Assembly: GCF_017901135.1 (NCBI RefSeq)
Contig: NZ_CP072801.1
Coordinates: 682,001 to 746,000, forward strand
Direction of reading: 5' to 3'
Length of the DNA: 64,000 nucleotides
From: Thiothrix litoralis
Lineage (GTDB): Bacteria > Pseudomonadota > Gammaproteobacteria > Thiotrichales > Thiotrichaceae
A program made the translations under genes and the position numbers. Positions 1-64,000 of the stretch are shown in pieces. The notes under the pieces were generated by a model. It saw only the letters and a list, made by a program, of their open reading frames with translations. It was not told the DNA's origin and did not search any database. Each line of letters starts with the position of its first letter. The first letter of the stretch is position 1.

Positions 1-630
1 ACGCGCACGGTGGGCAATTTGTACCAGCTTCGCGGCTGTCTTTTCGTCAACGCCGGATTCTTTGGAAACGATAGCCACTTCAATCGCTTCGCGCGGGTAG
101 TCAAAGTCGAGTGCACCGAAACGCTGCTTGGTGGATTGTTTCAAATCCTTCATCAGGCTTTGATAGCCGGGGTTGTAGGAAATGACCAACTGGAAATCGG
201 GGTGCGCTTCGATCAGCTCGCCTTTTTTATCCAGCGGCAGGGTGCGGCGGTGGTCAGTCAGTGGGTGGATAACAACGGTGGTATCCTGACGGGCTTCCAC
301 GACTTCATCCAGATAGCAGATTGCGCCCATGCGAGCCGCCGTTGCCAGCGGGCCGTCTTGCCATTTGGTGCCATCTTTATCCAGCAGGAAACGCCCCACC
401 AGATCGGATGCCGTCATGTCTTCATTACACGCCACGGTGATCAGTGGGCGCTTTAAGCGCCATGCCATGTGTTCGACGAAACGTGATTTGCCGCAACCGG
501 TTGGGCCTTTCAACATCATCGGCATACGTGCGCTGTAAGCGGCTTCGTACAGGGTAATTTCATCCCCGACCGATTCGTAGTAAGGCTCGTTTTTTACGAC
601 GTACTGGTTTGGATCAACAGATGCAGACAT
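1..630 (-). CDS. cbbQ: CbbQ, RuBisCO activase-type AAA+ ATPase (3' part outside the window)
   Basis: MoxR-class AAA+ ATPase that, with the vWA protein CbbO, remodels inhibited form I RuBisCO. The reading frame is open from the ATG at 628-630 to the window edge, so only the N-terminal 210 residues are present. The Walker A motif GPTGCGKS is visible about 40 residues in, followed by [13 protein letters not shown], a Walker B/sensor region typical of CbbQ. The start is supported by AGAGGA just upstream. It is the last visible gene of the cbbL-cbbS-orf-cbbQ operon; cbbO would be expected beyond the edge. Identification is firm. Confidence 0.95.
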
Positions 631-661
631 GGGAAGTCCTCTTGGAAATTATGCTGGGAAT

Positions 662-973
662 TTATTTATCGTCTTCGAGTTCGTGTTCGCCACACCAGCC
701 AAGTTCGCGGGCCTTTTCGATCGCAGCCCCGTGAATGCGTTGGTGACGTTCGGCAAGTTCGGGCGGTAAGCGGCTGACCAGGCAGCCATATTTGTCCCAC
801 TCGGCATTGACTTTTTGCAGTACAGAGTCAATCCCGGCTAGGTTCCAGCCTTCACAGGTTTGCGTTTCGGGTAAAACACCAAATACCCAGGCGTCACGGA
901 TAATTTTACCGATAGTGGTCATACCACCCTGGATATCCTTGTCAAGGCCTACGTATATACTGGGTTTGTTCAT
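662..973 (-). CDS. Small conserved-type protein between cbbS and cbbQ
   Basis: A 103-residue soluble protein of unknown function, beginning MNKPSIYVGLDKDI. A longer in-frame start exists at 1021, but the ATG at 971-973 has AGGAG eight bases upstream and is preferred. It has no signal peptide or membrane segment and carries four cysteines without an evident metal motif. Its position inside the RuBisCO operon, between the small subunit and the CbbQ activase, suggests a role in RuBisCO assembly, activation or regulation. That role is inferred from position only; I do not recognise a named family. Confidence 0.8.
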   Translation of the reverse strand: MNKPSIYVGLDKDIQGGMTTIGKIIRDAWVFGVLPETQTCEGWNLAGIDSVLQKVNAEWDKYGCLVSRLPPELAERHQRIHGAAIEKARELGWCGEHELEDDK

Positions 974-1051
974 GATGCGCTCCTGATAGGGATGGAGAAC
1001 ACAGTGCCAGAAAACCAGCACCGTGTTCCAATATAAAACTAAGGCTTTATA

Positions 1052-1408
1052 CTATACGGTCTTGCCACGGTAAATAACCATGGAGGCACCTGCACATTGT
1101 GCATAGTTGTCCAGACCCAGCAGACGAACGTGGTTGTTCGGGTGTGCGGCGTGGCAGTTGTTGAGCTCTGCCAGGATGGCGTCAACGTTGGTTTCACCGA
1201 ACATGGGCAGTTTCCACATGTACCAGTAGTTGCCGAACGCATTAGCTGGTTCAGTGTGCTCGATCGAAGGGTTCCAGCCCTTGTTCACGATGTACTGAAT
1301 CTGCTTGCGGGTTTGATCCGCATCCAACGATGGCAGGTAAGAGAAAGTTTCAAACTTGCGGCTGTCGGCATTGCTCAAGCTTGATTTGTAGTCTTGTACA
1401 TCACTCAT
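1052..1408 (-). CDS. cbbS: RuBisCO small subunit CbbS
   Basis: Small subunit of form I ribulose-1,5-bisphosphate carboxylase/oxygenase, 118 residues, the usual length for bacterial CbbS. It starts [10 protein letters not shown] and contains the conserved [10 protein letters not shown]-type N-terminus, the [16 protein letters not shown] segment (here [15 protein letters not shown]) and the C-terminal [13 protein letters not shown] strand. It lies 34 bases behind cbbL and is clearly cotranscribed. In the hexadecameric enzyme it caps the large-subunit octamer. Confidence 0.97.
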
Positions 1409-1442
1409 GTGAGTTACTCCAAAATAGGTTTCAGATAATCAA

Positions 1443-2864
1443 TTACTTGTGTGATACGTCAAGTTTGTCAACGGTATCGAACTCGAACTTGATTTCTTTC
1501 CAGGTTTCCATGGCGATTTTCAGTTCAGGGCTGGACTTCGCTGCGTTAGTGAGGATGTCCTTGCCTTCTTTTTCCAGTTCACGACCAGAGTTACGCGCTT
1601 CGACGCAAGCCTCAACCGCGACACGGTTGGCTGCTGCACCGGCTGCGTTACCCCAAGGGTGACCCAGAGTACCACCACCGAATTGCAGTACGGAGTCATC
1701 ACCAAAGATGTTAACCAGCGCAGGCATGTGCCAGACGTGGATACCACCGGAGGCAACCGGGATGACGCCCGGCATGGAGCCCCAATCTTGGTCGAAGAAG
1801 ATACCACGTGAACGGTCTTCCTTGATGAAAGAGTCGCGCATGATGTCGATCCAGCCCAGAGTGGCTTCACGGTCGCCTTCCAACTTACCCACAACGGTAC
1901 CGGAGTGCAGGTGGTCGCCGCCTGACAGACGCAAAATCTTGGTCAGCACGCGGAAGTGGATGCCGTGGTGCGGGTTGCGGTCAAGAACCGCGTGCATCGC
2001 ACGGTGAATGTGCAGCAACATGCCGTTGTTTTGGCACCATTGCGCCAACTGGGTGTTGGCCGACAGACCGCCCGTCAGGTAGTCATGCATGATGATCGGT
2101 GCACCGATTTCTTTCGCGTATTCAGCGCGGCGCATCATTTCATCAGAAGTCGGTGCTGTAACGTTCAGGTAGTGACCTTTGCGTTCGCCCGTTTCGGCTT
2201 CAGCTTTGTGGATCGCTTCCATAACGAAGTCAAAACGGTGTCTCCAGCGCATGAACGGCTGTGAGTTAACGTTTTCGTCGTCCTTGGTGAAGTCCAGACC
2301 GCCGCGCAGACCTTCGTAACACGCACGACCGTAGTTCTTTGCAGACAGACCGAGTTTCGGCTTGATGGTGCAACCCAACAGTGGACGACCATACTTGTTC
2401 ATGATGTCACGTTCAACTTGGATACCCTGTGGTGGGCCATTACAAGTCATAACGTAAGCAATTGGGAAGCGGATGTCTTCCAGACGCAGCGCACGCAGGG
2501 CTTTAAAGCCGAATACGTTACCCACCAGTGAGGTCAGTACGTTGACGACGGAACCTTCTTCAAACAGGTCGATGGGGTAAGCCACGAATGCGTAGAAGCA
2601 AGTGTCATCGCCGGGTACGTCTTCGATCGCGTAAGCGCGGCCTTTGTAGTAATCCAGGTCGGTCAGGAGGTCAGTCCAAACCGTTGTCCAGGTACCGGTG
2701 GAAGATTCTGCTGCAACCGCTGCGGCAACCTCTTCACGTGGTACGCCAGCTTGTGGAGTGATTTTGAAGCAAGCGAGGATGTCGGTTTCTTTCGGTGTAT
2801 AATCCGGCATCCAGTAAGTTTCGCGGTATTCTTTAACACCAGCGCTATAGTTCTTAACTGCCAT
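1443..2864 (-). CDS. cbbL: RuBisCO large subunit CbbL (form I)
   Basis: Catalytic large subunit of ribulose-1,5-bisphosphate carboxylase/oxygenase, fixing CO2 in the Calvin cycle; 473 residues, full length. The catalytic-base region [11 protein letters not shown], the carbamylated-lysine region [17 protein letters not shown], the phosphate-binding [13 protein letters not shown] and the C-terminal [14 protein letters not shown] are all present. The sequence resembles the green-like IA group that is accompanied by cbbQ/cbbO, matching the operon here rather than carboxysomal loci (no csoS genes visible). The start is supported by GGAGG ten bases upstream. It is divergent from cbbR, which probably controls it. 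Confidence 0.98.
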
Positions 2865-2990
2865 GAAGTAAGTGCCTCCAACGAGCTTGATTGAAAAATT
2901 TTCTGTGCAAACAACAAGCAGACCTTGTTGATGGGGCTAAGTATGGCAAACTGTAGGTATAATTGAAACTCAATAATGAAACATGCAAAT

Positions 2991-3005
2991 ATAAGCAATA
3001 CTTAT
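2991..3005. promoter_or_regulatory. Probable CbbR (LysR-type) operator
   Basis: A perfect interrupted palindrome, ATAAG-CAATA-CTTAT, lies in the 158-bp cbbL-cbbR divergent region just ahead of the cbbR ribosome site. It fits the T-N11-A pattern bound by LysR-type regulators. Assigning it to CbbR is an inference from position. Confidence 0.55.
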
Positions 3006-3022
3006 GTTTTTAGGAGAAGCAT

Positions 3023-3949
3023 ATGCCGTACTCACTGAGTCAGATACGCATATTTGAAGCGGTCGCGCAGTACGAAAGTTATACCCGAGCCGCTGAAAAG
3101 CTATTCATGACCCAACCCGCTGTTTCCATGCAAATCAAACAGATGGAAGAACATAGCGGGTTGGCATTGTTTGAGCGCCAAGGAAAAAAGATGTGCCTGA
3201 CCCCAATAGGTAGGGAAGTGCAACAGTATGCCAGTCGCGTATTACAGGCGCATAACGATATGCTGGGAGCAATGAAAGAACTCAAGGGGACAAAGGGTGG
3301 GCATTTGATTGTATCGGTAGCAACAACTGCTAACTATTTTGTCACACAATTATTGGCTGAGTTTTCCCGGCAACACGAAGGCATCAATATCACCCTGGAT
3401 GTGACCAACCGTCACACCTTGCTGGATCAGTTGGAAAATCACGAACCCGATATGGTGATCATGGGCGAACCCCCCAAAGGCCACGGTTTGCAATCTGAGC
3501 GCTTGATGGCAAACCCGTTGGTAGTGATTGCCGCGCCTAATCATCCGCTGGTCAGTATCGACCGCCCCTTGTTGCTCTCTGACGTGTTGGCAGAGCGTTT
3601 TATCGTGCGTGAAAAAGGCTCAGGCACACGTAGCGCAATCGAGCGTCACCTGCATAAACACAGTGCCAGTTGCAAAAATACGCTAGAAATGCGCAGCAAC
3701 GAAACCATCAAACACGCGGTGGAAGCGGGTTTGGGCTTGGGGATTGTGTCGATGCACACCATCCAGCCGGAACTGGATAGCGGACGCTTGGTGGTATTGA
3801 ATGTGGGAAATTTCCCGATCCAGCGTCACTGGCACATCGTCATGCGCAAGGGCAAACGTTTATCGCCGATTGCTCGCGAATTCAAACGCTTTGTGATGGC
3901 GGAAGCACCGCGCTTTGTGCAGAACATGACAGCCTCTACGGGGGGTTAA
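3023..3949 (+). CDS. cbbR: CbbR, LysR-type regulator of the RuBisCO operon
   Basis: LysR-family transcription factor of 308 residues. The N-terminal winged helix-turn-helix is at about residues 1-62 (YESYTRAAEKLFMTQPAVSM), followed by a linker helix and a type 2 periplasmic-binding-like effector domain to the C-terminus. It is divergent from cbbL, the classic cbbR arrangement, so it most likely activates cbbLSQO in response to Calvin-cycle metabolites. AGGAG lies seven to eight bases ahead of the ATG. Its stop overlaps the stop of the converging DUF599 gene by a few bases. Confidence 0.92.
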   Translation: MPYSLSQIRIFEAVAQYESYTRAAEKLFMTQPAVSMQIKQMEEHSGLALFERQGKKMCLTPIGREVQQYASRVLQAHNDMLGAMKELKGTKGGHLIVSVATTANYFVTQLLAEFSRQHEGINITLDVTNRHTLLDQLENHEPDMVIMGEPPKGHGLQSERLMANPLVVIAAPNHPLVSIDRPLLLSDVLAERFIVREKGSGTRSAIERHLHKHSASCKNTLEMRSNETIKHAVEAGLGLGIVSMHTIQPELDSGRLVVLNVGNFPIQRHWHIVMRKGKRLSPIAREFKRFVMAEAPRFVQNMTASTGG

Positions 3950-4653
3950 TCGGCTTTGCCTGGCTCACAATAACCTTTGCCAACAAAGCATTCATTGGAA
4001 GGAATGCCAGTATGCTTGGGGAAGTCGATTTTCCATAGTACCAATACCAACAGGATACTTCCCAGCAGTAGCCACACAGGCCCCAACAGCCACAGCCCGA
4101 AGGGCAGCGAGAACAGAAATGCCCGCATTCCCAACGTGAAATGGAAAGCGCCCCGTTTTAATGAGGCAATCATGAATTGTTCCGGCAGCGCGTGTCCATC
4201 TTCGTTGTTGGCAGCATTTAGCAGAAAACCGGCATGGCTGTAATAGCGCACCGCCAAGACAAAATTGAAAAACGCAAAGAAAAACGTCAAGACCAGCAAC
4301 AGTAGCCGCGACAAGGCTACATGCGGATGCCCATTGCTCAGGACGTTCAATACATGGTCGAAATTTTCCAAATTATTCTTGTTGGTCAGGGTAAAACTCA
4401 ACAAACCGGCTACCAGTAGGATCGCTGTTGATGCCAGAAAGCTGGCTGACATTAAGGAATTACGCAGGGTTTGTATGACAAGTACATCGGGTGCGCGGCG
4501 CATCATATTACGTACCCACGCGCCGCGTGCACAGGAATTGATGCCGAGATCGGTGCGCAGCGGGTGGTGTTTTATCATCCAGATGAGATAGAGGTGATAG
4601 ACTGTCAACAGCGTTATGGAGCTGGCAAGTAGATAAATTTCGGTTGTATTCAT
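3946..4653 (-). CDS. DUF599 family membrane protein
   Basis: Predicted inner-membrane protein of about 235 residues with four or so hydrophobic segments and the family signature LRNSLMSASFLASTAILLV preceded by WVRNMMRRAP. The function of DUF599 proteins is unknown. Two starts are possible. The ATG at 4651-4653 is reported. A TTG at 4663-4665 would overlap the upstream stop as TTGA, which would couple translation to the preceding gene; neither has a strong Shine-Dalgarno sequence. The 3' end runs convergently into cbbR. Confidence 0.8.
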   Translation of the reverse strand: MNTTEIYLLASSITLLTVYHLYLIWMIKHHPLRTDLGINSCARGAWVRNMMRRAPDVLVIQTLRNSLMSASFLASTAILLVAGLLSFTLTNKNNLENFDHVLNVLSNGHPHVALSRLLLLVLTFFFAFFNFVLAVRYYSHAGFLLNAANNEDGHALPEQFMIASLKRGAFHFTLGMRAFLFSLPFGLWLLGPVWLLLGSILLVLVLWKIDFPKHTGIPSNECFVGKGYCEPGKAD

Positions 4654-4661
4654 AGCTAATA

Positions 4662-5090
4662 TCAAGTTTTATGGGTTGGAAAGGCGACTACCCGCTGTTC
4701 TGGTTTACTGGTGGGTTCTTGTTGGCGTAGCCGTCCCGCCAGCAATTGCACATGCTGGAAAAATTCCCCTTGCGCCCGTTTCATGCTTTCCAATGCATCA
4801 GGTTTATAATATTCCAGCGTGTATGGCACGGGGTCGCTGAGGGCTTCGCGGGTTTGCGGGTGAAAATACCGCCATGCAAATTCAACTTCGGCCTTGTGGT
4901 GGGAAGCGACAAAAATCACTTCCTCGCGGTCAATCACTGCCATGACTTGCATGGTGCGGATGGGGACAAATACACACGGTTTGCCGCTGAAATCCAGCAG
5001 CAAGCGCATCGCATTGTAGTGACTGGCGGACAAGGTGCGGGTTTCAGACCCAAGCACGTCGCCGCGATAAAAACTTTCGTATTGTGGCAT
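4662..5090 (-). CDS. Hypothetical protein of 142 residues, upstream of DUF599 gene
   Basis: Soluble protein starting MPQYESFYRGDV, with GGAG seven bases upstream of the ATG. It is rich in aromatic and charged residues, and I recognise no named domain. It is cotranscribed with the DUF599 membrane gene, whose possible TTG start overlaps this stop codon. It is divergent from the small gene at 5138, with only 47 bases between them, suggesting a shared control region. Function unknown. Confidence 0.75.
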   Translation of the reverse strand: MPQYESFYRGDVLGSETRTLSASHYNAMRLLLDFSGKPCVFVPIRTMQVMAVIDREEVIFVASHHKAEVEFAWRYFHPQTREALSDPVPYTLEYYKPDALESMKRAQGEFFQHVQLLAGRLRQQEPTSKPEQRVVAFPTHKT

Positions 5091-5137
5091 GATCTAGCTC
5101 CGTTACCTGAGCTTATTGTGAAACAGGAGAGGCGCAA

Positions 5138-5524
5138 ATGCCAATGTCCGAAAAACCGGAAAGACTATTGTTGAGTGTGGTGGAGTTGGGTGGCTACCCC
5201 GATTTTACCCCCCTGTACCAGCGTTTGGGCTACAACGTGGCGCGGGAAACCAGTATGCGTAAGGTGCTGCAATTCCTGAAAAAAAACACCCCGGCGGTGA
5301 TCGTGGCGGAGTTTAATTTCCAGTCGGATTTTCGTGACCGTACCAGTAGCCTCGAATCCATGATGGCGGTGGTGCAACGCTTTACGGATACGCGGGTGGT
5401 GGTGTTTTACGACCGCGAATACGCGCATCAGTTGGCGCGGCTGGAAGAGCGTTTTCCGTTGGTGACGTTGGCTTTTCCGATTGCCGAAGCTGATCTTGAG
5501 CGGGTGTTGTCGTTACACCCATAG
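5138..5524 (+). CDS. Hypothetical protein of 128 residues
   Basis: Small soluble alpha/beta protein starting MPMSEKPERLLLSVVELGGYPDF. The alternation of hydrophobic strands (AVIVAEF, VVVFYDRE, LVTLAFP) is reminiscent of a receiver or Rossmann-like fold, but no phosphoacceptor signature is clear, so no function is assigned. The ATG at 5138 has AGGAG eight bases upstream; a second ATG at 5144 is possible. Its 3' end overlaps the convergent PIN toxin gene by 12 bases. Confidence 0.7.
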   Translation: MPMSEKPERLLLSVVELGGYPDFTPLYQRLGYNVARETSMRKVLQFLKKNTPAVIVAEFNFQSDFRDRTSSLESMMAVVQRFTDTRVVVFYDREYAHQLARLEERFPLVTLAFPIAEADLERVLSLHP

Positions 5525-5929
5525 CCGTTCAAAACAACTGCCATCGGCGAGGCGATAGACTGAAAAATCCCGCTCATCCACCGTCAGAATATGCCTGATT
5601 TTGAGCATTCCCGCCAATGTCACCAATACTGCGTCGGTAAAATCTGGCTCAAGGTTTTGGTATTTTTCCAGTGTGCTGCGTACCAGCGGCAAATCTTGGG
5701 TACTGACATCGTGTAGGGTCATTGAACCGCGCTCTAGCCATTGCAGCAGGGCAAGTTTGCCAGCAGTATCCAGAAAAAAGCAGGCTTCCACCACCACCGG
5801 CCAGATGGAATGCAGTTCGATCCTGCCCAAACTCTGGAGGAACTGTTGGGCAGAAGCATGATGTTTATCATCCTTGGCGAACAGTGCGACTAAAAAGCCA
5901 GTATCAACCCATGCGGTGGTGCTTGGCAC
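5513..5929 (-). CDS. PIN-domain toxin (VapC-like)
   Basis: PIN-fold ribonuclease of 138 residues, probably the toxin of a type II toxin-antitoxin pair. Acidic residues expected for the metal site are visible: D near the N-terminus in WVDTGFLVAL, E in VVVEACFF, D in FTDAVLV and D in LTVDERDF. It overlaps the 3' end of the antitoxin gene by 26 bases, implying translational coupling. It belongs to the same subfamily as the toxin at 17109 (shared pattern DTGF...EAC...DxxDA...DxRDFxxYR). Confidence 0.88.
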   Translation of the reverse strand: MPSTTAWVDTGFLVALFAKDDKHHASAQQFLQSLGRIELHSIWPVVVEACFFLDTAGKLALLQWLERGSMTLHDVSTQDLPLVRSTLEKYQNLEPDFTDAVLVTLAGMLKIRHILTVDERDFSVYRLADGSCFERLWV

Positions 5930-6170
5930 GCAGTTTCTCCCAGATTTGGCGTTTCATCGGGTCAGTGGGGGCGGCGGCAAGGCTACCCGCGCCGAACAAA
6001 TCTTGCCCTAAACTGTAAGGGGTGCGGTTATCGGCTGACAGGCGTTGGCATAATTCCCGCACCGCTTGGCGCACTAAATCGCTCTTACCGCGCCCCATGC
6101 GCCGCGCTACCATCTCCAGCATGTGTTGCTCTTCCGGTGGAAGTCGTACAGAAATTGTCATGGCTGTCAT
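5904..6170 (-). CDS. Ribbon-helix-helix antitoxin (VapB/CopG-like)
   Basis: Small DNA-binding antitoxin of about 88 residues. The N-terminus, MTISVRLPPEEQHMLEMVA, is a typical ribbon-helix-helix strand-helix pattern, and the C-terminal half would wrap the PIN toxin. The start is uncertain: ATG at 6168-6170 or ATG at 6159-6161, neither with a good ribosome site. The motif GTATGAC overlaps the first ATG and also occurs as half-sites ahead of the second antitoxin at 16853, suggesting autorepression. Confidence 0.82.
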   Translation of the reverse strand: MTAMTISVRLPPEEQHMLEMVARRMGRGKSDLVRQAVRELCQRLSADNRTPYSLGQDLFGAGSLAAAPTDPMKRQIWEKLRAKHHRMG

Positions 6171-6180
6171 ACCGTAATAC
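6166..6180. promoter_or_regulatory. Candidate antitoxin operator half-sites
   Basis: On the minus strand, GTATTAC and GTATGAC lie one base apart at the antitoxin start. The same half-site occurs three times ahead of the other toxin-antitoxin operon (16822-16849). An autoregulatory operator is inferred. Confidence 0.4.
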
Positions 6181-6247
6181 AAGATGGCATCAGTGTAGCA
6201 GGAGTAGGGTAAAATCTGGAAACCATTTTGACCCGCCTTCACAATGT

Positions 6248-7357
6248 TTACGGCGTATAGCCATCACTCAAGGTTTGCAGGAAAGCGACAATGGCATCCA
6301 CCTCTGCATCCGTTAACCCCAGATTGCCGACGCGGGTATCAAGGTTTTCCGCCACTTCCGGCAATTCCCAGCGGCCTGCGGATACATCTCGCGTGTTGTG
6401 GAAATCGACCACTTCCCGTAAGTCCTTGAACAGGCCGTTATGCCCGTAGGGTGCTGTTTTGGCGGTATTGCGCAAGGTCGGAACCTTGAATTTACCGCGT
6501 TCGCTGGGCGGCATATCCGGCCTGCCACCCAAACCATAATCCCTGAAATCCATTGCATCCAGATCGGGCGGTAGGGGGATGTCGTGGTTGGTTGGCAAGC
6601 CCAGATTGGCGTAAGTGAAATTGGTGAATAATGGTGGCGTGTCGTTAGCGGCGGTGGAGGTATGACAGGTGGCACAATTGCCTTTGCCGGGGTCGTTAAA
6701 CAATTGCAGTCCATAGGCTTCTTGCGTGCTTAACGTGGCTTTTCCTGCCAGATAATGGTCGTATTTGGCGTCGAACGGGTGAAATAAGCTGGTGCGTTCA
6801 AAGGCTGCGATAGCATCCGCTATGCTGGTGTAAGCGGTAGCAACCTCACTGAAAATGGCTTGCCCGTACACTTGCTCCATCAGGCTGGCGTAGGTGGAGG
6901 CTTGTACTTTGGCAATGACGCTGCCAGGGTCGGGATTCGCCATTTCCATCTGATCAAGAAACGGACTTTGTGCTTGGGCAAGCAGATTTTTCGCGCGTCC
7001 GTCGCTAAACTGCCCGCCTACATAGCCGCCAGTGGTGTCATCAAAGTGAAATGCCGGGGTGTATAAGGCGTAAGCGATACTGAGGGTATGGCGCTCATCG
7101 AAACGCCCAGCATTAGCACCTTCCGAGGTGGGGAATTGCGTGTCAGGGTCAGCAAAACTATGGGCAGGGTCGTGGCAGCTTGCACAGGCTTGTCCCGCCG
7201 GGGAAGAGAGGTTGGTGTCAAAAAACAGTTTCTGCCCCAAGGCTTCCTTGCTGGCAAGGGCTGAGTCGGTTGACAGGATAGTGCTGGTGCTGCTGTCGCC
7301 ACACGCGCTGCAAAGCGTGGCAAGCAACAAGCTGCTGGCAAGAGAATGGATTTTCAT
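6248..7357 (-). CDS. Di-haem cytochrome c peroxidase / MauG family protein
   Basis: Periplasmic di-haem protein of 369 residues related to bacterial cytochrome c peroxidase, which reduces hydrogen peroxide using electrons from small c-type cytochromes. Two haem c sites are visible: CASCH at residues 58-62 and CATCH at 228-232, each heading one cytochrome domain. The N-terminus is a signal peptide ending SACGD, so the mature protein is probably a lipoprotein anchored through Cys19. The family also includes MauG-like oxygenases, so peroxidase activity is likely but not certain. It lies directly upstream of the toxin-antitoxin genes on the same strand. Confidence 0.88.
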   Translation of the reverse strand: MKIHSLASSLLLATLCSACGDSSTSTILSTDSALASKEALGQKLFFDTNLSSPAGQACASCHDPAHSFADPDTQFPTSEGANAGRFDERHTLSIAYALYTPAFHFDDTTGGYVGGQFSDGRAKNLLAQAQSPFLDQMEMANPDPGSVIAKVQASTYASLMEQVYGQAIFSEVATAYTSIADAIAAFERTSLFHPFDAKYDHYLAGKATLSTQEAYGLQLFNDPGKGNCATCHTSTAANDTPPLFTNFTYANLGLPTNHDIPLPPDLDAMDFRDYGLGGRPDMPPSERGKFKVPTLRNTAKTAPYGHNGLFKDLREVVDFHNTRDVSAGRWELPEVAENLDTRVGNLGLTDAEVDAIVAFLQTLSDGYTP

Positions 7358-7527
7358 GTGTAACCCTGCTGTTATTGACCGTGATGGTTGGTCGATACGA
7401 ACAGTTTATCAGAAGGCGATAATCGCTACTTTGGAATAGATCAACTTTACATGCACAAATCCCTAAAACAACAGCCATCCGTCAGGGTGATGTCAGCTTA
7501 CGCAAATGCGCACATCCTTACTTTTTC

Positions 7528-7536
7528 TGGTATAAT
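7528..7536 (+). promoter_or_regulatory. gyrA extended -10 promoter
   Basis: TGG followed by a perfect TATAAT (7531-7536), an extended -10 element that places transcription start near 7543, about 29 bases ahead of the gyrA ATG. No good -35 box is visible, as is common for extended -10 promoters. Confidence 0.65.
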
Positions 7537-7571
7537 CGCGCACTTCATGATTTAGGTGATCGAACAATAAT

Positions 7572-10181
7572 ATGGCCACATTTGCCAAGGAAATTATCCC
7601 GGTTAATCTCGAAGATGAAATGCGTCAGTCCTATCTGGACTACGCGATGAGTGTCATCGTCGGGCGTGCTTTACCAGACGTGCGCGACGGTTTGAAACCC
7701 GTACATCGTCGCGTGTTGTTTGCCATGAGTGAACTTGGCAACGACTGGAACAAGTCTTACAAAAAATCTGCGCGTATCGTTGGTGACGTGATCGGTAAAT
7801 ACCATCCGCACGGTGATACGGCTGTGTACGATACGATGGTGCGGATGGCGCAACCGTTTTCACTGCGCTACATGCTGGTGGACGGGCAGGGTAACTTCGG
7901 TTCCGTGGATGGTGACTCACCAGCGGCGATGCGTTATACCGAAGTGCGTATGTCCAAGGTGGCTCATGAGTTGCAAATGGACATCGACAAAGAAACCGTC
8001 GATTTCGTCCCCAACTACGATGGCAACGAAAAAGAACCCAGCGTATTCCCCACGCGCATTCCCAATCTGCTGGTTAACGGTTCTTCCGGTATCGCGGTCG
8101 GTATGGCGACCAATATTCCGCCCCACAACCTGACCGAAACGGTCAATGCTTGTCTGGCATTGCTCTCCGACCCGGATATGGACATCAGCGATTTGATGGA
8201 ATACCTGCCGGGGCCAGATTTCCCGACGGCCGGTATCATTAACGGCGCACGCGGTATCCGCGAAGCCTACACGACAGGGAAAGGCCGCATCTACGTCCGC
8301 GCCCGTGCCAATGTCGAAGTCGATGCCCGCACGGGTCGCGAAACCATCATCGTCACCGAGTTACCGTATCAGGTCAACAAGGCACGTTTGCTGGAAAAAA
8401 TCGCCGAACTGGTGAAAGAGAAAAAGATCGAAGGCATTTCCGAGTTGCGCGACGAGTCCGACAAGGACGGGATGCGCATGGTGATCGAACTCAAGCGCGG
8501 TGAATCCGGCGACGTTCTCATCAATAACTTGTACAAGCAAACCCAGATGCAGAGCGTGTTCGGCATCAATATGGTGGCGCTGCTGGACGGTCAACCGCGT
8601 TTACTGAACCTAAAAGACATCCTTTCGGCCTTCCTGCGTCATCGCCGCGAGATCGTGACCCGCCGCACCATTTTTGAAGTCCGCAAAGCGCGTGAACGTG
8701 CTCATATCCTTGAAGGTTTGGCGGTGGCGTTGTCGAATATCGACGACATCATTACGCTGATTAAATCTGCGCCCAGCCCAGCCGATGCGAAACTGGGTTT
8801 GGTGGCGCGTGCTTGGAATGCAGGCATTGTTAGCGACATGCTCAGCCGTTCCGGTGCGGATACCTGTCGCCCGGACGATTTGCCAGAGCAATACGGTTTG
8901 CGCCCAGACGGTTACTGGCTGTCTGAAGTACAAGCGCAAGCGATTCTGGATTTACGTCTGCACCGCCTGACTGGGCTGGAAAAAGACAAGATCATTGCCG
9001 AATACCGTGAATTGCTGGAAAAGATTGCCGATTTGCTGGAAATTCTTAGTAATCCTGACCGCTTGCTGCAAGTGATCCGTGATGAATTGCTGCTGATCCG
9101 TGACACTTACGGTGATGCTCGCCGCACTGAAATCAACGTGGTCGGCGAAGACCTGTGCATGGAAGACCTGATTGCTGACGAAGAAGTCATGGTCACGTTC
9201 TCGCACGCCGGTTACGCCAAAGCGCAAACCCTCGACACTTACCGTGCGCAAAAACGCGGCGGACGTGGCAAAGCCGCCACGTCAATGAAAGACGAAGACT
9301 TCATCGAAAAGCTGTTCGTTGCCAGTATGCACGACACCTTGCTGTGCTTCTCCAGCCGGGGGCGCATGTATTGGTTGAAGGTATACCAGTTGCCAATGGG
9401 CGGACGCGGTGCACGCGGCAAACCGATGGTCAACTTGCTGCCATTGGAAGAAGGCGAACGCATCAATGCGGTGCTGCCGATCCGCGAATACGCCGAAGAC
9501 AAATACATCTTCATGGCAACGTCAGAAGGTACGGTAAAGAAAACCTCACTGGCTGATTTCTCGCGCCCACGTACTGCTGGGATCATTGCCGTTGACCTGC
9601 GTGATGGTGACCAATTGGTCGATGTCGCCGTAACCAACGGTGACAACGAAGTCATGCTGTTCAGCACTTCCGGTAAAGCCATCCGTTTCCACGAATCCGA
9701 CGTGCGGGCGATGGGGCGTACTGCCGCTGGCGTGCGTGGTATTCGTTTGGAAGAAGGTCAGGAAGTGAATGCGCTGATTATTCTGGGCGAAGGTGAATTG
9801 CTGATTGCCACCGAAAATGGCTACGGCAAACGTACTCGCGCCGAAGAATTTTCGCAACAAGGTCGCGGTGGACAGGGCGTAATCGCCATCCAGACTTCCG
9901 ATCGTAACGGCAATGCGATAGGCGCAGTGCAAGTTCGTGAGGAATGTCAAATCATGCTCATTACCGACGGTGGTACGCTAGTACGCACGCCGGTGGTAGA
10001 CGTTTCCATCGTGGGTCGCAATACGCAGGGCGTCACCTTGATTCGCCTCAGTGAGGGTGAAAAATTGGTGCAGGTTGCGCCAATCTTGACCGATGTTAGC
10101 GATGAAGACCTTGATGCTGCCGAGCTTACCGATATGACCGAAGCTAATAATGCTACCAACATAACTGACGATCAGGAATAA
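7572..10181 (+). CDS. gyrA: DNA gyrase subunit A
   Basis: Breakage-reunion subunit of DNA gyrase, 869 residues and full length. The catalytic tyrosine is Tyr122 in AAMRYTE. The quinolone-determining region reads [10 protein letters not shown], with threonine at position 83 (serine in E. coli) and aspartate at 87; threonine at this position is natural in several gammaproteobacteria. The C-terminal beta-pinwheel contains the GyrA-box region around QKRGGRGK. It has its own extended -10 promoter and is followed seven bases later by serC, so the two are probably cotranscribed. parC lies 7.4 kb downstream on the same strand. Confidence 0.98.
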
Positions 10182-10188
10182 AGCACTT

Positions 10189-11274
10189 ATGAAAAGAGTA
10201 TTCAATTTCAGCGCAGGCCCTGCCATGTTGCCCCAATCTGTCCTTGAACAGGCCCAAGCGGAAATGCTGGACTGGAACGGGAGTGGCATGTCGGTGATGG
10301 AGATGAGTCACCGTGGCAAGGAATACATGTCCATCGCTGCCGAAGCCGAAGCGGATTTGCGTGAAATCATGGGTATTCCCGTCAATTACAAAGTGCTGTT
10401 TTTACAAGGCGGCGCGAGCAGCCAGTTTGCGATGATTCCGCAAAACCTGCTGCGTGGCAAAGGCACTGCGGATTACGTGGATACTGGCGACTGGTCAGCC
10501 AAGGCCATCAAGGAAGCCAAGCGTTACGGCAATGTCAACGTGGTCGCTTCTACCAAAGCGGGCAATTACACCAGCGTTCCGGCGTTTGATAGCTGGACGT
10601 GCGATGCGAATGCGGCCTACCTGCACTACACCCCGAATGAAACCATCCGTGGGGTGGAATTCGCGTGGGTGCCTGAAACGGGTGATGTGCCATTGGTGGC
10701 GGATATGTCTTCCACCATCCTTTCGCGTCCGCTGGATGTCAGCAAATTCGGCCTGATCTACGCGGGTGCGCAGAAAAACATTGGCCCGGCGGGTCTGACC
10801 ATTGTGATTGTGCGTGACGATCTGATTGGCGAAACCCTGCCCGGTACGCCGACCATGTTCGATTACAAAATCCACGCTGACAATGAATCCATGTACAACA
10901 CCCCGGCAACCTATGGCTGGTATCTGGCAGGTCTGGTGTTCAAGTGGATTAAGCAGCAAGGTGGCTTGGCAGGCATGGCAACCCTCAACGAGCGCAAGGC
11001 GCAAAAGCTCTACGCGGCGATCGGAACTTCAGGCGGTTTCTACAATAGCCCGGTTGCGGCTGACTGCCGTTCGTGGATGAACGTGCCGTTTACGCTTGCC
11101 AATGCGGAACTGGATAAGTCCTTCCTCAGCGAAGCGGCGCAACACGGCCTGACGACCCTTAAAGGCCATCGTTCGGTCGGCGGGATGCGTGCCAGCATCT
11201 ACAACGCCATGCCGGAAGCAGGCGTGGATACGCTGGTTAGCTTCATGCAAGACTTTGCGAAGAAGAACGGGTAA
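10189..11274 (+). CDS. serC: Phosphoserine aminotransferase
   Basis: PLP-dependent enzyme converting 3-phosphohydroxypyruvate and glutamate to O-phosphoserine (and acting in pyridoxal phosphate synthesis), 361 residues, full length. The N-terminus NFSAGPAMLP is diagnostic, and the PLP lysine is Lys196 in YAGAQKNIGPAG. It follows gyrA by seven bases. Downstream, its natural partner serA (phosphoglycerate dehydrogenase) is now 3.2 kb away because of inserted mobile elements; before insertion the gap would have been about 70 bases. Confidence 0.97.
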   Translation: MKRVFNFSAGPAMLPQSVLEQAQAEMLDWNGSGMSVMEMSHRGKEYMSIAAEAEADLREIMGIPVNYKVLFLQGGASSQFAMIPQNLLRGKGTADYVDTGDWSAKAIKEAKRYGNVNVVASTKAGNYTSVPAFDSWTCDANAAYLHYTPNETIRGVEFAWVPETGDVPLVADMSSTILSRPLDVSKFGLIYAGAQKNIGPAGLTIVIVRDDLIGETLPGTPTMFDYKIHADNESMYNTPATYGWYLAGLVFKWIKQQGGLAGMATLNERKAQKLYAAIGTSGGFYNSPVAADCRSWMNVPFTLANAELDKSFLSEAAQHGLTTLKGHRSVGGMRASIYNAMPEAGVDTLVSFMQDFAKKNG

Positions 11275-11304
11275 CTCGTTAATACTTCAAAGAATTGACA
11301 TCCT

Positions 11305-11324
11305 CCCCTCCCTAAAGGAAGGGG
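11305..11324 (-). repeat. Right-end subterminal hairpin of the TnpB element
   Basis: Imperfect palindrome with four C-G pairs, a T-A pair, one mismatch, two more C-G pairs and a TAAA loop. It would normally form part of the omega RNA scaffold and the transposase recognition site. It is now separated from the tnpB 3' end by the inserted IS. Confidence 0.65.
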
Positions 11325-11342
11325 ATTCCTACTGCATTCAGC

Positions 11343-11348
11343 TAGATA
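11343..11348. repeat. Target-site duplication TAGATA (left copy)
   Basis: Six-base direct repeat flanking the inner IS; the matching copy is at 13179-13184. Removing the element and one copy restores the tnpB stop region and the adjoining right-end hairpin sequence. Confidence 0.75.
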
Positions 11349-13178
11349 GTGTCTGACCGAAAAAGCCTTCCTGCCGCCACGAGTGCCCAATTTTAGTCCA
11401 TGCAGCCGTTTTCCCCGCCACCTTCTGGCAAGCACGAGGGTAAAACGCTGGGTTTCAAGGCATGGCTGGCAGCGCAGGCTTGCCTTCGGTGCAGGGGCTG
11501 CCCTGCCTTCCCGGCATTTTCCCTCATCGGTCGGCGTTGTGGGGTGGTTCAGGCGGCTTGGCGCTGTCGTCGGCGTTCATCCTTCTGCAAGGCCTCCAAC
11601 GCCCTGGCCTGTAAAATGGCCCCGACCTTTTGCAGGTTCCTGCCCACCACCGCCAGTGCCACATAGCGCTTGAAGCGTTCCAGCCCCCGGTCGGGGCAAT
11701 AGTCCAGCCCATGGACTTCCAGTGCGTTGATGCCGGATTCCACCGCTGAGTGCTGGCGTCTGGCCTGGACAAACGCCGGGTCGGTTTCACGGGCAGTGTC
11801 CGCCTGGCTCCAGCGGCCTTTTTCGGCAACACCACCCGGTCGAGCAGTTCGGCCAGTTCGCGCTGGTCTGCCGGTGAGTGGAACCCCTTGTCAAAGCTGC
11901 ACGCGCTCAGGGAGGGGAACAGCGCTTTGGCTTGCTTAACCATGGTCACGGCAATCTCACTGTCGGGGCAGTGTTGCATCACTTGGTGGTGGAGGATGAA
12001 GCCGTCAGCCGATTCCATCACGCACACGTTCAGGCCCAGCTCCACCGGCACACCGGCTTTGCCCTTGCTGAGCCATTCGCTGTAATCCTCGAAGAGGGAG
12101 AAGATCTTGTCGCCGTGGGGGATGGTTTCCCCGTCCAGCACCCGCCGCCGCACCAGGTCAACCTGATGCCACCCGTACCCCAGCCAGCGCTGGAGGTCGT
12201 TGCCCGACCGGCTGTCCAGCAGGCTGAGGGGCAGGTCAGCCACCGTTTCCTCCACTTTCGACAACAGCGCGGCGCACAGGCCCAGGTAGGTGTGGTGGGC
12301 GTCACGGATGGCCTGTTGCCGGGTGGCCTGCTTGTCCGGGTCTTGGGAGCTGGAGTGCTTGAGCTTCTGCGCATGACGGCAGGCTTTCTTCACCTGGCGG
12401 AGATTGTACTGCCATTGCCGCCAGCGGCTGTCGCCGTGCCCTTCACACCAATCGGCCACCGTGCGCACCGAACAACGCACCGCGTCGTACAACAGGTTGA
12501 TGTCGGTCGGGTAGTGGATGTTGCTTTCCACCACGAAGGAGTCACAACGGGCGCTCAGCGGCGCGGCTTTTTTTTAGCAGCTTGTGACCGGCCTCCACCA
12601 CCAACTGGTTGATGCGTTGCAGGCTGGCTTCGTCCACCAGAGCGGCGTTGTCCTTGACCGTTTGCAGCTTGTACTCATCGTCATCATCCCAGAAACCATG
12701 CCCCAGCATCTGACGGATGCTGCGGTGCTGGTTCGCCATCTCCAGCAGCCGGTCATAGTCCCAGTTCAGGTTCACCCGCAATGTCGCCAGCACCAGCGCA
12801 TTCCACAGATCCATGCCGGGGCGTCCACGGCTGGCGTCCACCTCCGCCGGAACCCGCTTTTCCAGCACCGCAAACACCGCCTCACGCAGTTCGTCTGTCA
12901 CATAAATGTATTGCAGCCCTTGCAACACCTGCGGGATGTCGTCCCGCGAACGTGGGTTGAAGGTCAGCCTGCCGATGTCAGCGTGACCCAGGCGAAGTTG
13001 GCGGGCGATCACTTCACGCATCGTGTGTCTCCTGCGAAGTTTGGCGGATGGATGCCCTATTTTGCCCTATTTTGGGCGCTTTTGCAGCTTTCTGGCCTGC
13101 TTCCGGGAAATCTTAGGGCAAGGAAAACGGGCGTAGCATCTTGATCGGAAAAGGGTTTTAGGGTTTCCGGTCAGACAC
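11349..13178 (-). mobile_element. ISNCY-like insertion sequence nested in the TnpB element
   Basis: About 1.83-kb element bounded by 11-bp perfect inverted repeats GTGTCTGACCG (11349-11359 and 13168-13178) and a 6-bp duplication TAGATA. It carries a single transposase gene broken by two one-base frameshifts. The family name is by recollection of transposase motifs (RSRDDIP, GRPGMDLWN, RQMLGHG, DSFVVESNIHYPTD) and should be confirmed against an IS database. Confidence 0.75.
11549..13021 (-). pseudogene. Transposase of the nested IS, two frameshifts
   Basis: DDE-type transposase starting MREVIARQLRL at 13021, with AGGAG ahead of the ATG. The first segment stops just after an A8 run (minus strand, near 12568-12575). 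The frame continues one base later as CDSFVVESNIHYPTD and runs to an A5 run near 11821, after which the true continuation GRWSQADTARETD ... VESGINALEVHGLDYC lies in the original frame, ending at 11549. One extra A in the first run and one missing A in the second explain both breaks and are mutually compensating. As written, no full-length product is made. Transcriptional slippage at A8 could restore only the first break. Confidence 0.8.
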
Positions 13179-14259
13179 TAGATAGCTGACTGACTTCGGT
13201 GGGTTCCTGCTTCATCGAGCGGCTTAAGGCCGCATCTCCACAGGCTAACAAGCGGTATCCCCGCTCTAAAACATTGATCGCGCCGACATGATCGGCATGA
13301 TTTTCATAGTGGCATTTCACGCACACAAACCGTGCTTGCGTCTGACGATTATCCGCCGCTACATGATGACATTCTGGGCACTCTTGACTGGTATAATGCG
13401 GCGGCACAGCGAACAACATGCCGCCCTTCCATGCCATTTTATAATCCAGTTGCCGTCGAAATTCACCCCAGCCTTGGTCGAGAATGGCTTTATTTAAGCC
13501 GGACTTTTGGGAAACCTTCTTGCCGGGGTTTTCTACTGTACCAGCCGCTGACCTAGACATATTCCGTACCTGCAAATCTTCGATGAACACGAGCGCGTGG
13601 TTTTGGCTGAGCGTGGTCGTCGCCTTGTGCAGGAAATCGCGGCTGGCGTTGGCGATTTGCGTGTGAATTTTTTGGACGTTGGCTTTCGCTTTTTTCCAGT
13701 TGTTGCTGAACTTTTGTTTGTGCGCCATGCGCCGTTGGTATTTGGCGAGTTTCGCTTGTTTGTTCTTGAAGCTGTTACGCGATTCCATCCATGTGCCATC
13801 GGAGAGCGTCGCAAAACGCGCTATACCAAGGTCAATACCGATAGCAGTGGTCGCGGGTGTGGCTGGCAATTCCACTTCGCGCTGGGTTTGGATGCTGACA
13901 AACCATTGGCCGCCTTTGCTGGAAACCGTGACATTGCGTAGTTCTCCCAACACATCGCGGCTATTGCGGTAGCGTATCCAGCCGAGTTTTGGCAGAAAAA
14001 TTCGGCTATTGCCTGGGTCGAGCTTGATTTGTTTGGGGTCGGGGTAACGGAAACTGTCACCGCTGCCTTTGCGCCATGCTGTCAGGTGCTTGGCCATTGC
14101 GACGTAACCGATGAATTTTTCACCCGCTTCATGGTTGGCTTGCTGCAACGCTAACGCCCTGTTGTACACGAAGCGACACGAACCCGCATAACGGCGCAGA
14201 TGACGCTGCGTCTCACCATTGGGCATAAGTTCGTATTTGAAGGCTTGGCGTCGTTGCAT
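13171..14259 (-). CDS. tnpB: TnpB, RuvC-type RNA-guided nuclease family, internally shortened
   Basis: IS605 OrfB/TnpB protein of 362 residues. TnpB proteins are omega-RNA-guided DNA nucleases that help retain the transposon. The RuvC residues are present: Asp143 in GIDLGIARF, Glu227 in VFIEDLQ and Asp323 in HADHVGAIN. The zinc finger uses Cys294, Cys297, Cys313 and Cys316. The N-terminal region is short: after HLTAWRK (residue 64) the sequence jumps straight to GSGDSFRYPDP, omitting roughly 45-50 residues (the LERAYKNFF-type helix region) that relatives of about 400 residues carry. The last codon before the stop is supplied by the inserted IS. It is probably inactive. Confidence 0.85.
   Translation of the reverse strand: MQRRQAFKYELMPNGETQRHLRRYAGSCRFVYNRALALQQANHEAGEKFIGYVAMAKHLTAWRKGSGDSFRYPDPKQIKLDPGNSRIFLPKLGWIRYRNSRDVLGELRNVTVSSKGGQWFVSIQTQREVELPATPATTAIGIDLGIARFATLSDGTWMESRNSFKNKQAKLAKYQRRMAHKQKFSNNWKKAKANVQKIHTQIANASRDFLHKATTTLSQNHALVFIEDLQVRNMSRSAAGTVENPGKKVSQKSGLNKAILDQGWGEFRRQLDYKMAWKGGMLFAVPPHYTSQECPECHHVAADNRQTQARFVCVKCHYENHADHVGAINVLERGYRLLACGDAALSRSMKQEPTEVSQLSSV
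13179..13184. repeat. Target-site duplication TAGATA (right copy)
   Basis: Pairs with 11343-11348. It lies inside the last codons of tnpB. Confidence 0.75.
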
Positions 14260-14371
14260 CTTCGGAGTGTAGCTAAAAAAGAGCGGCTTGAGTGGGTATT
14301 CTGCGTTAAACTGCGCGGATTATCCGACAAAACTACCGAACATCGGGCGGCTTCGCCACCCGCGCTATCCT

Positions 14372-14391
14372 CCCCGACCTGAAGGACGGGG
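14372..14391 (-). repeat. Left-end subterminal hairpin of the TnpB element
   Basis: Imperfect palindrome with the same layout as the right-end hairpin: CCCCG, an A-A mismatch, CC, loop TGAA, then the complement. It marks the left end of the IS605-type element in the 203-bp gap between tnpB and serA. Confidence 0.6.
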
Positions 14392-14462
14392 TTTGCCGCG
14401 CAACCTGATCAAAATGTCGGACTTTAGTCCGGCAGTCCTCCACCACAGGAAAGGATACCACC

Positions 14463-15626
14463 ATGTACAATATTCAAACCCTCAATGCCATTTCTTCCAA
14501 AGGCTTGAACCGTTTCCCCGCCGACCACTACGCTGTTTCCGATAACGCCGCTGCTGCCGATGCCATGTTGCTGCGTTCTTTCAAACTCCACGATTACCCG
14601 TTTACGGACAATCTGCTAGCCGTAGGCCGCGCGGGTTCGGGCACGAACAATGTTCCCGTGCAAGCTTTGTCTGAGCGTGGCGTGGTGGTTTTCAACGCAC
14701 CGGGGGCGAATGCCAATGCCGTCAAGGAACTGGTTATCGCCGGGATGCTGATGGGCTGCCGCAATATTGGCCCCGCAATGGATTTTGTGCGCGGTTTGCA
14801 AGGCACGGATGCTGAAATGAGCGTCGCGGTCGAAGCAGGCAAAAAACACTTCGGTGGCTTTGAACTGCCGGGCAGGACACTCGGTGTCATCGGCCTTGGT
14901 GCGATTGGTGTAAAAATTGCCAATGCTGCCCGTCATCTGGGCATGAATGTTATTGGCTACGACCCAACCATTACCATCGAACGTGCCTGGCAGCTCGATT
15001 CTGACGTGGAAGCTGCGCCGAATCTGGATACATTGCTGGCACAGTCCGATTTCATCACCTTCCACGTACCGCTGATTGAGAGCACCCGCCACCTGATCAA
15101 TGCTGACAGCCTGAAAAACCTCAAGGATGGCGTGGTGCTGCTCAATTTTGCGCGTAACGGCATCCTCGATGACAGCGCGGTGCTGGCTGGGCTGGAAAGT
15201 GGCAAGGTGTATGCTTATGTGTGCGATTTTCCCAGCAATGCGCTGCGTACCAATCCGCGCGTGATGACACTGCCGCATTTGGGGGCTTCCACCCGTGAGG
15301 CGGAGGAAAATTGTGCCATCATGGTGGTTGATCAGGTGCGTGATTACCTCGAAAACGGTAATATCTGCAATTCCGTCAACTTGCCGAATGTAAAACTGCG
15401 CCGCACTGGGCTAGCGCGTATTGCATTGGTCAACCAGAATAACCCGGATATGCTGGGTAAAATCTCCCATATTCTGGGGCAGGCTGGCGTGAATATCGCC
15501 CACATGATGAACGATTCCAAAGGCAATATGGCTTATACGCTGATGGATGTGGATTCAGTGGTGAATGAAAATACACGGGTAGCCTTGGCGGCTATTCCCG
15601 GCGTTTTGAAGGTAAGGTTATTATGA
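14463..15626 (+). CDS. serA: D-3-phosphoglycerate dehydrogenase
   Basis: First enzyme of serine synthesis, oxidising 3-phosphoglycerate to 3-phosphohydroxypyruvate; 387 residues. The NAD-binding motif is GVIGLGAIGVKIANAA (about 140-155), and the catalytic region includes VLLNFARNGILDD and the HLGAST box. A C-terminal ACT domain starts near ARIALVNQNNPDMLGKI, so serine feedback is plausible. AGGAAAGG precedes the ATG. It overlaps pheA by four bases (ATGA). The mobile elements upstream have cut it off from serC and the gyrA promoter. Confidence 0.95.
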   Translation: MYNIQTLNAISSKGLNRFPADHYAVSDNAAAADAMLLRSFKLHDYPFTDNLLAVGRAGSGTNNVPVQALSERGVVVFNAPGANANAVKELVIAGMLMGCRNIGPAMDFVRGLQGTDAEMSVAVEAGKKHFGGFELPGRTLGVIGLGAIGVKIANAARHLGMNVIGYDPTITIERAWQLDSDVEAAPNLDTLLAQSDFITFHVPLIESTRHLINADSLKNLKDGVVLLNFARNGILDDSAVLAGLESGKVYAYVCDFPSNALRTNPRVMTLPHLGASTREAEENCAIMVVDQVRDYLENGNICNSVNLPNVKLRRTGLARIALVNQNNPDMLGKISHILGQAGVNIAHMMNDSKGNMAYTLMDVDSVVNENTRVALAAIPGVLKVRLL

Positions 15627-16702
15627 GTGAAAGGCTTGCTGCCTTGCGTGAACGTATTGATGCGCTCGACACCCAGATGCTGGCGTTGTTGAATGAACGC
15701 GCCCGCTGTGCTGAAGAAGTAGCGCACACCAAATTGGCGGAAGACCCGAAGGCGAAGTTTTACCGCCCGGAACGCGAGGCGCAAATTCTCACGCGGATGC
15801 AGTCGCTGAATCAAGGCCCCTTACGCCATGAGCAAATTACGCACCTGTTTCGCGAAATCATTGCCTCGTGTCTGGCGTTGGAAGAATCCATGCGCATTGC
15901 GTATCTGGGGCCAGAAGGCACTTTCACACAAGAGGCTACTTTCAAGCACTTCGGGCTGAATGTTGCTACCCAACCTGTCGATTCTATCCCGCAGGTGTTC
16001 CGTGAAGTGGAAGCGGGCAGGGTGCGTTACGGGGTTGTGCCCATCGAGAATTCGACCGAAGGCGTGATCACGCATACGCTGGATATGTTCATGCAATCGG
16101 GCTTGCGGATTTGCGGGGAAATTTCCCTGCGCATCCATCAAAACCTGATGTGCCGCCACGCAAACTGGCAGAGTGTGCAAAAAGTGTATTCGCACGCACA
16201 ATCGCTGGCGCAATGCCGCTATTGGCTGGATAAAAACTTGCCACAAGCCGAACGCATTCCGGTAAGCAGTAATGCCGAAGCGGCGCGTCTGGCCTCGCTG
16301 GATGATACCGCAGCGGCGATTGGTAGCCGTCAGGCCGCGCCGATTTACGGCTTGCAGATCATGCAGGACAGCATCGAAGATAACCCTAACAATACCACGC
16401 GCTTTTTGGTCATCGGTGATCAGGTGGTGTCACCGAGTGGTAATGACCGTACCTCGCTGCTGGTATCCACCCGTAATCGCCCCGGTTCCTTGTATCACTT
16501 GCTGAAACCGCTGGCTGAAAACGGCGTGGATATGACCCGCATCGAATCGCGCCCGTCGCGTACCACTAACTGGGAATATTCGTTCTTTCTGGATGTACGT
16601 GGGCATGAGCAAGACGCCGCGATTGGTGGGGCGCTGGAAGCGCTACGGCAAGAAGCGGAAGTGGTACGGGTGCTGGGTTCTTACCCCGTCGCCGTCATGT
16701 GA
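15623..16702 (+). CDS. pheA: Bifunctional chorismate mutase / prephenate dehydratase (P-protein)
   Basis: Makes phenylpyruvate from chorismate for phenylalanine synthesis; 359 residues. The N-terminal AroQ chorismate mutase is at about residues 1-85 (LRERIDALDTQMLALLNERARC), the prephenate dehydratase domain from about 90 (IAYLGPEGTFTQEA; the conserved GVVPIENSTEGV), and the C-terminal ACT regulatory domain contains the ESRPS motif (MTRIESRPSRTTNWEY). Translation is coupled to serA through an ATGA overlap. Confidence 0.97.
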   Translation: MSERLAALRERIDALDTQMLALLNERARCAEEVAHTKLAEDPKAKFYRPEREAQILTRMQSLNQGPLRHEQITHLFREIIASCLALEESMRIAYLGPEGTFTQEATFKHFGLNVATQPVDSIPQVFREVEAGRVRYGVVPIENSTEGVITHTLDMFMQSGLRICGEISLRIHQNLMCRHANWQSVQKVYSHAQSLAQCRYWLDKNLPQAERIPVSSNAEAARLASLDDTAAAIGSRQAAPIYGLQIMQDSIEDNPNNTTRFLVIGDQVVSPSGNDRTSLLVSTRNRPGSLYHLLKPLAENGVDMTRIESRPSRTTNWEYSFFLDVRGHEQDAAIGGALEALRQEAEVVRVLGSYPVAVM

Positions 16703-16821
16703 TACCAATTCCCGGTTCGGCGTGGGTTGCCCCGCCGTGCTGTACCCAATTTGTTCTCTAGAGGTTGGGGTGGGTTTTCCCCCAAGCCTTGTTCCCTCTT
16801 CCCATCCTCTGTAATATGCCA

Positions 16822-16849
16822 GTATGACCTGTCATACGCGGAGTATGTC
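16822..16849. promoter_or_regulatory. Candidate operator of the second toxin-antitoxin operon
   Basis: A perfect inverted repeat GTATGAC-CT-GTCATAC (16822-16837) is followed by a third half-site GTATGTC (16843-16849), ending four bases ahead of the antitoxin ATG. The same half-site is found at the other toxin-antitoxin operon, so autorepression by the antitoxin is a reasonable inference. Confidence 0.55.
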
Positions 16850-16852
16850 CCC

Positions 16853-17122
16853 ATGAGAATCAACGCAAGGCTGGAAGACAGCTACGAAAGCAAATTCCTG
16901 CTCGTCCAGCAGCAGGAGCACAAAAACCGTACCGACATCCTCAAAGAAGCGTTGGATGAATACTTCGCCCGCAAGCTTCAGGCGAATGAGCAAGCAGCAT
17001 GGGAAAAAAACCAACGTATCCTGAAGATGCTGGCGGGTATAGGCGACGGGCCAGAAGACCTTTCCTCTAACTACAAGGAATACCTTTACAAAGGTCTGAA
17101 GGAAAAACATGGTCTTGACTGA
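16853..17122 (+). CDS. Antitoxin of PIN toxin (ribbon-helix-helix-like)
   Basis: Protein of 89 residues starting MRINARLEDSYESKF, with a ribbon-helix-helix-like N-terminus and a charged C-terminal part likely to contact the toxin. A longer frame reaches upstream to 16727, but the ATG at 16853 sits just after the palindromic operator and gives a normal antitoxin length. It overlaps the toxin gene by 14 bases. It forms a transposable-looking cargo between pheA and parC. Confidence 0.82.
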   Translation: MRINARLEDSYESKFLLVQQQEHKNRTDILKEALDEYFARKLQANEQAAWEKNQRILKMLAGIGDGPEDLSSNYKEYLYKGLKEKHGLD

Positions 17123-17525
17123 TACGGGGTTCTGGCTTGCCCTGATTAACAAGCGCGATAAGCATCATGACCGGGCAGTGGCTTTCATGGCTGCGTGCAG
17201 GGAACCGTTGCTGACAACCTGGCCGGTTATGACGGAAGCTTGCTACCTGTTGGGGCGTGATGTCAGTGTGGAAAGCCAGATGATTTTCCTGCAAATGCTC
17301 CGTCATGACATGGTAGATATAGCGGATATATCAACAGGTCAGATTGTGAAAATGGAAACCCTGATGCAGAAATACGCCGACCTGCCAATGGATTTGGCGG
17401 ATGCTTCAATGGTGTTACTGGCGGAAGCGCTGGGTCATGGACGTATACTCTCCACCGATCAGCGCGATTTCAATACCTACCGCTGGAAGAATCACCAGCC
17501 GTTTGAAAACCTGCTATTGCCATAA
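17109..17525 (+). CDS. PIN-domain toxin (VapC-like)
   Basis: PIN ribonuclease of 138 residues, the same length as the toxin at 5513 and clearly homologous to it: DTGFWLALINKRDKHH, VMTEACYLL, LDLADASMVL-like acidic motif, and LSTDQRDFNTYR. The conserved acidic residues for metal-dependent RNA cleavage are in place. It is translationally coupled to the overlapping antitoxin gene. parC starts 33 bases after its stop. Confidence 0.88.
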   Translation: MVLTDTGFWLALINKRDKHHDRAVAFMAACREPLLTTWPVMTEACYLLGRDVSVESQMIFLQMLRHDMVDIADISTGQIVKMETLMQKYADLPMDLADASMVLLAEALGHGRILSTDQRDFNTYRWKNHQPFENLLLP

Positions 17526-17558
17526 AAATTAGCCGAAGGCAAAAAATAAGAGACCCCC

Positions 17559-19796
17559 ATGAATTACGAAGGCATCGAAACCCTCCCGCTCCAAGAATAC
17601 ACCGAAAAGGCGTACCTCGACTATTCCATGTATGTCATCCTCGACCGCGCACTGCCGCACCTTGGCGATGGCCTCAAGCCCGTACAGCGTCGTATCGTCT
17701 ATGCGATGTCGGAACTCGGCCTGACCGCCGCGTCCAAGCACAAGAAATCGGCACGTACCGTCGGTGACGTGCTGGGTAAATTCCACCCGCACGGCGATTC
17801 GGCTTGTTACGAAGCGATGGTGCTGATGGCGCAACCGTTTTCCTACCGTTACCCGCTGGTGGATGGGCAGGGCAACTGGGGTTCGCAGGATGACCCGAAA
17901 TCGTTCGCGGCGATGCGTTACACTGAATCGCGCCTCACGCCTTACGCCAAAGTGTTGCTGCAAGAGCTGGGGCAGGGCACGGCGAGCTGGCAACCCAATT
18001 TCGACGGCACGTTGGAAGAACCGACTATCCTGCCTGCGCGTTTGCCCAATATCCTGCTCAACGGCGGCAGCGGCATTGCGGTCGGCATGGCCACCGACAT
18101 TCCACCGCACAACCTGCGCGAAGTGGTGAATGCCTGCATCCACCTGCTCGATCACCCCAACGCTACGCTGACGGATGTGTGCCGCTACATCCCCGCGCCC
18201 GATTTGCCCACCGAAGCGGAAATCATCACCCCGGCGGCAGATTTCCTCAGCCTCTACGAAAAGGGCAATGGCAGCTACAGGATGCGGGCGCGGTATGAGG
18301 TCGAAGACGGCGACATTATCATCACCGCCTTGCCGTATCAGGTGTCCGGTAGCAAGATTCTCGAACAGATTGCCGCGCAAATGCAGGCGAAAAAGCTCCC
18401 GCTGGTGGAAGACTTGCGCGACGAATCCGACCACGAACAGCCGGTGCGTCTGGTGATCGTGCCGCGTTCCAACCGTGTCGATGTCGACATGCTGATGTCG
18501 CACCTGTTCGCCAGTACCGATCTGGAACGCAGCTACCGCGTCAATATGAACATGATCGGCACGGATGGGCGGCCACGGGTCAAGGGCTTGCTCACTATCC
18601 TCAACGAATGGCTGAGTTTCCGCCGCCAGACTGTGACTCGCCGCCTGCAATGGCGTCTCGATAAAGTGGAAAAACGTCTGCACCTGTTGGCAGGTTTGCT
18701 CACCGCTTTCCTCAATATCGACGAAGTGATCCACATTATCCGCACCGAGGACGAGCCGAAAGCGGTGCTGATGCAACGTTTCGACCTCACTGAGATTCAG
18801 GCCGATTACATTCTCGACACCAAGCTGCGCCAATTGGCACGGCTGGAAGAAATGAAAATCCGGGGCGAACTGGATGAGCTGGAAAAAGAGCGCGAACACC
18901 TGCTCTCCCTGCTCGGTTCCGACACCAAGCTCACCAGCCTGATCCGCAAGGAACTCAAGGAAGACGCCAAGCTCTACGGTGACGAGCGCCGTTCGCCGCT
19001 CAAAGAACGTGCCGCCGCGCAAGTGCTGGATGAAACTGCGCTGACGCCTTCCGAGCCTGTCACCGTGGTGGTCTCGAAAATGGGCTGGATACGTTCCGCC
19101 AAAGGCCACGACATTGACCCGACTTCACTCAGCTACAAGCAGGGCGATGAATTCCTCACTTCGGTACGCGGGCGTTCCAGTCAGCAAGTGGTGCTGCTCG
19201 ACAGCAGTGGGCGCACTTATTCGCTACCAGCTAATGGGCTGCCATCGGCACGCGGGCAAGGCGAACCGCTGACCGGCAAACTCTCACCACCTGCTGGCGC
19301 GAAATTCCAGTACGCGCTAATGGGGAAGGATAGCGATGCTTATTTGCTGTATTCGGGCGAAGGTTACGGTTTCCTCTGCACTCTCGGCGATATGCAAAGC
19401 CGCGTCAAAGCGGGCAAGGTGACCTTGACCACTGGCGAGGGCGTGGATATTTTGCCACCGTTGCAGGTGTCGAATATTGCCACCGACGCGCTGGTGCTGG
19501 TGTCATCGTCTGGTTACGTGCTGGTGATCGGCTTGGCGGAGGTGCCGCAGCTTTCCAAGGGCAAGGGCAACAAGTTGATCAGCCTGAAAAAAGGTGGCTT
19601 GGATGTTGCCGATGAGTCCTTGGTGTTTGCTGCGATTCTGCCGCAAGCGGGTAGCTTGATGATCCATGCAGGCAAGCAATTCAAAACCATCAAGGGTCAT
19701 GAACTGGATGAATACCGCAGTGAACGCGCCAAACGCGGTAAATTGTTACCAAAAGGTTACCAAAATGTCACTGGTCTGGAGATCAGCAGCAATTAG
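17559..19796 (+). CDS. parC: DNA topoisomerase IV subunit A
   Basis: Breakage-reunion subunit of topoisomerase IV, which decatenates daughter chromosomes; 745 residues. The catalytic tyrosine is Tyr121 (AAMRYTES) and the quinolone-region serine is Ser81 in [28 protein letters not shown] and a C-terminal domain without a clear GyrA box distinguish it from GyrA. It lies downstream of the toxin-antitoxin pair. A long antisense open frame opposite it is a codon-bias shadow. Confidence 0.97.
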
Positions 19797-19869
19797 TAGG
19801 GATAACTTGAATCCCGGTGCAGCTAACCTACTATTCACGGCATAACACCTAACACAGAGGTTGATAGAC

Positions 19870-20757
19870 ATGATGCGAATTATTTTACTGGCGATGACCA
19901 ACTTTGCGGTTATGGCAGTGTTGTTTGTGTCGATGAGCATCATCGGCAAATTGTTTGGTATTAATATGAGTGCTGGCAGCATGGGCGGCATTCTGACCAT
20001 GGCGGTCATTTTCGGTTTCGGCGGCTCCTTCGTGAGCTTACTGATGTCCAAATGGATGGCGAAGCGCAGCATGGGCGTGCAAATCATTGAAAACCCGCAG
20101 ACCGCGCAAGAGCGTTGGTTGGTGGAAACCGTGCGCCGACAGGCTGAAAAATCCGGCATCGGTATGCCTGAAGTGGGTATTTTCCATTCCCCTGACCCGA
20201 ATGCGTTTGCCACAGGTGCGAGCCGTAACAATGCACTGGTTGCCGTCAGCCAAGGCTTGCTCGACCATATGACGGCGGATGAAGTGGAAGCGGTTTTGGG
20301 TCATGAAATCGGGCACGTTGCCAACGGTGACATGGTGACGCAAACCTTATTGCAGGGTGTGTTGAATACCTTCGTCATTATCTTTGCGCGTCTGATTGGC
20401 TTGGTGGTTGATAACTTCTTCCGTAGTAGCAATGATGAAAGCAGCGGGGTAGGTTGGGGTTATTACATCGGTTCGATCGTCGCTGAAATTTTCCTGAGTT
20501 TTGCCGCGACCGCAATTGTGATGTGGTTCTCACGTTACCGCGAATTCAAAGCTGACATTGCCGGTGCTGATTTGGCAGGCCGCCAGAAGATGATCAATGC
20601 GCTGAAGCGTTTACAGCAAGGCCATGCTACGCAGGATTTACCCGGTGAAATGGCGGCGTTTGGTATCGCGGGCGGTTTGGGAACAGGTCTGCGCAAGATC
20701 TTCATGACCCACCCACCGCTGGAAGATCGTATTGCTGCGCTGGAAAACGCTCGCTAA
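19870..20757 (+). CDS. htpX: Membrane zinc metalloprotease HtpX
   Basis: Inner-membrane M48 protease acting with FtsH in membrane protein quality control; about 295 residues. The zinc motif is HEIGH (LGHEIGHVANGD), with the third ligand in the REFKADIAGADLAG region. Two N-terminal and two central hydrophobic segments are visible. The upstream in-frame TTG at 19861 is less likely than the ATG at 19870, which has AGAGG about ten bases before it. Confidence 0.95.
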   Translation: MMRIILLAMTNFAVMAVLFVSMSIIGKLFGINMSAGSMGGILTMAVIFGFGGSFVSLLMSKWMAKRSMGVQIIENPQTAQERWLVETVRRQAEKSGIGMPEVGIFHSPDPNAFATGASRNNALVAVSQGLLDHMTADEVEAVLGHEIGHVANGDMVTQTLLQGVLNTFVIIFARLIGLVVDNFFRSSNDESSGVGWGYYIGSIVAEIFLSFAATAIVMWFSRYREFKADIAGADLAGRQKMINALKRLQQGHATQDLPGEMAAFGIAGGLGTGLRKIFMTHPPLEDRIAALENAR

Positions 20758-20765
20758 ACCTTTAT

Positions 20766-20799
20766 AATCCCCGGTTTCATCCTGAATCGGGGATTTTTT
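20766..20799 (+). terminator. Hairpin with T-run: htpX terminator overlapping the pyrD leader
   Basis: Eight-base perfect stem AATCCCCG / CGGGGATT (20766-20773 and 20788-20795) followed by TTTTTT running straight into the pyrD GTG at 20800. It is shaped like a Rho-independent terminator, but its 3' arm also holds the only Shine-Dalgarno-like sequence of pyrD, and a TATAAT overlaps its 5' edge (20763-20768). Confidence 0.65.
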
Positions 20800-21816
20800 G
20801 TGTACAAGCTCCTACGCGACCTGTTATTTCTCCTTCCCACCGAAACCTCCCACCACCTTGCGCTCGATTCCCTGAAATTGGCGGGTAAAACCGGCCTGTT
20901 GGGTAAACCGGTGGCTTTGCCGGGCAACGCTGTGACGGTGATGGGCATTGAGTTCCCCAATCCGATTGGTCTGGCGGCAGGGCTGGACAAGAACGGCGAC
21001 TACATGGATGCGCTGGGAGCCTTGGGTTTTGGTTTTGTCGAAATCGGCACAGTTACACCACGCCCGCAACCGGGCAACCCCAAGCCGCGTTTGTTCCGGC
21101 TTCCCGAAGCACAGGCCATTATCAACCGCATGGGTTTCAACAACCACGGGATTGATTACCTGCTGGAACAGGTCAGCAAGGCGCGGTATCAAGGCATTCT
21201 TGGGATTAACATCGGCAAGAACTTTGATACGGCGGTGGAAAATGCTGCGGATGATTACCTGATCGGCTTGCGTAAGGCTTACCCTCACGCGCATTACGTC
21301 ACCATCAATATTTCTTCCCCGAATACGCCCGGTTTACGCAGCTTGCAATACGGCGATGAGCTGAAGCGTTTGCTGGTGACGCTGCGTGAAGAACAGGCAA
21401 AACTGGCGCAGGAACACGGGCGTTACGTGCCGGTGGCGATCAAGGTTGCGCCCGATCTGAATGAGGCGGAAATCCGTGACATGGCGGAGGTGTTTTCGTC
21501 AGTAGGGATTGATGGCTTGATTGCGACCAATACCACGCTGGATAAAGCGGCGGTGCAAGGTTTGCCACACGGTGAAGAGCAAGGCGGTTTGAGTGGTAAG
21601 CCGTTGACGCAGCATTCGACCGAAGTGATCCGTCAGTTCCGTGCTGACATGGCTAGCCAGATTCCGATTATCGGGGTAGGGGGAATTTTGTCGGGTGCGG
21701 ATGCGCAGGCAAAACTGGCAGCGGGTGCGAGTCTGGTGCAGGTTTACAGCGGTTTCATTTACCGTGGGCCAGCGCTGGTACGTGAATGTGTGGAGGCCAC
21801 AAAAAAGGCCGGTTAA
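20800..21816 (+). CDS. pyrD: Dihydroorotate dehydrogenase (quinone), class 2
   Basis: FMN-dependent membrane-associated enzyme oxidising dihydroorotate to orotate in pyrimidine synthesis; 338 residues. The N-terminal helix [19 protein letters not shown] is typical of class 2 enzymes that feed electrons to quinone. FMN-binding and catalytic regions are visible ([31 protein letters not shown] near the C-terminus). The start is a GTG directly after a hairpin and T-run. The stop codon lies in the loop of the downstream terminator. Confidence 0.95.
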
Positions 21817-21829
21817 GACCGGCCTTTTT
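21802..21829. terminator. Bidirectional terminator between pyrD and the sulfur globule gene
   Basis: Eleven-base perfect stem, AAAAAGGCCGG / CCGGCCTTTTT, with loop TTAAGA. A- and T-runs on either side make it work on both strands. The pyrD stop codon TAA is in the loop, and the convergent gene ends 20 bases beyond. Confidence 0.9.
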
Positions 21830-21848
21830 CTTCAGATGTTAAATCTGA

Positions 21849-22625
21849 TTATTTTGCAGCAGCAGGTGCAGTTGCTTCAGCAGCAGGCGCGGCTGGAGTA
21901 GTTGCTGTCGTAGCAGGTGCAGTGGCAGCAGGCGCAGCAGCTTTGGCAGCTTCAGCGGCTTTTTGCTGTTGTGCAGCCATTGCTTGACGCTGCTCTTCTA
22001 CTTTCTTGAAGAAAGCATCCGCTTGTGCACGTTGCATTTCCATTTGCTTCATTACTTGTTCAAAGCTAGGCGCTTGTGGCATGGAGTAGCCAGGCATCAT
22101 CATTTGAGCAGGCATTTGTGGTTGCATCATTGGCATCTGACCTTGCATGGCAGGTGCTGTTGGCATTTGGCCTTGAGCAGCAGGTGCTTGCATCATGTTT
22201 GGCATACCGTAACCAGCCCAAGGATTGTTGCCATAGCCGTTGCCATAGCCATTCTTGGACGTGTTGCTGTAGCCGTACAGGTTGTTGTAGGCATTGCCGT
22301 AACCATAGCCGCTACCTTGCAGGTTGCTAGCGCCATCGCCACGACCTTGGCCTGCAACGTCAGAGTCCATTGCGGTATTGCCTTTGCCTTTGAAAGTGAT
22401 GGTGAAATCAACTTCGCCGTCTGCGTCGCCTTTACCACGACCCCAGCCGTTTACGTCGCCAGCGCCAGTGCCGTAGCCTTGGCCTTGACCACTGGTGCTG
22501 CCTTGGCCTGAGCCGTAGCCTTGACCTGTACCGCTACCGTTGTCGAATCCATCGAAGAATTCAGCAGAAGCAACGCCGGAAGCAGCCAGCAGAGCAACCA
22601 TCAGTGCGATTTTTGTAAGTTTCAT
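21849..22625 (-). CDS. Sulfur globule-type structural protein
   Basis: Exported low-complexity protein of 258 residues. A signal peptide (residues 1-21, ending VASA) precedes a glycine/tyrosine/asparagine-rich region (about 26-140, with YGYGN and GQGYGSG repeats and a short ordered-looking piece EVDFTITFKGKG). Then come a methionine/glutamine/proline-rich stretch (140-185), a short helical segment (FEQVMKQMEMQRAQADAFFKKVEEQRQAM) and an alanine/proline/threonine-rich tail. Gly/Tyr/Asn repeats behind a signal peptide are characteristic of proteins that coat periplasmic sulfur globules in sulfur oxidisers. The assignment is from composition and organism type. AGAGGAA precedes the ATG at 22623-22625. 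Confidence 0.7.
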   Translation of the reverse strand: MKLTKIALMVALLAASGVASAEFFDGFDNGSGTGQGYGSGQGSTSGQGQGYGTGAGDVNGWGRGKGDADGEVDFTITFKGKGNTAMDSDVAGQGRGDGASNLQGSGYGYGNAYNNLYGYSNTSKNGYGNGYGNNPWAGYGMPNMMQAPAAQGQMPTAPAMQGQMPMMQPQMPAQMMMPGYSMPQAPSFEQVMKQMEMQRAQADAFFKKVEEQRQAMAAQQQKAAEAAKAAAPAATAPATTATTPAAPAAEATAPAAAK

Positions 22626-22691
22626 GAAATATTCCTCTAGCGAATTAAAGCGCCCTTCAGCGCGTAAAAAGGGTTTAATTAATATAAGCAA

Positions 22692-22720
22692 ATCATAATA
22701 TACTGATCATCGAAATGCAA
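22692..22720 (-). promoter_or_regulatory. Probable sigma-70 promoter of the sulfur globule gene
   Basis: On the minus strand TTGCAT (22715-22720) and TATGAT (22692-22697) are separated by 17 bases, giving a leader of about 60 bases before the start codon. Confidence 0.55.
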
Positions 22721-22797
22721 GACTCATTGGCCGTGTTTCCGGTTTTTTTCAGGATCATTTCTTGATTTGCGATTAGAATAACAGCATCGTTTGAACA

Positions 22798-23364
22798 ATG
22801 GATGAACACATGATCACATCGGAACAAGCTGCTCGCGTATTGGCAGAGGCTGACCTGTTACACTCTCCTGAAGAAGTGAGCGCCATGCTGGATACAATGG
22901 CAGCGGAAATTACCGCAAAACTTGCGGACAAAAGCCCGTTGGTGCTGTGTGTGATGACCGGGGGCGTTATCGTGACCGGGCATTTGCTGACGCGCCTAGG
23001 GTTCCCGCTGGAACAGGATTATTTGCACGCTACCCGCTACCGGGGGGCGACCAGTGGCAGCAAGACCATTACTTGGCTACACAAACCAGACACGTCATTG
23101 GCAGGTCGTCACATCTTGTTGGTGGATGATATTCTGGACGAAGGTTATACCTTGCGCGAAATCAGCCACTGGTGTCGGGATCAGGGTGCGGCTTCGGTCA
23201 ACGTGGCAGTATTGGCAGACAAGCAGCATGAGCGTCGGGTGGAAGGTATCCACCGCGATTTTTCTGCCATCGAACTGGTTGACCGCTATGTGTTCGGCTT
23301 CGGGATGGATTATAAGGAATACTGGCGCAACGCCAACGGTATCTACGCAGCAAAGGGACTCTAA
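22798..23364 (+). CDS. hpt: Hypoxanthine(-guanine) phosphoribosyltransferase
   Basis: Purine-salvage enzyme transferring the phosphoribosyl group of PRPP to hypoxanthine or guanine; 188 residues. The PRPP-binding motif ILLVDDILDEGYTL (about 102-115) and the flexible-loop region CVMTGGVIVTGHLL are clear. It is followed three bases later by the methylthioinosine phosphorylase, whose product is hypoxanthine, so the two genes form one salvage route. ATG at 22798 is used; another ATG is four codons downstream. Confidence 0.92.
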   Translation: MDEHMITSEQAARVLAEADLLHSPEEVSAMLDTMAAEITAKLADKSPLVLCVMTGGVIVTGHLLTRLGFPLEQDYLHATRYRGATSGSKTITWLHKPDTSLAGRHILLVDDILDEGYTLREISHWCRDQGAASVNVAVLADKQHERRVEGIHRDFSAIELVDRYVFGFGMDYKEYWRNANGIYAAKGL

Positions 23365-23367
23365 CAC

Positions 23368-24105
23368 ATGACAATTGAATTTGCCGTGATCGGCGGCACG
23401 GGTCTGACCGCTATCGAGGGTCTGGAAGTGATCCATCGCGAAGTGGTGCATACCCCTTATGGGGAGCCTTCTGGCCCGGTGACGCATGGCATGATTGAGG
23501 GCAAGCGTATCGCGTTTTTGGCGCGGCATGGTTACACCCACAATATTCCGCCACACAAGGTTAATTACCGCGCGAACCTGTGGGCGCTGAAAAGTCTGGG
23601 GGTGGAAAAAGTTGTGGCAATGGCCGCCGTGGGCGGGATTACCCCCGAGATGAAACCCACCCGCTTGGTGATTCCCGACCAGATTATCGACTACACCTAC
23701 GGGCGGGCGCATACCTTTTTCGAGGAAGGGCTGACTGACGTTACTCACATTGATTTTTCGTGGCCGTATTGCCCTGAAGTGCGCAATGCCTTGCTGGCTG
23801 CGGCTGAATGCGCCAAGCTGGATGTTGTGCCACGCGGTACTTACGCAGCTACCCAAGGCCCCCGGCTGGAAACAGCGGCAGAAATTGCGCGATTAGAACG
23901 TGACGGTTGCGATTTGGTGGGGATGACCGCGATGCCGGAAGCCTCACTCGCCCGGGAATTAGGCTTGTGCTATGCCAGTTGTGCGGTAGTGGCAAACTGG
24001 GCGGCAGGCAAAGATACCGACGAAATCACGATGGCAGAGATTGAGGAAAATCTATTGCTTGGCATGGCGAGTGCGCGTGCCTTGTTGCGTGCCTTGGTCT
24101 GCTAA
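23368..24105 (+). CDS. S-methyl-5'-thioinosine phosphorylase (MTAP-family)
   Basis: Nucleoside phosphorylase of 245 residues that splits methylthioinosine (or methylthioadenosine) into purine base and methylthioribose-1-phosphate. Visible motifs include VIGGTGL, ARHGYTHNIPPHKVNYRAN and GMTAMPEASLARELGLCYA. The base-specificity segment reads VVANWAAG, where adenosine-preferring enzymes have TDYD; asparagine favours a 6-oxopurine, supporting thioinosine. Coupling to hpt, which uses hypoxanthine, agrees with this. Confidence 0.85.
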   Translation: MTIEFAVIGGTGLTAIEGLEVIHREVVHTPYGEPSGPVTHGMIEGKRIAFLARHGYTHNIPPHKVNYRANLWALKSLGVEKVVAMAAVGGITPEMKPTRLVIPDQIIDYTYGRAHTFFEEGLTDVTHIDFSWPYCPEVRNALLAAAECAKLDVVPRGTYAATQGPRLETAAEIARLERDGCDLVGMTAMPEASLARELGLCYASCAVVANWAAGKDTDEITMAEIEENLLLGMASARALLRALVC

Positions 24106-24111
24106 GCCGCT

Positions 24112-24540
24112 TTGGATAATCAGCCGCCCTTGTATTTGCAGCCAGTGGCTTCGCGCCAACTGGCTGTTTTCATGGTGGTGACGCATGGGTTGGCAGCCGT
24201 CGTGGTGTTGCTGATGCCTGCCTTGGCGCTGGGGTGGAAAATCCCTTTGTGGTTGTTGGTGGCGTTTTCGTTGCGCTATTTCTGGCGTTTGCATATTTCC
24301 CGTGTTGCCGCCAATGCGGTTCAGGAGGTGCGCTTTTATCAGGTGGATAATTGTCTGGTGCGCCTGACGGCAGCGGGTGTGTTCGCGCGGTTGGATGACA
24401 GCAGTTTCTTGCAGCCACGGTTGTGTGTGTTGAATTTGCGGACTCGGGCGGGAAAGTTGCATACCTTGATTTTGTTGCCAGACAGTGTGCCGCCGGATAG
24501 TTTGCGGCAGTTGCGGGTACGGGTGAAATTTTCTGGCTGA
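24112..24540 (+). CDS. ygfX: YgfX-like membrane protein
   Basis: Small membrane protein of 142 residues with two hydrophobic helices (about 18-58), then a cytoplasmic domain ending LLPDSVPPDSLRQLRVRVKF, a pattern typical of YgfX/CptA. In E. coli YgfX is encoded with SdhE and was described as affecting cytoskeletal polymerisation. No sdhE gene is visible beside it here. The start is a TTG six bases after the previous stop; the first internal methionine would remove part of helix one. It probably belongs to the hpt operon. Confidence 0.65.
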   Translation: MDNQPPLYLQPVASRQLAVFMVVTHGLAAVVVLLMPALALGWKIPLWLLVAFSLRYFWRLHISRVAANAVQEVRFYQVDNCLVRLTAAGVFARLDDSSFLQPRLCVLNLRTRAGKLHTLILLPDSVPPDSLRQLRVRVKFSG

Positions 24541-24547
24541 AACGGTT

Positions 24548-24581
24548 AACGGTAGTGAGTCTGACCCACTACCGTTTCTTT
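24548..24581 (+). terminator. Rho-independent terminator after ygfX
   Basis: Ten-base stem AACGGTAGTG / CACTACCGTT with a nine-base loop and a T-rich tail (TTCTTT). It lies between two convergent genes. Confidence 0.75.
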
Positions 24582-24586
24582 AAACG

Positions 24587-25768
24587 TTACTTCGCGTAAG
24601 CCTGTTTCGCCGCACGAACTGCCACGCCCGAATGAATCTGCGCATTCATCCCGGACAGCACCGCATCCAGCGCACCCAAACAGTTCAGCACGTTCTTCTC
24701 ATTGCTAGCAAAGCCCATCAGGCCGATGCGCCAGATTTTGCCTGCCAATGCGCCCAAGCCTGCGCCGATTTCCAGACTGTAATCGTTCAACAGGGCAGTG
24801 CGTACCGCCGCTTCATCCACGCCTTCTGGCAGGGTGACAGAGTTCAGTTGGGGCAAGCGGTAAGGCTCATCCACCACGAAACGCAAGCCCATTGCTTCGA
24901 TACCCGCTTTCAGGGCTTGATGGTTACGCGCATGACGCGCCCAGGAATTTTCCAGACCTTCTTCCTGCAACATCACCAACGATTCGTGTAGGGCGTACAG
25001 CGTGTTGACCGCTGCGGTGTGGTGGTAAGCGCGTTTACCCGTGCCACCCCAGTAAGCCATGACCAGATTCATGTCCATGAACCAGCTTTGCACGGTGGTT
25101 TTGCGGTTTTTGATGCGTTCAATCGCCCGTTCGCCGAAGCTCACCGGGGAAATGCCGGGGACGCACGACAAGCATTTTTGCGTGCCGGAATAGATCGCGT
25201 CGATTCCCCACTCATCCATTTTCAGTGGCGTACCGGCCAAAGACGTCACCGCATCCACAATGGTCAGGCAGTCGTGATCGTGCGCCAGCTTGACCAACGT
25301 TTGCGCGTCGGATTGTGCACCCGTGGAGGTTTCCGCGTGGACGAACGCTACCACTTTGGCATCAGGATTGGCCTTCAGCGCGGCTTCAACCTTGTTAGGG
25401 TCAACCGGCTTGCCCCAGTCATCCATCACCATGATCGGGGTTGCGCCGCAACGCTCAACGTTTTCCTTCATACGCCCGCCGAATACACCGTTTTGGCAAA
25501 CGATTACCTTGTCACCCGGCTCGACCAGATTGACGAAACAAGTCTCCATCCCCGCCGAACCGGGGGCAGACACCGCCATCGTCAGCTCGTTTTTGGTCTG
25601 GAAAGCGTATTGCAGCATCGCCTTCACTTCATCCATCATATTGACGAATGCCGGGTCAAGATGCCCCACGGTTGGGCGAGCCATCGCGCCCAATACACGT
25701 GGGCTGACATCGGAAGGACCAGGCCCCATAAGGGTACGGACGGGCGGGTGGAAGGATTTCACTGTCAT
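24587..25768 (-). CDS. Serine-glyoxylate-type aminotransferase
   Basis: Class V PLP enzyme of 393 residues related to serine-glyoxylate and alanine-glyoxylate aminotransferases. Features: GPGPSDVSPRVLGAM N-terminus, substrate loop SAPGSAGMETC, HAETSTGA, cofactor aspartate in TIVDAVTSL, and Schiff-base Lys198 in YSGTQKCLS. It would make glycine and hydroxypyruvate from serine and glyoxylate, a step in photorespiratory or serine-cycle metabolism. It is the third gene of an operon with a DUF1537 kinase and a transketolase-like enzyme. The exact amino donor cannot be read from the sequence. Confidence 0.85.
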   Translation of the reverse strand: MTVKSFHPPVRTLMGPGPSDVSPRVLGAMARPTVGHLDPAFVNMMDEVKAMLQYAFQTKNELTMAVSAPGSAGMETCFVNLVEPGDKVIVCQNGVFGGRMKENVERCGATPIMVMDDWGKPVDPNKVEAALKANPDAKVVAFVHAETSTGAQSDAQTLVKLAHDHDCLTIVDAVTSLAGTPLKMDEWGIDAIYSGTQKCLSCVPGISPVSFGERAIERIKNRKTTVQSWFMDMNLVMAYWGGTGKRAYHHTAAVNTLYALHESLVMLQEEGLENSWARHARNHQALKAGIEAMGLRFVVDEPYRLPQLNSVTLPEGVDEAAVRTALLNDYSLEIGAGLGALAGKIWRIGLMGFASNEKNVLNCLGALDAVLSGMNAQIHSGVAVRAAKQAYAK

Positions 25769-25858
25769 GCGTCAAAGTTCTCTACTGAATTGGGTAAAAC
25801 CGGAATCATACTATGGAATAGTAACAGGGCAAATGTAAGGTAATTGGTTTGAATGGGT

Positions 25859-27181
25859 TTATCCTTTGGTCAGTATCGAATAAGCTTCTGCTAACGCCTC
25901 ATCGCCCCCCACATTGCCGGGGAAAATCACCACCGGCAGATTGGGAAAACGCGCATGATCCGCCGGGCAACGCACCACCGAACACCCGGCACGAATTTGC
26001 CCCAACACCCGTGCAGTACGCAATGCTAGCCCCTTGCTCAAGGTATCGTTGGCAGTAATCCCGCCTTTGCTGATCAAAAAGCCAATATCCTCCGGCAAGT
26101 TCTGCGTCAACCGCACCAAAAACGCCGCTACCCGATCACCAAACGCCAGCCGTTCCGCCTTGGTTGCAAACTGCTTTTCGCCCCGGCTGGTATACAGCAC
26201 CACCCCACGATTCTTGCGGCTGGCTGCCTGCAACTGCCCTTGAATCGCGCTAAACAACTCTTCTTCATCCGCCACCAGCCGATCAAGGTCGATATGAATC
26301 GGCAATACGTCGGAATGTTCCAGCAAATACTGCAACTGCAAGGTCGACTTGCCGACGTGCGAACCCATCAACACCACGCCCGCTTTGCCGTTACGCACAA
26401 ACTGCGCCATATCCGCTGCTGCAACGGGTTGTGGTGGCAACCCTGCAAACGCTGTCAATAAACTGGCCGCACTACGGAACAGGAAACGTTTGCCGGTCTG
26501 CGCCGCCGCTAACACCTGCCGGGCAAAACTGTCGAGATCGGCTTGCTGTTCCGCATCCACCACCCCGCAAGCATTGCCGTGCAATGCCTGCAAACGTCCG
26601 CCAATGTCACCGCGCACATCCGCCAGACTGAAGCGTTCGACTGCGCTTGCCGGAATATTTCCGCCAGTCTTTTCCGCCACGTAATCCGGCAAAAACGCCG
26701 TGCTGAAACCGAATACCGAATCGTTGGCAAACTCGGTTTCATGCACGGGCACAGCTTCGCCATCCACCAACAGGTAATGCGTAGCGTCGCGGGTAACGCG
26801 CCCGCCCTCAAAGAAGGCTGGCACCAGAAAATGCGCATCAAACGGCCCCAGCTCCTCGGCGATCACGTCGGTTTCCACCGGGTAATGCCCGCGCAGGGTG
26901 GAATCGGAACGGCTGACCACGACCGGCTGAATGTGCGTACCCTGTTGCGCCGCTTGCGCCAGCGCTTCGCGCAAGTTCACGCAGATTTCCCGCGTGACCG
27001 CTGCGGCACTACTCGCATCCATGCCGCGCGTATTGCTGAGCACGAAGAACAGCGGGGAAGCGTCCTGCAAGGCTTCCAGCAGTGTTGCCACATCCCAGCG
27101 GGTCAGCAGCAGGCACGAATGCACGGTCTGCGAGCCGGTTGGGTCATCGTCGATGGCAATGATTTTGGTTTGGGTATTCAT
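25859..27181 (-). CDS. Four-carbon acid sugar kinase family protein (DUF1537)
   Basis: Kinase-family protein of 440 residues. The N-terminal DUF1537 domain begins IIAIDDDPTGSQTVHSCLLLT, and the C-terminal nucleotide-binding domain includes LISKGGITANDTLSKGL and CPVVIFPGNVGGDEAL-like segments. Known members phosphorylate erythronate, threonate and related acids; the substrate here is unknown. Its ATG overlaps the upstream stop codon (ATGA), so it is coupled to the transketolase-like gene. In this neighbourhood a glycerate- or tetronate-type acid is a reasonable guess. Confidence 0.85.
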   Translation of the reverse strand: MNTQTKIIAIDDDPTGSQTVHSCLLLTRWDVATLLEALQDASPLFFVLSNTRGMDASSAAAVTREICVNLREALAQAAQQGTHIQPVVVSRSDSTLRGHYPVETDVIAEELGPFDAHFLVPAFFEGGRVTRDATHYLLVDGEAVPVHETEFANDSVFGFSTAFLPDYVAEKTGGNIPASAVERFSLADVRGDIGGRLQALHGNACGVVDAEQQADLDSFARQVLAAAQTGKRFLFRSAASLLTAFAGLPPQPVAAADMAQFVRNGKAGVVLMGSHVGKSTLQLQYLLEHSDVLPIHIDLDRLVADEEELFSAIQGQLQAASRKNRGVVLYTSRGEKQFATKAERLAFGDRVAAFLVRLTQNLPEDIGFLISKGGITANDTLSKGLALRTARVLGQIRAGCSVVRCPADHARFPNLPVVIFPGNVGGDEALAEAYSILTKG

Positions 27182-29424
27182 GCCGCCTCGCTTGTTGCCG
27201 CTGCATTGCTGTCAACCATGCCCAGCGCACACGCTGCCAATTTGTCAGCGGTAATGCCGTTGTAGGCCATGAGTTCGTTGGCGCTGGCGGTGGTTTCGCC
27301 ACGTTGCCAGCCGAACAGGTCACGGCTCGGTGCACGGCTGCGCAACATGACTGGCTCCAGTGCAATCGTGCCGCCACCGCTGACGCAGATCAGCGCATCA
27401 CCATCAAACAGGCGCTGGAAATCGGCATCATTCATGAACTTGCCATCGGCTTCTGAGGCATGTTGCCAGGCTACGTCGGACGGGCGATACAAGCGGCGCG
27501 GGTTGGCAACGCAAACAATGCGTACCCGGTAGCCTGAGGCTTCCAGCTTGTCTTTTGCTTCAAAGACTGGCTGGTAAATCATGTCGCCGGTGACGGCAAA
27601 TACAATGGTTTCCCAACTGCTGTCCCGCGATTCATACAGGGTCACAGCGCCTTGCTCGATCGCTGATTTTGCCTGCGCGGGCGTGGTGTAAACCGTCAGT
27701 GGCGACTTGGAGGCAATGATGCTGATGTTTTTGTTTACCTGATCAACTGCCCAACCGTAGGCCGCCTGAATCATATTGGCATCCGCCGGGTACAGCAGGT
27801 AAACGTTGCCATTGCGTACTTGCCCGCCGATGTAGTTTTCGATTTCAGGGCGTTGGTGCGTCCAGCCGTTACGGCCTTGCTCCAACGCGCCTGCGGTGAA
27901 CATGGTGACAACTGCCGGAGTCTTGCGGCGCAATTCTGCCATTGCTTGCCCGACGGTCTGGATGATCGGCCAGCCGTTGATGGCGAAACTTTCATACGAC
28001 AACCACAGCGAACGCCCGCCGAACAGCGCCAAACCTGCGGCGAACCCGGCGCAAGCGTCTTCGTTGAGCGGCTCGTAAACTTGCCCGGTGGGGCTTTGGT
28101 TGTAGAGCGCGTCTTCGGTCGGGTGACGGATTTTCAGCACATCATTGATGACTTTCATGTTGGAAGCTTCGTTGCCATCCGCATTGGTGACAACGAAATA
28201 CGGGTCACGCTTGCCGAGTTCCGCCACCATTTTCCCCATCGCGGTAGCGGGAACGGCTTTTTCACCAACGGCGAAATCCTGCATGGGCAGCTTGCCGATG
28301 TCAGCGCCTTTGCGCTCAAACTCGGTGACAACCGTGCGGCTGGCGGAACCACCCCCGGCGCGTTGCATATTGGTACGAACCAGTTCCCACGCTTGCGGGG
28401 CGAGTGCGCCACGTTGCAAGGCAGCCGCGATGGTGTCTTTTTGCGGATTGTCGCCGGGGTACAGGTTGTGCGATTTCGCGCCGTGAACATGCACGCCAGC
28501 GCCTTTGAGCTGCTTGATGATGAGCACGGACATCGTGCCATTCATGGCAGAGTCGGCTGCCGTTTTCGCACCTTCCATAATCGCACGGGTGAAGGCAGTA
28601 CGCGCTGCATCGCTGAACAGAGTGCTATCAACATACGCGCCACTCTGCCCGGCGTCGTCGAACTCTTTCGCATCAATCAGCACAACATTGCCGAAATCAT
28701 GTGCTGTCCAGTAGTTGGTCATTTGCTGATTATCCATCAGCGACACCATCGAATGGTGTTCCTGACTGAAACCGTTCCAAACCAGTACCGGCAGGAAGTT
28801 GGTGACATCCGGGTAGCTGGTGTGGAAGTGCTTGAACGCAGACAAGATATACGGTTCGCCCAAACCGCCATCGCCAATAGTGCAAGGGAACAGCTTGTCA
28901 CGGTTGAGGTACGCGCCCGCCATCGCAAAATGTTGCCCCTGACCTAGAGGGCCAGCAGGTGCCAACAAGCCTGGAATCGCGCCGGACAAATGCCCCAACA
29001 AACCATCGCGTTCGCGGAAACGGGTCTGCAAATCGGTCATGGTGCTGATGCCCATGTCTTCCAACGAGCCATCGAGGAACATCGCGCTGTAGAAACCCGG
29101 CGCATGATGCCCGACTTCCGTGACGATGTTGGTGTGCCCCAACATGACCAGCGCCGCGTAAGCATCGGCAGAACTGGCGAAACCGCCCGGATGCCCGGAT
29201 TCCTTGGAAGCACAAAGCTGCAAGGTCGCGTAACGCAGCGCATCAACGATCATGCGGCACTGGAAAACGGCCTTGTCGTCGATGCTGGCAATGGCTGACT
29301 GGCCTTCTGCAATCGCCGGGCTGCTGGCTAAGGTCGCGAAATCGGGCGCGGTTGCTCCGAAATGCAGGATGCCTTCGCAGAACGCCGGGGTGTTATTGCT
29401 AGTGTTGGTGCTGGGTGCTGTCAT
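27178..29424 (-). CDS. Transketolase-like thiamine diphosphate enzyme
   Basis: Large TPP-dependent protein of 748 residues with transketolase/dehydrogenase-E1 architecture. The substrate/TPP region SGHPGGFASSADAY is near 76, the GDG motif at 184-186 with its downstream asparagine in VLVWNGFSQEH (about 217), and a pyrimidine-binding half from about 420 (YFVVTNADGNEASN) contains the region of the catalytic glutamate. It is longer and more divergent than ordinary transketolase, and phosphoketolase-like resemblance is also possible. The start at 29422-29424 has AGGAG eight bases upstream; an upstream GTG/ATG extension to 29502 is rejected. It is the first gene of the operon divergent from iclR. 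Confidence 0.8.
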   Translation of the reverse strand: MTAPSTNTSNNTPAFCEGILHFGATAPDFATLASSPAIAEGQSAIASIDDKAVFQCRMIVDALRYATLQLCASKESGHPGGFASSADAYAALVMLGHTNIVTEVGHHAPGFYSAMFLDGSLEDMGISTMTDLQTRFRERDGLLGHLSGAIPGLLAPAGPLGQGQHFAMAGAYLNRDKLFPCTIGDGGLGEPYILSAFKHFHTSYPDVTNFLPVLVWNGFSQEHHSMVSLMDNQQMTNYWTAHDFGNVVLIDAKEFDDAGQSGAYVDSTLFSDAARTAFTRAIMEGAKTAADSAMNGTMSVLIIKQLKGAGVHVHGAKSHNLYPGDNPQKDTIAAALQRGALAPQAWELVRTNMQRAGGGSASRTVVTEFERKGADIGKLPMQDFAVGEKAVPATAMGKMVAELGKRDPYFVVTNADGNEASNMKVINDVLKIRHPTEDALYNQSPTGQVYEPLNEDACAGFAAGLALFGGRSLWLSYESFAINGWPIIQTVGQAMAELRRKTPAVVTMFTAGALEQGRNGWTHQRPEIENYIGGQVRNGNVYLLYPADANMIQAAYGWAVDQVNKNISIIASKSPLTVYTTPAQAKSAIEQGAVTLYESRDSSWETIVFAVTGDMIYQPVFEAKDKLEASGYRVRIVCVANPRRLYRPSDVAWQHASEADGKFMNDADFQRLFDGDALICVSGGGTIALEPVMLRSRAPSRDLFGWQRGETTASANELMAYNGITADKLAACALGMVDSNAAATSEAA

Positions 29425-29496
29425 GTCCGTGTCTCCTGAAATATTGGTATGCCTCAACAGTAGGGGATATGCTTTTTTACCGCAATACAGGATGAA

Positions 29497-29511
29497 TCCC
29501 ACAATGCGGGA
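29497..29511. promoter_or_regulatory. Putative IclR operator box 1
   Basis: Near-palindrome TCCCACAATGCGGGA, one of three related boxes in the 198-bp divergent region, close to the transketolase-like gene. Confidence 0.45.
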
Positions 29512-29557
29512 ATTCGCTATGTCGTTTACGTTAAGTGATTGTTTTTATATTGGTAAA

Positions 29558-29572
29558 TTCACAATATGGTAT
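29558..29572. promoter_or_regulatory. Putative IclR operator box 2
   Basis: TTCACAATATGGTAT, sharing the CACAATNTGG core with the other two boxes. Confidence 0.4.
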
Positions 29573-29587
29573 TTATCTTTATTGGTT

Positions 29588-29616
29588 TTCACATTGTGGG
29601 AAAATGACGTTATACT
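29588..29616 (+). promoter_or_regulatory. iclR promoter with overlapping operator box 3
   Basis: TTCACA (29588-29593) and TATACT (29611-29616) are separated by 17 bases. The palindrome-like box TTCACATTGTGGGAA (29588-29602) covers the -35 region. The start codon lies only seven bases after the -10 box, so the mRNA would be leaderless or nearly so. Confidence 0.55.
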
Positions 29617-29622
29617 TCAGCC

Positions 29623-30390
29623 ATGAAATCAGAAACCGACACCAATCGTATTCAAGTCATCGACCGCGCCGCCGCGTTGCTCGATGCTATCGCCCGTTAC
29701 CCGGAACCCGTCAACTTGAAAATCCTCAGTGCTGAAACGGGGTTGCACACCTCCACAGCGCACCGGATTCTTAGTTCGCTGATCGACAATCGCTTTGTGG
29801 AACGTGACCCTTCAGGCCGTTACCGGCTGGGGATTCACTTGCTGCAACTCGGGGTACGTTTGCACAACAAGATCGACTTGCGTTCGGTGGCTTTGCCTTA
29901 CATGGAAGCCTTGCGCGACCAACTCAACGAATCGGTCAACCTGACCTTGCGCGAGGGCGACGTGGTGATTTACCTCGAAAAAGCCACTCCTAATCGCATG
30001 ATGCATGTGCAACAAGTGGTGGGCAGTCGTGCGCCCTTACACGTCACCGCCGTCGGCAAACTGATGCTGGGGACGGGCAGCGAAGACGACATCCGCAGTT
30101 ATGCGCAACGCACCAATTTGCCCGCGTACACTCGCAATACGCTGTCGACCTTGCCGCAATTGCTGCATGAATGCCGCGAAGCCTCACAGCAAGGTTACGC
30201 GCTGGATAATGAGGAAGCCGAAATCGGCGTGGGTTGTATCGGCGTGCTGATTCACGACAGCACCGGGCGGGCAGTGGCAGGCTTGTCAGTATCCGCGCCG
30301 ATGGAACGACGGCAACTGGCCTGGGTGGATGCGGTGAAAGCAGCGGGGCAGGCGATTTCAGCGCAATTGGGTTGTCAGCCCTCAGGCTAA
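29623..30390 (+). CDS. IclR-family transcriptional regulator
   Basis: Regulator of 255 residues. An N-terminal winged helix-turn-helix (about 10-65; LKILSAETGLHTSTAHRILSSL) precedes an IclR effector-binding domain (about 80-250; LREGDVVIYLEKA, LHVTAVGKLML). It is divergent from the transketolase/DUF1537/aminotransferase operon and probably controls that operon and itself through the three boxes in the gap. The effector is unknown; glyoxylate or hydroxypyruvate-like acids would fit the enzymes. There is no ribosome site before the ATG. Confidence 0.9.
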   Translation: MKSETDTNRIQVIDRAAALLDAIARYPEPVNLKILSAETGLHTSTAHRILSSLIDNRFVERDPSGRYRLGIHLLQLGVRLHNKIDLRSVALPYMEALRDQLNESVNLTLREGDVVIYLEKATPNRMMHVQQVVGSRAPLHVTAVGKLMLGTGSEDDIRSYAQRTNLPAYTRNTLSTLPQLLHECREASQQGYALDNEEAEIGVGCIGVLIHDSTGRAVAGLSVSAPMERRQLAWVDAVKAAGQAISAQLGCQPSG

Positions 30391-30521
30391 GCCTACCCCA
30401 AAACAGCAGGGTTTATTGAAAGCAGACAAGGCTACTTCTACTATTTCAGGCAATTCCTAAGCGTTTTGGTAGGAAATAAGAAAACTGTTTCATGAAGTCA
30501 CTGTTAATTAGGAGTGTAGTC

Positions 30522-33500
30522 ATGCCCCATGAAGAAGAACACGGCAGAACCATTAACTGGCATGGCGTGGATACAGAGGAGGCGCTCAGATTATCCGACA
30601 GCCAACCTCACGGCCTAAGTCATGAAGAAGCCACCAAACGGCTAAAAACCCATGGCTATAATCGTTTGGATTTCGCCAGCAAGAATAATCTGGTCGCCCG
30701 CTTTTTGCGCCAATTCAATGATCGCTTTATCTACATTCTGTTGGTTGCTGCTATTCTGACAGGCGTTATGCAGCTTTGGCTGGATACCGTACTTATTCTG
30801 ACGGTCATCCTGATCAGCGCGTTATCTGGCTTGGCGCAGGAAGGGCGTGCACGAAAAGCACTGGAAGCCATGCACGGGTTGCTGTCGCCGACGGCACAGG
30901 TGGTACGTGATGGCAAAACCGAGACGATTTCCGCTGAACAACTAACGCCCGGTGATGTGGTGTTGTTACAGGCAGGCGATCAGGTTCCGGCAGATCTCCG
31001 CTTGTTATCAACCGCTGGCTTGCAAGTAGATGAAGCGGTATTGCTTGGCTACTCTGCGCCAATACTGAAAAACTCCGCATCACTGGATGCAGACATGCCA
31101 CTGGTGGATCGCAGCAACATGGCCTATGCCGGTACGGTGGTACTTGATGGTCAGGCACGCGCCTTGGTGGTCGCGACCGGTGCTTATACTGAATTAGGCA
31201 GCATCAATACTTTTCTGGAAGACAACGATTCATACATTACCCCGCTCAGCAAAGAGTTGAAATGGTTGATCAATGGCGTGGCCATCGTACTGTTATCAGC
31301 GGCGGCACTGGTGTTTGGTTTCGGCCTGCTGACACCGGGCATGGAGGGGCATACGCTTAGTGGCTTGTTGCAATCCATCGCTAGCCTCGCTGTTGCCGCT
31401 GTTCCTGAAGGCTTGCCTGCCCTGTTTGCGCTTATCCTCGGCATCAGTATGCACCGGCTGGCAAAACGGCACGTCATGGTGCGCAAACTGGCGGCAGTGG
31501 AAGCTCTGGGGTCGATCACTACCCTATTCACCGACAAGAGTAATACCTTGACTCGGCACGAACCGACCGTGAATAAAGTGCTGACGGCGCGTGGCGGCAT
31601 ACTGTTGCAGGGGCAAGGTTATACCCCCAAAGGTGAACTGCTGCGTGAAAGCTTCGACGACCCCGCGCACGATGATCGTCTGGATGTTCAAGCCTTGGCA
31701 CAAGCCGCCGTGCTTGCCAGTGATGCCCGCTTGTTAGAGCAAGACGGCGAGTGGCTAGCACGGGGTGATACTTTGGAAGCTGCGCTGTTGGTGATGGCGC
31801 ATAAATGTGGTATCGACCCGGCGCAAATCCGGGAAAAATTCGTGCGTCAGGCGAGCATCCCGTTCAACCGTACCTACCGTTACATGGCGACCCTCAGCAA
31901 TGCGGCAGATCATCGTCAATATCTGAGTGTCAAGGGTGCACCGGAATCGTTACTGCCGCGCTGTTCCCACGTTCTGACTGATCAGGGGCTGGAGCCTATC
32001 GAAATAGTGGTCTGGGAAGACAGGGTACGCAAGCTGGCAGAGCAGGGAATGCAGATCTTGGTCATTGCCAGTAAACCGGTTAATCAACCCATGACCAGCT
32101 TGGAACATGAAGATGTCAGTTATGGCTTGACGTTACTGGGTATTGTCGGTATCAGCGATCCGCCGCGAGAAGAAGCCGCTGAAGCAGTAAAACTGTGTCA
32201 ACAAGCCGGTATCCGGGTAAAAATGATCACTGGCGATCATGCCCAGACAGCCTGCGCCCTGGCAAAACGGGTCGGCATTGGCGACGGTGAAACCGTGCTG
32301 ACCGGTACCGAACTGGACGAGATGGATGAAGCAACACTGGCTGAACAACTTAGGGAAGTTGAGGTATTCGCCCGCACCAGCCCAGATCAAAAACGGCGGC
32401 TGGTGAAAACCTTGCAAGCACAGGGCGAACGGGTAGCGATGGTCGGTGGCGGCCTCAATGACGCGCTTGCGCTAAAACAGGCCGATGTCGGCGTGGCAAT
32501 GGGTATTCGTGGTACAGAAGCCGCTCGCCAGTCAGCAGAAATTGTACTGATACAAGATCATTTTCCTAGTCTGGTGGATGCTATCCGTGAAGGTCGCTTG
32601 CTCTACCAGAATTTCTACAAGATCGTGCAGTTTATGCTCCCCAGTAACGGCTCGCAGGCTGTCGCGGTCATGGTTGCCGTGCTATTTGGACTGGCCTTGC
32701 CGTTTACACCGGCACAAGTGCTGTGGGTCAATCTGGTGACAGCGGGCATCCTTGGCCTGACTTTGGCATTTGAGAAAGCCGAACCGGATATCACCCTACA
32801 CAGCTTTGAACTCAAACCCGTGCAATCCTTGTTCAGTGGTTTTTTGTTGTGGCGACTGTTATTGGTTTCCGCAGTATTACTGGTCAGTGTGCTGTCAATT
32901 TTCATGTGGGAGCTACACCGGGGTGAAACACTGGAAGCCGCTCATACCGCAGCCATTAATACCTTGGTGATTGCGCAGATTTTCTACCTGTTAAGTGTGC
33001 GCCACTCAGTCGCACCCAGTTGGCGGCGTGCCAACCTCTTCGACAATCGCTGGGTATGGATGGCGATTGGTGGCGTTTTGCTACTACAAATCCTGTTTAC
33101 CTACTGGACACCGTTTAACAGCTTGTTTGATACCAGTGCGATTGATTTTTATGCTTGGAGCTGGATTTTGCTGGTCGGCTCCCTAGTCTTCATCATTGTG
33201 GAGTTTGAAAAAGCCATGCAACGTAATACCAAAGGTTGGGCACAGTCCGTTTTGAAACGGGGAGTCGACTATTTTAATCCGAGAGTTTGGAAAGAGAAAG
33301 GCTTACGCTGGACGCTACAATTCTTCGCCGTACTCTTCCTGCTAGGGCAACTGACGTTACTGTTTCTCTGGAGCCGTGAGCCGGATACCTTTGATGTGGA
33401 AGCAACAGCGCGGGAAATGGTTCAAGCACCAGCGGGGGAAACGCTACGTCCCGGTGTCGTGACAACGGCGACGTTGGCGCGTATTTCCGAAACACTGCTG

Positions 33501-34337
33501 GACAAGCCCGGTGGCTATACCAGCAATGATATGTCTTTGCCCGGTATGGTTATCGAGGATATGCTGGTCGTGCCCGATATTCCCAACTGGGAGTTCGGGG
33601 TGCTGACCCAGGTGAGGGATATGACGCTGGTAATGCGTGACGATCTCAGCCGTTCGCAGTCCCAGTCTTCTGCCGACCCCGATCTGGTCACGGCGCAAAT
33701 TCGTTTCAATACTGATAGCCAGTTGTGGCTATTCCCACCTGCTGAAACACAGTACCGCGAGGGAGTGGAATCTCTCGAAAGTTACTTACAACGCTTGCAA
33801 AATGGTCAAGCCCAGTTCTATACCCGTGCTGACAATCTCAATAACTGGCTCAACAAGGTACAACGGCAAATGGGTTCATTATCCATTGCGCTGAGTGCCA
33901 GTGTCGGCGTCCGCCAAGTGAGTGAGAAAGGTGCCGCTACGAGTATTCAAGATGGCTCCACTCAGGCTCCGGGCGTTAAGGTTCAAGCGGAGGTTATAAA
34001 GGCAGACGACGACCCATCAGAAGTTATCATCAAAACCCCTCGGCTGAGAGTGGATGATGTGTTCTATCAGGCACGGGGTCAGGCTTGGGCGCTCCTGCAT
34101 ATGCTCAAAGCTATCGAAATCGATTTCGAGGATATATTGCGCCAGAAAAACGCCTTGGTCAGCCTGAGGCAAATTATCAATAAGCTGGAAGACACGCAGC
34201 AAGATGTCTGGAGTCCGATCATTCTCAACGGCAGCGGCTACAGTTTTGTCGCCAACCATTCTTTGGTGTTAGCGGCGCAAATTTCAAGTGCCAACGCTGC
34301 CTTGATCGATTTGGGTACCCTGATGCGCGAGGGATGA
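30522..34337 (+). CDS. Degenerate P-type ATPase fused to a DUF2333 domain
   Basis: A 1271-residue membrane protein. Residues 1 to about 915 have the full layout of a P2-type (calcium/cation) ATPase: N-terminal regulator-like segment, M1-M2, actuator domain, M3-M4 with PEGLP (295-299), P- and N-domains, and M5-M10. Hallmark motifs are altered: TGES reads LGYS (175-178); DKTGT reads DKSNT (Asp338 kept); TGDGVND reads VGGGLND (641-647, first Asp lost); and the M6 aspartate of NLVTDG is Ala741. From about 927 a further membrane helix leads into DUF2333, with EPDTFDV near 953 and the end NHSLVLAAQISSANAALIDL. The start at 30522 has AGGAG seven bases upstream; an ATG at 30492 lacks a ribosome site. 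Ion pumping is doubtful. Confidence 0.88.
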   Translation: MPHEEEHGRTINWHGVDTEEALRLSDSQPHGLSHEEATKRLKTHGYNRLDFASKNNLVARFLRQFNDRFIYILLVAAILTGVMQLWLDTVLILTVILISALSGLAQEGRARKALEAMHGLLSPTAQVVRDGKTETISAEQLTPGDVVLLQAGDQVPADLRLLSTAGLQVDEAVLLGYSAPILKNSASLDADMPLVDRSNMAYAGTVVLDGQARALVVATGAYTELGSINTFLEDNDSYITPLSKELKWLINGVAIVLLSAAALVFGFGLLTPGMEGHTLSGLLQSIASLAVAAVPEGLPALFALILGISMHRLAKRHVMVRKLAAVEALGSITTLFTDKSNTLTRHEPTVNKVLTARGGILLQGQGYTPKGELLRESFDDPAHDDRLDVQALAQAAVLASDARLLEQDGEWLARGDTLEAALLVMAHKCGIDPAQIREKFVRQASIPFNRTYRYMATLSNAADHRQYLSVKGAPESLLPRCSHVLTDQGLEPIEIVVWEDRVRKLAEQGMQILVIASKPVNQPMTSLEHEDVSYGLTLLGIVGISDPPREEAAEAVKLCQQAGIRVKMITGDHAQTACALAKRVGIGDGETVLTGTELDEMDEATLAEQLREVEVFARTSPDQKRRLVKTLQAQGERVAMVGGGLNDALALKQADVGVAMGIRGTEAARQSAEIVLIQDHFPSLVDAIREGRLLYQNFYKIVQFMLPSNGSQAVAVMVAVLFGLALPFTPAQVLWVNLVTAGILGLTLAFEKAEPDITLHSFELKPVQSLFSGFLLWRLLLVSAVLLVSVLSIFMWELHRGETLEAAHTAAINTLVIAQIFYLLSVRHSVAPSWRRANLFDNRWVWMAIGGVLLLQILFTYWTPFNSLFDTSAIDFYAWSWILLVGSLVFIIVEFEKAMQRNTKGWAQSVLKRGVDYFNPRVWKEKGLRWTLQFFAVLFLLGQLTLLFLWSREPDTFDVEATAREMVQAPAGETLRPGVVTTATLARISETLLDKPGGYTSNDMSLPGMVIEDMLVVPDIPNWEFGVLTQVRDMTLVMRDDLSRSQSQSSADPDLVTAQIRFNTDSQLWLFPPAETQYREGVESLESYLQRLQNGQAQFYTRADNLNNWLNKVQRQMGSLSIALSASVGVRQVSEKGAATSIQDGSTQAPGVKVQAEVIKADDDPSEVIIKTPRLRVDDVFYQARGQAWALLHMLKAIEIDFEDILRQKNALVSLRQIINKLEDTQQDVWSPIILNGSGYSFVANHSLVLAAQISSANAALIDLGTLMREG

Positions 34338-34348
34338 TGACAGGACAG

Positions 34349-34375
34349 ACAGCCAGCAACTCATTTGCTGGCTGT
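34349..34375. terminator. Hairpin between the ATPase fusion and the CitE-like gene
   Basis: Perfect 11-base stem ACAGCCAGCAA / TTGCTGGCTGT with a five-base loop containing the CitE-like gene's stop codon. There is no long T-run on either side, so it may stabilise 3' ends or block converging polymerases rather than act as a classic terminator. Confidence 0.55.
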
Positions 34376-35335
34376 TCTGTGTAAATTGTCCTTATGTGCG
34401 TTATCCGCCTCTTCATCGACTGCCACTGCGTGTAAGTGGCAGCCAAAATGCTTGGCACGTTCGATGACTTGCACCGCCCAATGGTGATGGGTTGCGGGTT
34501 CGCACATTGCGCCTTCAAACTGGAAAACTGCTGGCATGGTGTCATCTAGAATCCGCAGGGCTGCTTCGTAATCATGGCTGTTTACTTTCAGCGCTTGATG
34601 GATGATCGCAATCTGGCTGGGGTGGATCACGGTTTTACCAACTAGCCCGTGCAGCAAATCCCGCTGAAATTCTGCCTGTAAGACGGTGTGATCCTGAAAA
34701 TATTCAAACACGGGCGCGGTGAGGTGAAAACCTGCCGGAACAAAGTGTGTCACCAACATCGCGACCACATACCCCAACGGGCCATCGTACAAGGTGTGAG
34801 CATGGTGAGTACGCAAGCGCAAACAAGACAGTAAGTCGTTGCCGCCAATGCGTAAAGCCAATATCCGCGCTTTAATACCCTCATCCTGCAAGCGTGCGCA
34901 CAATTCGCGTACTGCCAGTGCATCCAGCATTTGGGCAGTTTCCAGCGTTGGCATAAACAGCATGTGTGGCGGGGCGGCTTGTACCACTGCATACCAAGCG
35001 GCAAACGAGTGGTTATCAAACTTGGGTAACACGAAGCCGTCAATGGCTTCAATTCCGGTCATGGCTAACAATTCCAACGCCATCATGGGGTGGCGCGGGC
35101 GGATGAAAACCAATGGGCTTGCACCGCGATCTTGTTGGCGCAAGGTGTGCAAACACTGTTGCAGGTTTGCCAGCCCGGCAGCCACTTCGTCTTCGCGCAC
35201 CGCATCTTCCAGGCAAATCACCATCGAGCGTAGATCAGGGATTTTCTGGTGCAAAATAACGTCGAGCAAGTCCGGGCGAGTGGCAGGCATGTACAAGGTA
35301 GCGCCTAACTGATACGGGGAAATACGTGTGGTCAT
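34361..35335 (-). CDS. HpcH/HpaI aldolase / citrate lyase beta (CitE)-like protein
   Basis: TIM-barrel lyase family protein of 324 residues. A magnesium-site-like glutamate is in MPTLETAQML, the CitE-type acidic segment is VICLEDAV, and the C-terminal KTVIHPSQIAIIHQAL motif is typical. It is the last gene of the minus-strand Ter-linked operon, with its ATG overlapping the previous stop (ATGA). Such CitE-like proteins recur beside the phosphoribosyltransferase, HAD and ATP-grasp genes of Ter loci, where they are predicted to process a small metabolite. The substrate is unknown. Confidence 0.85.
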   Translation of the reverse strand: MTTRISPYQLGATLYMPATRPDLLDVILHQKIPDLRSMVICLEDAVREDEVAAGLANLQQCLHTLRQQDRGASPLVFIRPRHPMMALELLAMTGIEAIDGFVLPKFDNHSFAAWYAVVQAAPPHMLFMPTLETAQMLDALAVRELCARLQDEGIKARILALRIGGNDLLSCLRLRTHHAHTLYDGPLGYVVAMLVTHFVPAGFHLTAPVFEYFQDHTVLQAEFQRDLLHGLVGKTVIHPSQIAIIHQALKVNSHDYEAALRILDDTMPAVFQFEGAMCEPATHHHWAVQVIERAKHFGCHLHAVAVDEEADNAHKDNLHRTASK

Positions 35336-36411
35336 GAGGTCTTCTTGATGATGGTAATGGCACGGTAAGGCTCAAGTGCAGCCCCCATAGCTTGCAGAGG
35401 AATTCCCCGCGATTCGGCGAGGTGGCGTAACAGGCGGATATTCGGGTCATCCAGCCGCTGCACCAGAATGTGTTCCGGTACGCGGCGCATGACTGCACGG
35501 GTGGCTTCGGCAATCCCCGGCTTGAGGCGGTTAAGGTTGCTGATCTGATAGGTTTCCACAAGGCGTTGGATGGTGGCGTGTGAAAGTGCCTGCAAGTCTT
35601 GACGCTGCGCTGCGAGCCATTGCGTCGCTGCGGTCGCGGGCAAGTCACGTCGATAATTATCCACCACCTCAATAAAGTGGTTGCTGACATCGTGTTCTGC
35701 CAAGTGCTGGTAACTGACGCAAGCGTGCCAACCGCCATCACGGGTAAGGATGGAACGTGACACCAGCCCCGACACGGTTGCTCCCAAAATACCGAACGGA
35801 ATCAGCCAGTCTTCCCCGGATGCCGATAGCCACGCTTTGCCCGTCGGGTCAGCCAGCACCGCAAAGGGAATTTCCGTGCCGGGGTAACGCGCCCCGAGTG
35901 AGGCTTGTAATTGGGTATGGATCGCGCCTTTGCCAACCCAGCCATCCACCCACACAATGTCGGCGAAGGCGTGGCGTTGCTCAATCCAGTCCACTGCTGC
36001 CTGATCAATGCCCTTGTCGCGAATAATGCTGATGCCGTAATGGGTGCTTTCTACGCCTAAATCTCGTAGCGCCCGTACCAGCAAGACCCCTAGCGGTACG
36101 CCTGCCCGCACAAAACTGACCAGTACAATCGGGCGGTTCGGGCGGCGTTGCTGGAGTGCCAGTGCCAGAGCTTGTACTTCCGTTGCCAAGCGTGGCAAAC
36201 CGTCCGTCAGGGCTTGCGCGAATAACGCTTGGTGTTCTGGGGAAGGGGCTGATTCGGTGCTGATCATTTCCGAGTAATGGCGTTGCCCGCTTTGGATCAG
36301 GCGCTCTTTCTCCTCTACAGGCGTGGCTTCCATGTCGGTCAGACGTAGTAAAAACGTGACATCGCTGGCGGGATAGGAGCCGTGGAAACCTTGCAGGTCG
36401 GGTGTACTCAT
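35332..36411 (-). CDS. StiP/PELOTA-type phosphoribosyltransferase of the Ter operon
   Basis: Protein of 359 residues. The N-terminal two thirds resemble the family catalogued as 'cysteine protease StiP', which comparative genomics regards as a phosphoribosyltransferase: LVSFVRAGVPLGVLL and the PRPP-loop-like VWVDGWVGKGA are visible. The C-terminal part (from about 265: LNRLKPGIAEATRAVMRRVPEHILV) matches the PELOTA-like RNA-binding domain that accompanies it. It is coupled by ATGA overlaps to both neighbours. A role in making a nucleoside-like metabolite is inferred from the conserved association, not demonstrated. Confidence 0.85.
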   Translation of the reverse strand: MSTPDLQGFHGSYPASDVTFLLRLTDMEATPVEEKERLIQSGQRHYSEMISTESAPSPEHQALFAQALTDGLPRLATEVQALALALQQRRPNRPIVLVSFVRAGVPLGVLLVRALRDLGVESTHYGISIIRDKGIDQAAVDWIEQRHAFADIVWVDGWVGKGAIHTQLQASLGARYPGTEIPFAVLADPTGKAWLSASGEDWLIPFGILGATVSGLVSRSILTRDGGWHACVSYQHLAEHDVSNHFIEVVDNYRRDLPATAATQWLAAQRQDLQALSHATIQRLVETYQISNLNRLKPGIAEATRAVMRRVPEHILVQRLDDPNIRLLRHLAESRGIPLQAMGAALEPYRAITIIKKTS

Positions 36412-37142
36412 GGCAATTTCCCGCCCAGTTGGCTATTGGGGGGGAATGCTGCAAAATCACACAAGCGCATAAAGCCCAAATCCGACACGCTATCGCCCAT
36501 GCCAAACACCGGAGTGCGTCCGTGTTTGGCGGTATGCCGTCGCAGAATTTCTACTGCCGCTGCCCGTTTGTTTACAACGTCAGGCAGTAGTGCCAGATTA
36601 TTGCCATTCATGTGGATGTAAAAGCCTTGCAAGTCAATGGTTTCACGTAAGGTATGCAGTAACTGCTGGAGGTCTTCCGCCCGTGAGTCGTTGCTTTTGA
36701 TTACCAAGTACGCTGCGGTCTCTTCTACCGACTCCAGCCAGCCACGTAAAGATAACCCCATGTTTTCACCTGTTTGTAGCGCGGTTGCCAGCATCTCTGG
36801 CAGACGGCTTTGGTAAGGGGTAAGTTGTTGTTGCATCTGCGAATGCCAGTCGGCATCCAGCGTTCCTTCGGGGGTCAGGATCGCCGCACCGTGGACGCAA
36901 ACAGCTTCCTGTTGGAACGGTAAGTGTACTCGTTGGAGGGAATCAATCCCGCGTGCAGTCACGGGGATGACAGTCATGCAGCCCAGCGCCCAGTGGATGA
37001 AATCCTGTTGCCAGGGGTGCATAAAGCTGATGGTTTCGCCGTTTAAGCCTTGGGCAGCGGGGATTTTGTCTGCATCCTCCGGCATTTTTCGCGCCGTTTG
37101 GAACAGGGTGTCGTCAAGGTCGGTGAGTAGCAACGGTTTCAC
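36408..37142 (-). CDS. HAD-family phosphatase of the Ter operon
   Basis: Haloacid dehalogenase-like hydrolase of 244 residues. Motif I is LLTDLDDTLF (nucleophile Asp and the DxD pair), motif II lies around VIPVTARG, and motif IV is FGMGDSVSDLGFM. A Cof-type cap sits between motifs II and III. It probably removes phosphate from the pathway intermediate built by the flanking phosphoribosyltransferases. ATGA overlaps on both sides show tight translational coupling. Confidence 0.88.
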   Translation of the reverse strand: MKPLLLTDLDDTLFQTARKMPEDADKIPAAQGLNGETISFMHPWQQDFIHWALGCMTVIPVTARGIDSLQRVHLPFQQEAVCVHGAAILTPEGTLDADWHSQMQQQLTPYQSRLPEMLATALQTGENMGLSLRGWLESVEETAAYLVIKSNDSRAEDLQQLLHTLRETIDLQGFYIHMNGNNLALLPDVVNKRAAAVEILRRHTAKHGRTPVFGMGDSVSDLGFMRLCDFAAFPPNSQLGGKLP

Positions 37143-38245
37143 GGGTAAAACTCCAAACAGGTGGGATTCAAAGCACTGATCAACGCTTTATCCAACAAAT
37201 GTGCGGGCGGTTCGCTGCACAGCAGGATACGGTCGTAATCGCCGGGAGTGACGTTGTAGAGAAAGTTGGGGATGCCTTGCCCGTAATTGTCGTGGAAGCA
37301 ATAGCGCTGTTGGATGCTGTGTCCCAAGGCAATCGGCGAACGCGTGGTGGCGCTGAAATGCACGTTCGCACCGTGCTGTTCGAGGTATTCTGCGAGCAGA
37401 TAGGGCGGCCAGACAAATTCACCTGTGCCTAATATGAGGATGCGTTCACCCGGTGTGACAGTGAGTTGCTGAGCCAGTGGGGTTAATGGGTGTTGGCTTA
37501 CGCCTAAACGTCCCCAGTCATTGGCAGGGTTGGCGTGCCATTCCCCGGTTCCCAGTACATCGACTTGTGGCATGTCCGGTGGGGGCGCGTCGTTGGCTTG
37601 CCAGTCCCAATGCCCGGCGAGCAGCGAAACGGCGCGGGCGCGTTTGCCCAAACGTTCGGCGGCAGCACCACCTGACCAGTCGGTGAGGGTGGCAGCAATA
37701 ATGTGTTCAAACTGATCCAGCCCCGCTTGTTGCAAAGCTTCCAGCAGGTTGGAAAAAGTTTTGCCGGTGGAGGCCTCATCATCGACCAATACCAATGTCC
37801 GGGCGGTACGCAGCAGTTCAATATCAGCCGGGTGTTGCGGCCAATGCAACACTTGTTGGGTGGCGTGGCTGTGTTCTTCGCGGAATTCGACCAAGACTGG
37901 CACATCCAGCGGGTGACGAGTTGTGCACAGATACAGCGTGTCGTCACGGTTGCGGCTGAGCGCTTGTTGGACACCTGCGCCCAGCGCAATGGCGGTTTCT
38001 GCCATGCCAATCACGACCATTGGCCCCGGTAAATCGGCGGGGATTTGTGCGGCAAGTGTATCGGTGGCCTTGCGCATGACGGCAGGCGAGACGGGAATGT
38101 GCCTACCCAATACTTTGGATACAAACAGGAAGGCGCGTTTAGGGTTGCGACGTTGCGCAAAGCCGAAGAGTTCGTCGGGCGCGTGTGTGCCGGATTCGAT
38201 GGTGAGGTTGAGCGTACCCTGTTCAAGGTTAACGGTTAAGGTCAT
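37139..38245 (-). CDS. Phosphoribosyltransferase of the Ter operon
   Basis: Protein of 368 residues with a type I phosphoribosyltransferase core; the PRPP motif LVLVDDEASTGKT is at 151-163. A C-terminal domain of about 120 residues begins near LAQQLTVTPGERILILGTGEFVWPP and corresponds to the extra domain seen in Ter-associated PRTases. It would attach or remove a phosphoribosyl group in the predicted nucleoside-like metabolite pathway. It is coupled by ATGA overlap to the TerD-vWA gene upstream and the HAD gene downstream. Confidence 0.87.
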   Translation of the reverse strand: MTLTVNLEQGTLNLTIESGTHAPDELFGFAQRRNPKRAFLFVSKVLGRHIPVSPAVMRKATDTLAAQIPADLPGPMVVIGMAETAIALGAGVQQALSRNRDDTLYLCTTRHPLDVPVLVEFREEHSHATQQVLHWPQHPADIELLRTARTLVLVDDEASTGKTFSNLLEALQQAGLDQFEHIIAATLTDWSGGAAAERLGKRARAVSLLAGHWDWQANDAPPPDMPQVDVLGTGEWHANPANDWGRLGVSQHPLTPLAQQLTVTPGERILILGTGEFVWPPYLLAEYLEQHGANVHFSATTRSPIALGHSIQQRYCFHDNYGQGIPNFLYNVTPGDYDRILLCSEPPAHLLDKALISALNPTCLEFYP

Positions 38246-39582
38246 GCAGGGAGTATTCCTTGTTGTTTAGCGAGTGTTATCCAGCCGGGGTATTCGCTCA
38301 TCATGAGGTCGTACAGGGTTTCATCACTGTGTTCATTGGGTGATGCGACGGAGAAATAGTTGGCATTGTCCAGCAGTCGCCCCGATAGCTCGTCCAGCTT
38401 TTCCAGAAATGGAAAATCCGAATCAGCGAAAGCCAGCAGCAGCTTAGAGAGGGATTTTCGTCCTTTGCCTATGCCCATGAATTGCCAGAAAATAGGCTCA
38501 TAGCTTGACCAGCGTAGCTGTTTTTCGGTCAAGCCCTTGTCGGAAGTCCCGCCGTCGGTGACAAACATAACGTAGACTGGCATCGCTGCCTGTAATGGTG
38601 TCGTGCGTTCGCCACCGGCAGTATCGGGGAAGTAGTGTTGGCGGATTGCTTGCATGGCACGCCCGTAACGGGTATCACCTTCCAACGGGTGTTGTTGGAT
38701 GGTCTGAGCAATGTAGCTTGCGTAATTGCCAATGCCCATCGGGGCGGGTTGATGGACATCCTTGCCAAACAGGAATACGTCGATTTCGCCATCGTCGTCG
38801 AAGCGGCAACCCAGTGCCAAAATCCGTTCTGAAAATGCTTGAATCAAGCCATCCCGATACAAGCGACTCATGGAGCCAGAAATATCCAGACACAAGCACA
38901 CTTTGGCACGATGGCTTTCCAGCCCAACCTTTGCCAAGGAAATGGCTGATTTCTTGGCGAGGCTGAGTAATTGCGGTGCTTCTTTTTCCAGCCGCTTTTC
39001 CAAGGAAATGCGCGAGGGGTTGGCAACCGGCGGTGGGGGGGTGACCGGGGCAGAGGGTTCGGCGACACTGGCACCAAAATGTTTGACCAAGGCATCCAAC
39101 CCACCATTAAAGCCTTGTGCGGTGGCACTGAGTCGCCAAATGCCTGCTTTGCGGTACAGTTCCACCAGCATCACCGCACGTTCTTGCTGAAAGTCGCTGC
39201 CGGTAAAGCTGAATTGTGCCACGGTTTTGCCCTGCACCTGCACACTGAGTGCGCCACTGTGAAGAGCGCTCAGTGTCGCTTGACCATCAATCGTTACCGT
39301 CAGTACCAAGCGTTCAAGCGTGTTAGGCAGTGTCTTGAGGTTAAACCCGAAGGTTGCTGTATTGGCGGTGCTATTTTGCAGTGTTACGCTGCCGCACGGG
39401 GTACTGGGTTGATTGAAAAAGATCATGTAGCGATCATCAGAGAGTAATCCAGCGCTATCTAAACCAAAACAGGCAAAGTCTAAGGTTAGATTTGCACTAC
39501 TACAGGTACTTTGTAGTAAAAAAGGGCTGTTATTAGGGATGATCTCATCTAGTTTCAGGCGTTGCCCTTTTTTTATGTGCAT
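38242..39582 (-). CDS. TerD domain fused to a von Willebrand A domain
   Basis: Protein of 446 residues. The N-terminal TerD-like domain spans about residues 1-170 (ending AQGFNGGLDALVKHFG). A proline-rich linker follows (175-190), then a vWA domain with an intact MIDAS start DISGSMS (Asp233, Ser235, Ser237) and a later FVTDGGTSD loop. vWA-TerD proteins (TerF/TerY type) are thought to organise metal-dependent complexes at the membrane. It starts 15 bases after the TerD-protease gene and heads the ATGA-coupled run of metabolic genes. Confidence 0.9.
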   Translation of the reverse strand: MHIKKGQRLKLDEIIPNNSPFLLQSTCSSANLTLDFACFGLDSAGLLSDDRYMIFFNQPSTPCGSVTLQNSTANTATFGFNLKTLPNTLERLVLTVTIDGQATLSALHSGALSVQVQGKTVAQFSFTGSDFQQERAVMLVELYRKAGIWRLSATAQGFNGGLDALVKHFGASVAEPSAPVTPPPPVANPSRISLEKRLEKEAPQLLSLAKKSAISLAKVGLESHRAKVCLCLDISGSMSRLYRDGLIQAFSERILALGCRFDDDGEIDVFLFGKDVHQPAPMGIGNYASYIAQTIQQHPLEGDTRYGRAMQAIRQHYFPDTAGGERTTPLQAAMPVYVMFVTDGGTSDKGLTEKQLRWSSYEPIFWQFMGIGKGRKSLSKLLLAFADSDFPFLEKLDELSGRLLDNANYFSVASPNEHSDETLYDLMMSEYPGWITLAKQQGILPA

Positions 39583-39597
39583 ATATTACCTCTTTAT

Positions 39598-40731
39598 TTA
39601 ACCCGCGCATTCTACTCGCCAGATGGCATTTTGCGTTTGTTGCACCATTTGTGCGGCTGATAGTGTTTGGGTGTTGGTTTGTTGAAGGTATTGAATATTA
39701 GCGGCTTCCATCAAGGCAATTGCTAATACATGACGGATGGCAAAATTCATGTTCTGCGCATGGGTGAAGGTGGAAGATACGACCCCCAATACTGCGCCGG
39801 TTTCATCCAGTAACGGGCTACCGCTCGAACCGGGTTGGATGGGCGCGGTAAATTGCAATAAACGAATGTCGTTATGCGCTCCAAACAAGCCGGAAATGAC
39901 GCCTTGAGTGACTTGAATACCATTCCCCATCAAACCAGCCAGCGGATAACCTAACGTGGTAATCGCTTGCGCCAAACCAATATTACTGCTCCGAAACGGG
40001 AGGGGTTGCAGTTGAGCGGGCGTTGTGACCCGTAATAAGGCGAGGTCGTTGGTGCTGTCGCTGATAATGGGTTCAGCATCCAGCTTGCCTTGCAGGGAAT
40101 TCAAACGAATGTGGTTAGCACCATCTACCACGTGTGCATTGCTCATGAAAACATTGGGGGCAACCAGAAAAGCGGTGCCTGTCCAGTTACCGGGGCGTTG
40201 TTCGGTATTGCCGGGGGTTGCGAATGGTGAGCGCTCATCTATGTCCATACCCATTCTACGCCCAAGCGCTGCCAATCCATACGCGGAGGTTTCTGCTAGA
40301 GCGCGGACTTTCCATTGCCCTCCTCGCAAGTAGAATTCAGCAACCATCAGCGCTGAGGCCGGGATTTCCTGCAAAGCAATGTGATGGTTGAATACCTCAT
40401 CCATCTGTAGGGCAACGTGCTTGCCAACATCGATGGGGCCGCGTGCGCCGTAACGGTACAGCACTAAGTAGAGGTGGGTAATCGTGGCATCGGAAAGCTG
40501 GGCTACATCCAGCGTCAACGCGTAGCGGGTACCTGCTTCATTGAGGGTTGCGGTTGCCCATGTTGGAGCCTTGGCATGAGCCAAATAAGGTTGGCTAACT
40601 AATTGTTTCGCTTCATTGACGGGCAAAATAGCCAGCCCTAAATCGTGGTGAATGTCTTGTGGAAAAGTGATCGTCGTTGCCCAGCGTGTGCCAGTCAGCG
40701 GCAGGTTTGCGCCTACGGGTAAATTCATCAT
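39598..40731 (-). CDS. TerD-like domain fused to a trypsin-like serine protease
   Basis: Protein of 377 residues with an unusual combination. Residues 1 to about 165 form a TerD-like domain (VAEFYLRGGQWKVRALAE matches the final TerD strand pattern). The rest is a trypsin-fold protease with the triad His200 (SNAHVV), Asp229 (STNDLALL) and Ser303 (QPGSSGSPLLD). There is no signal peptide, so it should act in the cytoplasm, perhaps on a Ter-system component. It is the first gene of the minus-strand arm. The control region upstream has been hit by an IS4-type element. ATG at 40731 or 40728. Confidence 0.85.
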   Translation of the reverse strand: MMNLPVGANLPLTGTRWATTITFPQDIHHDLGLAILPVNEAKQLVSQPYLAHAKAPTWATATLNEAGTRYALTLDVAQLSDATITHLYLVLYRYGARGPIDVGKHVALQMDEVFNHHIALQEIPASALMVAEFYLRGGQWKVRALAETSAYGLAALGRRMGMDIDERSPFATPGNTEQRPGNWTGTAFLVAPNVFMSNAHVVDGANHIRLNSLQGKLDAEPIISDSTNDLALLRVTTPAQLQPLPFRSSNIGLAQAITTLGYPLAGLMGNGIQVTQGVISGLFGAHNDIRLLQFTAPIQPGSSGSPLLDETGAVLGVVSSTFTHAQNMNFAIRHVLAIALMEAANIQYLQQTNTQTLSAAQMVQQTQNAIWRVECAG

Positions 40732-40843
40732 AATTATTGTTACCGAGCTGTATTGTTATGGTCAGCATGATAGCAAGAATGGTGTTAAAAATGCCTGAAA
40801 TTTTTACCGTAGATCGGGCATACTAGCGCTTGTCATCATTATT

Positions 40844-40852
40844 AAAATTTTT
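40844..40852. repeat. Target-site duplication AAAATTTTT (left copy)
   Basis: Nine-base direct repeat flanking the IS4-type element; matching copy at 42108-42116. Because the repeat is itself almost palindromic, the exact edge could shift by a few bases. Confidence 0.65.
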
Positions 40853-42107
40853 CTCTGTACACGACAATTTTCCTAATCCTCGATTTTCAAGATCAAAATT
40901 ACCCTTCCATCTTGGGTAGTGATCAAGTCAGGAGGCCATAAAAACAGCACCCATAACCTGATGGCATCCTCTGTCCGGCGAAAGCCATGCAACAAACTGT
41001 TGGTCAAAACATCCAACCCATAGCGGAACAAACTCTGTTCAGGCCGCCCGTGTTTTTTGATGGTCAGTGGCCTGATGAAGCGGTGTTTCCATTCGCCCAC
41101 CTTGTGCGCCCAGCAGAATCCAATGGCGAGCAAGGCCATGACTTTCTTGATACGGCGATAGTGGGTCAAGCGCGTATCTTCCCAATGGAAGCCGCGCCCT
41201 TTCAGGCATTGGAACAGGTTTTCGATCTCCCAACGCAAGCGGTAAGTGCCGAAAGGGTCACGAAACGGTTGGTTCGCCGCCAACACCAGCAGTTCCCCGC
41301 TGTCTAACTTCATGCCGCTGAGCCAAACCCACTGCCCGCTGACGCGGAAGGTTTTTCTCAGGAAACGGTGCTGCCCTTGCTTCAAGTCCTTGAAACGTGA
41401 GTGCATATTTTGCTGATGCCCTTGGCGGTTGGTCATCAACTGGTTTTCCTTGATCCGCATCAAGAAAGGTATCTGATGCCGGGTCAGCCATTTCCACCAG
41501 TGTTCACCGATGAACTCCCTATCGCCCAGGATACCGAGGATGTTATCCCGCCCAAACTGGCTGATGAAGCGGTTCAACAAGGCGATGCGTTCACGCTGGT
41601 TAGAGTTGCCCTTCTTGTTCAGCACCAGCCAATACACCGGGATCGCTGTCCCTTTATACACAACACCCAAACGTCAGAATGTTGAGGTTGGCTTTGCCCC
41701 ACTGCCAGTTCGTCCGGTCGAGGGTGAGGTGGTATTTTTTTCCCGGAAAGCCGAAGAATCCCATCTGTAACCGCGCAATGGCATCATAATCAAACCAGAC
41801 GAGGGCAAAAAACCGTTGCAGGCGACGGTAGCGGGAGCGGGGGTCTGCATCGCTGGCAAACGCCAACGCGAGTTGCGTCAGGTTGATCTGCTTGAGCCGG
41901 AATAAACCCAGCAACATGCCAACAAAACAATCAAGCCGGGGCTTGCCCCAACCCAGATGGGCTTTTAAACTGTCCCTCAGTCCGTCGCTCAGATCCATTC
42001 CGCTCTCCTGTGTAGACTTGAGAGTGGAACATAGGGGTGATGGACTTTCATTAATGAACTGACAGCCTAGCTAAATCAAGGGGTTAGTGGTTTTGTCGTG
42101 TACAGAG
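40853..42107 (-). mobile_element. IS4-family insertion sequence in the Ter divergent control region
   Basis: A 1255-bp element with 15-bp perfect terminal repeats CTCTGTACACGACAA (40853-40867 and 42093-42107) and a 9-bp target duplication. It carries one transposase gene with a single-base frameshift. It lies between the two arms of the Ter locus, 24 bases ahead of the ATP-grasp start codon. Confidence 0.85.
40873..41998 (-). pseudogene. IS4-family transposase, one frameshift
   Basis: DDE transposase starting MDLSDGLRDSLKAHLGWG at 41998. The first catalytic aspartate is in LTLDRTNWQWG, and the later LGDREFIG and YRLRWEIENLFQCLKGRG (YREK-type region) hold the remaining acidic residues. The frame breaks near 41670: the first part runs ILTFGCCV and stops, while the continuation GVVYKGTAIPVYWLVL is one base out of frame. 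One extra T on the coding strand explains it. The result is two fragments of 114 and 265 residues. The base context is not a known -1 slippery heptamer, so decay is the simplest reading. Confidence 0.82.
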
Positions 42108-42116
42108 AAAATTTTT
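42108..42116. repeat. Target-site duplication AAAATTTTT (right copy)
   Basis: Pairs with 40844-40852. It ends 14 bases before the ATP-grasp start codon. Confidence 0.65.
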
Positions 42117-42130
42117 AGACAGGGCATACC

Positions 42131-43156
42131 ATGCGTATTTGGTTTAACAAGACATTTTCCAGCATCAGTTCCGTGTTTCACAACCTGCGCCAAGCGCGTA
42201 TCGCAGGTGGAGTGACTGTTATTTATACCCATACTAACCCGGCTGCTTCGGCATTTCTGGCAGCGGATGAAGCAATGGTTGAGCCCGCTGGTTTGGTAGG
42301 GGCAGCGTATCTGGATTGGTGTTTGGGCTTTTGCCAGCAACACCGGATTGATTACTTCTGGCCTGCCAAAGAGTCTGTGTTGATTGTGCAGCATCAAGCT
42401 GATTTTGCGCGGGTGGGGACGCAGCTCATTGCGGTTGCGACGCCGGAAACGCTGGCGCTGTTAAACCACAAAGGCGACTTTTACCGCACGTTGCCGCCTG
42501 AGGTGGCTCAGGCAATGGCTTGTATTGCGGTCACTGATACAGCAGGCTTTGATCGGGCGGTGGCAGAACTGTCGCAACATTATGCGGCACTGTGTGTTAA
42601 ACCAGCGGTCTCGGTATTTGGCTTAGGGTTCCGCATTCTGGATACGCAACGCGACAGTATTACGCACTTGCTAAAAGGCGTGGAATACGAAATTCCACTG
42701 ACCGAATTGCGGGCAGGTATGGAACACACGTCAACGTTTCCTGAGCTACTGGTGATGGAGCATTTGTCTGGCGCAGAATGGAGCGTGGATTGTGCTGGGC
42801 GTAACGGTGAGCTGTTATGCGGCATCCAGCGTAAAAAACATCCGTTGGCAGGCTACGGGCAGGAAATCGATAATAATGCAGATATTCAGGGCATGGTGGA
42901 GCGTTTAACCGCACATTATGGTTTGAATGGTTTGTTCAATATCCAGTTCAAAGCGCGGGCAGATGGTGAGCCGAGTTTGCTGGAAATCAATCCGCGTCCC
43001 GCTGGTGGCTTCGGGATGGCGTGTTTGGCAGGGGTGAATCTGGCGGAGGTTTTCCTGCAAAGTCTGGTGGGTGAGACGGTAGTAATACCCCCTATTCGCT
43101 ATGGCTTGCGGGTTGGTGAAGTCAGTACACCAGTCGTTTTGCCATCATTGGTCTGA
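42131..43156 (+). CDS. ATP-grasp ligase of the Ter locus
   Basis: ATP-grasp fold enzyme of 341 residues. An N-terminal pre-ATP-grasp domain precedes the ATP-binding lysine region CVKPAVSVFGLGFRI, the adenine-pocket strand LLVMEHLSGAEWSVDC and the metal-binding LLEINPRPAGGFGM. Enzymes of this fold join a carboxylate to an amine or thiol using ATP. ATP-grasp proteins recur in Ter loci with PRTases, HAD and CitE-like proteins, so it probably acts in the same pathway as the minus-strand genes. An IS ends only 24 bases upstream, so its original promoter has been displaced. Confidence 0.88.
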   Translation: MRIWFNKTFSSISSVFHNLRQARIAGGVTVIYTHTNPAASAFLAADEAMVEPAGLVGAAYLDWCLGFCQQHRIDYFWPAKESVLIVQHQADFARVGTQLIAVATPETLALLNHKGDFYRTLPPEVAQAMACIAVTDTAGFDRAVAELSQHYAALCVKPAVSVFGLGFRILDTQRDSITHLLKGVEYEIPLTELRAGMEHTSTFPELLVMEHLSGAEWSVDCAGRNGELLCGIQRKKHPLAGYGQEIDNNADIQGMVERLTAHYGLNGLFNIQFKARADGEPSLLEINPRPAGGFGMACLAGVNLAEVFLQSLVGETVVIPPIRYGLRVGEVSTPVVLPSLV

Positions 43157-43246
43157 AATAACCTGACAATTCTAGGTGAGTGTTGCTTGCATTTAGGCGA
43201 CTCTCTAAGATGTTGGTAGTCAATAATACAAATAGGATACATATTC

Positions 43247-43849
43247 ATGGCTGTTAGTTTAAGCAAAGGGCAACGCATTTCTTTGGAAAAAAGCAATGGC
43301 GCTGGCTTGAGTAAAGTTCGCATGGGTTTGGGCTGGGATCCGGTACAAGCACCTAAGAAAAGTGGTTTCTTCGGTAGCATGTTTGGCGGCGGTGGTGGTG
43401 CTGAAGACATTGACCTTGATGCTTCTTGCTTGCTGCTGGATGCACAAAAAAACCTGCTGGATGTGGTGTGGTTCCGCCAATTGCAAAGCCGCGATGGTTC
43501 GATCAAGCATTCTGGCGACAACCTGACGGGCGAAGGTTCTGGCGATGATGAAGTCATTTTCGTTGATCTGAGCAGCTTGCCGGGCAATGTTGCACATTTG
43601 GCCTTTACGGTGTGTTCTTTCCGTGGGCAAACCTTTAATGAAGTTGAAGGCGCGTTTTGCCGCTTGGTCGACGACACCAATAATAGCGAAATGGCGAAAT
43701 TCAACCTGTCCGAAAAAGGTGTCCACACGGGTGTAGTCATGGCGATTATCAGCCGTGACGGCGCAGGTTGGCAGATGAAAGCAGTCGGTACACCCACGGC
43801 TGGTGCTGTTGCGAACGATATGATGCCAGCGATTTTGGCGGCTATCTAG
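43247..43849 (+). CDS. terZ: TerZ-like TerD-family protein
   Basis: Cytoplasmic TerD-family protein of 200 residues, close in plan to plasmid-borne TerZ. Features are MAVSLSKGQRISLEK, GLGWDPV, a glycine-rich insert GSMFGGGGGAE, the DIDLDASCLL calcium-site strand and HSGDNLTGEGSGDDE. Family members bind calcium through such aspartates. It starts the run of ter genes behind the ATP-grasp gene. Confidence 0.92.
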   Translation: MAVSLSKGQRISLEKSNGAGLSKVRMGLGWDPVQAPKKSGFFGSMFGGGGGAEDIDLDASCLLLDAQKNLLDVVWFRQLQSRDGSIKHSGDNLTGEGSGDDEVIFVDLSSLPGNVAHLAFTVCSFRGQTFNEVEGAFCRLVDDTNNSEMAKFNLSEKGVHTGVVMAIISRDGAGWQMKAVGTPTAGAVANDMMPAILAAI

Positions 43850-43859
43850 GAGTACTGCA

Positions 43860-45074
43860 ATGTCAGTGACACAATTGGTTGCTGGGGCAAATTGCCCAGT
43901 ACCGTCTGAAAAACTTCAGGTTGAGGTCACGTTGTCGCCTGCACAAATCAGCGGGGCGGAGGTGGATATTTCCGCCTTTGCCTTGACTGGCAGTGGCAAA
44001 GTGCGTGGCGATGATGACATGGTATTCTATGGTCAGCCGCGTCCCGGTAATGGCAGCGTGGCGTTTCTGGCGAATAGTGCCGGGCGTGCTGAGTTCAGCG
44101 TCGACATCCCGAAACTGCTGGCCAGCACCGAAAAAATTGCATTTACTGCGACAATTCACGAAAACCGCAAGACTTTTGGCGCGTTCACCAGCCTGCAAGT
44201 CACGGTGAAAAATGCAGCGGGGCAAGCGGTACTCGTTGCCACCTTACCTGCTACTGGCATGGTGGAGTCGGCGCTGATTTTGGGTGAATTGTATTTACGC
44301 CAAGGGCAGTGGAAATTCCGTGCCGTAGGGCAAGGCTTCGCTGGTGGCTTAAAGCCATTGGCCGAGCATTTTGGGGTGGATATTAGTGATGCGCCAGCTC
44401 CGGCAGCCGCGCCGCCGCCACCCGCACCCAGCCCTGCGAAGAAGCCCATTTCCCTGAGCAAAGTCACGTTGGATAAGGGAAAGCCGCGCGTTAGTCTGGA
44501 AAAGAAATCCGAAGGCTTCGGCGAAATCCGCATCAACCTGAACTGGAATCGTGAGACAGCCCCCGCCGCCAAAAGTGGTGGTTTGTTGGGTGGCTTGTTC
44601 GGTGGTGGCAACAAAGGCATGGATCTGGATGTTGGCTGTTTGTACGAACAGCGCGACGGTACAATCAGCGCGATTCAAGCCTTGGGCAACCGTTTTGGCT
44701 CATTCCGCAGCGACCCGTTTATCGAGCTGAAAGGCGATGACCGCACCGGCGCGATCAGTGAGGGCGAATGGCTGCATATCAATGGGCAGCAATGGCAAAC
44801 CTTCAAGCGTGTGCTGGTGTATGCCTTTATCTACGAAGGTGCGCCAAACTGGGCGCAAACCGATGGTGTCGTGACCATTTACGTGCCGAACGAACCCCCG
44901 TTGGAAATTCGCATGACCGAAGGCGGCAATTCGCTCGGCATGTGCGCCGTGGTCTTGCTGGAAAACATCAATGGTACGTTACAGGTGAACCGCGAAGTAC
45001 GTTACTTCAAGGGGCATCAGGAAATGGATCAAGCCTATCGCTGGGGATTAAACTGGCGATCAGGTTCAAAATAA
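43860..45074 (+). CDS. terA: TerA-like protein (two TerD-type domains)
   Basis: Protein of 404 residues. The N-terminal TerD-like domain covers about 1-170, followed by a proline/alanine linker (about 178-200) and a second TerD-like domain with SLEKKSEGFGEIRINLNW, a glycine-rich insert and MDLDVGCLYEQRDG. The C-terminal segment LEIRMTEGGNSLGMCAVVLLENINGTLQVNREVRYFKGH is characteristic of TerA. It lies 10 bases after terZ. Confidence 0.9.
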   Translation: MSVTQLVAGANCPVPSEKLQVEVTLSPAQISGAEVDISAFALTGSGKVRGDDDMVFYGQPRPGNGSVAFLANSAGRAEFSVDIPKLLASTEKIAFTATIHENRKTFGAFTSLQVTVKNAAGQAVLVATLPATGMVESALILGELYLRQGQWKFRAVGQGFAGGLKPLAEHFGVDISDAPAPAAAPPPPAPSPAKKPISLSKVTLDKGKPRVSLEKKSEGFGEIRINLNWNRETAPAAKSGGLLGGLFGGGNKGMDLDVGCLYEQRDGTISAIQALGNRFGSFRSDPFIELKGDDRTGAISEGEWLHINGQQWQTFKRVLVYAFIYEGAPNWAQTDGVVTIYVPNEPPLEIRMTEGGNSLGMCAVVLLENINGTLQVNREVRYFKGHQEMDQAYRWGLNWRSGSK

Positions 45075-45099
45075 GTGATGAAATCAAAGGAGAAGAGAC

Positions 45100-45678
45100 G
45101 TGGCTTTAAGTTTACAAAAAGGTGGTAACCTTTCATTAAGCAAAACTGACCCCAGTTTAACTAAAATCCTGATTGGTTTAGGCTGGGATGAACGCAGCAC
45201 AGATGGGGCAGGTTTTGACCTTGATGCCAGTGCCTTTCTGCTGACTGCCAGCGGTAAAGTGCGTGGTGATGCAGATTTTATTTTCTACAACCAATTGAAA
45301 TCGACCGATGGTTCCGTGGAACACACGGGCGATAATCGCACCGGGCAAGGCGATGGCGACGATGAGTCGATGAAAGTGGACTTGAGCAAAGTACCTGCCG
45401 AGATTACGAAAGTTGCCTTCACGGTGACGATTCATGATGCAGAAGCGCGTCGCCAAAACTTTGGGCAAGTCGCCAATGCGTTCATTCGTGTGGTGAATGA
45501 TGCGACGGGCACTGAAGTCGTGCGTTACGATTTGGCAGAAGATTATTCTACCGAAACCGCGATGGTATTCGGTGAATTATACCGCAATAACGAGGAATGG
45601 AAATTCCGTGCCGTGGGGCAAGGTTATGCGGGTGGTTTAAAAGCAATGTGTGACCAGTTTGGTATTCAAATTGGTTAA
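45100..45678 (+). CDS. terD: TerD-family protein, first of two paralogues
   Basis: Calcium-binding stress protein of 192 residues with the signatures [38 protein letters not shown] and [18 protein letters not shown]. The start is a GTG at 45100 with AAGGAG seven bases upstream. It is a tandem paralogue of the next gene, same length and highly similar. The TerD/TerE pair sits between terA and terC, as in classical ter operons. Confidence 0.93.
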
Positions 45679-45715
45679 TGTGATGATTCAATGACGAAAA
45701 GAATGGAGTTTTATA

Positions 45716-46294
45716 ATGGCTGTTAGTTTACAAAAAGGCGGCAACGTCTCTTTATCGAAAGAAGCACCTGGTTTGACTGATGTTACCGTTGGCTTGGGTT
45801 GGGATACCCGTGCTACTGATGGTACTGATTTTGACTTGGATGCATCCGTTTTCATGCTGGGCGAAGATGGCAAAGTGTTGTCAGATGATTCTTTCATCTT
45901 TTACAACAACAAGAAATCCGCTTGCGGGAATGTTGAGCACATGGGCGACAACAAGACCGGTGCTGGCGATGGCGATGACGAGCAAGTCAAAGTAAATCTG
46001 GCTGGCTTGGCGGAAACCGCGAAGAAACTGGTGTTTTCGGTCACTATCCATGACGCAGAAGCGCGTAAGCAAAACTTTGGTCAAGTCAGCAACGCTTACA
46101 TCCGTTTGGTGAATAGCGCTGATGGCAAAGAAATTGCCCGTTACGACCTGTCTGAAGATGCCAGTGTTGAAACAGCGATGTTGTTTGGTGAGATTTATCG
46201 CCATAACACTGAGTGGAAGTTCAAGGCGGTTGGTCAAGGCTTTGCCGGTGGTTTAGGGCCGATGGCTGCATCCATGGGCGTCAATCTTGGTTAA
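45716..46294 (+). CDS. terE: TerD/TerE-family protein, second paralogue
   Basis: Protein of 192 residues, a tandem paralogue of the preceding gene: [55 protein letters not shown]. Assignment as TerE rather than a second TerD rests on order only. It starts 38 bases after its neighbour. Confidence 0.9.
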
Positions 46295-46382
46295 AGCATT
46301 GTAAACAATGCGCTTGGTTTACCACAGGCATCTTATTCAGGATGCCTGTTTTGTTTGTTCATCAGGTAAAGTTAGAAGTTCT

Positions 46383-47423
46383 ATGTTCCAAGATTTTAAA
46401 TATTCGTTTTTAGTGACTTTCCTCTGTGTGGGGGTGGCTATTTGGTGGGGGGCAACCACCTCGATGGGCATCGCCACTGCCATTTTTTTGGTGTTGGTAT
46501 TGGGTATCATGGAAGTCAGCTTGTCGTTTGACAATGCGGTCGTGAATGCCTCTGTCCTCAAAGAAATGGATGAGTACTGGCAGAAGATGTTTCTGACGGT
46601 CGGTATTCTGATTGCCGTTTTTGGGATGCGTTTAGTGTTCCCGATTGTGATCGTTGCTATTGCGACCGGGCTGGGTACAGTCGATGTCATGCAGATGGCC
46701 TTGAATAATCCTCAAGAATACTCACGGCATTTGATGGAAAGCCACGCGGGGATTGCGGCGTTCGGCGGCATGTTCCTGTTATTGGTCTTCCTGAGCTTCA
46801 TGTTTGACAATGAAAAAGAAGTGCATTGGCTTGAGGTGATTGAGCATAAAATGAGTGAGTTGGGTAAGTTGGATGTGATCAGTATTTTGATTGCGCTGGC
46901 GACCTTGTTTGCTTTGCAAGCCTTGTTGCCGATAGATGATGCTAAGCGCTTGACTATATTGATTGCGGGTCTGGGTGGGATTGTCCTGTATATTGCGGTC
47001 AGCAGTCTGGATGTCTTCTTTGAAGATAAGGCAGAAGGCGACGCCGCCGTAAAAGTAGTGACTCGTAATGGTCTGGCCGGTTTCTTGTATCTGGAAGTGT
47101 TGGACGCATCCTTCTCGTTCGATGGTGTGATTGGCGCCTTTGCCATTACCAAAGACGTGGTTATCATTATGTTGGGTCTGGCGATTGGTGCGATGTTTGT
47201 GCGTTCCCTGACCGTACATTTAGTGCATAAAGGCACGTTGGATGAATACATTTATCTGGAACATGGCGCACATTATGGTATCGGTGCGTTGGCTGTCATT
47301 ATGCTATTCAGTATTCATTACCACATACCTGAAGTGATTACCGGATTAATTGGTGTAACGTTTATTGTGTTGTCGATTGTGTCATCACTGCGTTACAAAA
47401 AGAAACAGTTGGCTGAAGCCTAA
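46383..47423 (+). CDS. terC: TerC-type membrane protein (DUF475 branch)
   Basis: Polytopic membrane protein of 346 residues with about nine hydrophobic segments. TerC-family repeats with membrane aspartates are seen in EVSLSFDNAVVNASVL and EVLDASFSFDGVIGAF, which are thought to bind a metal ion. The length and sequence place it in the DUF475 branch rather than classical TerC. The ATG at 46383 is preferred over an upstream in-frame start at 46308, because the extra N-terminus is not hydrophobic or conserved-looking. Members have been linked to manganese export. Confidence 0.9.
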   Translation: MFQDFKYSFLVTFLCVGVAIWWGATTSMGIATAIFLVLVLGIMEVSLSFDNAVVNASVLKEMDEYWQKMFLTVGILIAVFGMRLVFPIVIVAIATGLGTVDVMQMALNNPQEYSRHLMESHAGIAAFGGMFLLLVFLSFMFDNEKEVHWLEVIEHKMSELGKLDVISILIALATLFALQALLPIDDAKRLTILIAGLGGIVLYIAVSSLDVFFEDKAEGDAAVKVVTRNGLAGFLYLEVLDASFSFDGVIGAFAITKDVVIIMLGLAIGAMFVRSLTVHLVHKGTLDEYIYLEHGAHYGIGALAVIMLFSIHYHIPEVITGLIGVTFIVLSIVSSLRYKKKQLAEA

Positions 47424-47443
47424 GTGAAATAAGGAGATTATAC

Positions 47444-47899
47444 ATGTCATTTTTTGATACATTGAAAGAGAAAGCCGGGGAAGCCCGCGCTAAATTGACA
47501 ACAGAAATCGGTAAATTCAAGAACCGTGAGTTTATGGAAGCCTGTGTGGCCGGTTGTGCTTTAGTTGCCGCTGCTGATGGCAGTATTGATTCGTCTGAAA
47601 AGCAAAAGATGATGAAATTCATCCAGCAATCGGATGAGCTGAAAGTCTTTGACACCAAGGATGTCATCACCTTTTTCAGCAAAATTGCCGACAACTTTGA
47701 GTTTGATAATGAAATCGGTAAGGCCGAAGCCCTGAAAGTGATCGGTAAGCTGCGTAGCAAACCGGACGCCGCTCGCCTGATGGTGCGTGTCTGCTGCGCT
47801 ATTGGCAGTGCTGACGGTGACTTTGATGATAAAGAAAAGCAAATGGTGCGCGAAATGTGCCGTGACTTGAACATCCCGGCAGACGATTTCGGCTTGTAA
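47444..47899 (+). CDS. terB: TerB
   Basis: Helical cytoplasmic protein of 151 residues with the TerB pattern of acidic metal-binding motifs: AAADGSIDSSEKQKM near the N-terminal half and GSADGDFDDKEKQMV in the second half. TerB is thought to link TerC at the membrane with TerD-type proteins. It is the last gene of the plus-strand arm and ends exactly where the converging NhaR-like gene ends. Confidence 0.93.
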   Translation: MSFFDTLKEKAGEARAKLTTEIGKFKNREFMEACVAGCALVAAADGSIDSSEKQKMMKFIQQSDELKVFDTKDVITFFSKIADNFEFDNEIGKAEALKVIGKLRSKPDAARLMVRVCCAIGSADGDFDDKEKQMVREMCRDLNIPADDFGL

Positions 47900-48799
47900 T
47901 TAGAGCTTCGTCTGTAGCCAATCCTGCGCGTGTTTGGTGATTGCCAGCACCGCAGGGTGGCTTATGCGCCGTTCCACTGAAATGGCAAAAAACTGTTCCA
48001 CCACATCGCTTGCTTGCCCAATGCAATGCATATTGGGTTCTTGGGTGAAGGTTGCCTCCTGCACGGAAGGCGCAACAAATATCCCCGAGCCTGCCAGCCC
48101 GAATGCCCGCATCAGGGCGCTATCATCAAACTCACCAATGATTTTTGGTCTCAGCTTTTGCTGATGAAACCACTGTTCCAATTCATTACGTACTGAAGTC
48201 CCTTCGCTGGGGATTAGCAGCGGCGCGTCATTCAGGCAGAGTGGAAATTCACCTTGTAGCTGCTCCTTGACCGAGGTGTGCGCAAAAAAGCTGATGCAAC
48301 TAGAACCCAGCCGATGGGAAAAGCCTTTGATGGGCATATTATTGGGCAAAGGGCGGTCGGCAATCACCAATTCAATACGGTGCATGGCGAGTTCCCCTAG
48401 CAGGTCTGATAAAGGCCCTTCGGTACACACAATATGGATTTGTGGCGTCAGTTCCATCGCCGGTTCGAGAAGTTTGTAAGCAATGGTTTTGGGCACAACA
48501 TCCACGACTCCAACCCGAAACAGTCGTGCCTGCTGCGAAGGGTGGCTGCGCAAGGCTTGTTCCATGCTACTACCCAATTGGAAAATCTCATCTGCATAAC
48601 GGCGGGCAACTTGTCCGGCTTCGGTCAGTTCCAGATTCCTGCCTTGTTTGCGCAATAATTTTACACCCAGTGATTCTTCCAGCAGTTGCAATTGTCCGCT
48701 GATGGTTTGCGGGGTCAGGTTGAGGCTATCACAGGCACGGGCAATGCTCCCCAGGGTGGCTACTTCGCGGAAATAGTACAAGTGTTTGTAATTCAACAT
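47900..48799 (-). CDS. nhaR: NhaR-like LysR-family regulator
   Basis: LysR-type regulator of 299 residues; MLNYKHLYYFREVATLGSIARACDSLNLTPQTISGQL is a typical NhaR N-terminus (residues 1-60), with an effector domain following. NhaR in E. coli activates the sodium/proton antiporter nhaA and pga genes. No antiporter is nearby here. It starts three bases after the stop of the RelE-helicase-ankyrin gene on the same strand, so it is probably cotranscribed with it. Confidence 0.85.
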   Translation of the reverse strand: MLNYKHLYYFREVATLGSIARACDSLNLTPQTISGQLQLLEESLGVKLLRKQGRNLELTEAGQVARRYADEIFQLGSSMEQALRSHPSQQARLFRVGVVDVVPKTIAYKLLEPAMELTPQIHIVCTEGPLSDLLGELAMHRIELVIADRPLPNNMPIKGFSHRLGSSCISFFAHTSVKEQLQGEFPLCLNDAPLLIPSEGTSVRNELEQWFHQQKLRPKIIGEFDDSALMRAFGLAGSGIFVAPSVQEATFTQEPNMHCIGQASDVVEQFFAISVERRISHPAVLAITKHAQDWLQTKL

Positions 48800-48802
48800 G
48801 GT

Positions 48803-51688
48803 TTAGTTGTCTCGAATCTTGTGTAGCTCTTGTTCGCACAGGATTTTTAACATGGCCAGCGCGTCATTCAGCAGCAGAGTACGCACGCGCTGAAGTTCCT
48901 GGTGCAGGTAGGCACGTCCTTGGGCAAGTTCATTATCCCAGTACTCCTGATGGCGATTATCCCACCATGTTGTCATGTTTTCGGGTCGATAAGCCAGTTT
49001 GTCTATTTTGAGAAGGTCGTAAATATTCACCCAGTTGTTTTCGACCAGTAGCATCAGGGTGGGGTTGAAGATGTAATGCCCTTGGCGCAGGCGGTAAAAC
49101 AGTTTGCGGTTATAGCGGTCAACCCGGGACATTTCGTTTTTGGACAAAATACTCGATAGGTAAGCACGTTGTTTACGCTGCGGAGCCAGTACATTGTTGG
49201 GGAAGTGTTCTACCGCGTCGATGATGGCTTGGGTAGTGAACGCGCCTTTTTTGACCAAAGTGGTGGGTATTACCCGGTAAAACAGCGCAATCAGCAGGTT
49301 AAGCAGGAAAAATTCCATGCAGTTTTTGTCGAGCTTCAGCAAGCGCCCGTCGATCTGGATGCTGAGGCTGTCCGGTTCGAGTTGCTGGTAAATGCTGCCC
49401 AAGTGTTGCCGGGCGTATTTTTCATCCTTGCTGGCTTGTTGTAAGGCAATCTGGAAGGCGGTGAAACCATTATTGTCGACTAGGGCGGTATTGGCGTCAC
49501 GTTCGGTGAGTTCCTGCACCAGCGTAGAGTTACCGAGCCAAGCGGCGACCATGAGTGGGGTTTGGTTGAAGGGGTTGCGGAAATCCACCCCAAATTTGTT
49601 GAGCTGGTTGCGCAGGGCGACCGGGTTTTTGGCTTGATAGGGCAGGTAGTATTTCTGCTGAAGTTGTTTGATGCCATTGTCCGGGTGGCGGGCGGGTTTG
49701 AATTCGGCTAACAGCAAGTCGTGCAGGAACTGGCGGTCTTCGTAGACCAGCGCGATTTCAAACAGGGCAAGGCGGGCTTTTTTGTCGTTAGATTGGATGG
49801 CTTGATGGTGCAACGCATCGAGGGTTGCGCCGCTGTAAACGTTCCAATCCGGTACTTGTTGTTGGAGGATTTCGCGGCGGATGCGGTCGGCTTGTTCCTG
49901 TTTGCCCTGTAGTTCGAGCTTGTGGGCTTCCCGTTGCCAGTCGGCGTGGCTGGAACCTTGATTGTCGAGGTTCAGGGTATCGAGGGCGTTGTCCAGCCCC
50001 AGTAAATCGAGCAGGCGTTGCTTGGCATCGGCTTCGATCCAGTACAGGTTGCGGACGGCGCGGGTGAGGGCAACGTACAAGGCGTTGATGTAAAACTTGT
50101 AGGTTTCCAGTGATTTGTCGGTTTTATCTTTGGCGCGGGCGTAACTTAGGTCTTGCTGTAAATCGGCGTGGCTGACACCTTTGCTGATCTCGTGGAAGCG
50201 TTTGGCTTCGCTGCTGAGGAAGTTGTAGAGGATGATATTGTCGTATTCCAGACCCTTGGCTTCCTGAATGGAAAATACCAGCGGCGTATTGAAATGTTGC
50301 TGGGCTTCGGCTTTTTGTTCGGCGTGCATCACCACTACGGCGAAGCGGGTGGAGGTGCGGGTTTTGGCATCGAGTTCGCGGCGAATAGTGTCGCGGTCTT
50401 GCAGGAATACCACGTCGCCTTGCACATGCCCGTTGCTGTGTACCAGATAATTGCTTTCGCGGTCGATGGCGCCAAAGCGAGCATTTTTCAGCAACAGAAT
50501 GCGATTTGCCAGCGCGGTGACTTGCGGCGAATTGCGGTAATTGGTGCTGAGAATGCGGATCAGGTCAGTGTCACCCTGTAATTCCCCGTGGGTGTAGAAC
50601 AAGCTTTTGAGCTTGCTCCACGAAAAGAAGTTGGGGTGGACAATCTGGTTGGAATCGCCACACAGCAGGAAACCCGTCGGGTCTCGCAGCGCTTTGAGGA
50701 TCAGGAAAAGCTGGATATTGGTCAGGTCTTGCACTTCATCCACCACCACGAAGTCGTAGCGGGGTTCGACCCGTTTCAGGTATTGGTGGCTAAGGAGGTT
50801 GCTATCGTAACGCTTGGTTTCCTGCAAAAACGTCAGGTAACGGCTGAAAATGTCGTAGACGGCGGCGCGTTCGTCTTCGAGAAAAATGGATTGCTTGATA
50901 CCGAGGTTGAGGTATTCCGCGCGGCTGAGGTACGCCGTTTCTACGGAAGGGCCCGTAATGACACCTTTGAATTCCTCGAACAGTTTGTGCGCATCCTTGA
51001 TGGCGGGGCGTGGTAAGCGGCTGAACCAGTCGGCAAAGTCGCGGAAAGTGACTGGTTTGCCCACGGGAATCTGGATGCTTTCCAGAAACTCCTGAAACGA
51101 TAAGAAATCAATGTGTTGCTGTGGGTTGTGGTAGCCGTGGGCGTAATACAGGTCGCGGGAGTTTTTCACCAGATAAGACGAGAGGGTGACGTAGAGCACG
51201 TCGCCGGGGCAGGCTTTGAGCTTTTCTAGCGTCAAGGCGGTTTTGCCGCTGCCTGCCGAACCAATAATCACCAGCGGCGGGCTTAGCTCAAACACGGTTT
51301 GCTGGGTTTCATCGAATGAGATGATTTTGTCCAGCAGGTTGAAACGCCCGTGCTGCGGGTTGATGTAAGCTAGAGAGGGTGAGTCTTCAGGAGGGTATTC
51401 CAGCAGCGGGATTTTGTCTTCGTCTACCACCACGCCGTGATTCAGGAAGCGCGAGCCTTGGTAATCGTGGCTTTTTAGGTATTCCAGCACCAGCGCGTAA
51501 CGTTCCCCCTGATAGTGGTAAAACGCCAGCAGTAGGCGGTCGCTGCGGTTGAGGCGGGCACGGTAGAGGTTGTCGCCAATCTTTTTGACATCTGCCGATT
51601 TGAGGTCATCGGCTTCCATGAACGAGCGCCACTTGGCGAAGCCGGTGATGGCAGCGGGGTTGAGTTCGTTGTAGAGCAAGATTTGCAT
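48803..51688 (-). CDS. RelE-like domain + SF1 (UvrD-type) helicase + ankyrin repeat protein
   Basis: A 961-residue cytoplasmic protein. Residues about 1-85 resemble a RelE/ParE toxin-fold domain (DRLLLAFYHYQGERYALVLEYLKSHDYQ). A superfamily 1 helicase follows: Walker A GSAGSGKT (143-150), DEVQD (317-321), GDSNQ (344-348), NYRNS (383-387), EAKGLEYDNIIL (476-487) and YVALTRA (538-544). After a helical linker, ankyrin-like repeats occupy about 690-755 (NQTPLMVAAWLGNSTLVQEL), then a 200-residue C-terminal region of unknown fold. The role is unknown; defence or RNA/DNA quality control are possible. Confidence 0.85.
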   Translation of the reverse strand: MQILLYNELNPAAITGFAKWRSFMEADDLKSADVKKIGDNLYRARLNRSDRLLLAFYHYQGERYALVLEYLKSHDYQGSRFLNHGVVVDEDKIPLLEYPPEDSPSLAYINPQHGRFNLLDKIISFDETQQTVFELSPPLVIIGSAGSGKTALTLEKLKACPGDVLYVTLSSYLVKNSRDLYYAHGYHNPQQHIDFLSFQEFLESIQIPVGKPVTFRDFADWFSRLPRPAIKDAHKLFEEFKGVITGPSVETAYLSRAEYLNLGIKQSIFLEDERAAVYDIFSRYLTFLQETKRYDSNLLSHQYLKRVEPRYDFVVVDEVQDLTNIQLFLILKALRDPTGFLLCGDSNQIVHPNFFSWSKLKSLFYTHGELQGDTDLIRILSTNYRNSPQVTALANRILLLKNARFGAIDRESNYLVHSNGHVQGDVVFLQDRDTIRRELDAKTRTSTRFAVVVMHAEQKAEAQQHFNTPLVFSIQEAKGLEYDNIILYNFLSSEAKRFHEISKGVSHADLQQDLSYARAKDKTDKSLETYKFYINALYVALTRAVRNLYWIEADAKQRLLDLLGLDNALDTLNLDNQGSSHADWQREAHKLELQGKQEQADRIRREILQQQVPDWNVYSGATLDALHHQAIQSNDKKARLALFEIALVYEDRQFLHDLLLAEFKPARHPDNGIKQLQQKYYLPYQAKNPVALRNQLNKFGVDFRNPFNQTPLMVAAWLGNSTLVQELTERDANTALVDNNGFTAFQIALQQASKDEKYARQHLGSIYQQLEPDSLSIQIDGRLLKLDKNCMEFFLLNLLIALFYRVIPTTLVKKGAFTTQAIIDAVEHFPNNVLAPQRKQRAYLSSILSKNEMSRVDRYNRKLFYRLRQGHYIFNPTLMLLVENNWVNIYDLLKIDKLAYRPENMTTWWDNRHQEYWDNELAQGRAYLHQELQRVRTLLLNDALAMLKILCEQELHKIRDN

Positions 51689-51799
51689 GGGCTATTGTTA
51701 CGTATGGGGTCAGGTTTTGGCTAATGCAGACAAAATTTCAGGGCTGTTCTATAGTAAGTCATCATAATTTAACGCATTTGACAGCGTGAAGGAGATGAT

Positions 51800-52630
51800 A
51801 TGTCTAAAATTCCCCTGTTTTTGTTGACCGGGCTGGTTGTTTTGTTGGTATCAAACGTAATGGCAGCTAGCTCTGCTGCGCGTAGCAATTTGTTGGGGGC
51901 GGCTGACCCCAAAGTCAGCGGCGAATACGCATTTTCACAATGCCGTGCCTTGCAAGGCAAGCCTTTTGCTAGCAACACCCAGAAGAAAAAAGCCCTGATC
52001 GTCGGCGATAGCTATGGTTGCGATTTCCTCAATAGTGTTTTGGAAAACGGTTATCTGAAAGACTACCAAATCAGGGTACGTTTTATCCCCTATAGCTGCC
52101 AGACGGTGTTAGGTGAAGGATCAGAGCACTTTATTGACGCTAAAGATCGTGCCTTTTGTGCCAAACCGGAGCGGGCGGATAGCCTGGAACGTGCCAAGGT
52201 GCAGATACAGGAAGCCGACCTGGTGATTTTTTCTGCCCGTTGGAAACCTGAGATTGCCGAGGAATTGCCCGGCACGTTGGCAAACTTGGGTTTGAAACCG
52301 CAACAGAAAGTCGTGGTAGTGGGTAGCAAATTTTTCGGCAAAATTTCGGTGCGTGAATACCTGCGGATGTCAGATGCCGAGCTGAAGGCATTGAAGAATA
52401 CGGTGGACATTGCCGAAGCCAAAACCATCAATGCGACACTGGCGAAGAATCTGGGCAATCAGGCGGCGTTTGTCGACCCCCACGCGCTGTTGTGCGGTGA
52501 GGGTGCGCGTTGCCCTTTGTTTACCGATGACCTGAAGCTAATTTCGTATGATGGCAGGCATTTGACCAAGGATGGGGCACGGTATGTGGGTAAGGTGTTA
52601 TTCGAGCATTCGGCATTAGGGCAAATGTGA
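51800..52630 (+). CDS. Secreted SGNH-hydrolase-like protein
   Basis: Exported protein of 276 residues with a signal peptide or N-terminal anchor (residues 1-22). It has an SGNH fold like the periplasmic domains of OafA-type acyltransferases: nucleophile Ser71 in ALIVGDSYGCD and the Asp251/His254 pair in SYDGRHLTKDGARYVG. Here the domain stands alone without the acyltransferase membrane part. It may add or remove acyl groups on envelope glycans. GAAGGAGA precedes the ATG closely. Function is inferred from the fold only. Confidence 0.75.
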   Translation: MSKIPLFLLTGLVVLLVSNVMAASSAARSNLLGAADPKVSGEYAFSQCRALQGKPFASNTQKKKALIVGDSYGCDFLNSVLENGYLKDYQIRVRFIPYSCQTVLGEGSEHFIDAKDRAFCAKPERADSLERAKVQIQEADLVIFSARWKPEIAEELPGTLANLGLKPQQKVVVVGSKFFGKISVREYLRMSDAELKALKNTVDIAEAKTINATLAKNLGNQAAFVDPHALLCGEGARCPLFTDDLKLISYDGRHLTKDGARYVGKVLFEHSALGQM

Positions 52631-52712
52631 CGCTGAATCCACATTTCCTGCATGACCTTTGCACGTGATTCGGGCAAAATCGCGGCTTCATTTATGGAAA
52701 CCATCCTGAACT

Positions 52713-54269
52713 ATGAGCCGTTTATTGCGTTCCAGTGCTGTTATCAGTGCGATGACCATGATTTCCCGCGTGCTGGGCTTGCTGCGCGACATGATTGTTG
52801 CCCGCTATTTTCCGGTGGATGGCGCAACCGATGCGTTTTACGTCGCGTTCAGGATACCCAACCTGTTGCGACGTTTGTTTGCTGAAGGGGCTTTTTCGCT
52901 GGCTTTTGTGCCGGTGTTGTCGGAATACAAGACCAAGCAAGATCAGGCGACGCTTAAAGACTTGATTGACCATGTGGCGGGTTATCTGGCGCTGATCCTG
53001 CTGGTGATCACGGTCATCGGGGTGGTGGCCGCGCCGGTGGTGATGTGGGTGTTTGCGCCGGGGTTTGGCGATAAGCCGAATGCTCGGCCGGATCTGGCGG
53101 TGGAGATGTTGCGGATTACCTTCCCCTACATCCTGTTCATTTCGTTGACGGCGTTTGTCAGCGGTATCCTCAATACCTTCCACAAGTTTGCGATTCCTGC
53201 GTTGACGCCTGCTCTGCTGAACGTGGTGATGATTGCGGCGGCAGTGTGGGGTGCACCTTATTTTAAAGAGCCAGTGCTGGTGTTAGCGTGGGGCGTATTT
53301 TTCGCGGGGATTGCGCAATTGGTGTTTCAGTTGCCGACGCTTACCCGCTTGGGTTTGTTGCCGCGCTTCCGTATCCGCCGTAAACATGAGGGGGTCAGCC
53401 GTATTATGAAGCTGATGCTGCCGACCTTGTTTGGTTCGTCGATTGCGCAGTTGAATTTGCTGATTAATACCTTGCTGGCCTCGTTTTTGGCGGTGGGCAG
53501 TATTTCGTGGCTGTATTATTCCGACCGTTTTGTGGAATTGCCCTTGGCGATTGTGGGAGTGGCACTGGGGACGGTGATCTTACCTAAATTGTCGAGCGAC
53601 CATGCCAAGGCCGATGCTACGCAATTCCAGCATACAATGGATTGGGCGTTACGCTTGGGTTTGCTGATTTCGCTTCCAGCGACGCTAGGTTTAATCTTGT
53701 TGGCAAAGCCGATTCTGGCGACGGTGATGATGCACGGTGCATTCGAGTGGAAAGATGTACAAATGTCATCCCTGAGTCTGATGACTTACGCAGTGGGCTT
53801 GAGCGGTTTCATTTTGGTGAAAGTGCTGGCTCCGGGTTTTTATTCGCGTCAGGACACTAAAACGCCGGTCAAAATCGGTATCATCTCGATCTTGGCAAAT
53901 ATGGCCTTGAATGTGGTGATTGTGCTGCCGTGGTATTTTTCGGGTACGCCGGGTGCGCACGCGGGTTTGGCCTTGGCGACGGCATTGGCGGGGTATGTGA
54001 ATGCCGGGTTGTTGTTCTATAACCTGCATAAACAACAGATTTTTGACCCGGAGAAGGGTTGGAGCGTATTTTTAAGCAAAATCGGCCTGGCTTGTGTGGT
54101 CATGGGCGGGTTGGTTGGGTTGGTATCACCGAACGATCTGTGGTGGCAAACCTCGGCAGTATCACTGAAGGTGAGCTGGCTGACGGGTTTGATGGTATTG
54201 GCACTGGGCAGTTATTTCGCAACCCTGCGTTTGTTGGGAATGCCGTTCAGGCAAATGCTGGGGCGCTGA
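52713..54269 (+). CDS. murJ: Lipid II flippase MurJ
   Basis: Polytopic MOP-superfamily transporter of 518 residues that moves lipid II across the inner membrane for peptidoglycan synthesis. About 14 hydrophobic segments are visible. Family signatures include the N-terminal MTMISRVLGLLRDMIVARYF, GATDAFYVAFRIPNLLRRLFAEGAFS with the essential arginines, and LVKVLAPGFYSRQDTKTPVKIG. Confidence 0.96.
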   Translation: MSRLLRSSAVISAMTMISRVLGLLRDMIVARYFPVDGATDAFYVAFRIPNLLRRLFAEGAFSLAFVPVLSEYKTKQDQATLKDLIDHVAGYLALILLVITVIGVVAAPVVMWVFAPGFGDKPNARPDLAVEMLRITFPYILFISLTAFVSGILNTFHKFAIPALTPALLNVVMIAAAVWGAPYFKEPVLVLAWGVFFAGIAQLVFQLPTLTRLGLLPRFRIRRKHEGVSRIMKLMLPTLFGSSIAQLNLLINTLLASFLAVGSISWLYYSDRFVELPLAIVGVALGTVILPKLSSDHAKADATQFQHTMDWALRLGLLISLPATLGLILLAKPILATVMMHGAFEWKDVQMSSLSLMTYAVGLSGFILVKVLAPGFYSRQDTKTPVKIGIISILANMALNVVIVLPWYFSGTPGAHAGLALATALAGYVNAGLLFYNLHKQQIFDPEKGWSVFLSKIGLACVVMGGLVGLVSPNDLWWQTSAVSLKVSWLTGLMVLALGSYFATLRLLGMPFRQMLGR

Positions 54270-54329
54270 AACTTTTTTCTCTGTTACACTCGTGCGAGTG
54301 TCAGAATACTTAAAATACAGGAATCTATT

Positions 54330-55931
54330 TTGAAAAAATTAGCGACGCTGTTATCTGTCCCAGTGGTTTTACTGGTGGCATGGGGTGGCTCCAGTTGGTA
54401 TGTCGGGCAGCAAACCGAAGCCTCTTTGAAGCAGTTTATTGAACAACAGAATCAGGCCTCGGCGCAAAGCGGCATCAAACAAGAATTGGTTAGCTACGAA
54501 AAAACCCCCTTTGGCGCAAAAGCCGTGACCAAGTTGAGCGGTAGCGAGCCACCCCTGAGTGAATTGGGGGATATTCAGTTCATCAATGATGTCAGCAATG
54601 GGCCAATACTGTTTGGTGGTGGCCGTGCCGTACAGTTTGGTAGTGCCCGTATCGACACCCATCTGGATCTGGAGGCGCTGGATGCAGAAAAGCGTCAGTG
54701 GCTGACCACGGCGTTTGATGGCAAAGCACCGTTGGAAGGCCATACGGTTATCGGGTTCGGTGGTGACGCAAGTTACGCTTTTAACACCAATCCTTTAAAA
54801 GTGGATCAAGGTGGCACGATAGCGACGGTGGAAGGCATTACCTTTTCCGGCACATCTGTGGCTGACCATATGGGTGACATCAGCCTGCGGGCGGGTAAAG
54901 TTGATATTAAGGATGCAACGACCCAGTTTACCCTGCCTTCCTTGCAACTGGACGGTGATATTACCGGCATGATTGGTGGGCAAGTCTTGGGCAAGTTCGA
55001 TCTGAAAGCACCGGGTGTGTCGATTCTGGCGGAAGGTACTACCGTCCCCATGAGCTTCGATCTGGCCTTACAAAGTGACAGTGGCATTACCGACAATGCT
55101 GTGTCGGGTAAAATGGCGGTACAAGCTGCGAATATCCAGGGCGTTAACGATGCCGTGAGCAAGCTGGATTACACAGTGGATGTCCACGGGCTGGATGTGG
55201 CAGGTCTCGAGGAAATGGGCAAACTTCAGGCTGAGTTACAAAGTGCCCAAAACCAGATGATCTGGAGTGCCGATGCCACCGAAACCCCCGAAGGCCAGCA
55301 AAAACAACAGGAACTGATGACCAGACTGACGGAAACCAGCGGCAAAGTGGTCGAAACCCTGTTTGGCAAAGTACTAAAAACGGACAAAAGCCGTTTGCAC
55401 ACCACCCTGTTGGCAGAAAGCCCCAAGGGTAAGTTGAATGCCGACATCGACCTGACCTACACGGGCAAAGAAGTACCGGACATGATGGCATTGTCGAGTT
55501 ATGGCGCGAATGACTGGGCAAAAATGCTGAAAGGCAAGGTGATGCTGGATGCTGATAAAGGCATGTTGCCTGCCGGTACCGAGATCATGTTGACACCGCT
55601 GACACAACAAGGCTTGATCAAATTGGAGGGTGAGAAAATCAAAAGTAACATCGACTTGGCGGGTGATAATGTTACCCTCAATGGCACGCAAATGAGTTTC
55701 GAGGATCTGGTGAAAATGCTAGCTCCGGCGGGTATGGGTGAAGCAGCACCAGAAGATTCTGCGGATATGGGTATTCCTGAAGACTTGATGAAGCAAATTG
55801 AGGCTGAAGGTATTACCCCAGAAATCATCCAGTTACTGGAGGAAAGTGATGACGTTTCTAAAGAAACCGTTGAGCTCATGAAGCAGTTGCAACAAATGCA
55901 GCAGCAAATGGATGAAGGTAAAAAGGAGTAA
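54330..55931 (+). CDS. YdgA-like DUF945 protein
   Basis: Protein of 533 residues with one N-terminal membrane anchor (residues 5-25) and a large periplasmic part, matching the YdgA/DUF945 family. Function unknown; related to envelope proteins. It starts with TTG at 54330, with AGGA eight bases upstream and no better alternative. The C-terminus is glutamine/methionine-rich. It is followed immediately by cnoX, whose ribosome site lies inside its last codons. Confidence 0.8.
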   Translation: MKKLATLLSVPVVLLVAWGGSSWYVGQQTEASLKQFIEQQNQASAQSGIKQELVSYEKTPFGAKAVTKLSGSEPPLSELGDIQFINDVSNGPILFGGGRAVQFGSARIDTHLDLEALDAEKRQWLTTAFDGKAPLEGHTVIGFGGDASYAFNTNPLKVDQGGTIATVEGITFSGTSVADHMGDISLRAGKVDIKDATTQFTLPSLQLDGDITGMIGGQVLGKFDLKAPGVSILAEGTTVPMSFDLALQSDSGITDNAVSGKMAVQAANIQGVNDAVSKLDYTVDVHGLDVAGLEEMGKLQAELQSAQNQMIWSADATETPEGQQKQQELMTRLTETSGKVVETLFGKVLKTDKSRLHTTLLAESPKGKLNADIDLTYTGKEVPDMMALSSYGANDWAKMLKGKVMLDADKGMLPAGTEIMLTPLTQQGLIKLEGEKIKSNIDLAGDNVTLNGTQMSFEDLVKMLAPAGMGEAAPEDSADMGIPEDLMKQIEAEGITPEIIQLLEESDDVSKETVELMKQLQQMQQQMDEGKKE

Positions 55932-55937
55932 ATGACA

Positions 55938-56804
55938 ATGGCTGATTCCCCCTATATTTTTGACGCGACCCCGCAGAATTTCCAGCAAATCATGGAAAGT
56001 TCTTACCAAGTGCCTGTTCTGGTGGATTTCTGGGCTGACTGGTGTCAACCGTGTAAAACGCTGATGCCGATGTTGGCAAAATTGGCGAATGAGTATCAGG
56101 GTGCTTTCATTCTGGTCAAGGTCAACAGTGACGAGCAACAACAACTCGCCGCGCAATTCGGTGTGCGTAACCTGCCGACAGTCAAAGTTATCAAGGATGG
56201 CAAGATTGTTGATGAATTCATGGGGGTACAGCCGGAGTCCGAAATCCGCAAACTGATCGACCGCCACCGGGCACGCAAGACCGAGCCGTACCGTCAGCAA
56301 GCGCTGGAAATGTACAACAACGGTGATTTGCCGGGGGCGACCCAACTGATGGAACAGGTCGTGCAACACGAGCCTGACTTCTACGAGGCGGTGATTGAGC
56401 TGGCGGGAATGCTGATTCAGCAAGAGCGGGCGGAAGAGGCCGAAGTGATGCTGCAAGGCATTCCCCCGGATGCCATCGACAATCAGGTTATCAGTCAGTT
56501 ATTGGCTGAGGTGAAACGTGCCAAGTTGCAGGCGCAAGTGGTGGGTGTGGATACCTCGGCACTGGAACAACGTCTGGCAGAAAACCCTGACGATCTTGCC
56601 ACCATGCTGGAGTTAGCAAACATTCGCGTGGGAATGGATGAAATTGAAGCTGGTTTGGAGCTGTATTTCGCTGTCCACAAAAAAGACAGCAATTTTCAGG
56701 ATGGTGCAGGCAAGAAAGGCTTATTCAGCACGTTTGAGCTGATCGGTTCTGGCAATCCCCTGGTGAAAAAATACCGTAATAAGCTATTTGCCTTGTTGTA
56801 TTGA
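55938..56804 (+). CDS. cnoX: CnoX (YbbN), thioredoxin-TPR co-chaperone
   Basis: Protein of 288 residues. The N-terminal thioredoxin domain has the active-site-like WADWCQPCK, and the C-terminal TPR-like half carries helical repeats. In E. coli CnoX protects substrates from oxidative damage and hands them to GroEL or DnaK. Two ATGs occur: 55932, only three bases after AGGAG, and 55938, nine bases after it; the second is preferred. Both cysteines of the CxxC are present, unlike the SxxC of E. coli CnoX, so redox activity is possible. It lies just ahead of the grpE-dnaK-dnaJ chaperone genes. Confidence 0.88.
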   Translation: MADSPYIFDATPQNFQQIMESSYQVPVLVDFWADWCQPCKTLMPMLAKLANEYQGAFILVKVNSDEQQQLAAQFGVRNLPTVKVIKDGKIVDEFMGVQPESEIRKLIDRHRARKTEPYRQQALEMYNNGDLPGATQLMEQVVQHEPDFYEAVIELAGMLIQQERAEEAEVMLQGIPPDAIDNQVISQLLAEVKRAKLQAQVVGVDTSALEQRLAENPDDLATMLELANIRVGMDEIEAGLELYFAVHKKDSNFQDGAGKKGLFSTFELIGSGNPLVKKYRNKLFALLY

Positions 56805-56872
56805 TATTTAGCACAGTATTCGCAGCATTTCTCTTGTGCTGCCCTTGAAATCCCCAAACTAAACCTTACTTT

Positions 56873-56903
56873 CCACGGCGAAATGATTTTTATCGCCGTG
56901 GAG
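56873..56903 (+). promoter_or_regulatory. Candidate RNA thermometer in the grpE leader
   Basis: Perfect stem CCACGGCG / CGCCGTGG (56873-56880 and 56894-56901) with an A/T-rich 13-base loop. The 3' arm includes the first two bases of the GGAG ribosome site (56900-56903), seven bases before the grpE ATG. Melting at high temperature would free the site. Confidence 0.5.
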
Positions 56904-56910
56904 TAGCAAA

Positions 56911-57456
56911 ATGAATGATCCAAAAGACAACCTGCCAGACGCAGCGACAAACGATGCAGAAGACGCTGTGGTCGAAGTGACGGATATTGAGCCATTAAAC
57001 ACTGAAGAATTACAAGCCGAACTCGATAAAGCCAAGACTGAAGCCGCTGATAATTATGAACAATTATTGCGTGCCCAGGCCGAACTGGCCAACCAACGCC
57101 GTCGTGCCGAAAAGCAGGTCGAAGATGCCCATAAATTCGCCGCCCAGAAATTCCTCGAATCCATTATTCCGGTCATCGACAGTCTGGAAATGGGCGTGCA
57201 GGCTGAAGGTGACATCGCACAAATCCGCGAAGGGATGCAACTTACCCTCAAGCAATTTGAGACTGTGATGGAAAAATTCAATATCGAAGCCGTTGGCAAG
57301 CTGGGTGATACCTTTAACCCTGAACATCACCAAGCCATGTCGATGCAGCCACACCCTGACTTTGCTAACAATACCGTGTCAATGGTCATGCAAAAAGGCT
57401 ATCTGCTCAACGGGCGTGTGGTGCGTCCTGCGATGGTGATGATTAGCAAAAAGTAA
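56911..57456 (+). CDS. grpE: Nucleotide exchange factor GrpE
   Basis: Co-chaperone of 181 residues that releases ADP from DnaK. A long N-terminal coiled-coil (about 28-75) is followed by the C-terminal beta-domain with FNPEHHQAMSMQ and VMQKGYLLNGRVVRPAMVMISK signatures. It is the first gene of the grpE-dnaK-dnaJ-dapB cluster. Its leader can fold into a hairpin covering the ribosome site. Confidence 0.97.
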   Translation: MNDPKDNLPDAATNDAEDAVVEVTDIEPLNTEELQAELDKAKTEAADNYEQLLRAQAELANQRRRAEKQVEDAHKFAAQKFLESIIPVIDSLEMGVQAEGDIAQIREGMQLTLKQFETVMEKFNIEAVGKLGDTFNPEHHQAMSMQPHPDFANNTVSMVMQKGYLLNGRVVRPAMVMISKK

Positions 57457-57475
57457 AAATTCTGTCACGCTGGCT

Positions 57476-57502
57476 CTTGAAAACGGGCACTTAACCCCAC
57501 AT
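57476..57502 (+). promoter_or_regulatory. Sigma-32 heat-shock promoter of dnaK
   Basis: CTTGAAA (57476-57482), a 12-base spacer, then CCCCACAT (57495-57502), an excellent match to the heat-shock consensus CTTGAAA-N11-16-CCCCATNT. It lies in the 105-bp grpE-dnaK gap, so dnaK can be induced independently of grpE. Confidence 0.85.
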
Positions 57503-57561
57503 AAACAAGCCAATTGTGAAACTTACCTCATACTCAAACAAAAGAATTCTGGAGATACATT

Positions 57562-59484
57562 ATGGGAAAGATTATCGGTATTGACCTTGGTACAACCAAC
57601 TCTTGTGTGGCTGTTATGGATGGCGACAAGCCACGGGTCATCGAAAACGCTGAAGGCGACCGCACCACCCCGTCCATCATCGCCTTTATGGATGATGAAG
57701 TACTGGTTGGTCAAACCGCCAAACGTCAGGCTGTCACCAACCCGGAAAATACCCTGTACGCGATCAAGCGTCTGATCGGTCGGCGTTTTCAGGAAGATGC
57801 TGTACAGAAAGACATCAAGCTGGTGCCTTACAAAATCGTCAAAGCTGACAACGGCGATGCGTGGGTAGACGTGCGTGGCAAGAAAATGGCTCCGCCAGAA
57901 ATTTCTGCCCGTGTACTGATGAAAATGAAGAAAACCGCTGAAGACTACCTCGGTGAACCTGTCACTGAAGCGGTCATTACCGTTCCGGCTTACTTCAACG
58001 ACTCCCAGCGTCAAGCAACCAAGGACGCAGGTAAAATCGCCGGTCTGGAAGTCAAACGTATTATCAATGAGCCAACCGCTGCGGCACTGGCTTACGGGAT
58101 GGACAAATCCAAAGGCGATAGCAAAATCGCTGTATATGACTTGGGCGGTGGTACATTCGACGTCTCCATTATCGAAATCGCTGACGTTGATGGCGAAATG
58201 CAGTTTGAAGTACTGTCCACCAACGGTGACACCTTCCTCGGTGGTGAAGACTTCGATATGCGCCTGATCGACTATCTGGCAGACGAATTCCGCAAAACCA
58301 GCGGTATCGACCTCAAAGGTGATGCACTGGCGATGCAGCGTCTGAAAGATGCCGCCGAAAAAGCCAAGATCGAACTGTCGACCAGCCAACAGTCTGATAT
58401 CAACCTGCCGTACATCACCGCCGATGCTTCTGGCCCGAAACACTTGAACATCAAAGTGAGCCGCGCCAAGCTGGAATCACTGGTGGATGACCTGATCGAG
58501 CGCACCATTGCCCCTTGCAAAGTGGCACTGAAAGACGCTGGTTTGTCCGCAGCCCAGATCAATGACGTGATCATGGTTGGTGGTCAAACCCGTATGCCGA
58601 AAGTACAGGAAGCGGTTAAAAACTTCTTCGGTAAAGAGCCACGCAAAGACGTGAACCCTGACGAAGCGGTTGCTGTGGGCGCTGCAATCCAAGGCGGCGT
58701 ATTGGGTGGTGGCGTAAAAGACATCCTGCTGCTGGACGTTACTCCACTGTCGTTGGGTATTGAAACCCTCGGTGGTGTCATGACCAAGCTGATCCAGAAG
58801 AACACCACGATTCCAACCAAAGCATCACAAGTGTTCTCCACAGCAGAAGACAACCAGACCGCTGTTACCGTGCATGTACTGCAAGGCGAACGCGAAATGG
58901 CGCGTGACAACAAGTCACTGGGACGTTTTGACCTGCAAGACATCCCGCCTGCGCCACGTGGTATGCCACAGGTTGAAGTCACTTTCGACATCGACGCCAA
59001 CGGCATCCTGAATGTGGGCGCGAAAGACAAGTCTACTGGGAAGCAGCAAACCATCGTCATCAAGGCTTCTTCTGGTCTGTCTGACAAAGAAGTTGAGCAA
59101 ATGGTCAAAGATGCCGAAGCTCATGCGGAAGACGACCGCAAGCAACGCGAACTGGTCGATGCACGTAATCAAGCTGACAGCATGATTCATGGCACTGAAA
59201 AGTCGTTGAAAGAATACGGCGAGAAAGTGGATAGCGCGACCCGTGCTAACATTGAATCCTTGGTCAGCGAACTGCGTGACGCGATCAAAGGCGACAACAA
59301 AGACGTGATCGAGCGCAAGTCCGAAGCGTTGATGGAAGCCTCTGGCAAACTGATGCAAGCAATGGCTGGCGGCGCAGAAGGCGGCGCAGCACCGGGTGCA
59401 GACGCTCAACAAGCGGGTGGCGGCAAGCCGGGCGATGACGACATCGTTGATGCCGAGTTTGAAGAAGTAGATGGCAAAAAGTAA
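57562..59484 (+). CDS. dnaK: Chaperone DnaK (Hsp70)
   Basis: Hsp70 chaperone of 640 residues. The nucleotide-binding domain starts [20 protein letters not shown], with the phosphate loop [13 protein letters not shown]; the substrate-binding domain follows the [19 protein letters not shown] linker. The C-terminal tail ends in acidic DAEFEEVD followed by GKK. It is driven by a strong sigma-32 promoter in the gap after grpE and is followed by dnaJ. Confidence 0.98.
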
Positions 59485-59505
59485 GCTCGCCATTCTCTAA
59501 AAATA

Positions 59506-59537
59506 CAGGCGCAGCAGGATTTTCCTGCTGTGCCTGC
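59506..59537 (+). other. Hairpin between dnaK and dnaJ
   Basis: Long imperfect stem, CAGGCGCAGCAGGA against TCCTGCTGTGCCTG, with a T-rich loop and no T-run after it. It is more likely an mRNA processing or stability element than a full terminator. Confidence 0.5.
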
Positions 59538-59562
59538 TTGCGTTTAAGTGGGAATTGAATTT

Positions 59563-61528
<1,966 letters not shown>

Positions 61529-61529
<1 letters not shown>

Positions 61530-62206
61530 TGCAAACGACACCTGTACGCCTGTGGGATTTGCCGACACGTTTGTTCCACTGGTCATTGGTAGTAGGTATC
61601 GGTTTCTCGTGGTTTTGCGCAGAAACCGGTGGCAACTGGATGGTATGGCACGAGCGTAGCGGGGTTTTCCTGCTGGCGTTGGTGTTATTCCGTGTGGTGT
61701 GGGGCGTTATTGGTAGCGATACTGCGCGATTTTCCCGTTTTATGACGTCGCCACGCCATGCTTTCCAGCATTTACGTGAACTAATGGGGCAGGGTACGGC
61801 ATTTCATGCAGGACATAACCCTTTAGGTGCATGGATGGTGGTGGCCTTGTTGTTGATAGTGGTGTTTCAGGGCGTAACAGGCTTGTTCGCGACGGATGAC
61901 ATCATGACCGAAGGGCCGTTGATCGGTCTGGTGTCAGGCAGTACGGCTGACACACTGACCACCATCCATCATTTAACCTTTAATATCATTCTGTTGCTGG
62001 TGGCTGTTCATGTTGCGGCGGTGTTGTATTATCGCGTGGTGAAGCGCACCAATTTGATTAAGGCGATGGTGGTCGGGCAGGCTGATTGGCCTGTTACGCA
62101 ATCACCGCCGCCTGCATTGGCTTTCAAACCCGCATGGTTGGGGTTGGTCGTGTTCGCGGTGATTTACGCGGGTGTGTATTTTGGGATTAAATTTCTGGCG
62201 GGTTGA
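61529..62206 (+). CDS. Cytochrome b561-type membrane protein
   Basis: Di-haem b-type cytochrome of 225 residues with four main hydrophobic helices and a C-terminal helix. The family start VRLWDLPTRLFHWSLV holds the first haem histidine. Further histidines appear in MVWHERSG, AFHAGHNPLG and LTTIHHLTFNIILLLVAVHVAA. It probably passes electrons between membrane quinol and periplasmic cytochromes, for example the cytochrome c' encoded nearby. The ATG at 61529 overlaps the dapB stop. Confidence 0.88.
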
Positions 62207-62318
62207 TTGCGTTTATCTTGATACAGATCATTAGCGTTTAATTATATACTGAATAAAATGCTCTCCATTAAATAGGCATGACTTCTGCGTGATGTTCTCA
62301 CGGGGAAGGGAGAGTGAA

Positions 62319-63452
62319 ATGAATTTTGAAGCAGTGTTTGGGCAACTCAGTACCGGGGAAATCTCCGCCATCATTGGGCTAGCCGTGGGTCTGACCTTCG
62401 GTATTTTCGCCCAGCAAAGCCGTTTTTGTTTGCGTGCCGCCTGTGTGGAATTCTGGCGCGGGCAGACGGGTAAGAAGTTTGCTATCTGGTTGCTGGCTTT
62501 CGGTGCTGCGATGATCAGCACGCAATATTTTATCGAGACGGGTGCGATTGATACCGGGCAAATTCGGCAGTTGACGAATGCCGGGTCAATGTCAGGGGCA
62601 ATTGTGGGTGGCTTGCTGTTTGGTGGTGGCATGGTGTTGGCCGGTGGCTGCGCTAGTCGCTTACTGGTGTTATCCGCGACGGGTAATATGCGCACCATGG
62701 TCGCTGGGCTGGTGGTTACTATTGTTGCTCAGGCATCGTTGCGCGGTGGCTTGTCGCCGTTACGTGAAAATATTTCTTCGTGGTGGATGGTGGATGGCAG
62801 TGCGCGTGGTTTTGCACACTGGCTACCGCCACACGGTGGTTTGATGCTGGGTGTTGCTTTCCTGCTGTTCGCATTGTGGTTCGCGAAGCGTCATGAGGTG
62901 AATAAATGGTGGGGCTTTGCTGCCATTATTACGGGTTTCAGTATTGCACTGGGCTGGTTGTTGACCAGTTGGCATGCGGCTAATTCGTTCGATATTGTGG
63001 CGGTCAAGAGCGTCAGTTTTACAGGCCCTTCTGCCGATACCTTGATGGGGTTGATCAATCAGCCTGACCTGCCACTGAGTTTTGATGTTGGCCTTATTCC
63101 GGGGGTATTCCTGGGTTCTTTGGTAGCAGCATTGGTGACCCGTGAATTCAAGTGGCAGCAGTTCACGCAGGACAGTGGTTTTTCGCGGTTCTTTATCGGG
63201 GCGGCGTTGATGGGATTTGGCAGTATGCTGGCAGGCGGCTGTGCAGTAGGCGCAGGTGTGACTGGTGGTGTAGTGCTGGTTATTACGGCTTGGGTTGCGC
63301 TGTTCAGCATGTGGATTGGCGCGGGCGTGACTGATTGGCTGGTGGACCGCAAGGCTGATGAAGCCAAAGCTGCAATGGAATCCGCAAAAACGACGGTTGA
63401 TAGTATGCCCCCGTTTGCCACCGCACCGGGAGTGGTGCAGGTGGCAAACTAA
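62319..63452 (+). CDS. YeeE/YedE family sulfur-compound permease
   Basis: Membrane protein of 377 residues with about nine to ten helices, of the YeeE/YedE (TsuA-like) family that imports thiosulfate or related sulfur species. The family's conserved cysteines are present: FCLRAAC (Cys37 and Cys42), AGGCASRLL (Cys110) and LAGGCAVGAGVTGG near the C-terminus. The ATG at 62319 follows a GGGAAGGGAGAG ribosome site; an upstream GTG at 62289 is rejected. Thiosulfate uptake fits the sulfur-oxidising context. Confidence 0.88.
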   Translation: MNFEAVFGQLSTGEISAIIGLAVGLTFGIFAQQSRFCLRAACVEFWRGQTGKKFAIWLLAFGAAMISTQYFIETGAIDTGQIRQLTNAGSMSGAIVGGLLFGGGMVLAGGCASRLLVLSATGNMRTMVAGLVVTIVAQASLRGGLSPLRENISSWWMVDGSARGFAHWLPPHGGLMLGVAFLLFALWFAKRHEVNKWWGFAAIITGFSIALGWLLTSWHAANSFDIVAVKSVSFTGPSADTLMGLINQPDLPLSFDVGLIPGVFLGSLVAALVTREFKWQQFTQDSGFSRFFIGAALMGFGSMLAGGCAVGAGVTGGVVLVITAWVALFSMWIGAGVTDWLVDRKADEAKAAMESAKTTVDSMPPFATAPGVVQVAN

Positions 63453-63473
63453 GAGGCAGGAATCGGGAAGCGT

Positions 63474-63941
63474 TTAATCTTCCTTATATTCCTTGTGGCA
63501 CGCCTTGCAGGACTCGCCAACTTTGCCAAATTGCGGTTTGATGGCTGCCATGTCGCCACCTTTGGCGGCTTCAACCAGAGCGGCTGCTTCTACTTGGAAG
63601 GTTTCCATTTTCTTGTTGAAATCTTCAGCGTTCAATTCAATATCAGCTTTGGCTTCGGTTTCGCCACTGTAGCTGCCTGCAACGAAGCCATTGATTGGGA
63701 ATTTGCTTAATGCTGCAACGGCTTCGGCATTCTTAGTAAATTCTGCCGCATTGAATTCGACATCACCTTTGACCATGGCAGCCATTGGGCCAAAGTGGTG
63801 TTTGATCATGGTGAAAGCACCTTGACGGTAACTAATCGCCTGTTCTTCCGGTGATTTTTCTTCATCTGCCATCGCGCTGGATGCAGCAGTAAAGCTGGCG
63901 GTTGCCAGTACGATAGTCAGCAACTGTTGAAAACGGTTCAT
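63474..63941 (-). CDS. Cytochrome c' family protein
   Basis: Periplasmic four-helix cytochrome of 155 residues. The signal peptide ends near ASSAMADEE (about residue 25), and a single C-terminal haem site CKACH lies at 145-149, the typical place for cytochrome c'/c556. Such proteins bind NO or transfer electrons. AAGGAG lies about ten bases before the ATG. It converges on the YeeE/YedE permease gene. Confidence 0.92.
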   Translation of the reverse strand: MNRFQQLLTIVLATASFTAASSAMADEEKSPEEQAISYRQGAFTMIKHHFGPMAAMVKGDVEFNAAEFTKNAEAVAALSKFPINGFVAGSYSGETEAKADIELNAEDFNKKMETFQVEAAALVEAAKGGDMAAIKPQFGKVGESCKACHKEYKED

Positions 63942-64000
63942 GCTAGTTAGCTCCTTATGGTTAAGCCCGTAATTCTCGCAGCTTTTGGCGTGCTAATTCA

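Follow-up and report, generated by a model that had tools for sequence, protein, structure and literature searches.

The closest described counterpart of the locus examined here is the Ter system with a nucleoside-like metabolite pathway, predicted by Anantharaman, Iyer and Aravind in 2012 and summarised again in parts of PMC7824862 and PMC8115787. As given there, the predicted system includes TerD paralogues, TerC, TerB, vWA-TerF, a PRTase, and a HAD. All of these are also found in Thiothrix litoralis within the window—i.e. the whole stretch of 64,000 nucleotides that was analysed—and its StiP, CitE-like, and ATP-grasp genes match Pfam PF11202, PF15617, and PF15632, the last of which is named for the Ter operon. 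An earlier note on this DNA had placed the locus in this gene set, and the gene content matches. The Klebsiella pneumoniae ter locus, in the part of PMC8115787 that describes it, likewise places its biosynthetic genes on one strand and its ter operon on the other; it is, however, plasmid-borne, its biosynthetic cluster numbering 14 genes and coming with terXYW and its operon being terZABCDEF, whereas the T. litoralis locus is chromosomal and carries a TerD-protease gene. According to the same portion of that study, terZ-F supplied in trans is enough for tellurite resistance, E. coli MG1655 included, so that the metabolite enzymes are dispensable for the tellurite phenotype, a point against the predicted pathway. 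A Pseudomonas aeruginosa plasmid cluster (L083, p60503-DIM) is also alike, with genes for ATP-grasp, TerD-protease, PRTase, HAD, StiP, and CitE, followed by TerZ, TerA, TerB, TerC, TerD, and TerE. By contrast with the T. litoralis locus, it lies on one strand only and has a second HAD, its proteins share 29–79% identity with those of the window, and its TerC/Alx-type gene has no match to the DUF475-type TerC found here.

The T. litoralis locus is a chromosomal, two-operon Ter locus of a known kind, with a predicted metabolite pathway. Compared with the predicted system nothing in it is new in kind, the differences being that a TerD-protease gene heads the enzyme operon and that an insertion sequence splits the gap. 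It is a tellurite-type stress gene cluster of the standard bacterial sort, whose enzymes probably make a predicted ribose-containing small molecule; searches of open-licence papers named no compound as the product of the Ter gene set, and one may be printed elsewhere.

All 13 open reading frames in the window, 6 on the minus strand and 7 on the plus strand, are intact at the coordinates proposed in the earlier note. From the gap outward, the minus strand encodes a divergent TerD domain joined to a trypsin/HtrA-like protease (PF13365; 39598–40731), an accessory protein with TerD and TerF-type vWA domains (PF02342 and PF10138; 38242–39582), a PRTase_2 protein with a TRSP domain (PF15609 and PF12500; 37139–38245), a HAD phosphatase (36408–37142), StiP (PF11202) with a C-terminal PELOTA/L7Ae-like domain (PF15608; 35332–36411), and a CitE-like C-C bond lyase (PF15617, 338 bits; 34361–35335). 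The plus strand carries, by Pfam, genes for an ATP-grasp ligase (PF15632 ATPgrasp_Ter; 42131–43156), terZ (TerD domain; 43247–43849), terA (TerD domain; 43860–45074), terD (GTG start; 45100–45678), terE (TerD domain; 45716–46294), a terC-type membrane protein (DUF475 PF04332/TerC PF03741; 46308–47423), and terB (PF05099; 47444–47899). The gene identities first proposed are borne out, and the named domains exceed their Pfam cut-offs with two exceptions, the HAD and the TerD part of the TerD-protease (20.9 bits against a cut-off of 25.3). TerD-family paralogues, TerC, and TerB are therefore all present, as expected of a Ter system, and the PRTase_2-TRSP, HAD, StiP-PELOTA, CitE-like, and ATPgrasp_Ter genes co-occur, as expected of the metabolite pathway.

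Four 4-nt overlaps join the minus-strand genes, as had been claimed, but only three of them, including that between StiP and the CitE-like gene, read ATGA; the fourth reads GTGA, the HAD gene starting with GTG. Such overlaps suggest coupled translation and nothing beyond. What is coupled is four enzymes and the vWA protein, and not the five enzymes put forward before, as the ATP-grasp gene lies on the opposite strand behind the insertion sequence. The proposal of a stoichiometric complex with the vWA protein likewise lacks support, since the overlaps speak for coupled translation only and vWA-TerF, present in 4 of the 16 genus genomes, does not occur in 6 of the 10 that have the locus. The description of the locus as complete and bidirectional holds for its gene list, but not for the gap shared by the 2 operons.

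That gap is split by an insertion sequence that the first reading had overlooked. Specifically, its left part (40732–40852) ends in the first copy (40844–40852) of a 9-bp target duplication, AAAATTTTT; the element itself (40853–42107, minus strand; 1,255 bp) has the inverted ends CTCTGTACACGACAA and encodes a DDE_Tnp_1 transposase in 2 overlapping open reading frames (40873–41670 and 41654–41998); and the second duplication copy (42108–42116) lies in a right remnant of 23 bp (42108–42130). Two sister copies are found elsewhere in the genome, both differing by a one-base gap and one also by four mismatches. In 8 of the 9 other genus loci the divergent gap measures 132–135 bp (135 bp in T. lacustris), while the ninth (G008) has a 2,051 bp gap with a different insert.

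The insertion ends 23 bp before the ATP-grasp start codon, and from this position plus-strand expression in T. litoralis may be altered. A stronger reading is that this copy of the locus is decaying, the insertion having severed the plus-strand genes from their promoter and left the locus silent or half-silent, and the gap's conserved upstream blocks do lie on the far side of the element. We consider this unlikely, given that 13 of 13 open reading frames are still intact, that the 23-bp remnant is likewise conserved, and that a consensus scan of promoters yields 2 promoter-like sites where 2.6 are expected, i.e. chance level. The ends of insertion sequences can also carry outward promoters, which again counts against decay.

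In all 35 StiP loci, which span several phyla, the PRTase and HAD genes lie alongside StiP, and their co-occurrence is therefore beyond chance. In the same loci CitE is called in 33, being read in the StiP frame in L009; ATP-grasp appears in 27, and 33 carry one Ter gene or more. Among 232 genomes of the class, StiP and PRTase_2 are above cut-off in the identical 7 genomes, a count that ignores kinship among genomes; below cut-off, weak StiP matches appear in 4 more and PRTase_2 matches in 36 more. Within the genus, StiP and TerD are found in the same 10 of 16 genomes. The earlier note had named homologous loci lacking the gene set as evidence against its proposal, and such loci do exist for vWA, CitE, ATP-grasp, and, on one contig, HAD, but not for the PRTase–StiP pair. 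For example, a phage-labelled contig (L084) has this pair with no HAD detected beside it, and ATP-grasp is seen neither there nor in a second phage locus (ME3), whose stretch also shows no CitE. In 'Ca. T. singaporensis' (L009/G009), StiP and CitE lie in one frame as if fused, but the stretch contains 7 N and appears to slip frame at the junction, so this candidate fusion is probably an assembly fault and was set aside.

The 2 PRTase-type proteins were modelled with pLDDT values of 91.6 (PRTase_2-TRSP) and 90.9 (StiP). The PRTase part of PRTase_2-TRSP has an APRT-like predicted fold (Z 13.5 against APRT 6fci, 171 residues aligned, rmsd 2.9, with the TRSP half barely covered) and a canonical DDE PRPP motif, D155 D156 E157, conserved in 23 of 23 sequences—i.e. 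the vicinal acids of a type I PRTase. A PDB sequence search returns no match for this protein or for the ATP-grasp protein, and only weak relatives, acyl-CoA/citrate lyase beta chains, for the CitE-like protein.

For StiP, the claim that it is a PRTase is supported by its model, whose best fold matches are PRTases: against HPRT 3o7m, VIA gives Z 10.6 with 149 residues aligned and rmsd 3.3, and Foldseek ranks HPRT first (best E 1.4e-4). Its PRPP loop is a variant, VDGWVGKG, in which D156, W158, K161, and G162 are conserved in 25 of 25 sequences. The vicinal acid pair is absent, as D156 is followed by G in 24 sequences and by T in the other, and never by D or E. As judged from the predicted structure, StiP is an HPRT-like, motif-altered PRTase with the type I fold. 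By sequence, a PDB search matches StiP to four L7Ae/Snu13-type entries and, weakly, to one deaminase, and a profile search to L7Ae-type chains only, with no PRTase or Bcs3 chain. Some PLP-enzyme rows also appear in the fold search, at ranks 25, 40, 41, and 44 of the 50 listed.

The Pfam name of PF11202 and plasmid annotations, 'cysteine protease StiP family', would instead make StiP a cysteine protease, acting in a proteolytic stress response together with the TerD-protease, a trypsin-like gene product with a conserved triad from the same operon. No cysteine is invariant among the 25 StiP sequences, however, the best column being C231 (22 of 25), and the top fold matches are PRTases; that no cysteine protease is among the 50 fold matches listed by itself proves nothing. 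As such, it is extremely improbable that StiP is a protease.

No Pfam model matches the HAD at 1e-3, with only weak Hydrolase_3, HAD, and GGDEF_2 matches below their cut-offs, and the protein was identified through PDB 6cj0 (E 7.6e-64; 44% identity over 226 aa), which together with 6d3v is named 'Trehalose phosphatase'. Its profile finds 6cj0 (4.6e-102), then mannosyl-3-phosphoglycerate phosphatases (6.4e-5 and 2.1e-4), and more weakly uncharacterised HADs and a sucrose phosphatase (0.038). The catalytic columns D8, D10, T62, K192, D217, and D221 are conserved in 23 of 23 sequences. Between the 6cj0 stretch and the HAD from a plasmid-borne Ter cluster the identity is 99.6%; the crystallised P. 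aeruginosa 'trehalose phosphatase' itself sits in a Ter cluster. Homologues of the window HAD are carried by 2,557 of 72,556 plasmid records, and plasmid annotation gives the protein the same name.

This homology and this name, together with the P. aeruginosa extrachromosomal enzyme, which the relevant part of PMC6838324 reports as assayed among TPPs with hydrolysis of trehalose-6-phosphate, could mean that trehalose-6-phosphate is the true substrate of this phosphatase and that the operon serves stress metabolism of trehalose or compatible solutes. We find this very unlikely, because the neighbours of the HAD gene are PRTases and, of the 2 families searched, neither OtsA (PF00982) nor OtsB (PF02358) has a match in any of the 16 genus genomes, that of the window included, while each is positive in 6 of 14 control genomes, E. 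coli among them. Given a homologue within a Ter cluster, and yet no OtsA, the natural substrate of the HAD is probably a glycosyl-phosphate of the pathway. Under the names 'trehalose phosphatase' and 'cysteine protease', the connection of these families to the Ter pathway may have gone unnoticed.

From the genes, their predicted folds and motifs, and the conserved core, we infer a PRPP-using metabolite pathway with a TerD-bound product and a role in stress, a reading that we hold to be fairly likely. The minus-strand operon would supply the APRT-like PRTase_2-TRSP, the HAD, the motif-altered StiP, and the CitE-like lyase. In the core reaction, a phosphoribosyl group would pass from PRPP to an acceptor, and the HAD would then remove the 5-phosphate. 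The CitE-like lyase may supply or trim a carbon fragment, and an acid or amine may be joined on by the ATP-grasp enzyme. TerD-family proteins, together with the membrane protein TerC, would then bind the small-molecule product.

A different chemistry is suggested by Hib Bcs3 (8a0c), where, as in parts of PMC10299916, a PRTase-fold and phosphatase pair, CriT and CrpP, adds ribofuranose; a section of PMC11231755 gives the same for Klebsiella O4/O7 antigens. StiP would then be a CriT-like, PRPP-dependent ribosyl-5-phosphate transferase to a hydroxyl, with the HAD in a putative CrpP-like role, and the product would be a ribosyl glycoside rather than a plain nucleoside. Indeed, the top VIA rows for StiP are Bcs3 8a0c/8a0m at residues 637–934 (Z 11.4 and 10.7, rmsd 3.8–3.9, 195 aligned), which cover the CriT catalytic domain by the limits in that portion of PMC10299916, and HPRT 3o7m comes lower. 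CriT too has a HAD partner and lacks the vicinal acid pair, and the window HAD is related to sugar phosphatases. However, the fold scores are comparable, a Z difference under 1 counting as tied, and Foldseek puts HPRT first. Of the 2 acids of CriT that replace the DD pair, in loops 1 and 3, one is recognisable in StiP by eye; the loop-1 acid (D680) has no counterpart among the invariant loop-1 residues. The failure of the StiP profile to reach either group by sequence also weighs against this chemistry, and Bcs3 differs in its polymer synthesis and added helical bundles. We therefore regard O-ribosylation by StiP as doubtful. Combining both chemistries, the Ter metabolite might be doubly ribosylated, with a nucleotide made conventionally from PRPP by PRTase_2, a second ribose-5-phosphate placed by StiP on a hydroxyl, dephosphorylation by the HAD, and binding of the glycoside by TerD proteins, a scheme that we put forward as a long shot.

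For the PRPP-using pathway as we prefer it, the HAD family brings crystal structures and a sugar-phosphate activity assayed in a relative, and StiP looks like a PRTase and not a protease. With these identities, what was a vague prediction can be assayed on specific acceptors, i.e. phosphoribosylated sugars, nucleosides, and bases.

Turning to the remaining genes, H200, D229, and S303 of the TerD-protease are invariant in 12 of 12 sequences, and by motif we take them to be the His-Asp-Ser triad of HtrA/trypsin-like proteases. PADLOC matches 3 of 10 proteins—the protease domain (RT-Protease, 1.4e-17), the HAD (9e-4), and TerB (0.0098)—which we read as generic; the rest of the case for phage defence, like that for tellurite or colicin phenotypes, is literature on other species, and a phage-defence assignment was rejected. 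Two downstream genes were likewise rejected as Ter parts: a LysR gene (47900–48799) is present in 16 of 16 genus genomes, and an SF1 helicase gene (48803–51688) in 15 of 16, both also occurring where Ter is absent.

The Ter locus at 34361-47899, in a genome of 4.28 Mb on one contig, is of a known kind. All 13 genes named in the earlier note are open reading frames with the stated domains, two of them weak by Pfam, and its description of the locus is good overall; the exceptions are an insertion that it missed, the ATP-grasp gene's strand and the claim of a complex. Overlaps of 4 nt occur at four minus-strand junctions, from vWA through CitE; three are ATGA, and one is GTGA because the HAD start codon is GTG. 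The added value lies in the chemistry, i.e. a PRTase with an altered motif (StiP) and a probably misnamed phosphatase (HAD), which make the question of the Ter product easier to test.

The structural model of StiP (pLDDT 90.9) matches the folds of HPRT and PyrR (best Foldseek E 1.4e-4; against HPRT 3o7m, Z 10.6, rmsd 3.3, 149 aligned) and has an L7Ae/Snu13-like tail, which supports the PRTase assignment made from the sequence. The database name "cysteine protease" is unsupported, because no Cys is invariant among 25 StiP sequences (best Cys column 22/25). The StiP PRPP loop reads D-G-W-(V/T)-G-K-G in most sequences, and the acid pair usual in PRTases is absent from it in 25/25. For PRTase_2, DDE is kept in the PRPP motif in 23/23, and the model (pLDDT 91.6) resembles APRT (Z 13.5, rmsd 2.9, 171 aligned), in a comparison that barely covers the TRSP half. 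Among VIA matches of the StiP model, the top one falls in the Hib capsule polymerase (8a0c), in its CriT region (Z 11.4, rmsd 3.8, 195 aligned); with a Z difference of less than 1, CriT and HPRT are effectively tied as matches to the model. Like StiP, CriT is without the vicinal acid pair. As described in PMC10299916, CriT uses PRPP to place ribose-5-phosphate on a hydroxyl and the HAD CrpP then takes off the phosphate, and the same two activities are joined in the Klebsiella O4/O7 enzymes (PMC11231755). We treat the likeness of StiP to CriT as a lead, not as family membership.

A single-sequence search of the PDB with the window HAD (E up to 0.1) returns only 6cj0 and 6d3v, both entitled "Trehalose phosphatase". 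Compared with HADs encoded on plasmids, the 6cj0 stretch shares 99.6% identity with the one on p2017-45-137A and 93% with the one on p60503-DIM, and both plasmid genes lie within Ter clusters. An extrachromosomal P. aeruginosa enzyme is among the TPPs used in PMC6838324, which names Cys85 and Cys231. We take 6cj0 to be this enzyme or a near copy, because its stretch has exactly two Cys with the same spacing (chain positions 87 and 233). In a profile search, these entries are followed by mannosyl-3-phosphoglycerate phosphatases (6.4e-5, 2.1e-4), with weaker matches to uncharacterised HADs, sucrose phosphatase (0.038) and trehalose-phosphate phosphatase (0.16). Among 23 family members, Pfam Hydrolase_3 matches 7 and the sucrose-phosphatase S6PP 3. 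Judged from gene content, T6P is an unlikely natural substrate here, because neither OtsA (trehalose-phosphate synthase) nor an OtsB domain was found in the genus genomes (0/16 for each; E. coli controls positive). A phosphorylated glycoside from the adjoining PRTases would be the simpler reading.

We compared 35 StiP loci, picked via StiP with flanks of up to 10 kb per side, several ended by contig ends; by record titles they belong to Gamma-, Alpha-, Delta- and other Proteobacteria, Verrucomicrobiota and Synergistaceae. PRTase and HAD are each present in 35/35, CitE in 33 (34 if a frame in "Ca. T. singaporensis" is counted), at least one Ter gene in 33, and ATP-grasp in 27. In a survey of the class (232 genomes), StiP exceeds the cut-off in 7, and PRTase_2 in the identical 7 (raw counts, kinship ignored); weak matches below it occur in 4 and 36 more, respectively. 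StiP and TerD share the same 10 of 16 genus genomes. The gene set is real but modular. Junction gaps of 30 nt or less are found for PRTase-HAD in 32/35 loci, HAD-StiP in 34/35 and StiP-CitE in 32/33, as measured by a script that takes the start closest to the upstream stop and is thereby biased toward overlap. Close coupling of the enzymes is therefore well supported. The proposed stoichiometric complex with vWA in equal number is not, vWA-TerF being present in only 4 of the 16 genus genomes.

Between the minus- and plus-strand operons lies an insertion sequence (40853-42107) overlooked by the earlier note, with inverted-repeat ends CTCTGTACACGACAA and a 9-bp duplication AAAATTTTT on both sides. 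Two more copies occur elsewhere in the T. litoralis genome; compared with the window copy, one has a single-base gap only and the other the same gap plus four mismatches. The window transposase is split across two frames where the sister copies differ by 1 base; read by eye, these appear to keep an intact frame, and the split may be a sequencing slip. The divergent gap is conserved at 132-135 bp in 8 of the 9 other genus loci. In the ninth, from another species (G008; L073, L074), protease and ATP-grasp are 2,051 bp apart, with a different insert of ~1.9 kb; matching it against the window insertion sequence gives nothing over 300 bp. Conserved gap blocks, e.g. GCATGATAGCAAGA and GGGCATACT, lie left of the window insertion, which ends 23 bp upstream of the ATP-grasp start; this right-hand 23-bp remnant is likewise conserved. 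Our inference is that the insertion spares the minus-strand promoter and may cut the plus-strand one off from its own genes, a separation that a consensus promoter scan of the gap cannot establish.

The first minus-strand gene, TerD-protease, joins a divergent TerD domain, below cut-off in the window and roughly at cut-off in two genus relatives, to a trypsin-like protease whose residues H200, D229 and S303 are invariant in 12/12 sequences. It is present in 13 of the 35 StiP loci and on one P. aeruginosa plasmid. The architecture is not new, because a P. syringae TerD-trypsin protein was listed in 2008 as uncharacterised (PMC2605481). On p2017-45-137A, TerD-protease and terA are each interrupted by an IS1182-type element (L086, at 6097-8788 and 14102-16856). 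Among 50,697 phage records, 3 contain StiP. Acinetobacter phage ME3 accounts for two of them as one and the same genome, with PRTase-HAD-StiP together with TerC and TerD, a system already reported (PMC7824862); the third is an unverified faecal contig.

The closest named relatives of StiP are from Thiothrix fructosivorans, T. caldifontis, "Ca. T. singaporensis" and T. lacustris (78-81% identity). In sliding windows the Ter locus is mostly 90-100% identical to T. lacustris, except for one terB window (84.7%) and the HAD-StiP block at 35441-37140, which has 58-80% identity in 200-bp windows vs about 90-100% in neighbouring ones. This block looks like an allele replacement inside the enzyme operon; no donor was found among nine relatives. 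In T. fructosivorans (L071, L072), terE and terC are ~1.6 kb apart vs about 0.1 kb or less elsewhere.

Convergent with the Ter operon is a Ca-type P-type ATPase fused to DUF2333 (30492-34337). Canonical P-type ATPase motifs are TGES, DKTGT and GDGxND; here they apparently read LGYS, DKSNT and GGGLND, and because these three catalytic motifs look altered, the protein is possibly a pseudo-ATPase. Among the nine other genus loci, only T. lacustris has such a gene next to Ter; it shares the GGG motif, and its sequence starts past the other two. A Ca-ATPase-like gene with normal motifs also adjoins Ter in a Synergistaceae MAG (L032, 12760-15624), as does a fragment at the contig end of a phage-labelled faecal contig (L084, 14927-15367). 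On the other side (47900-51688), a LysR regulator abuts terB, as it does in 9/9 relatives; next comes an SF1 helicase that carries ankyrin repeats, a neighbour in 7/9. Both are conserved neighbours, yet genus-core genes.
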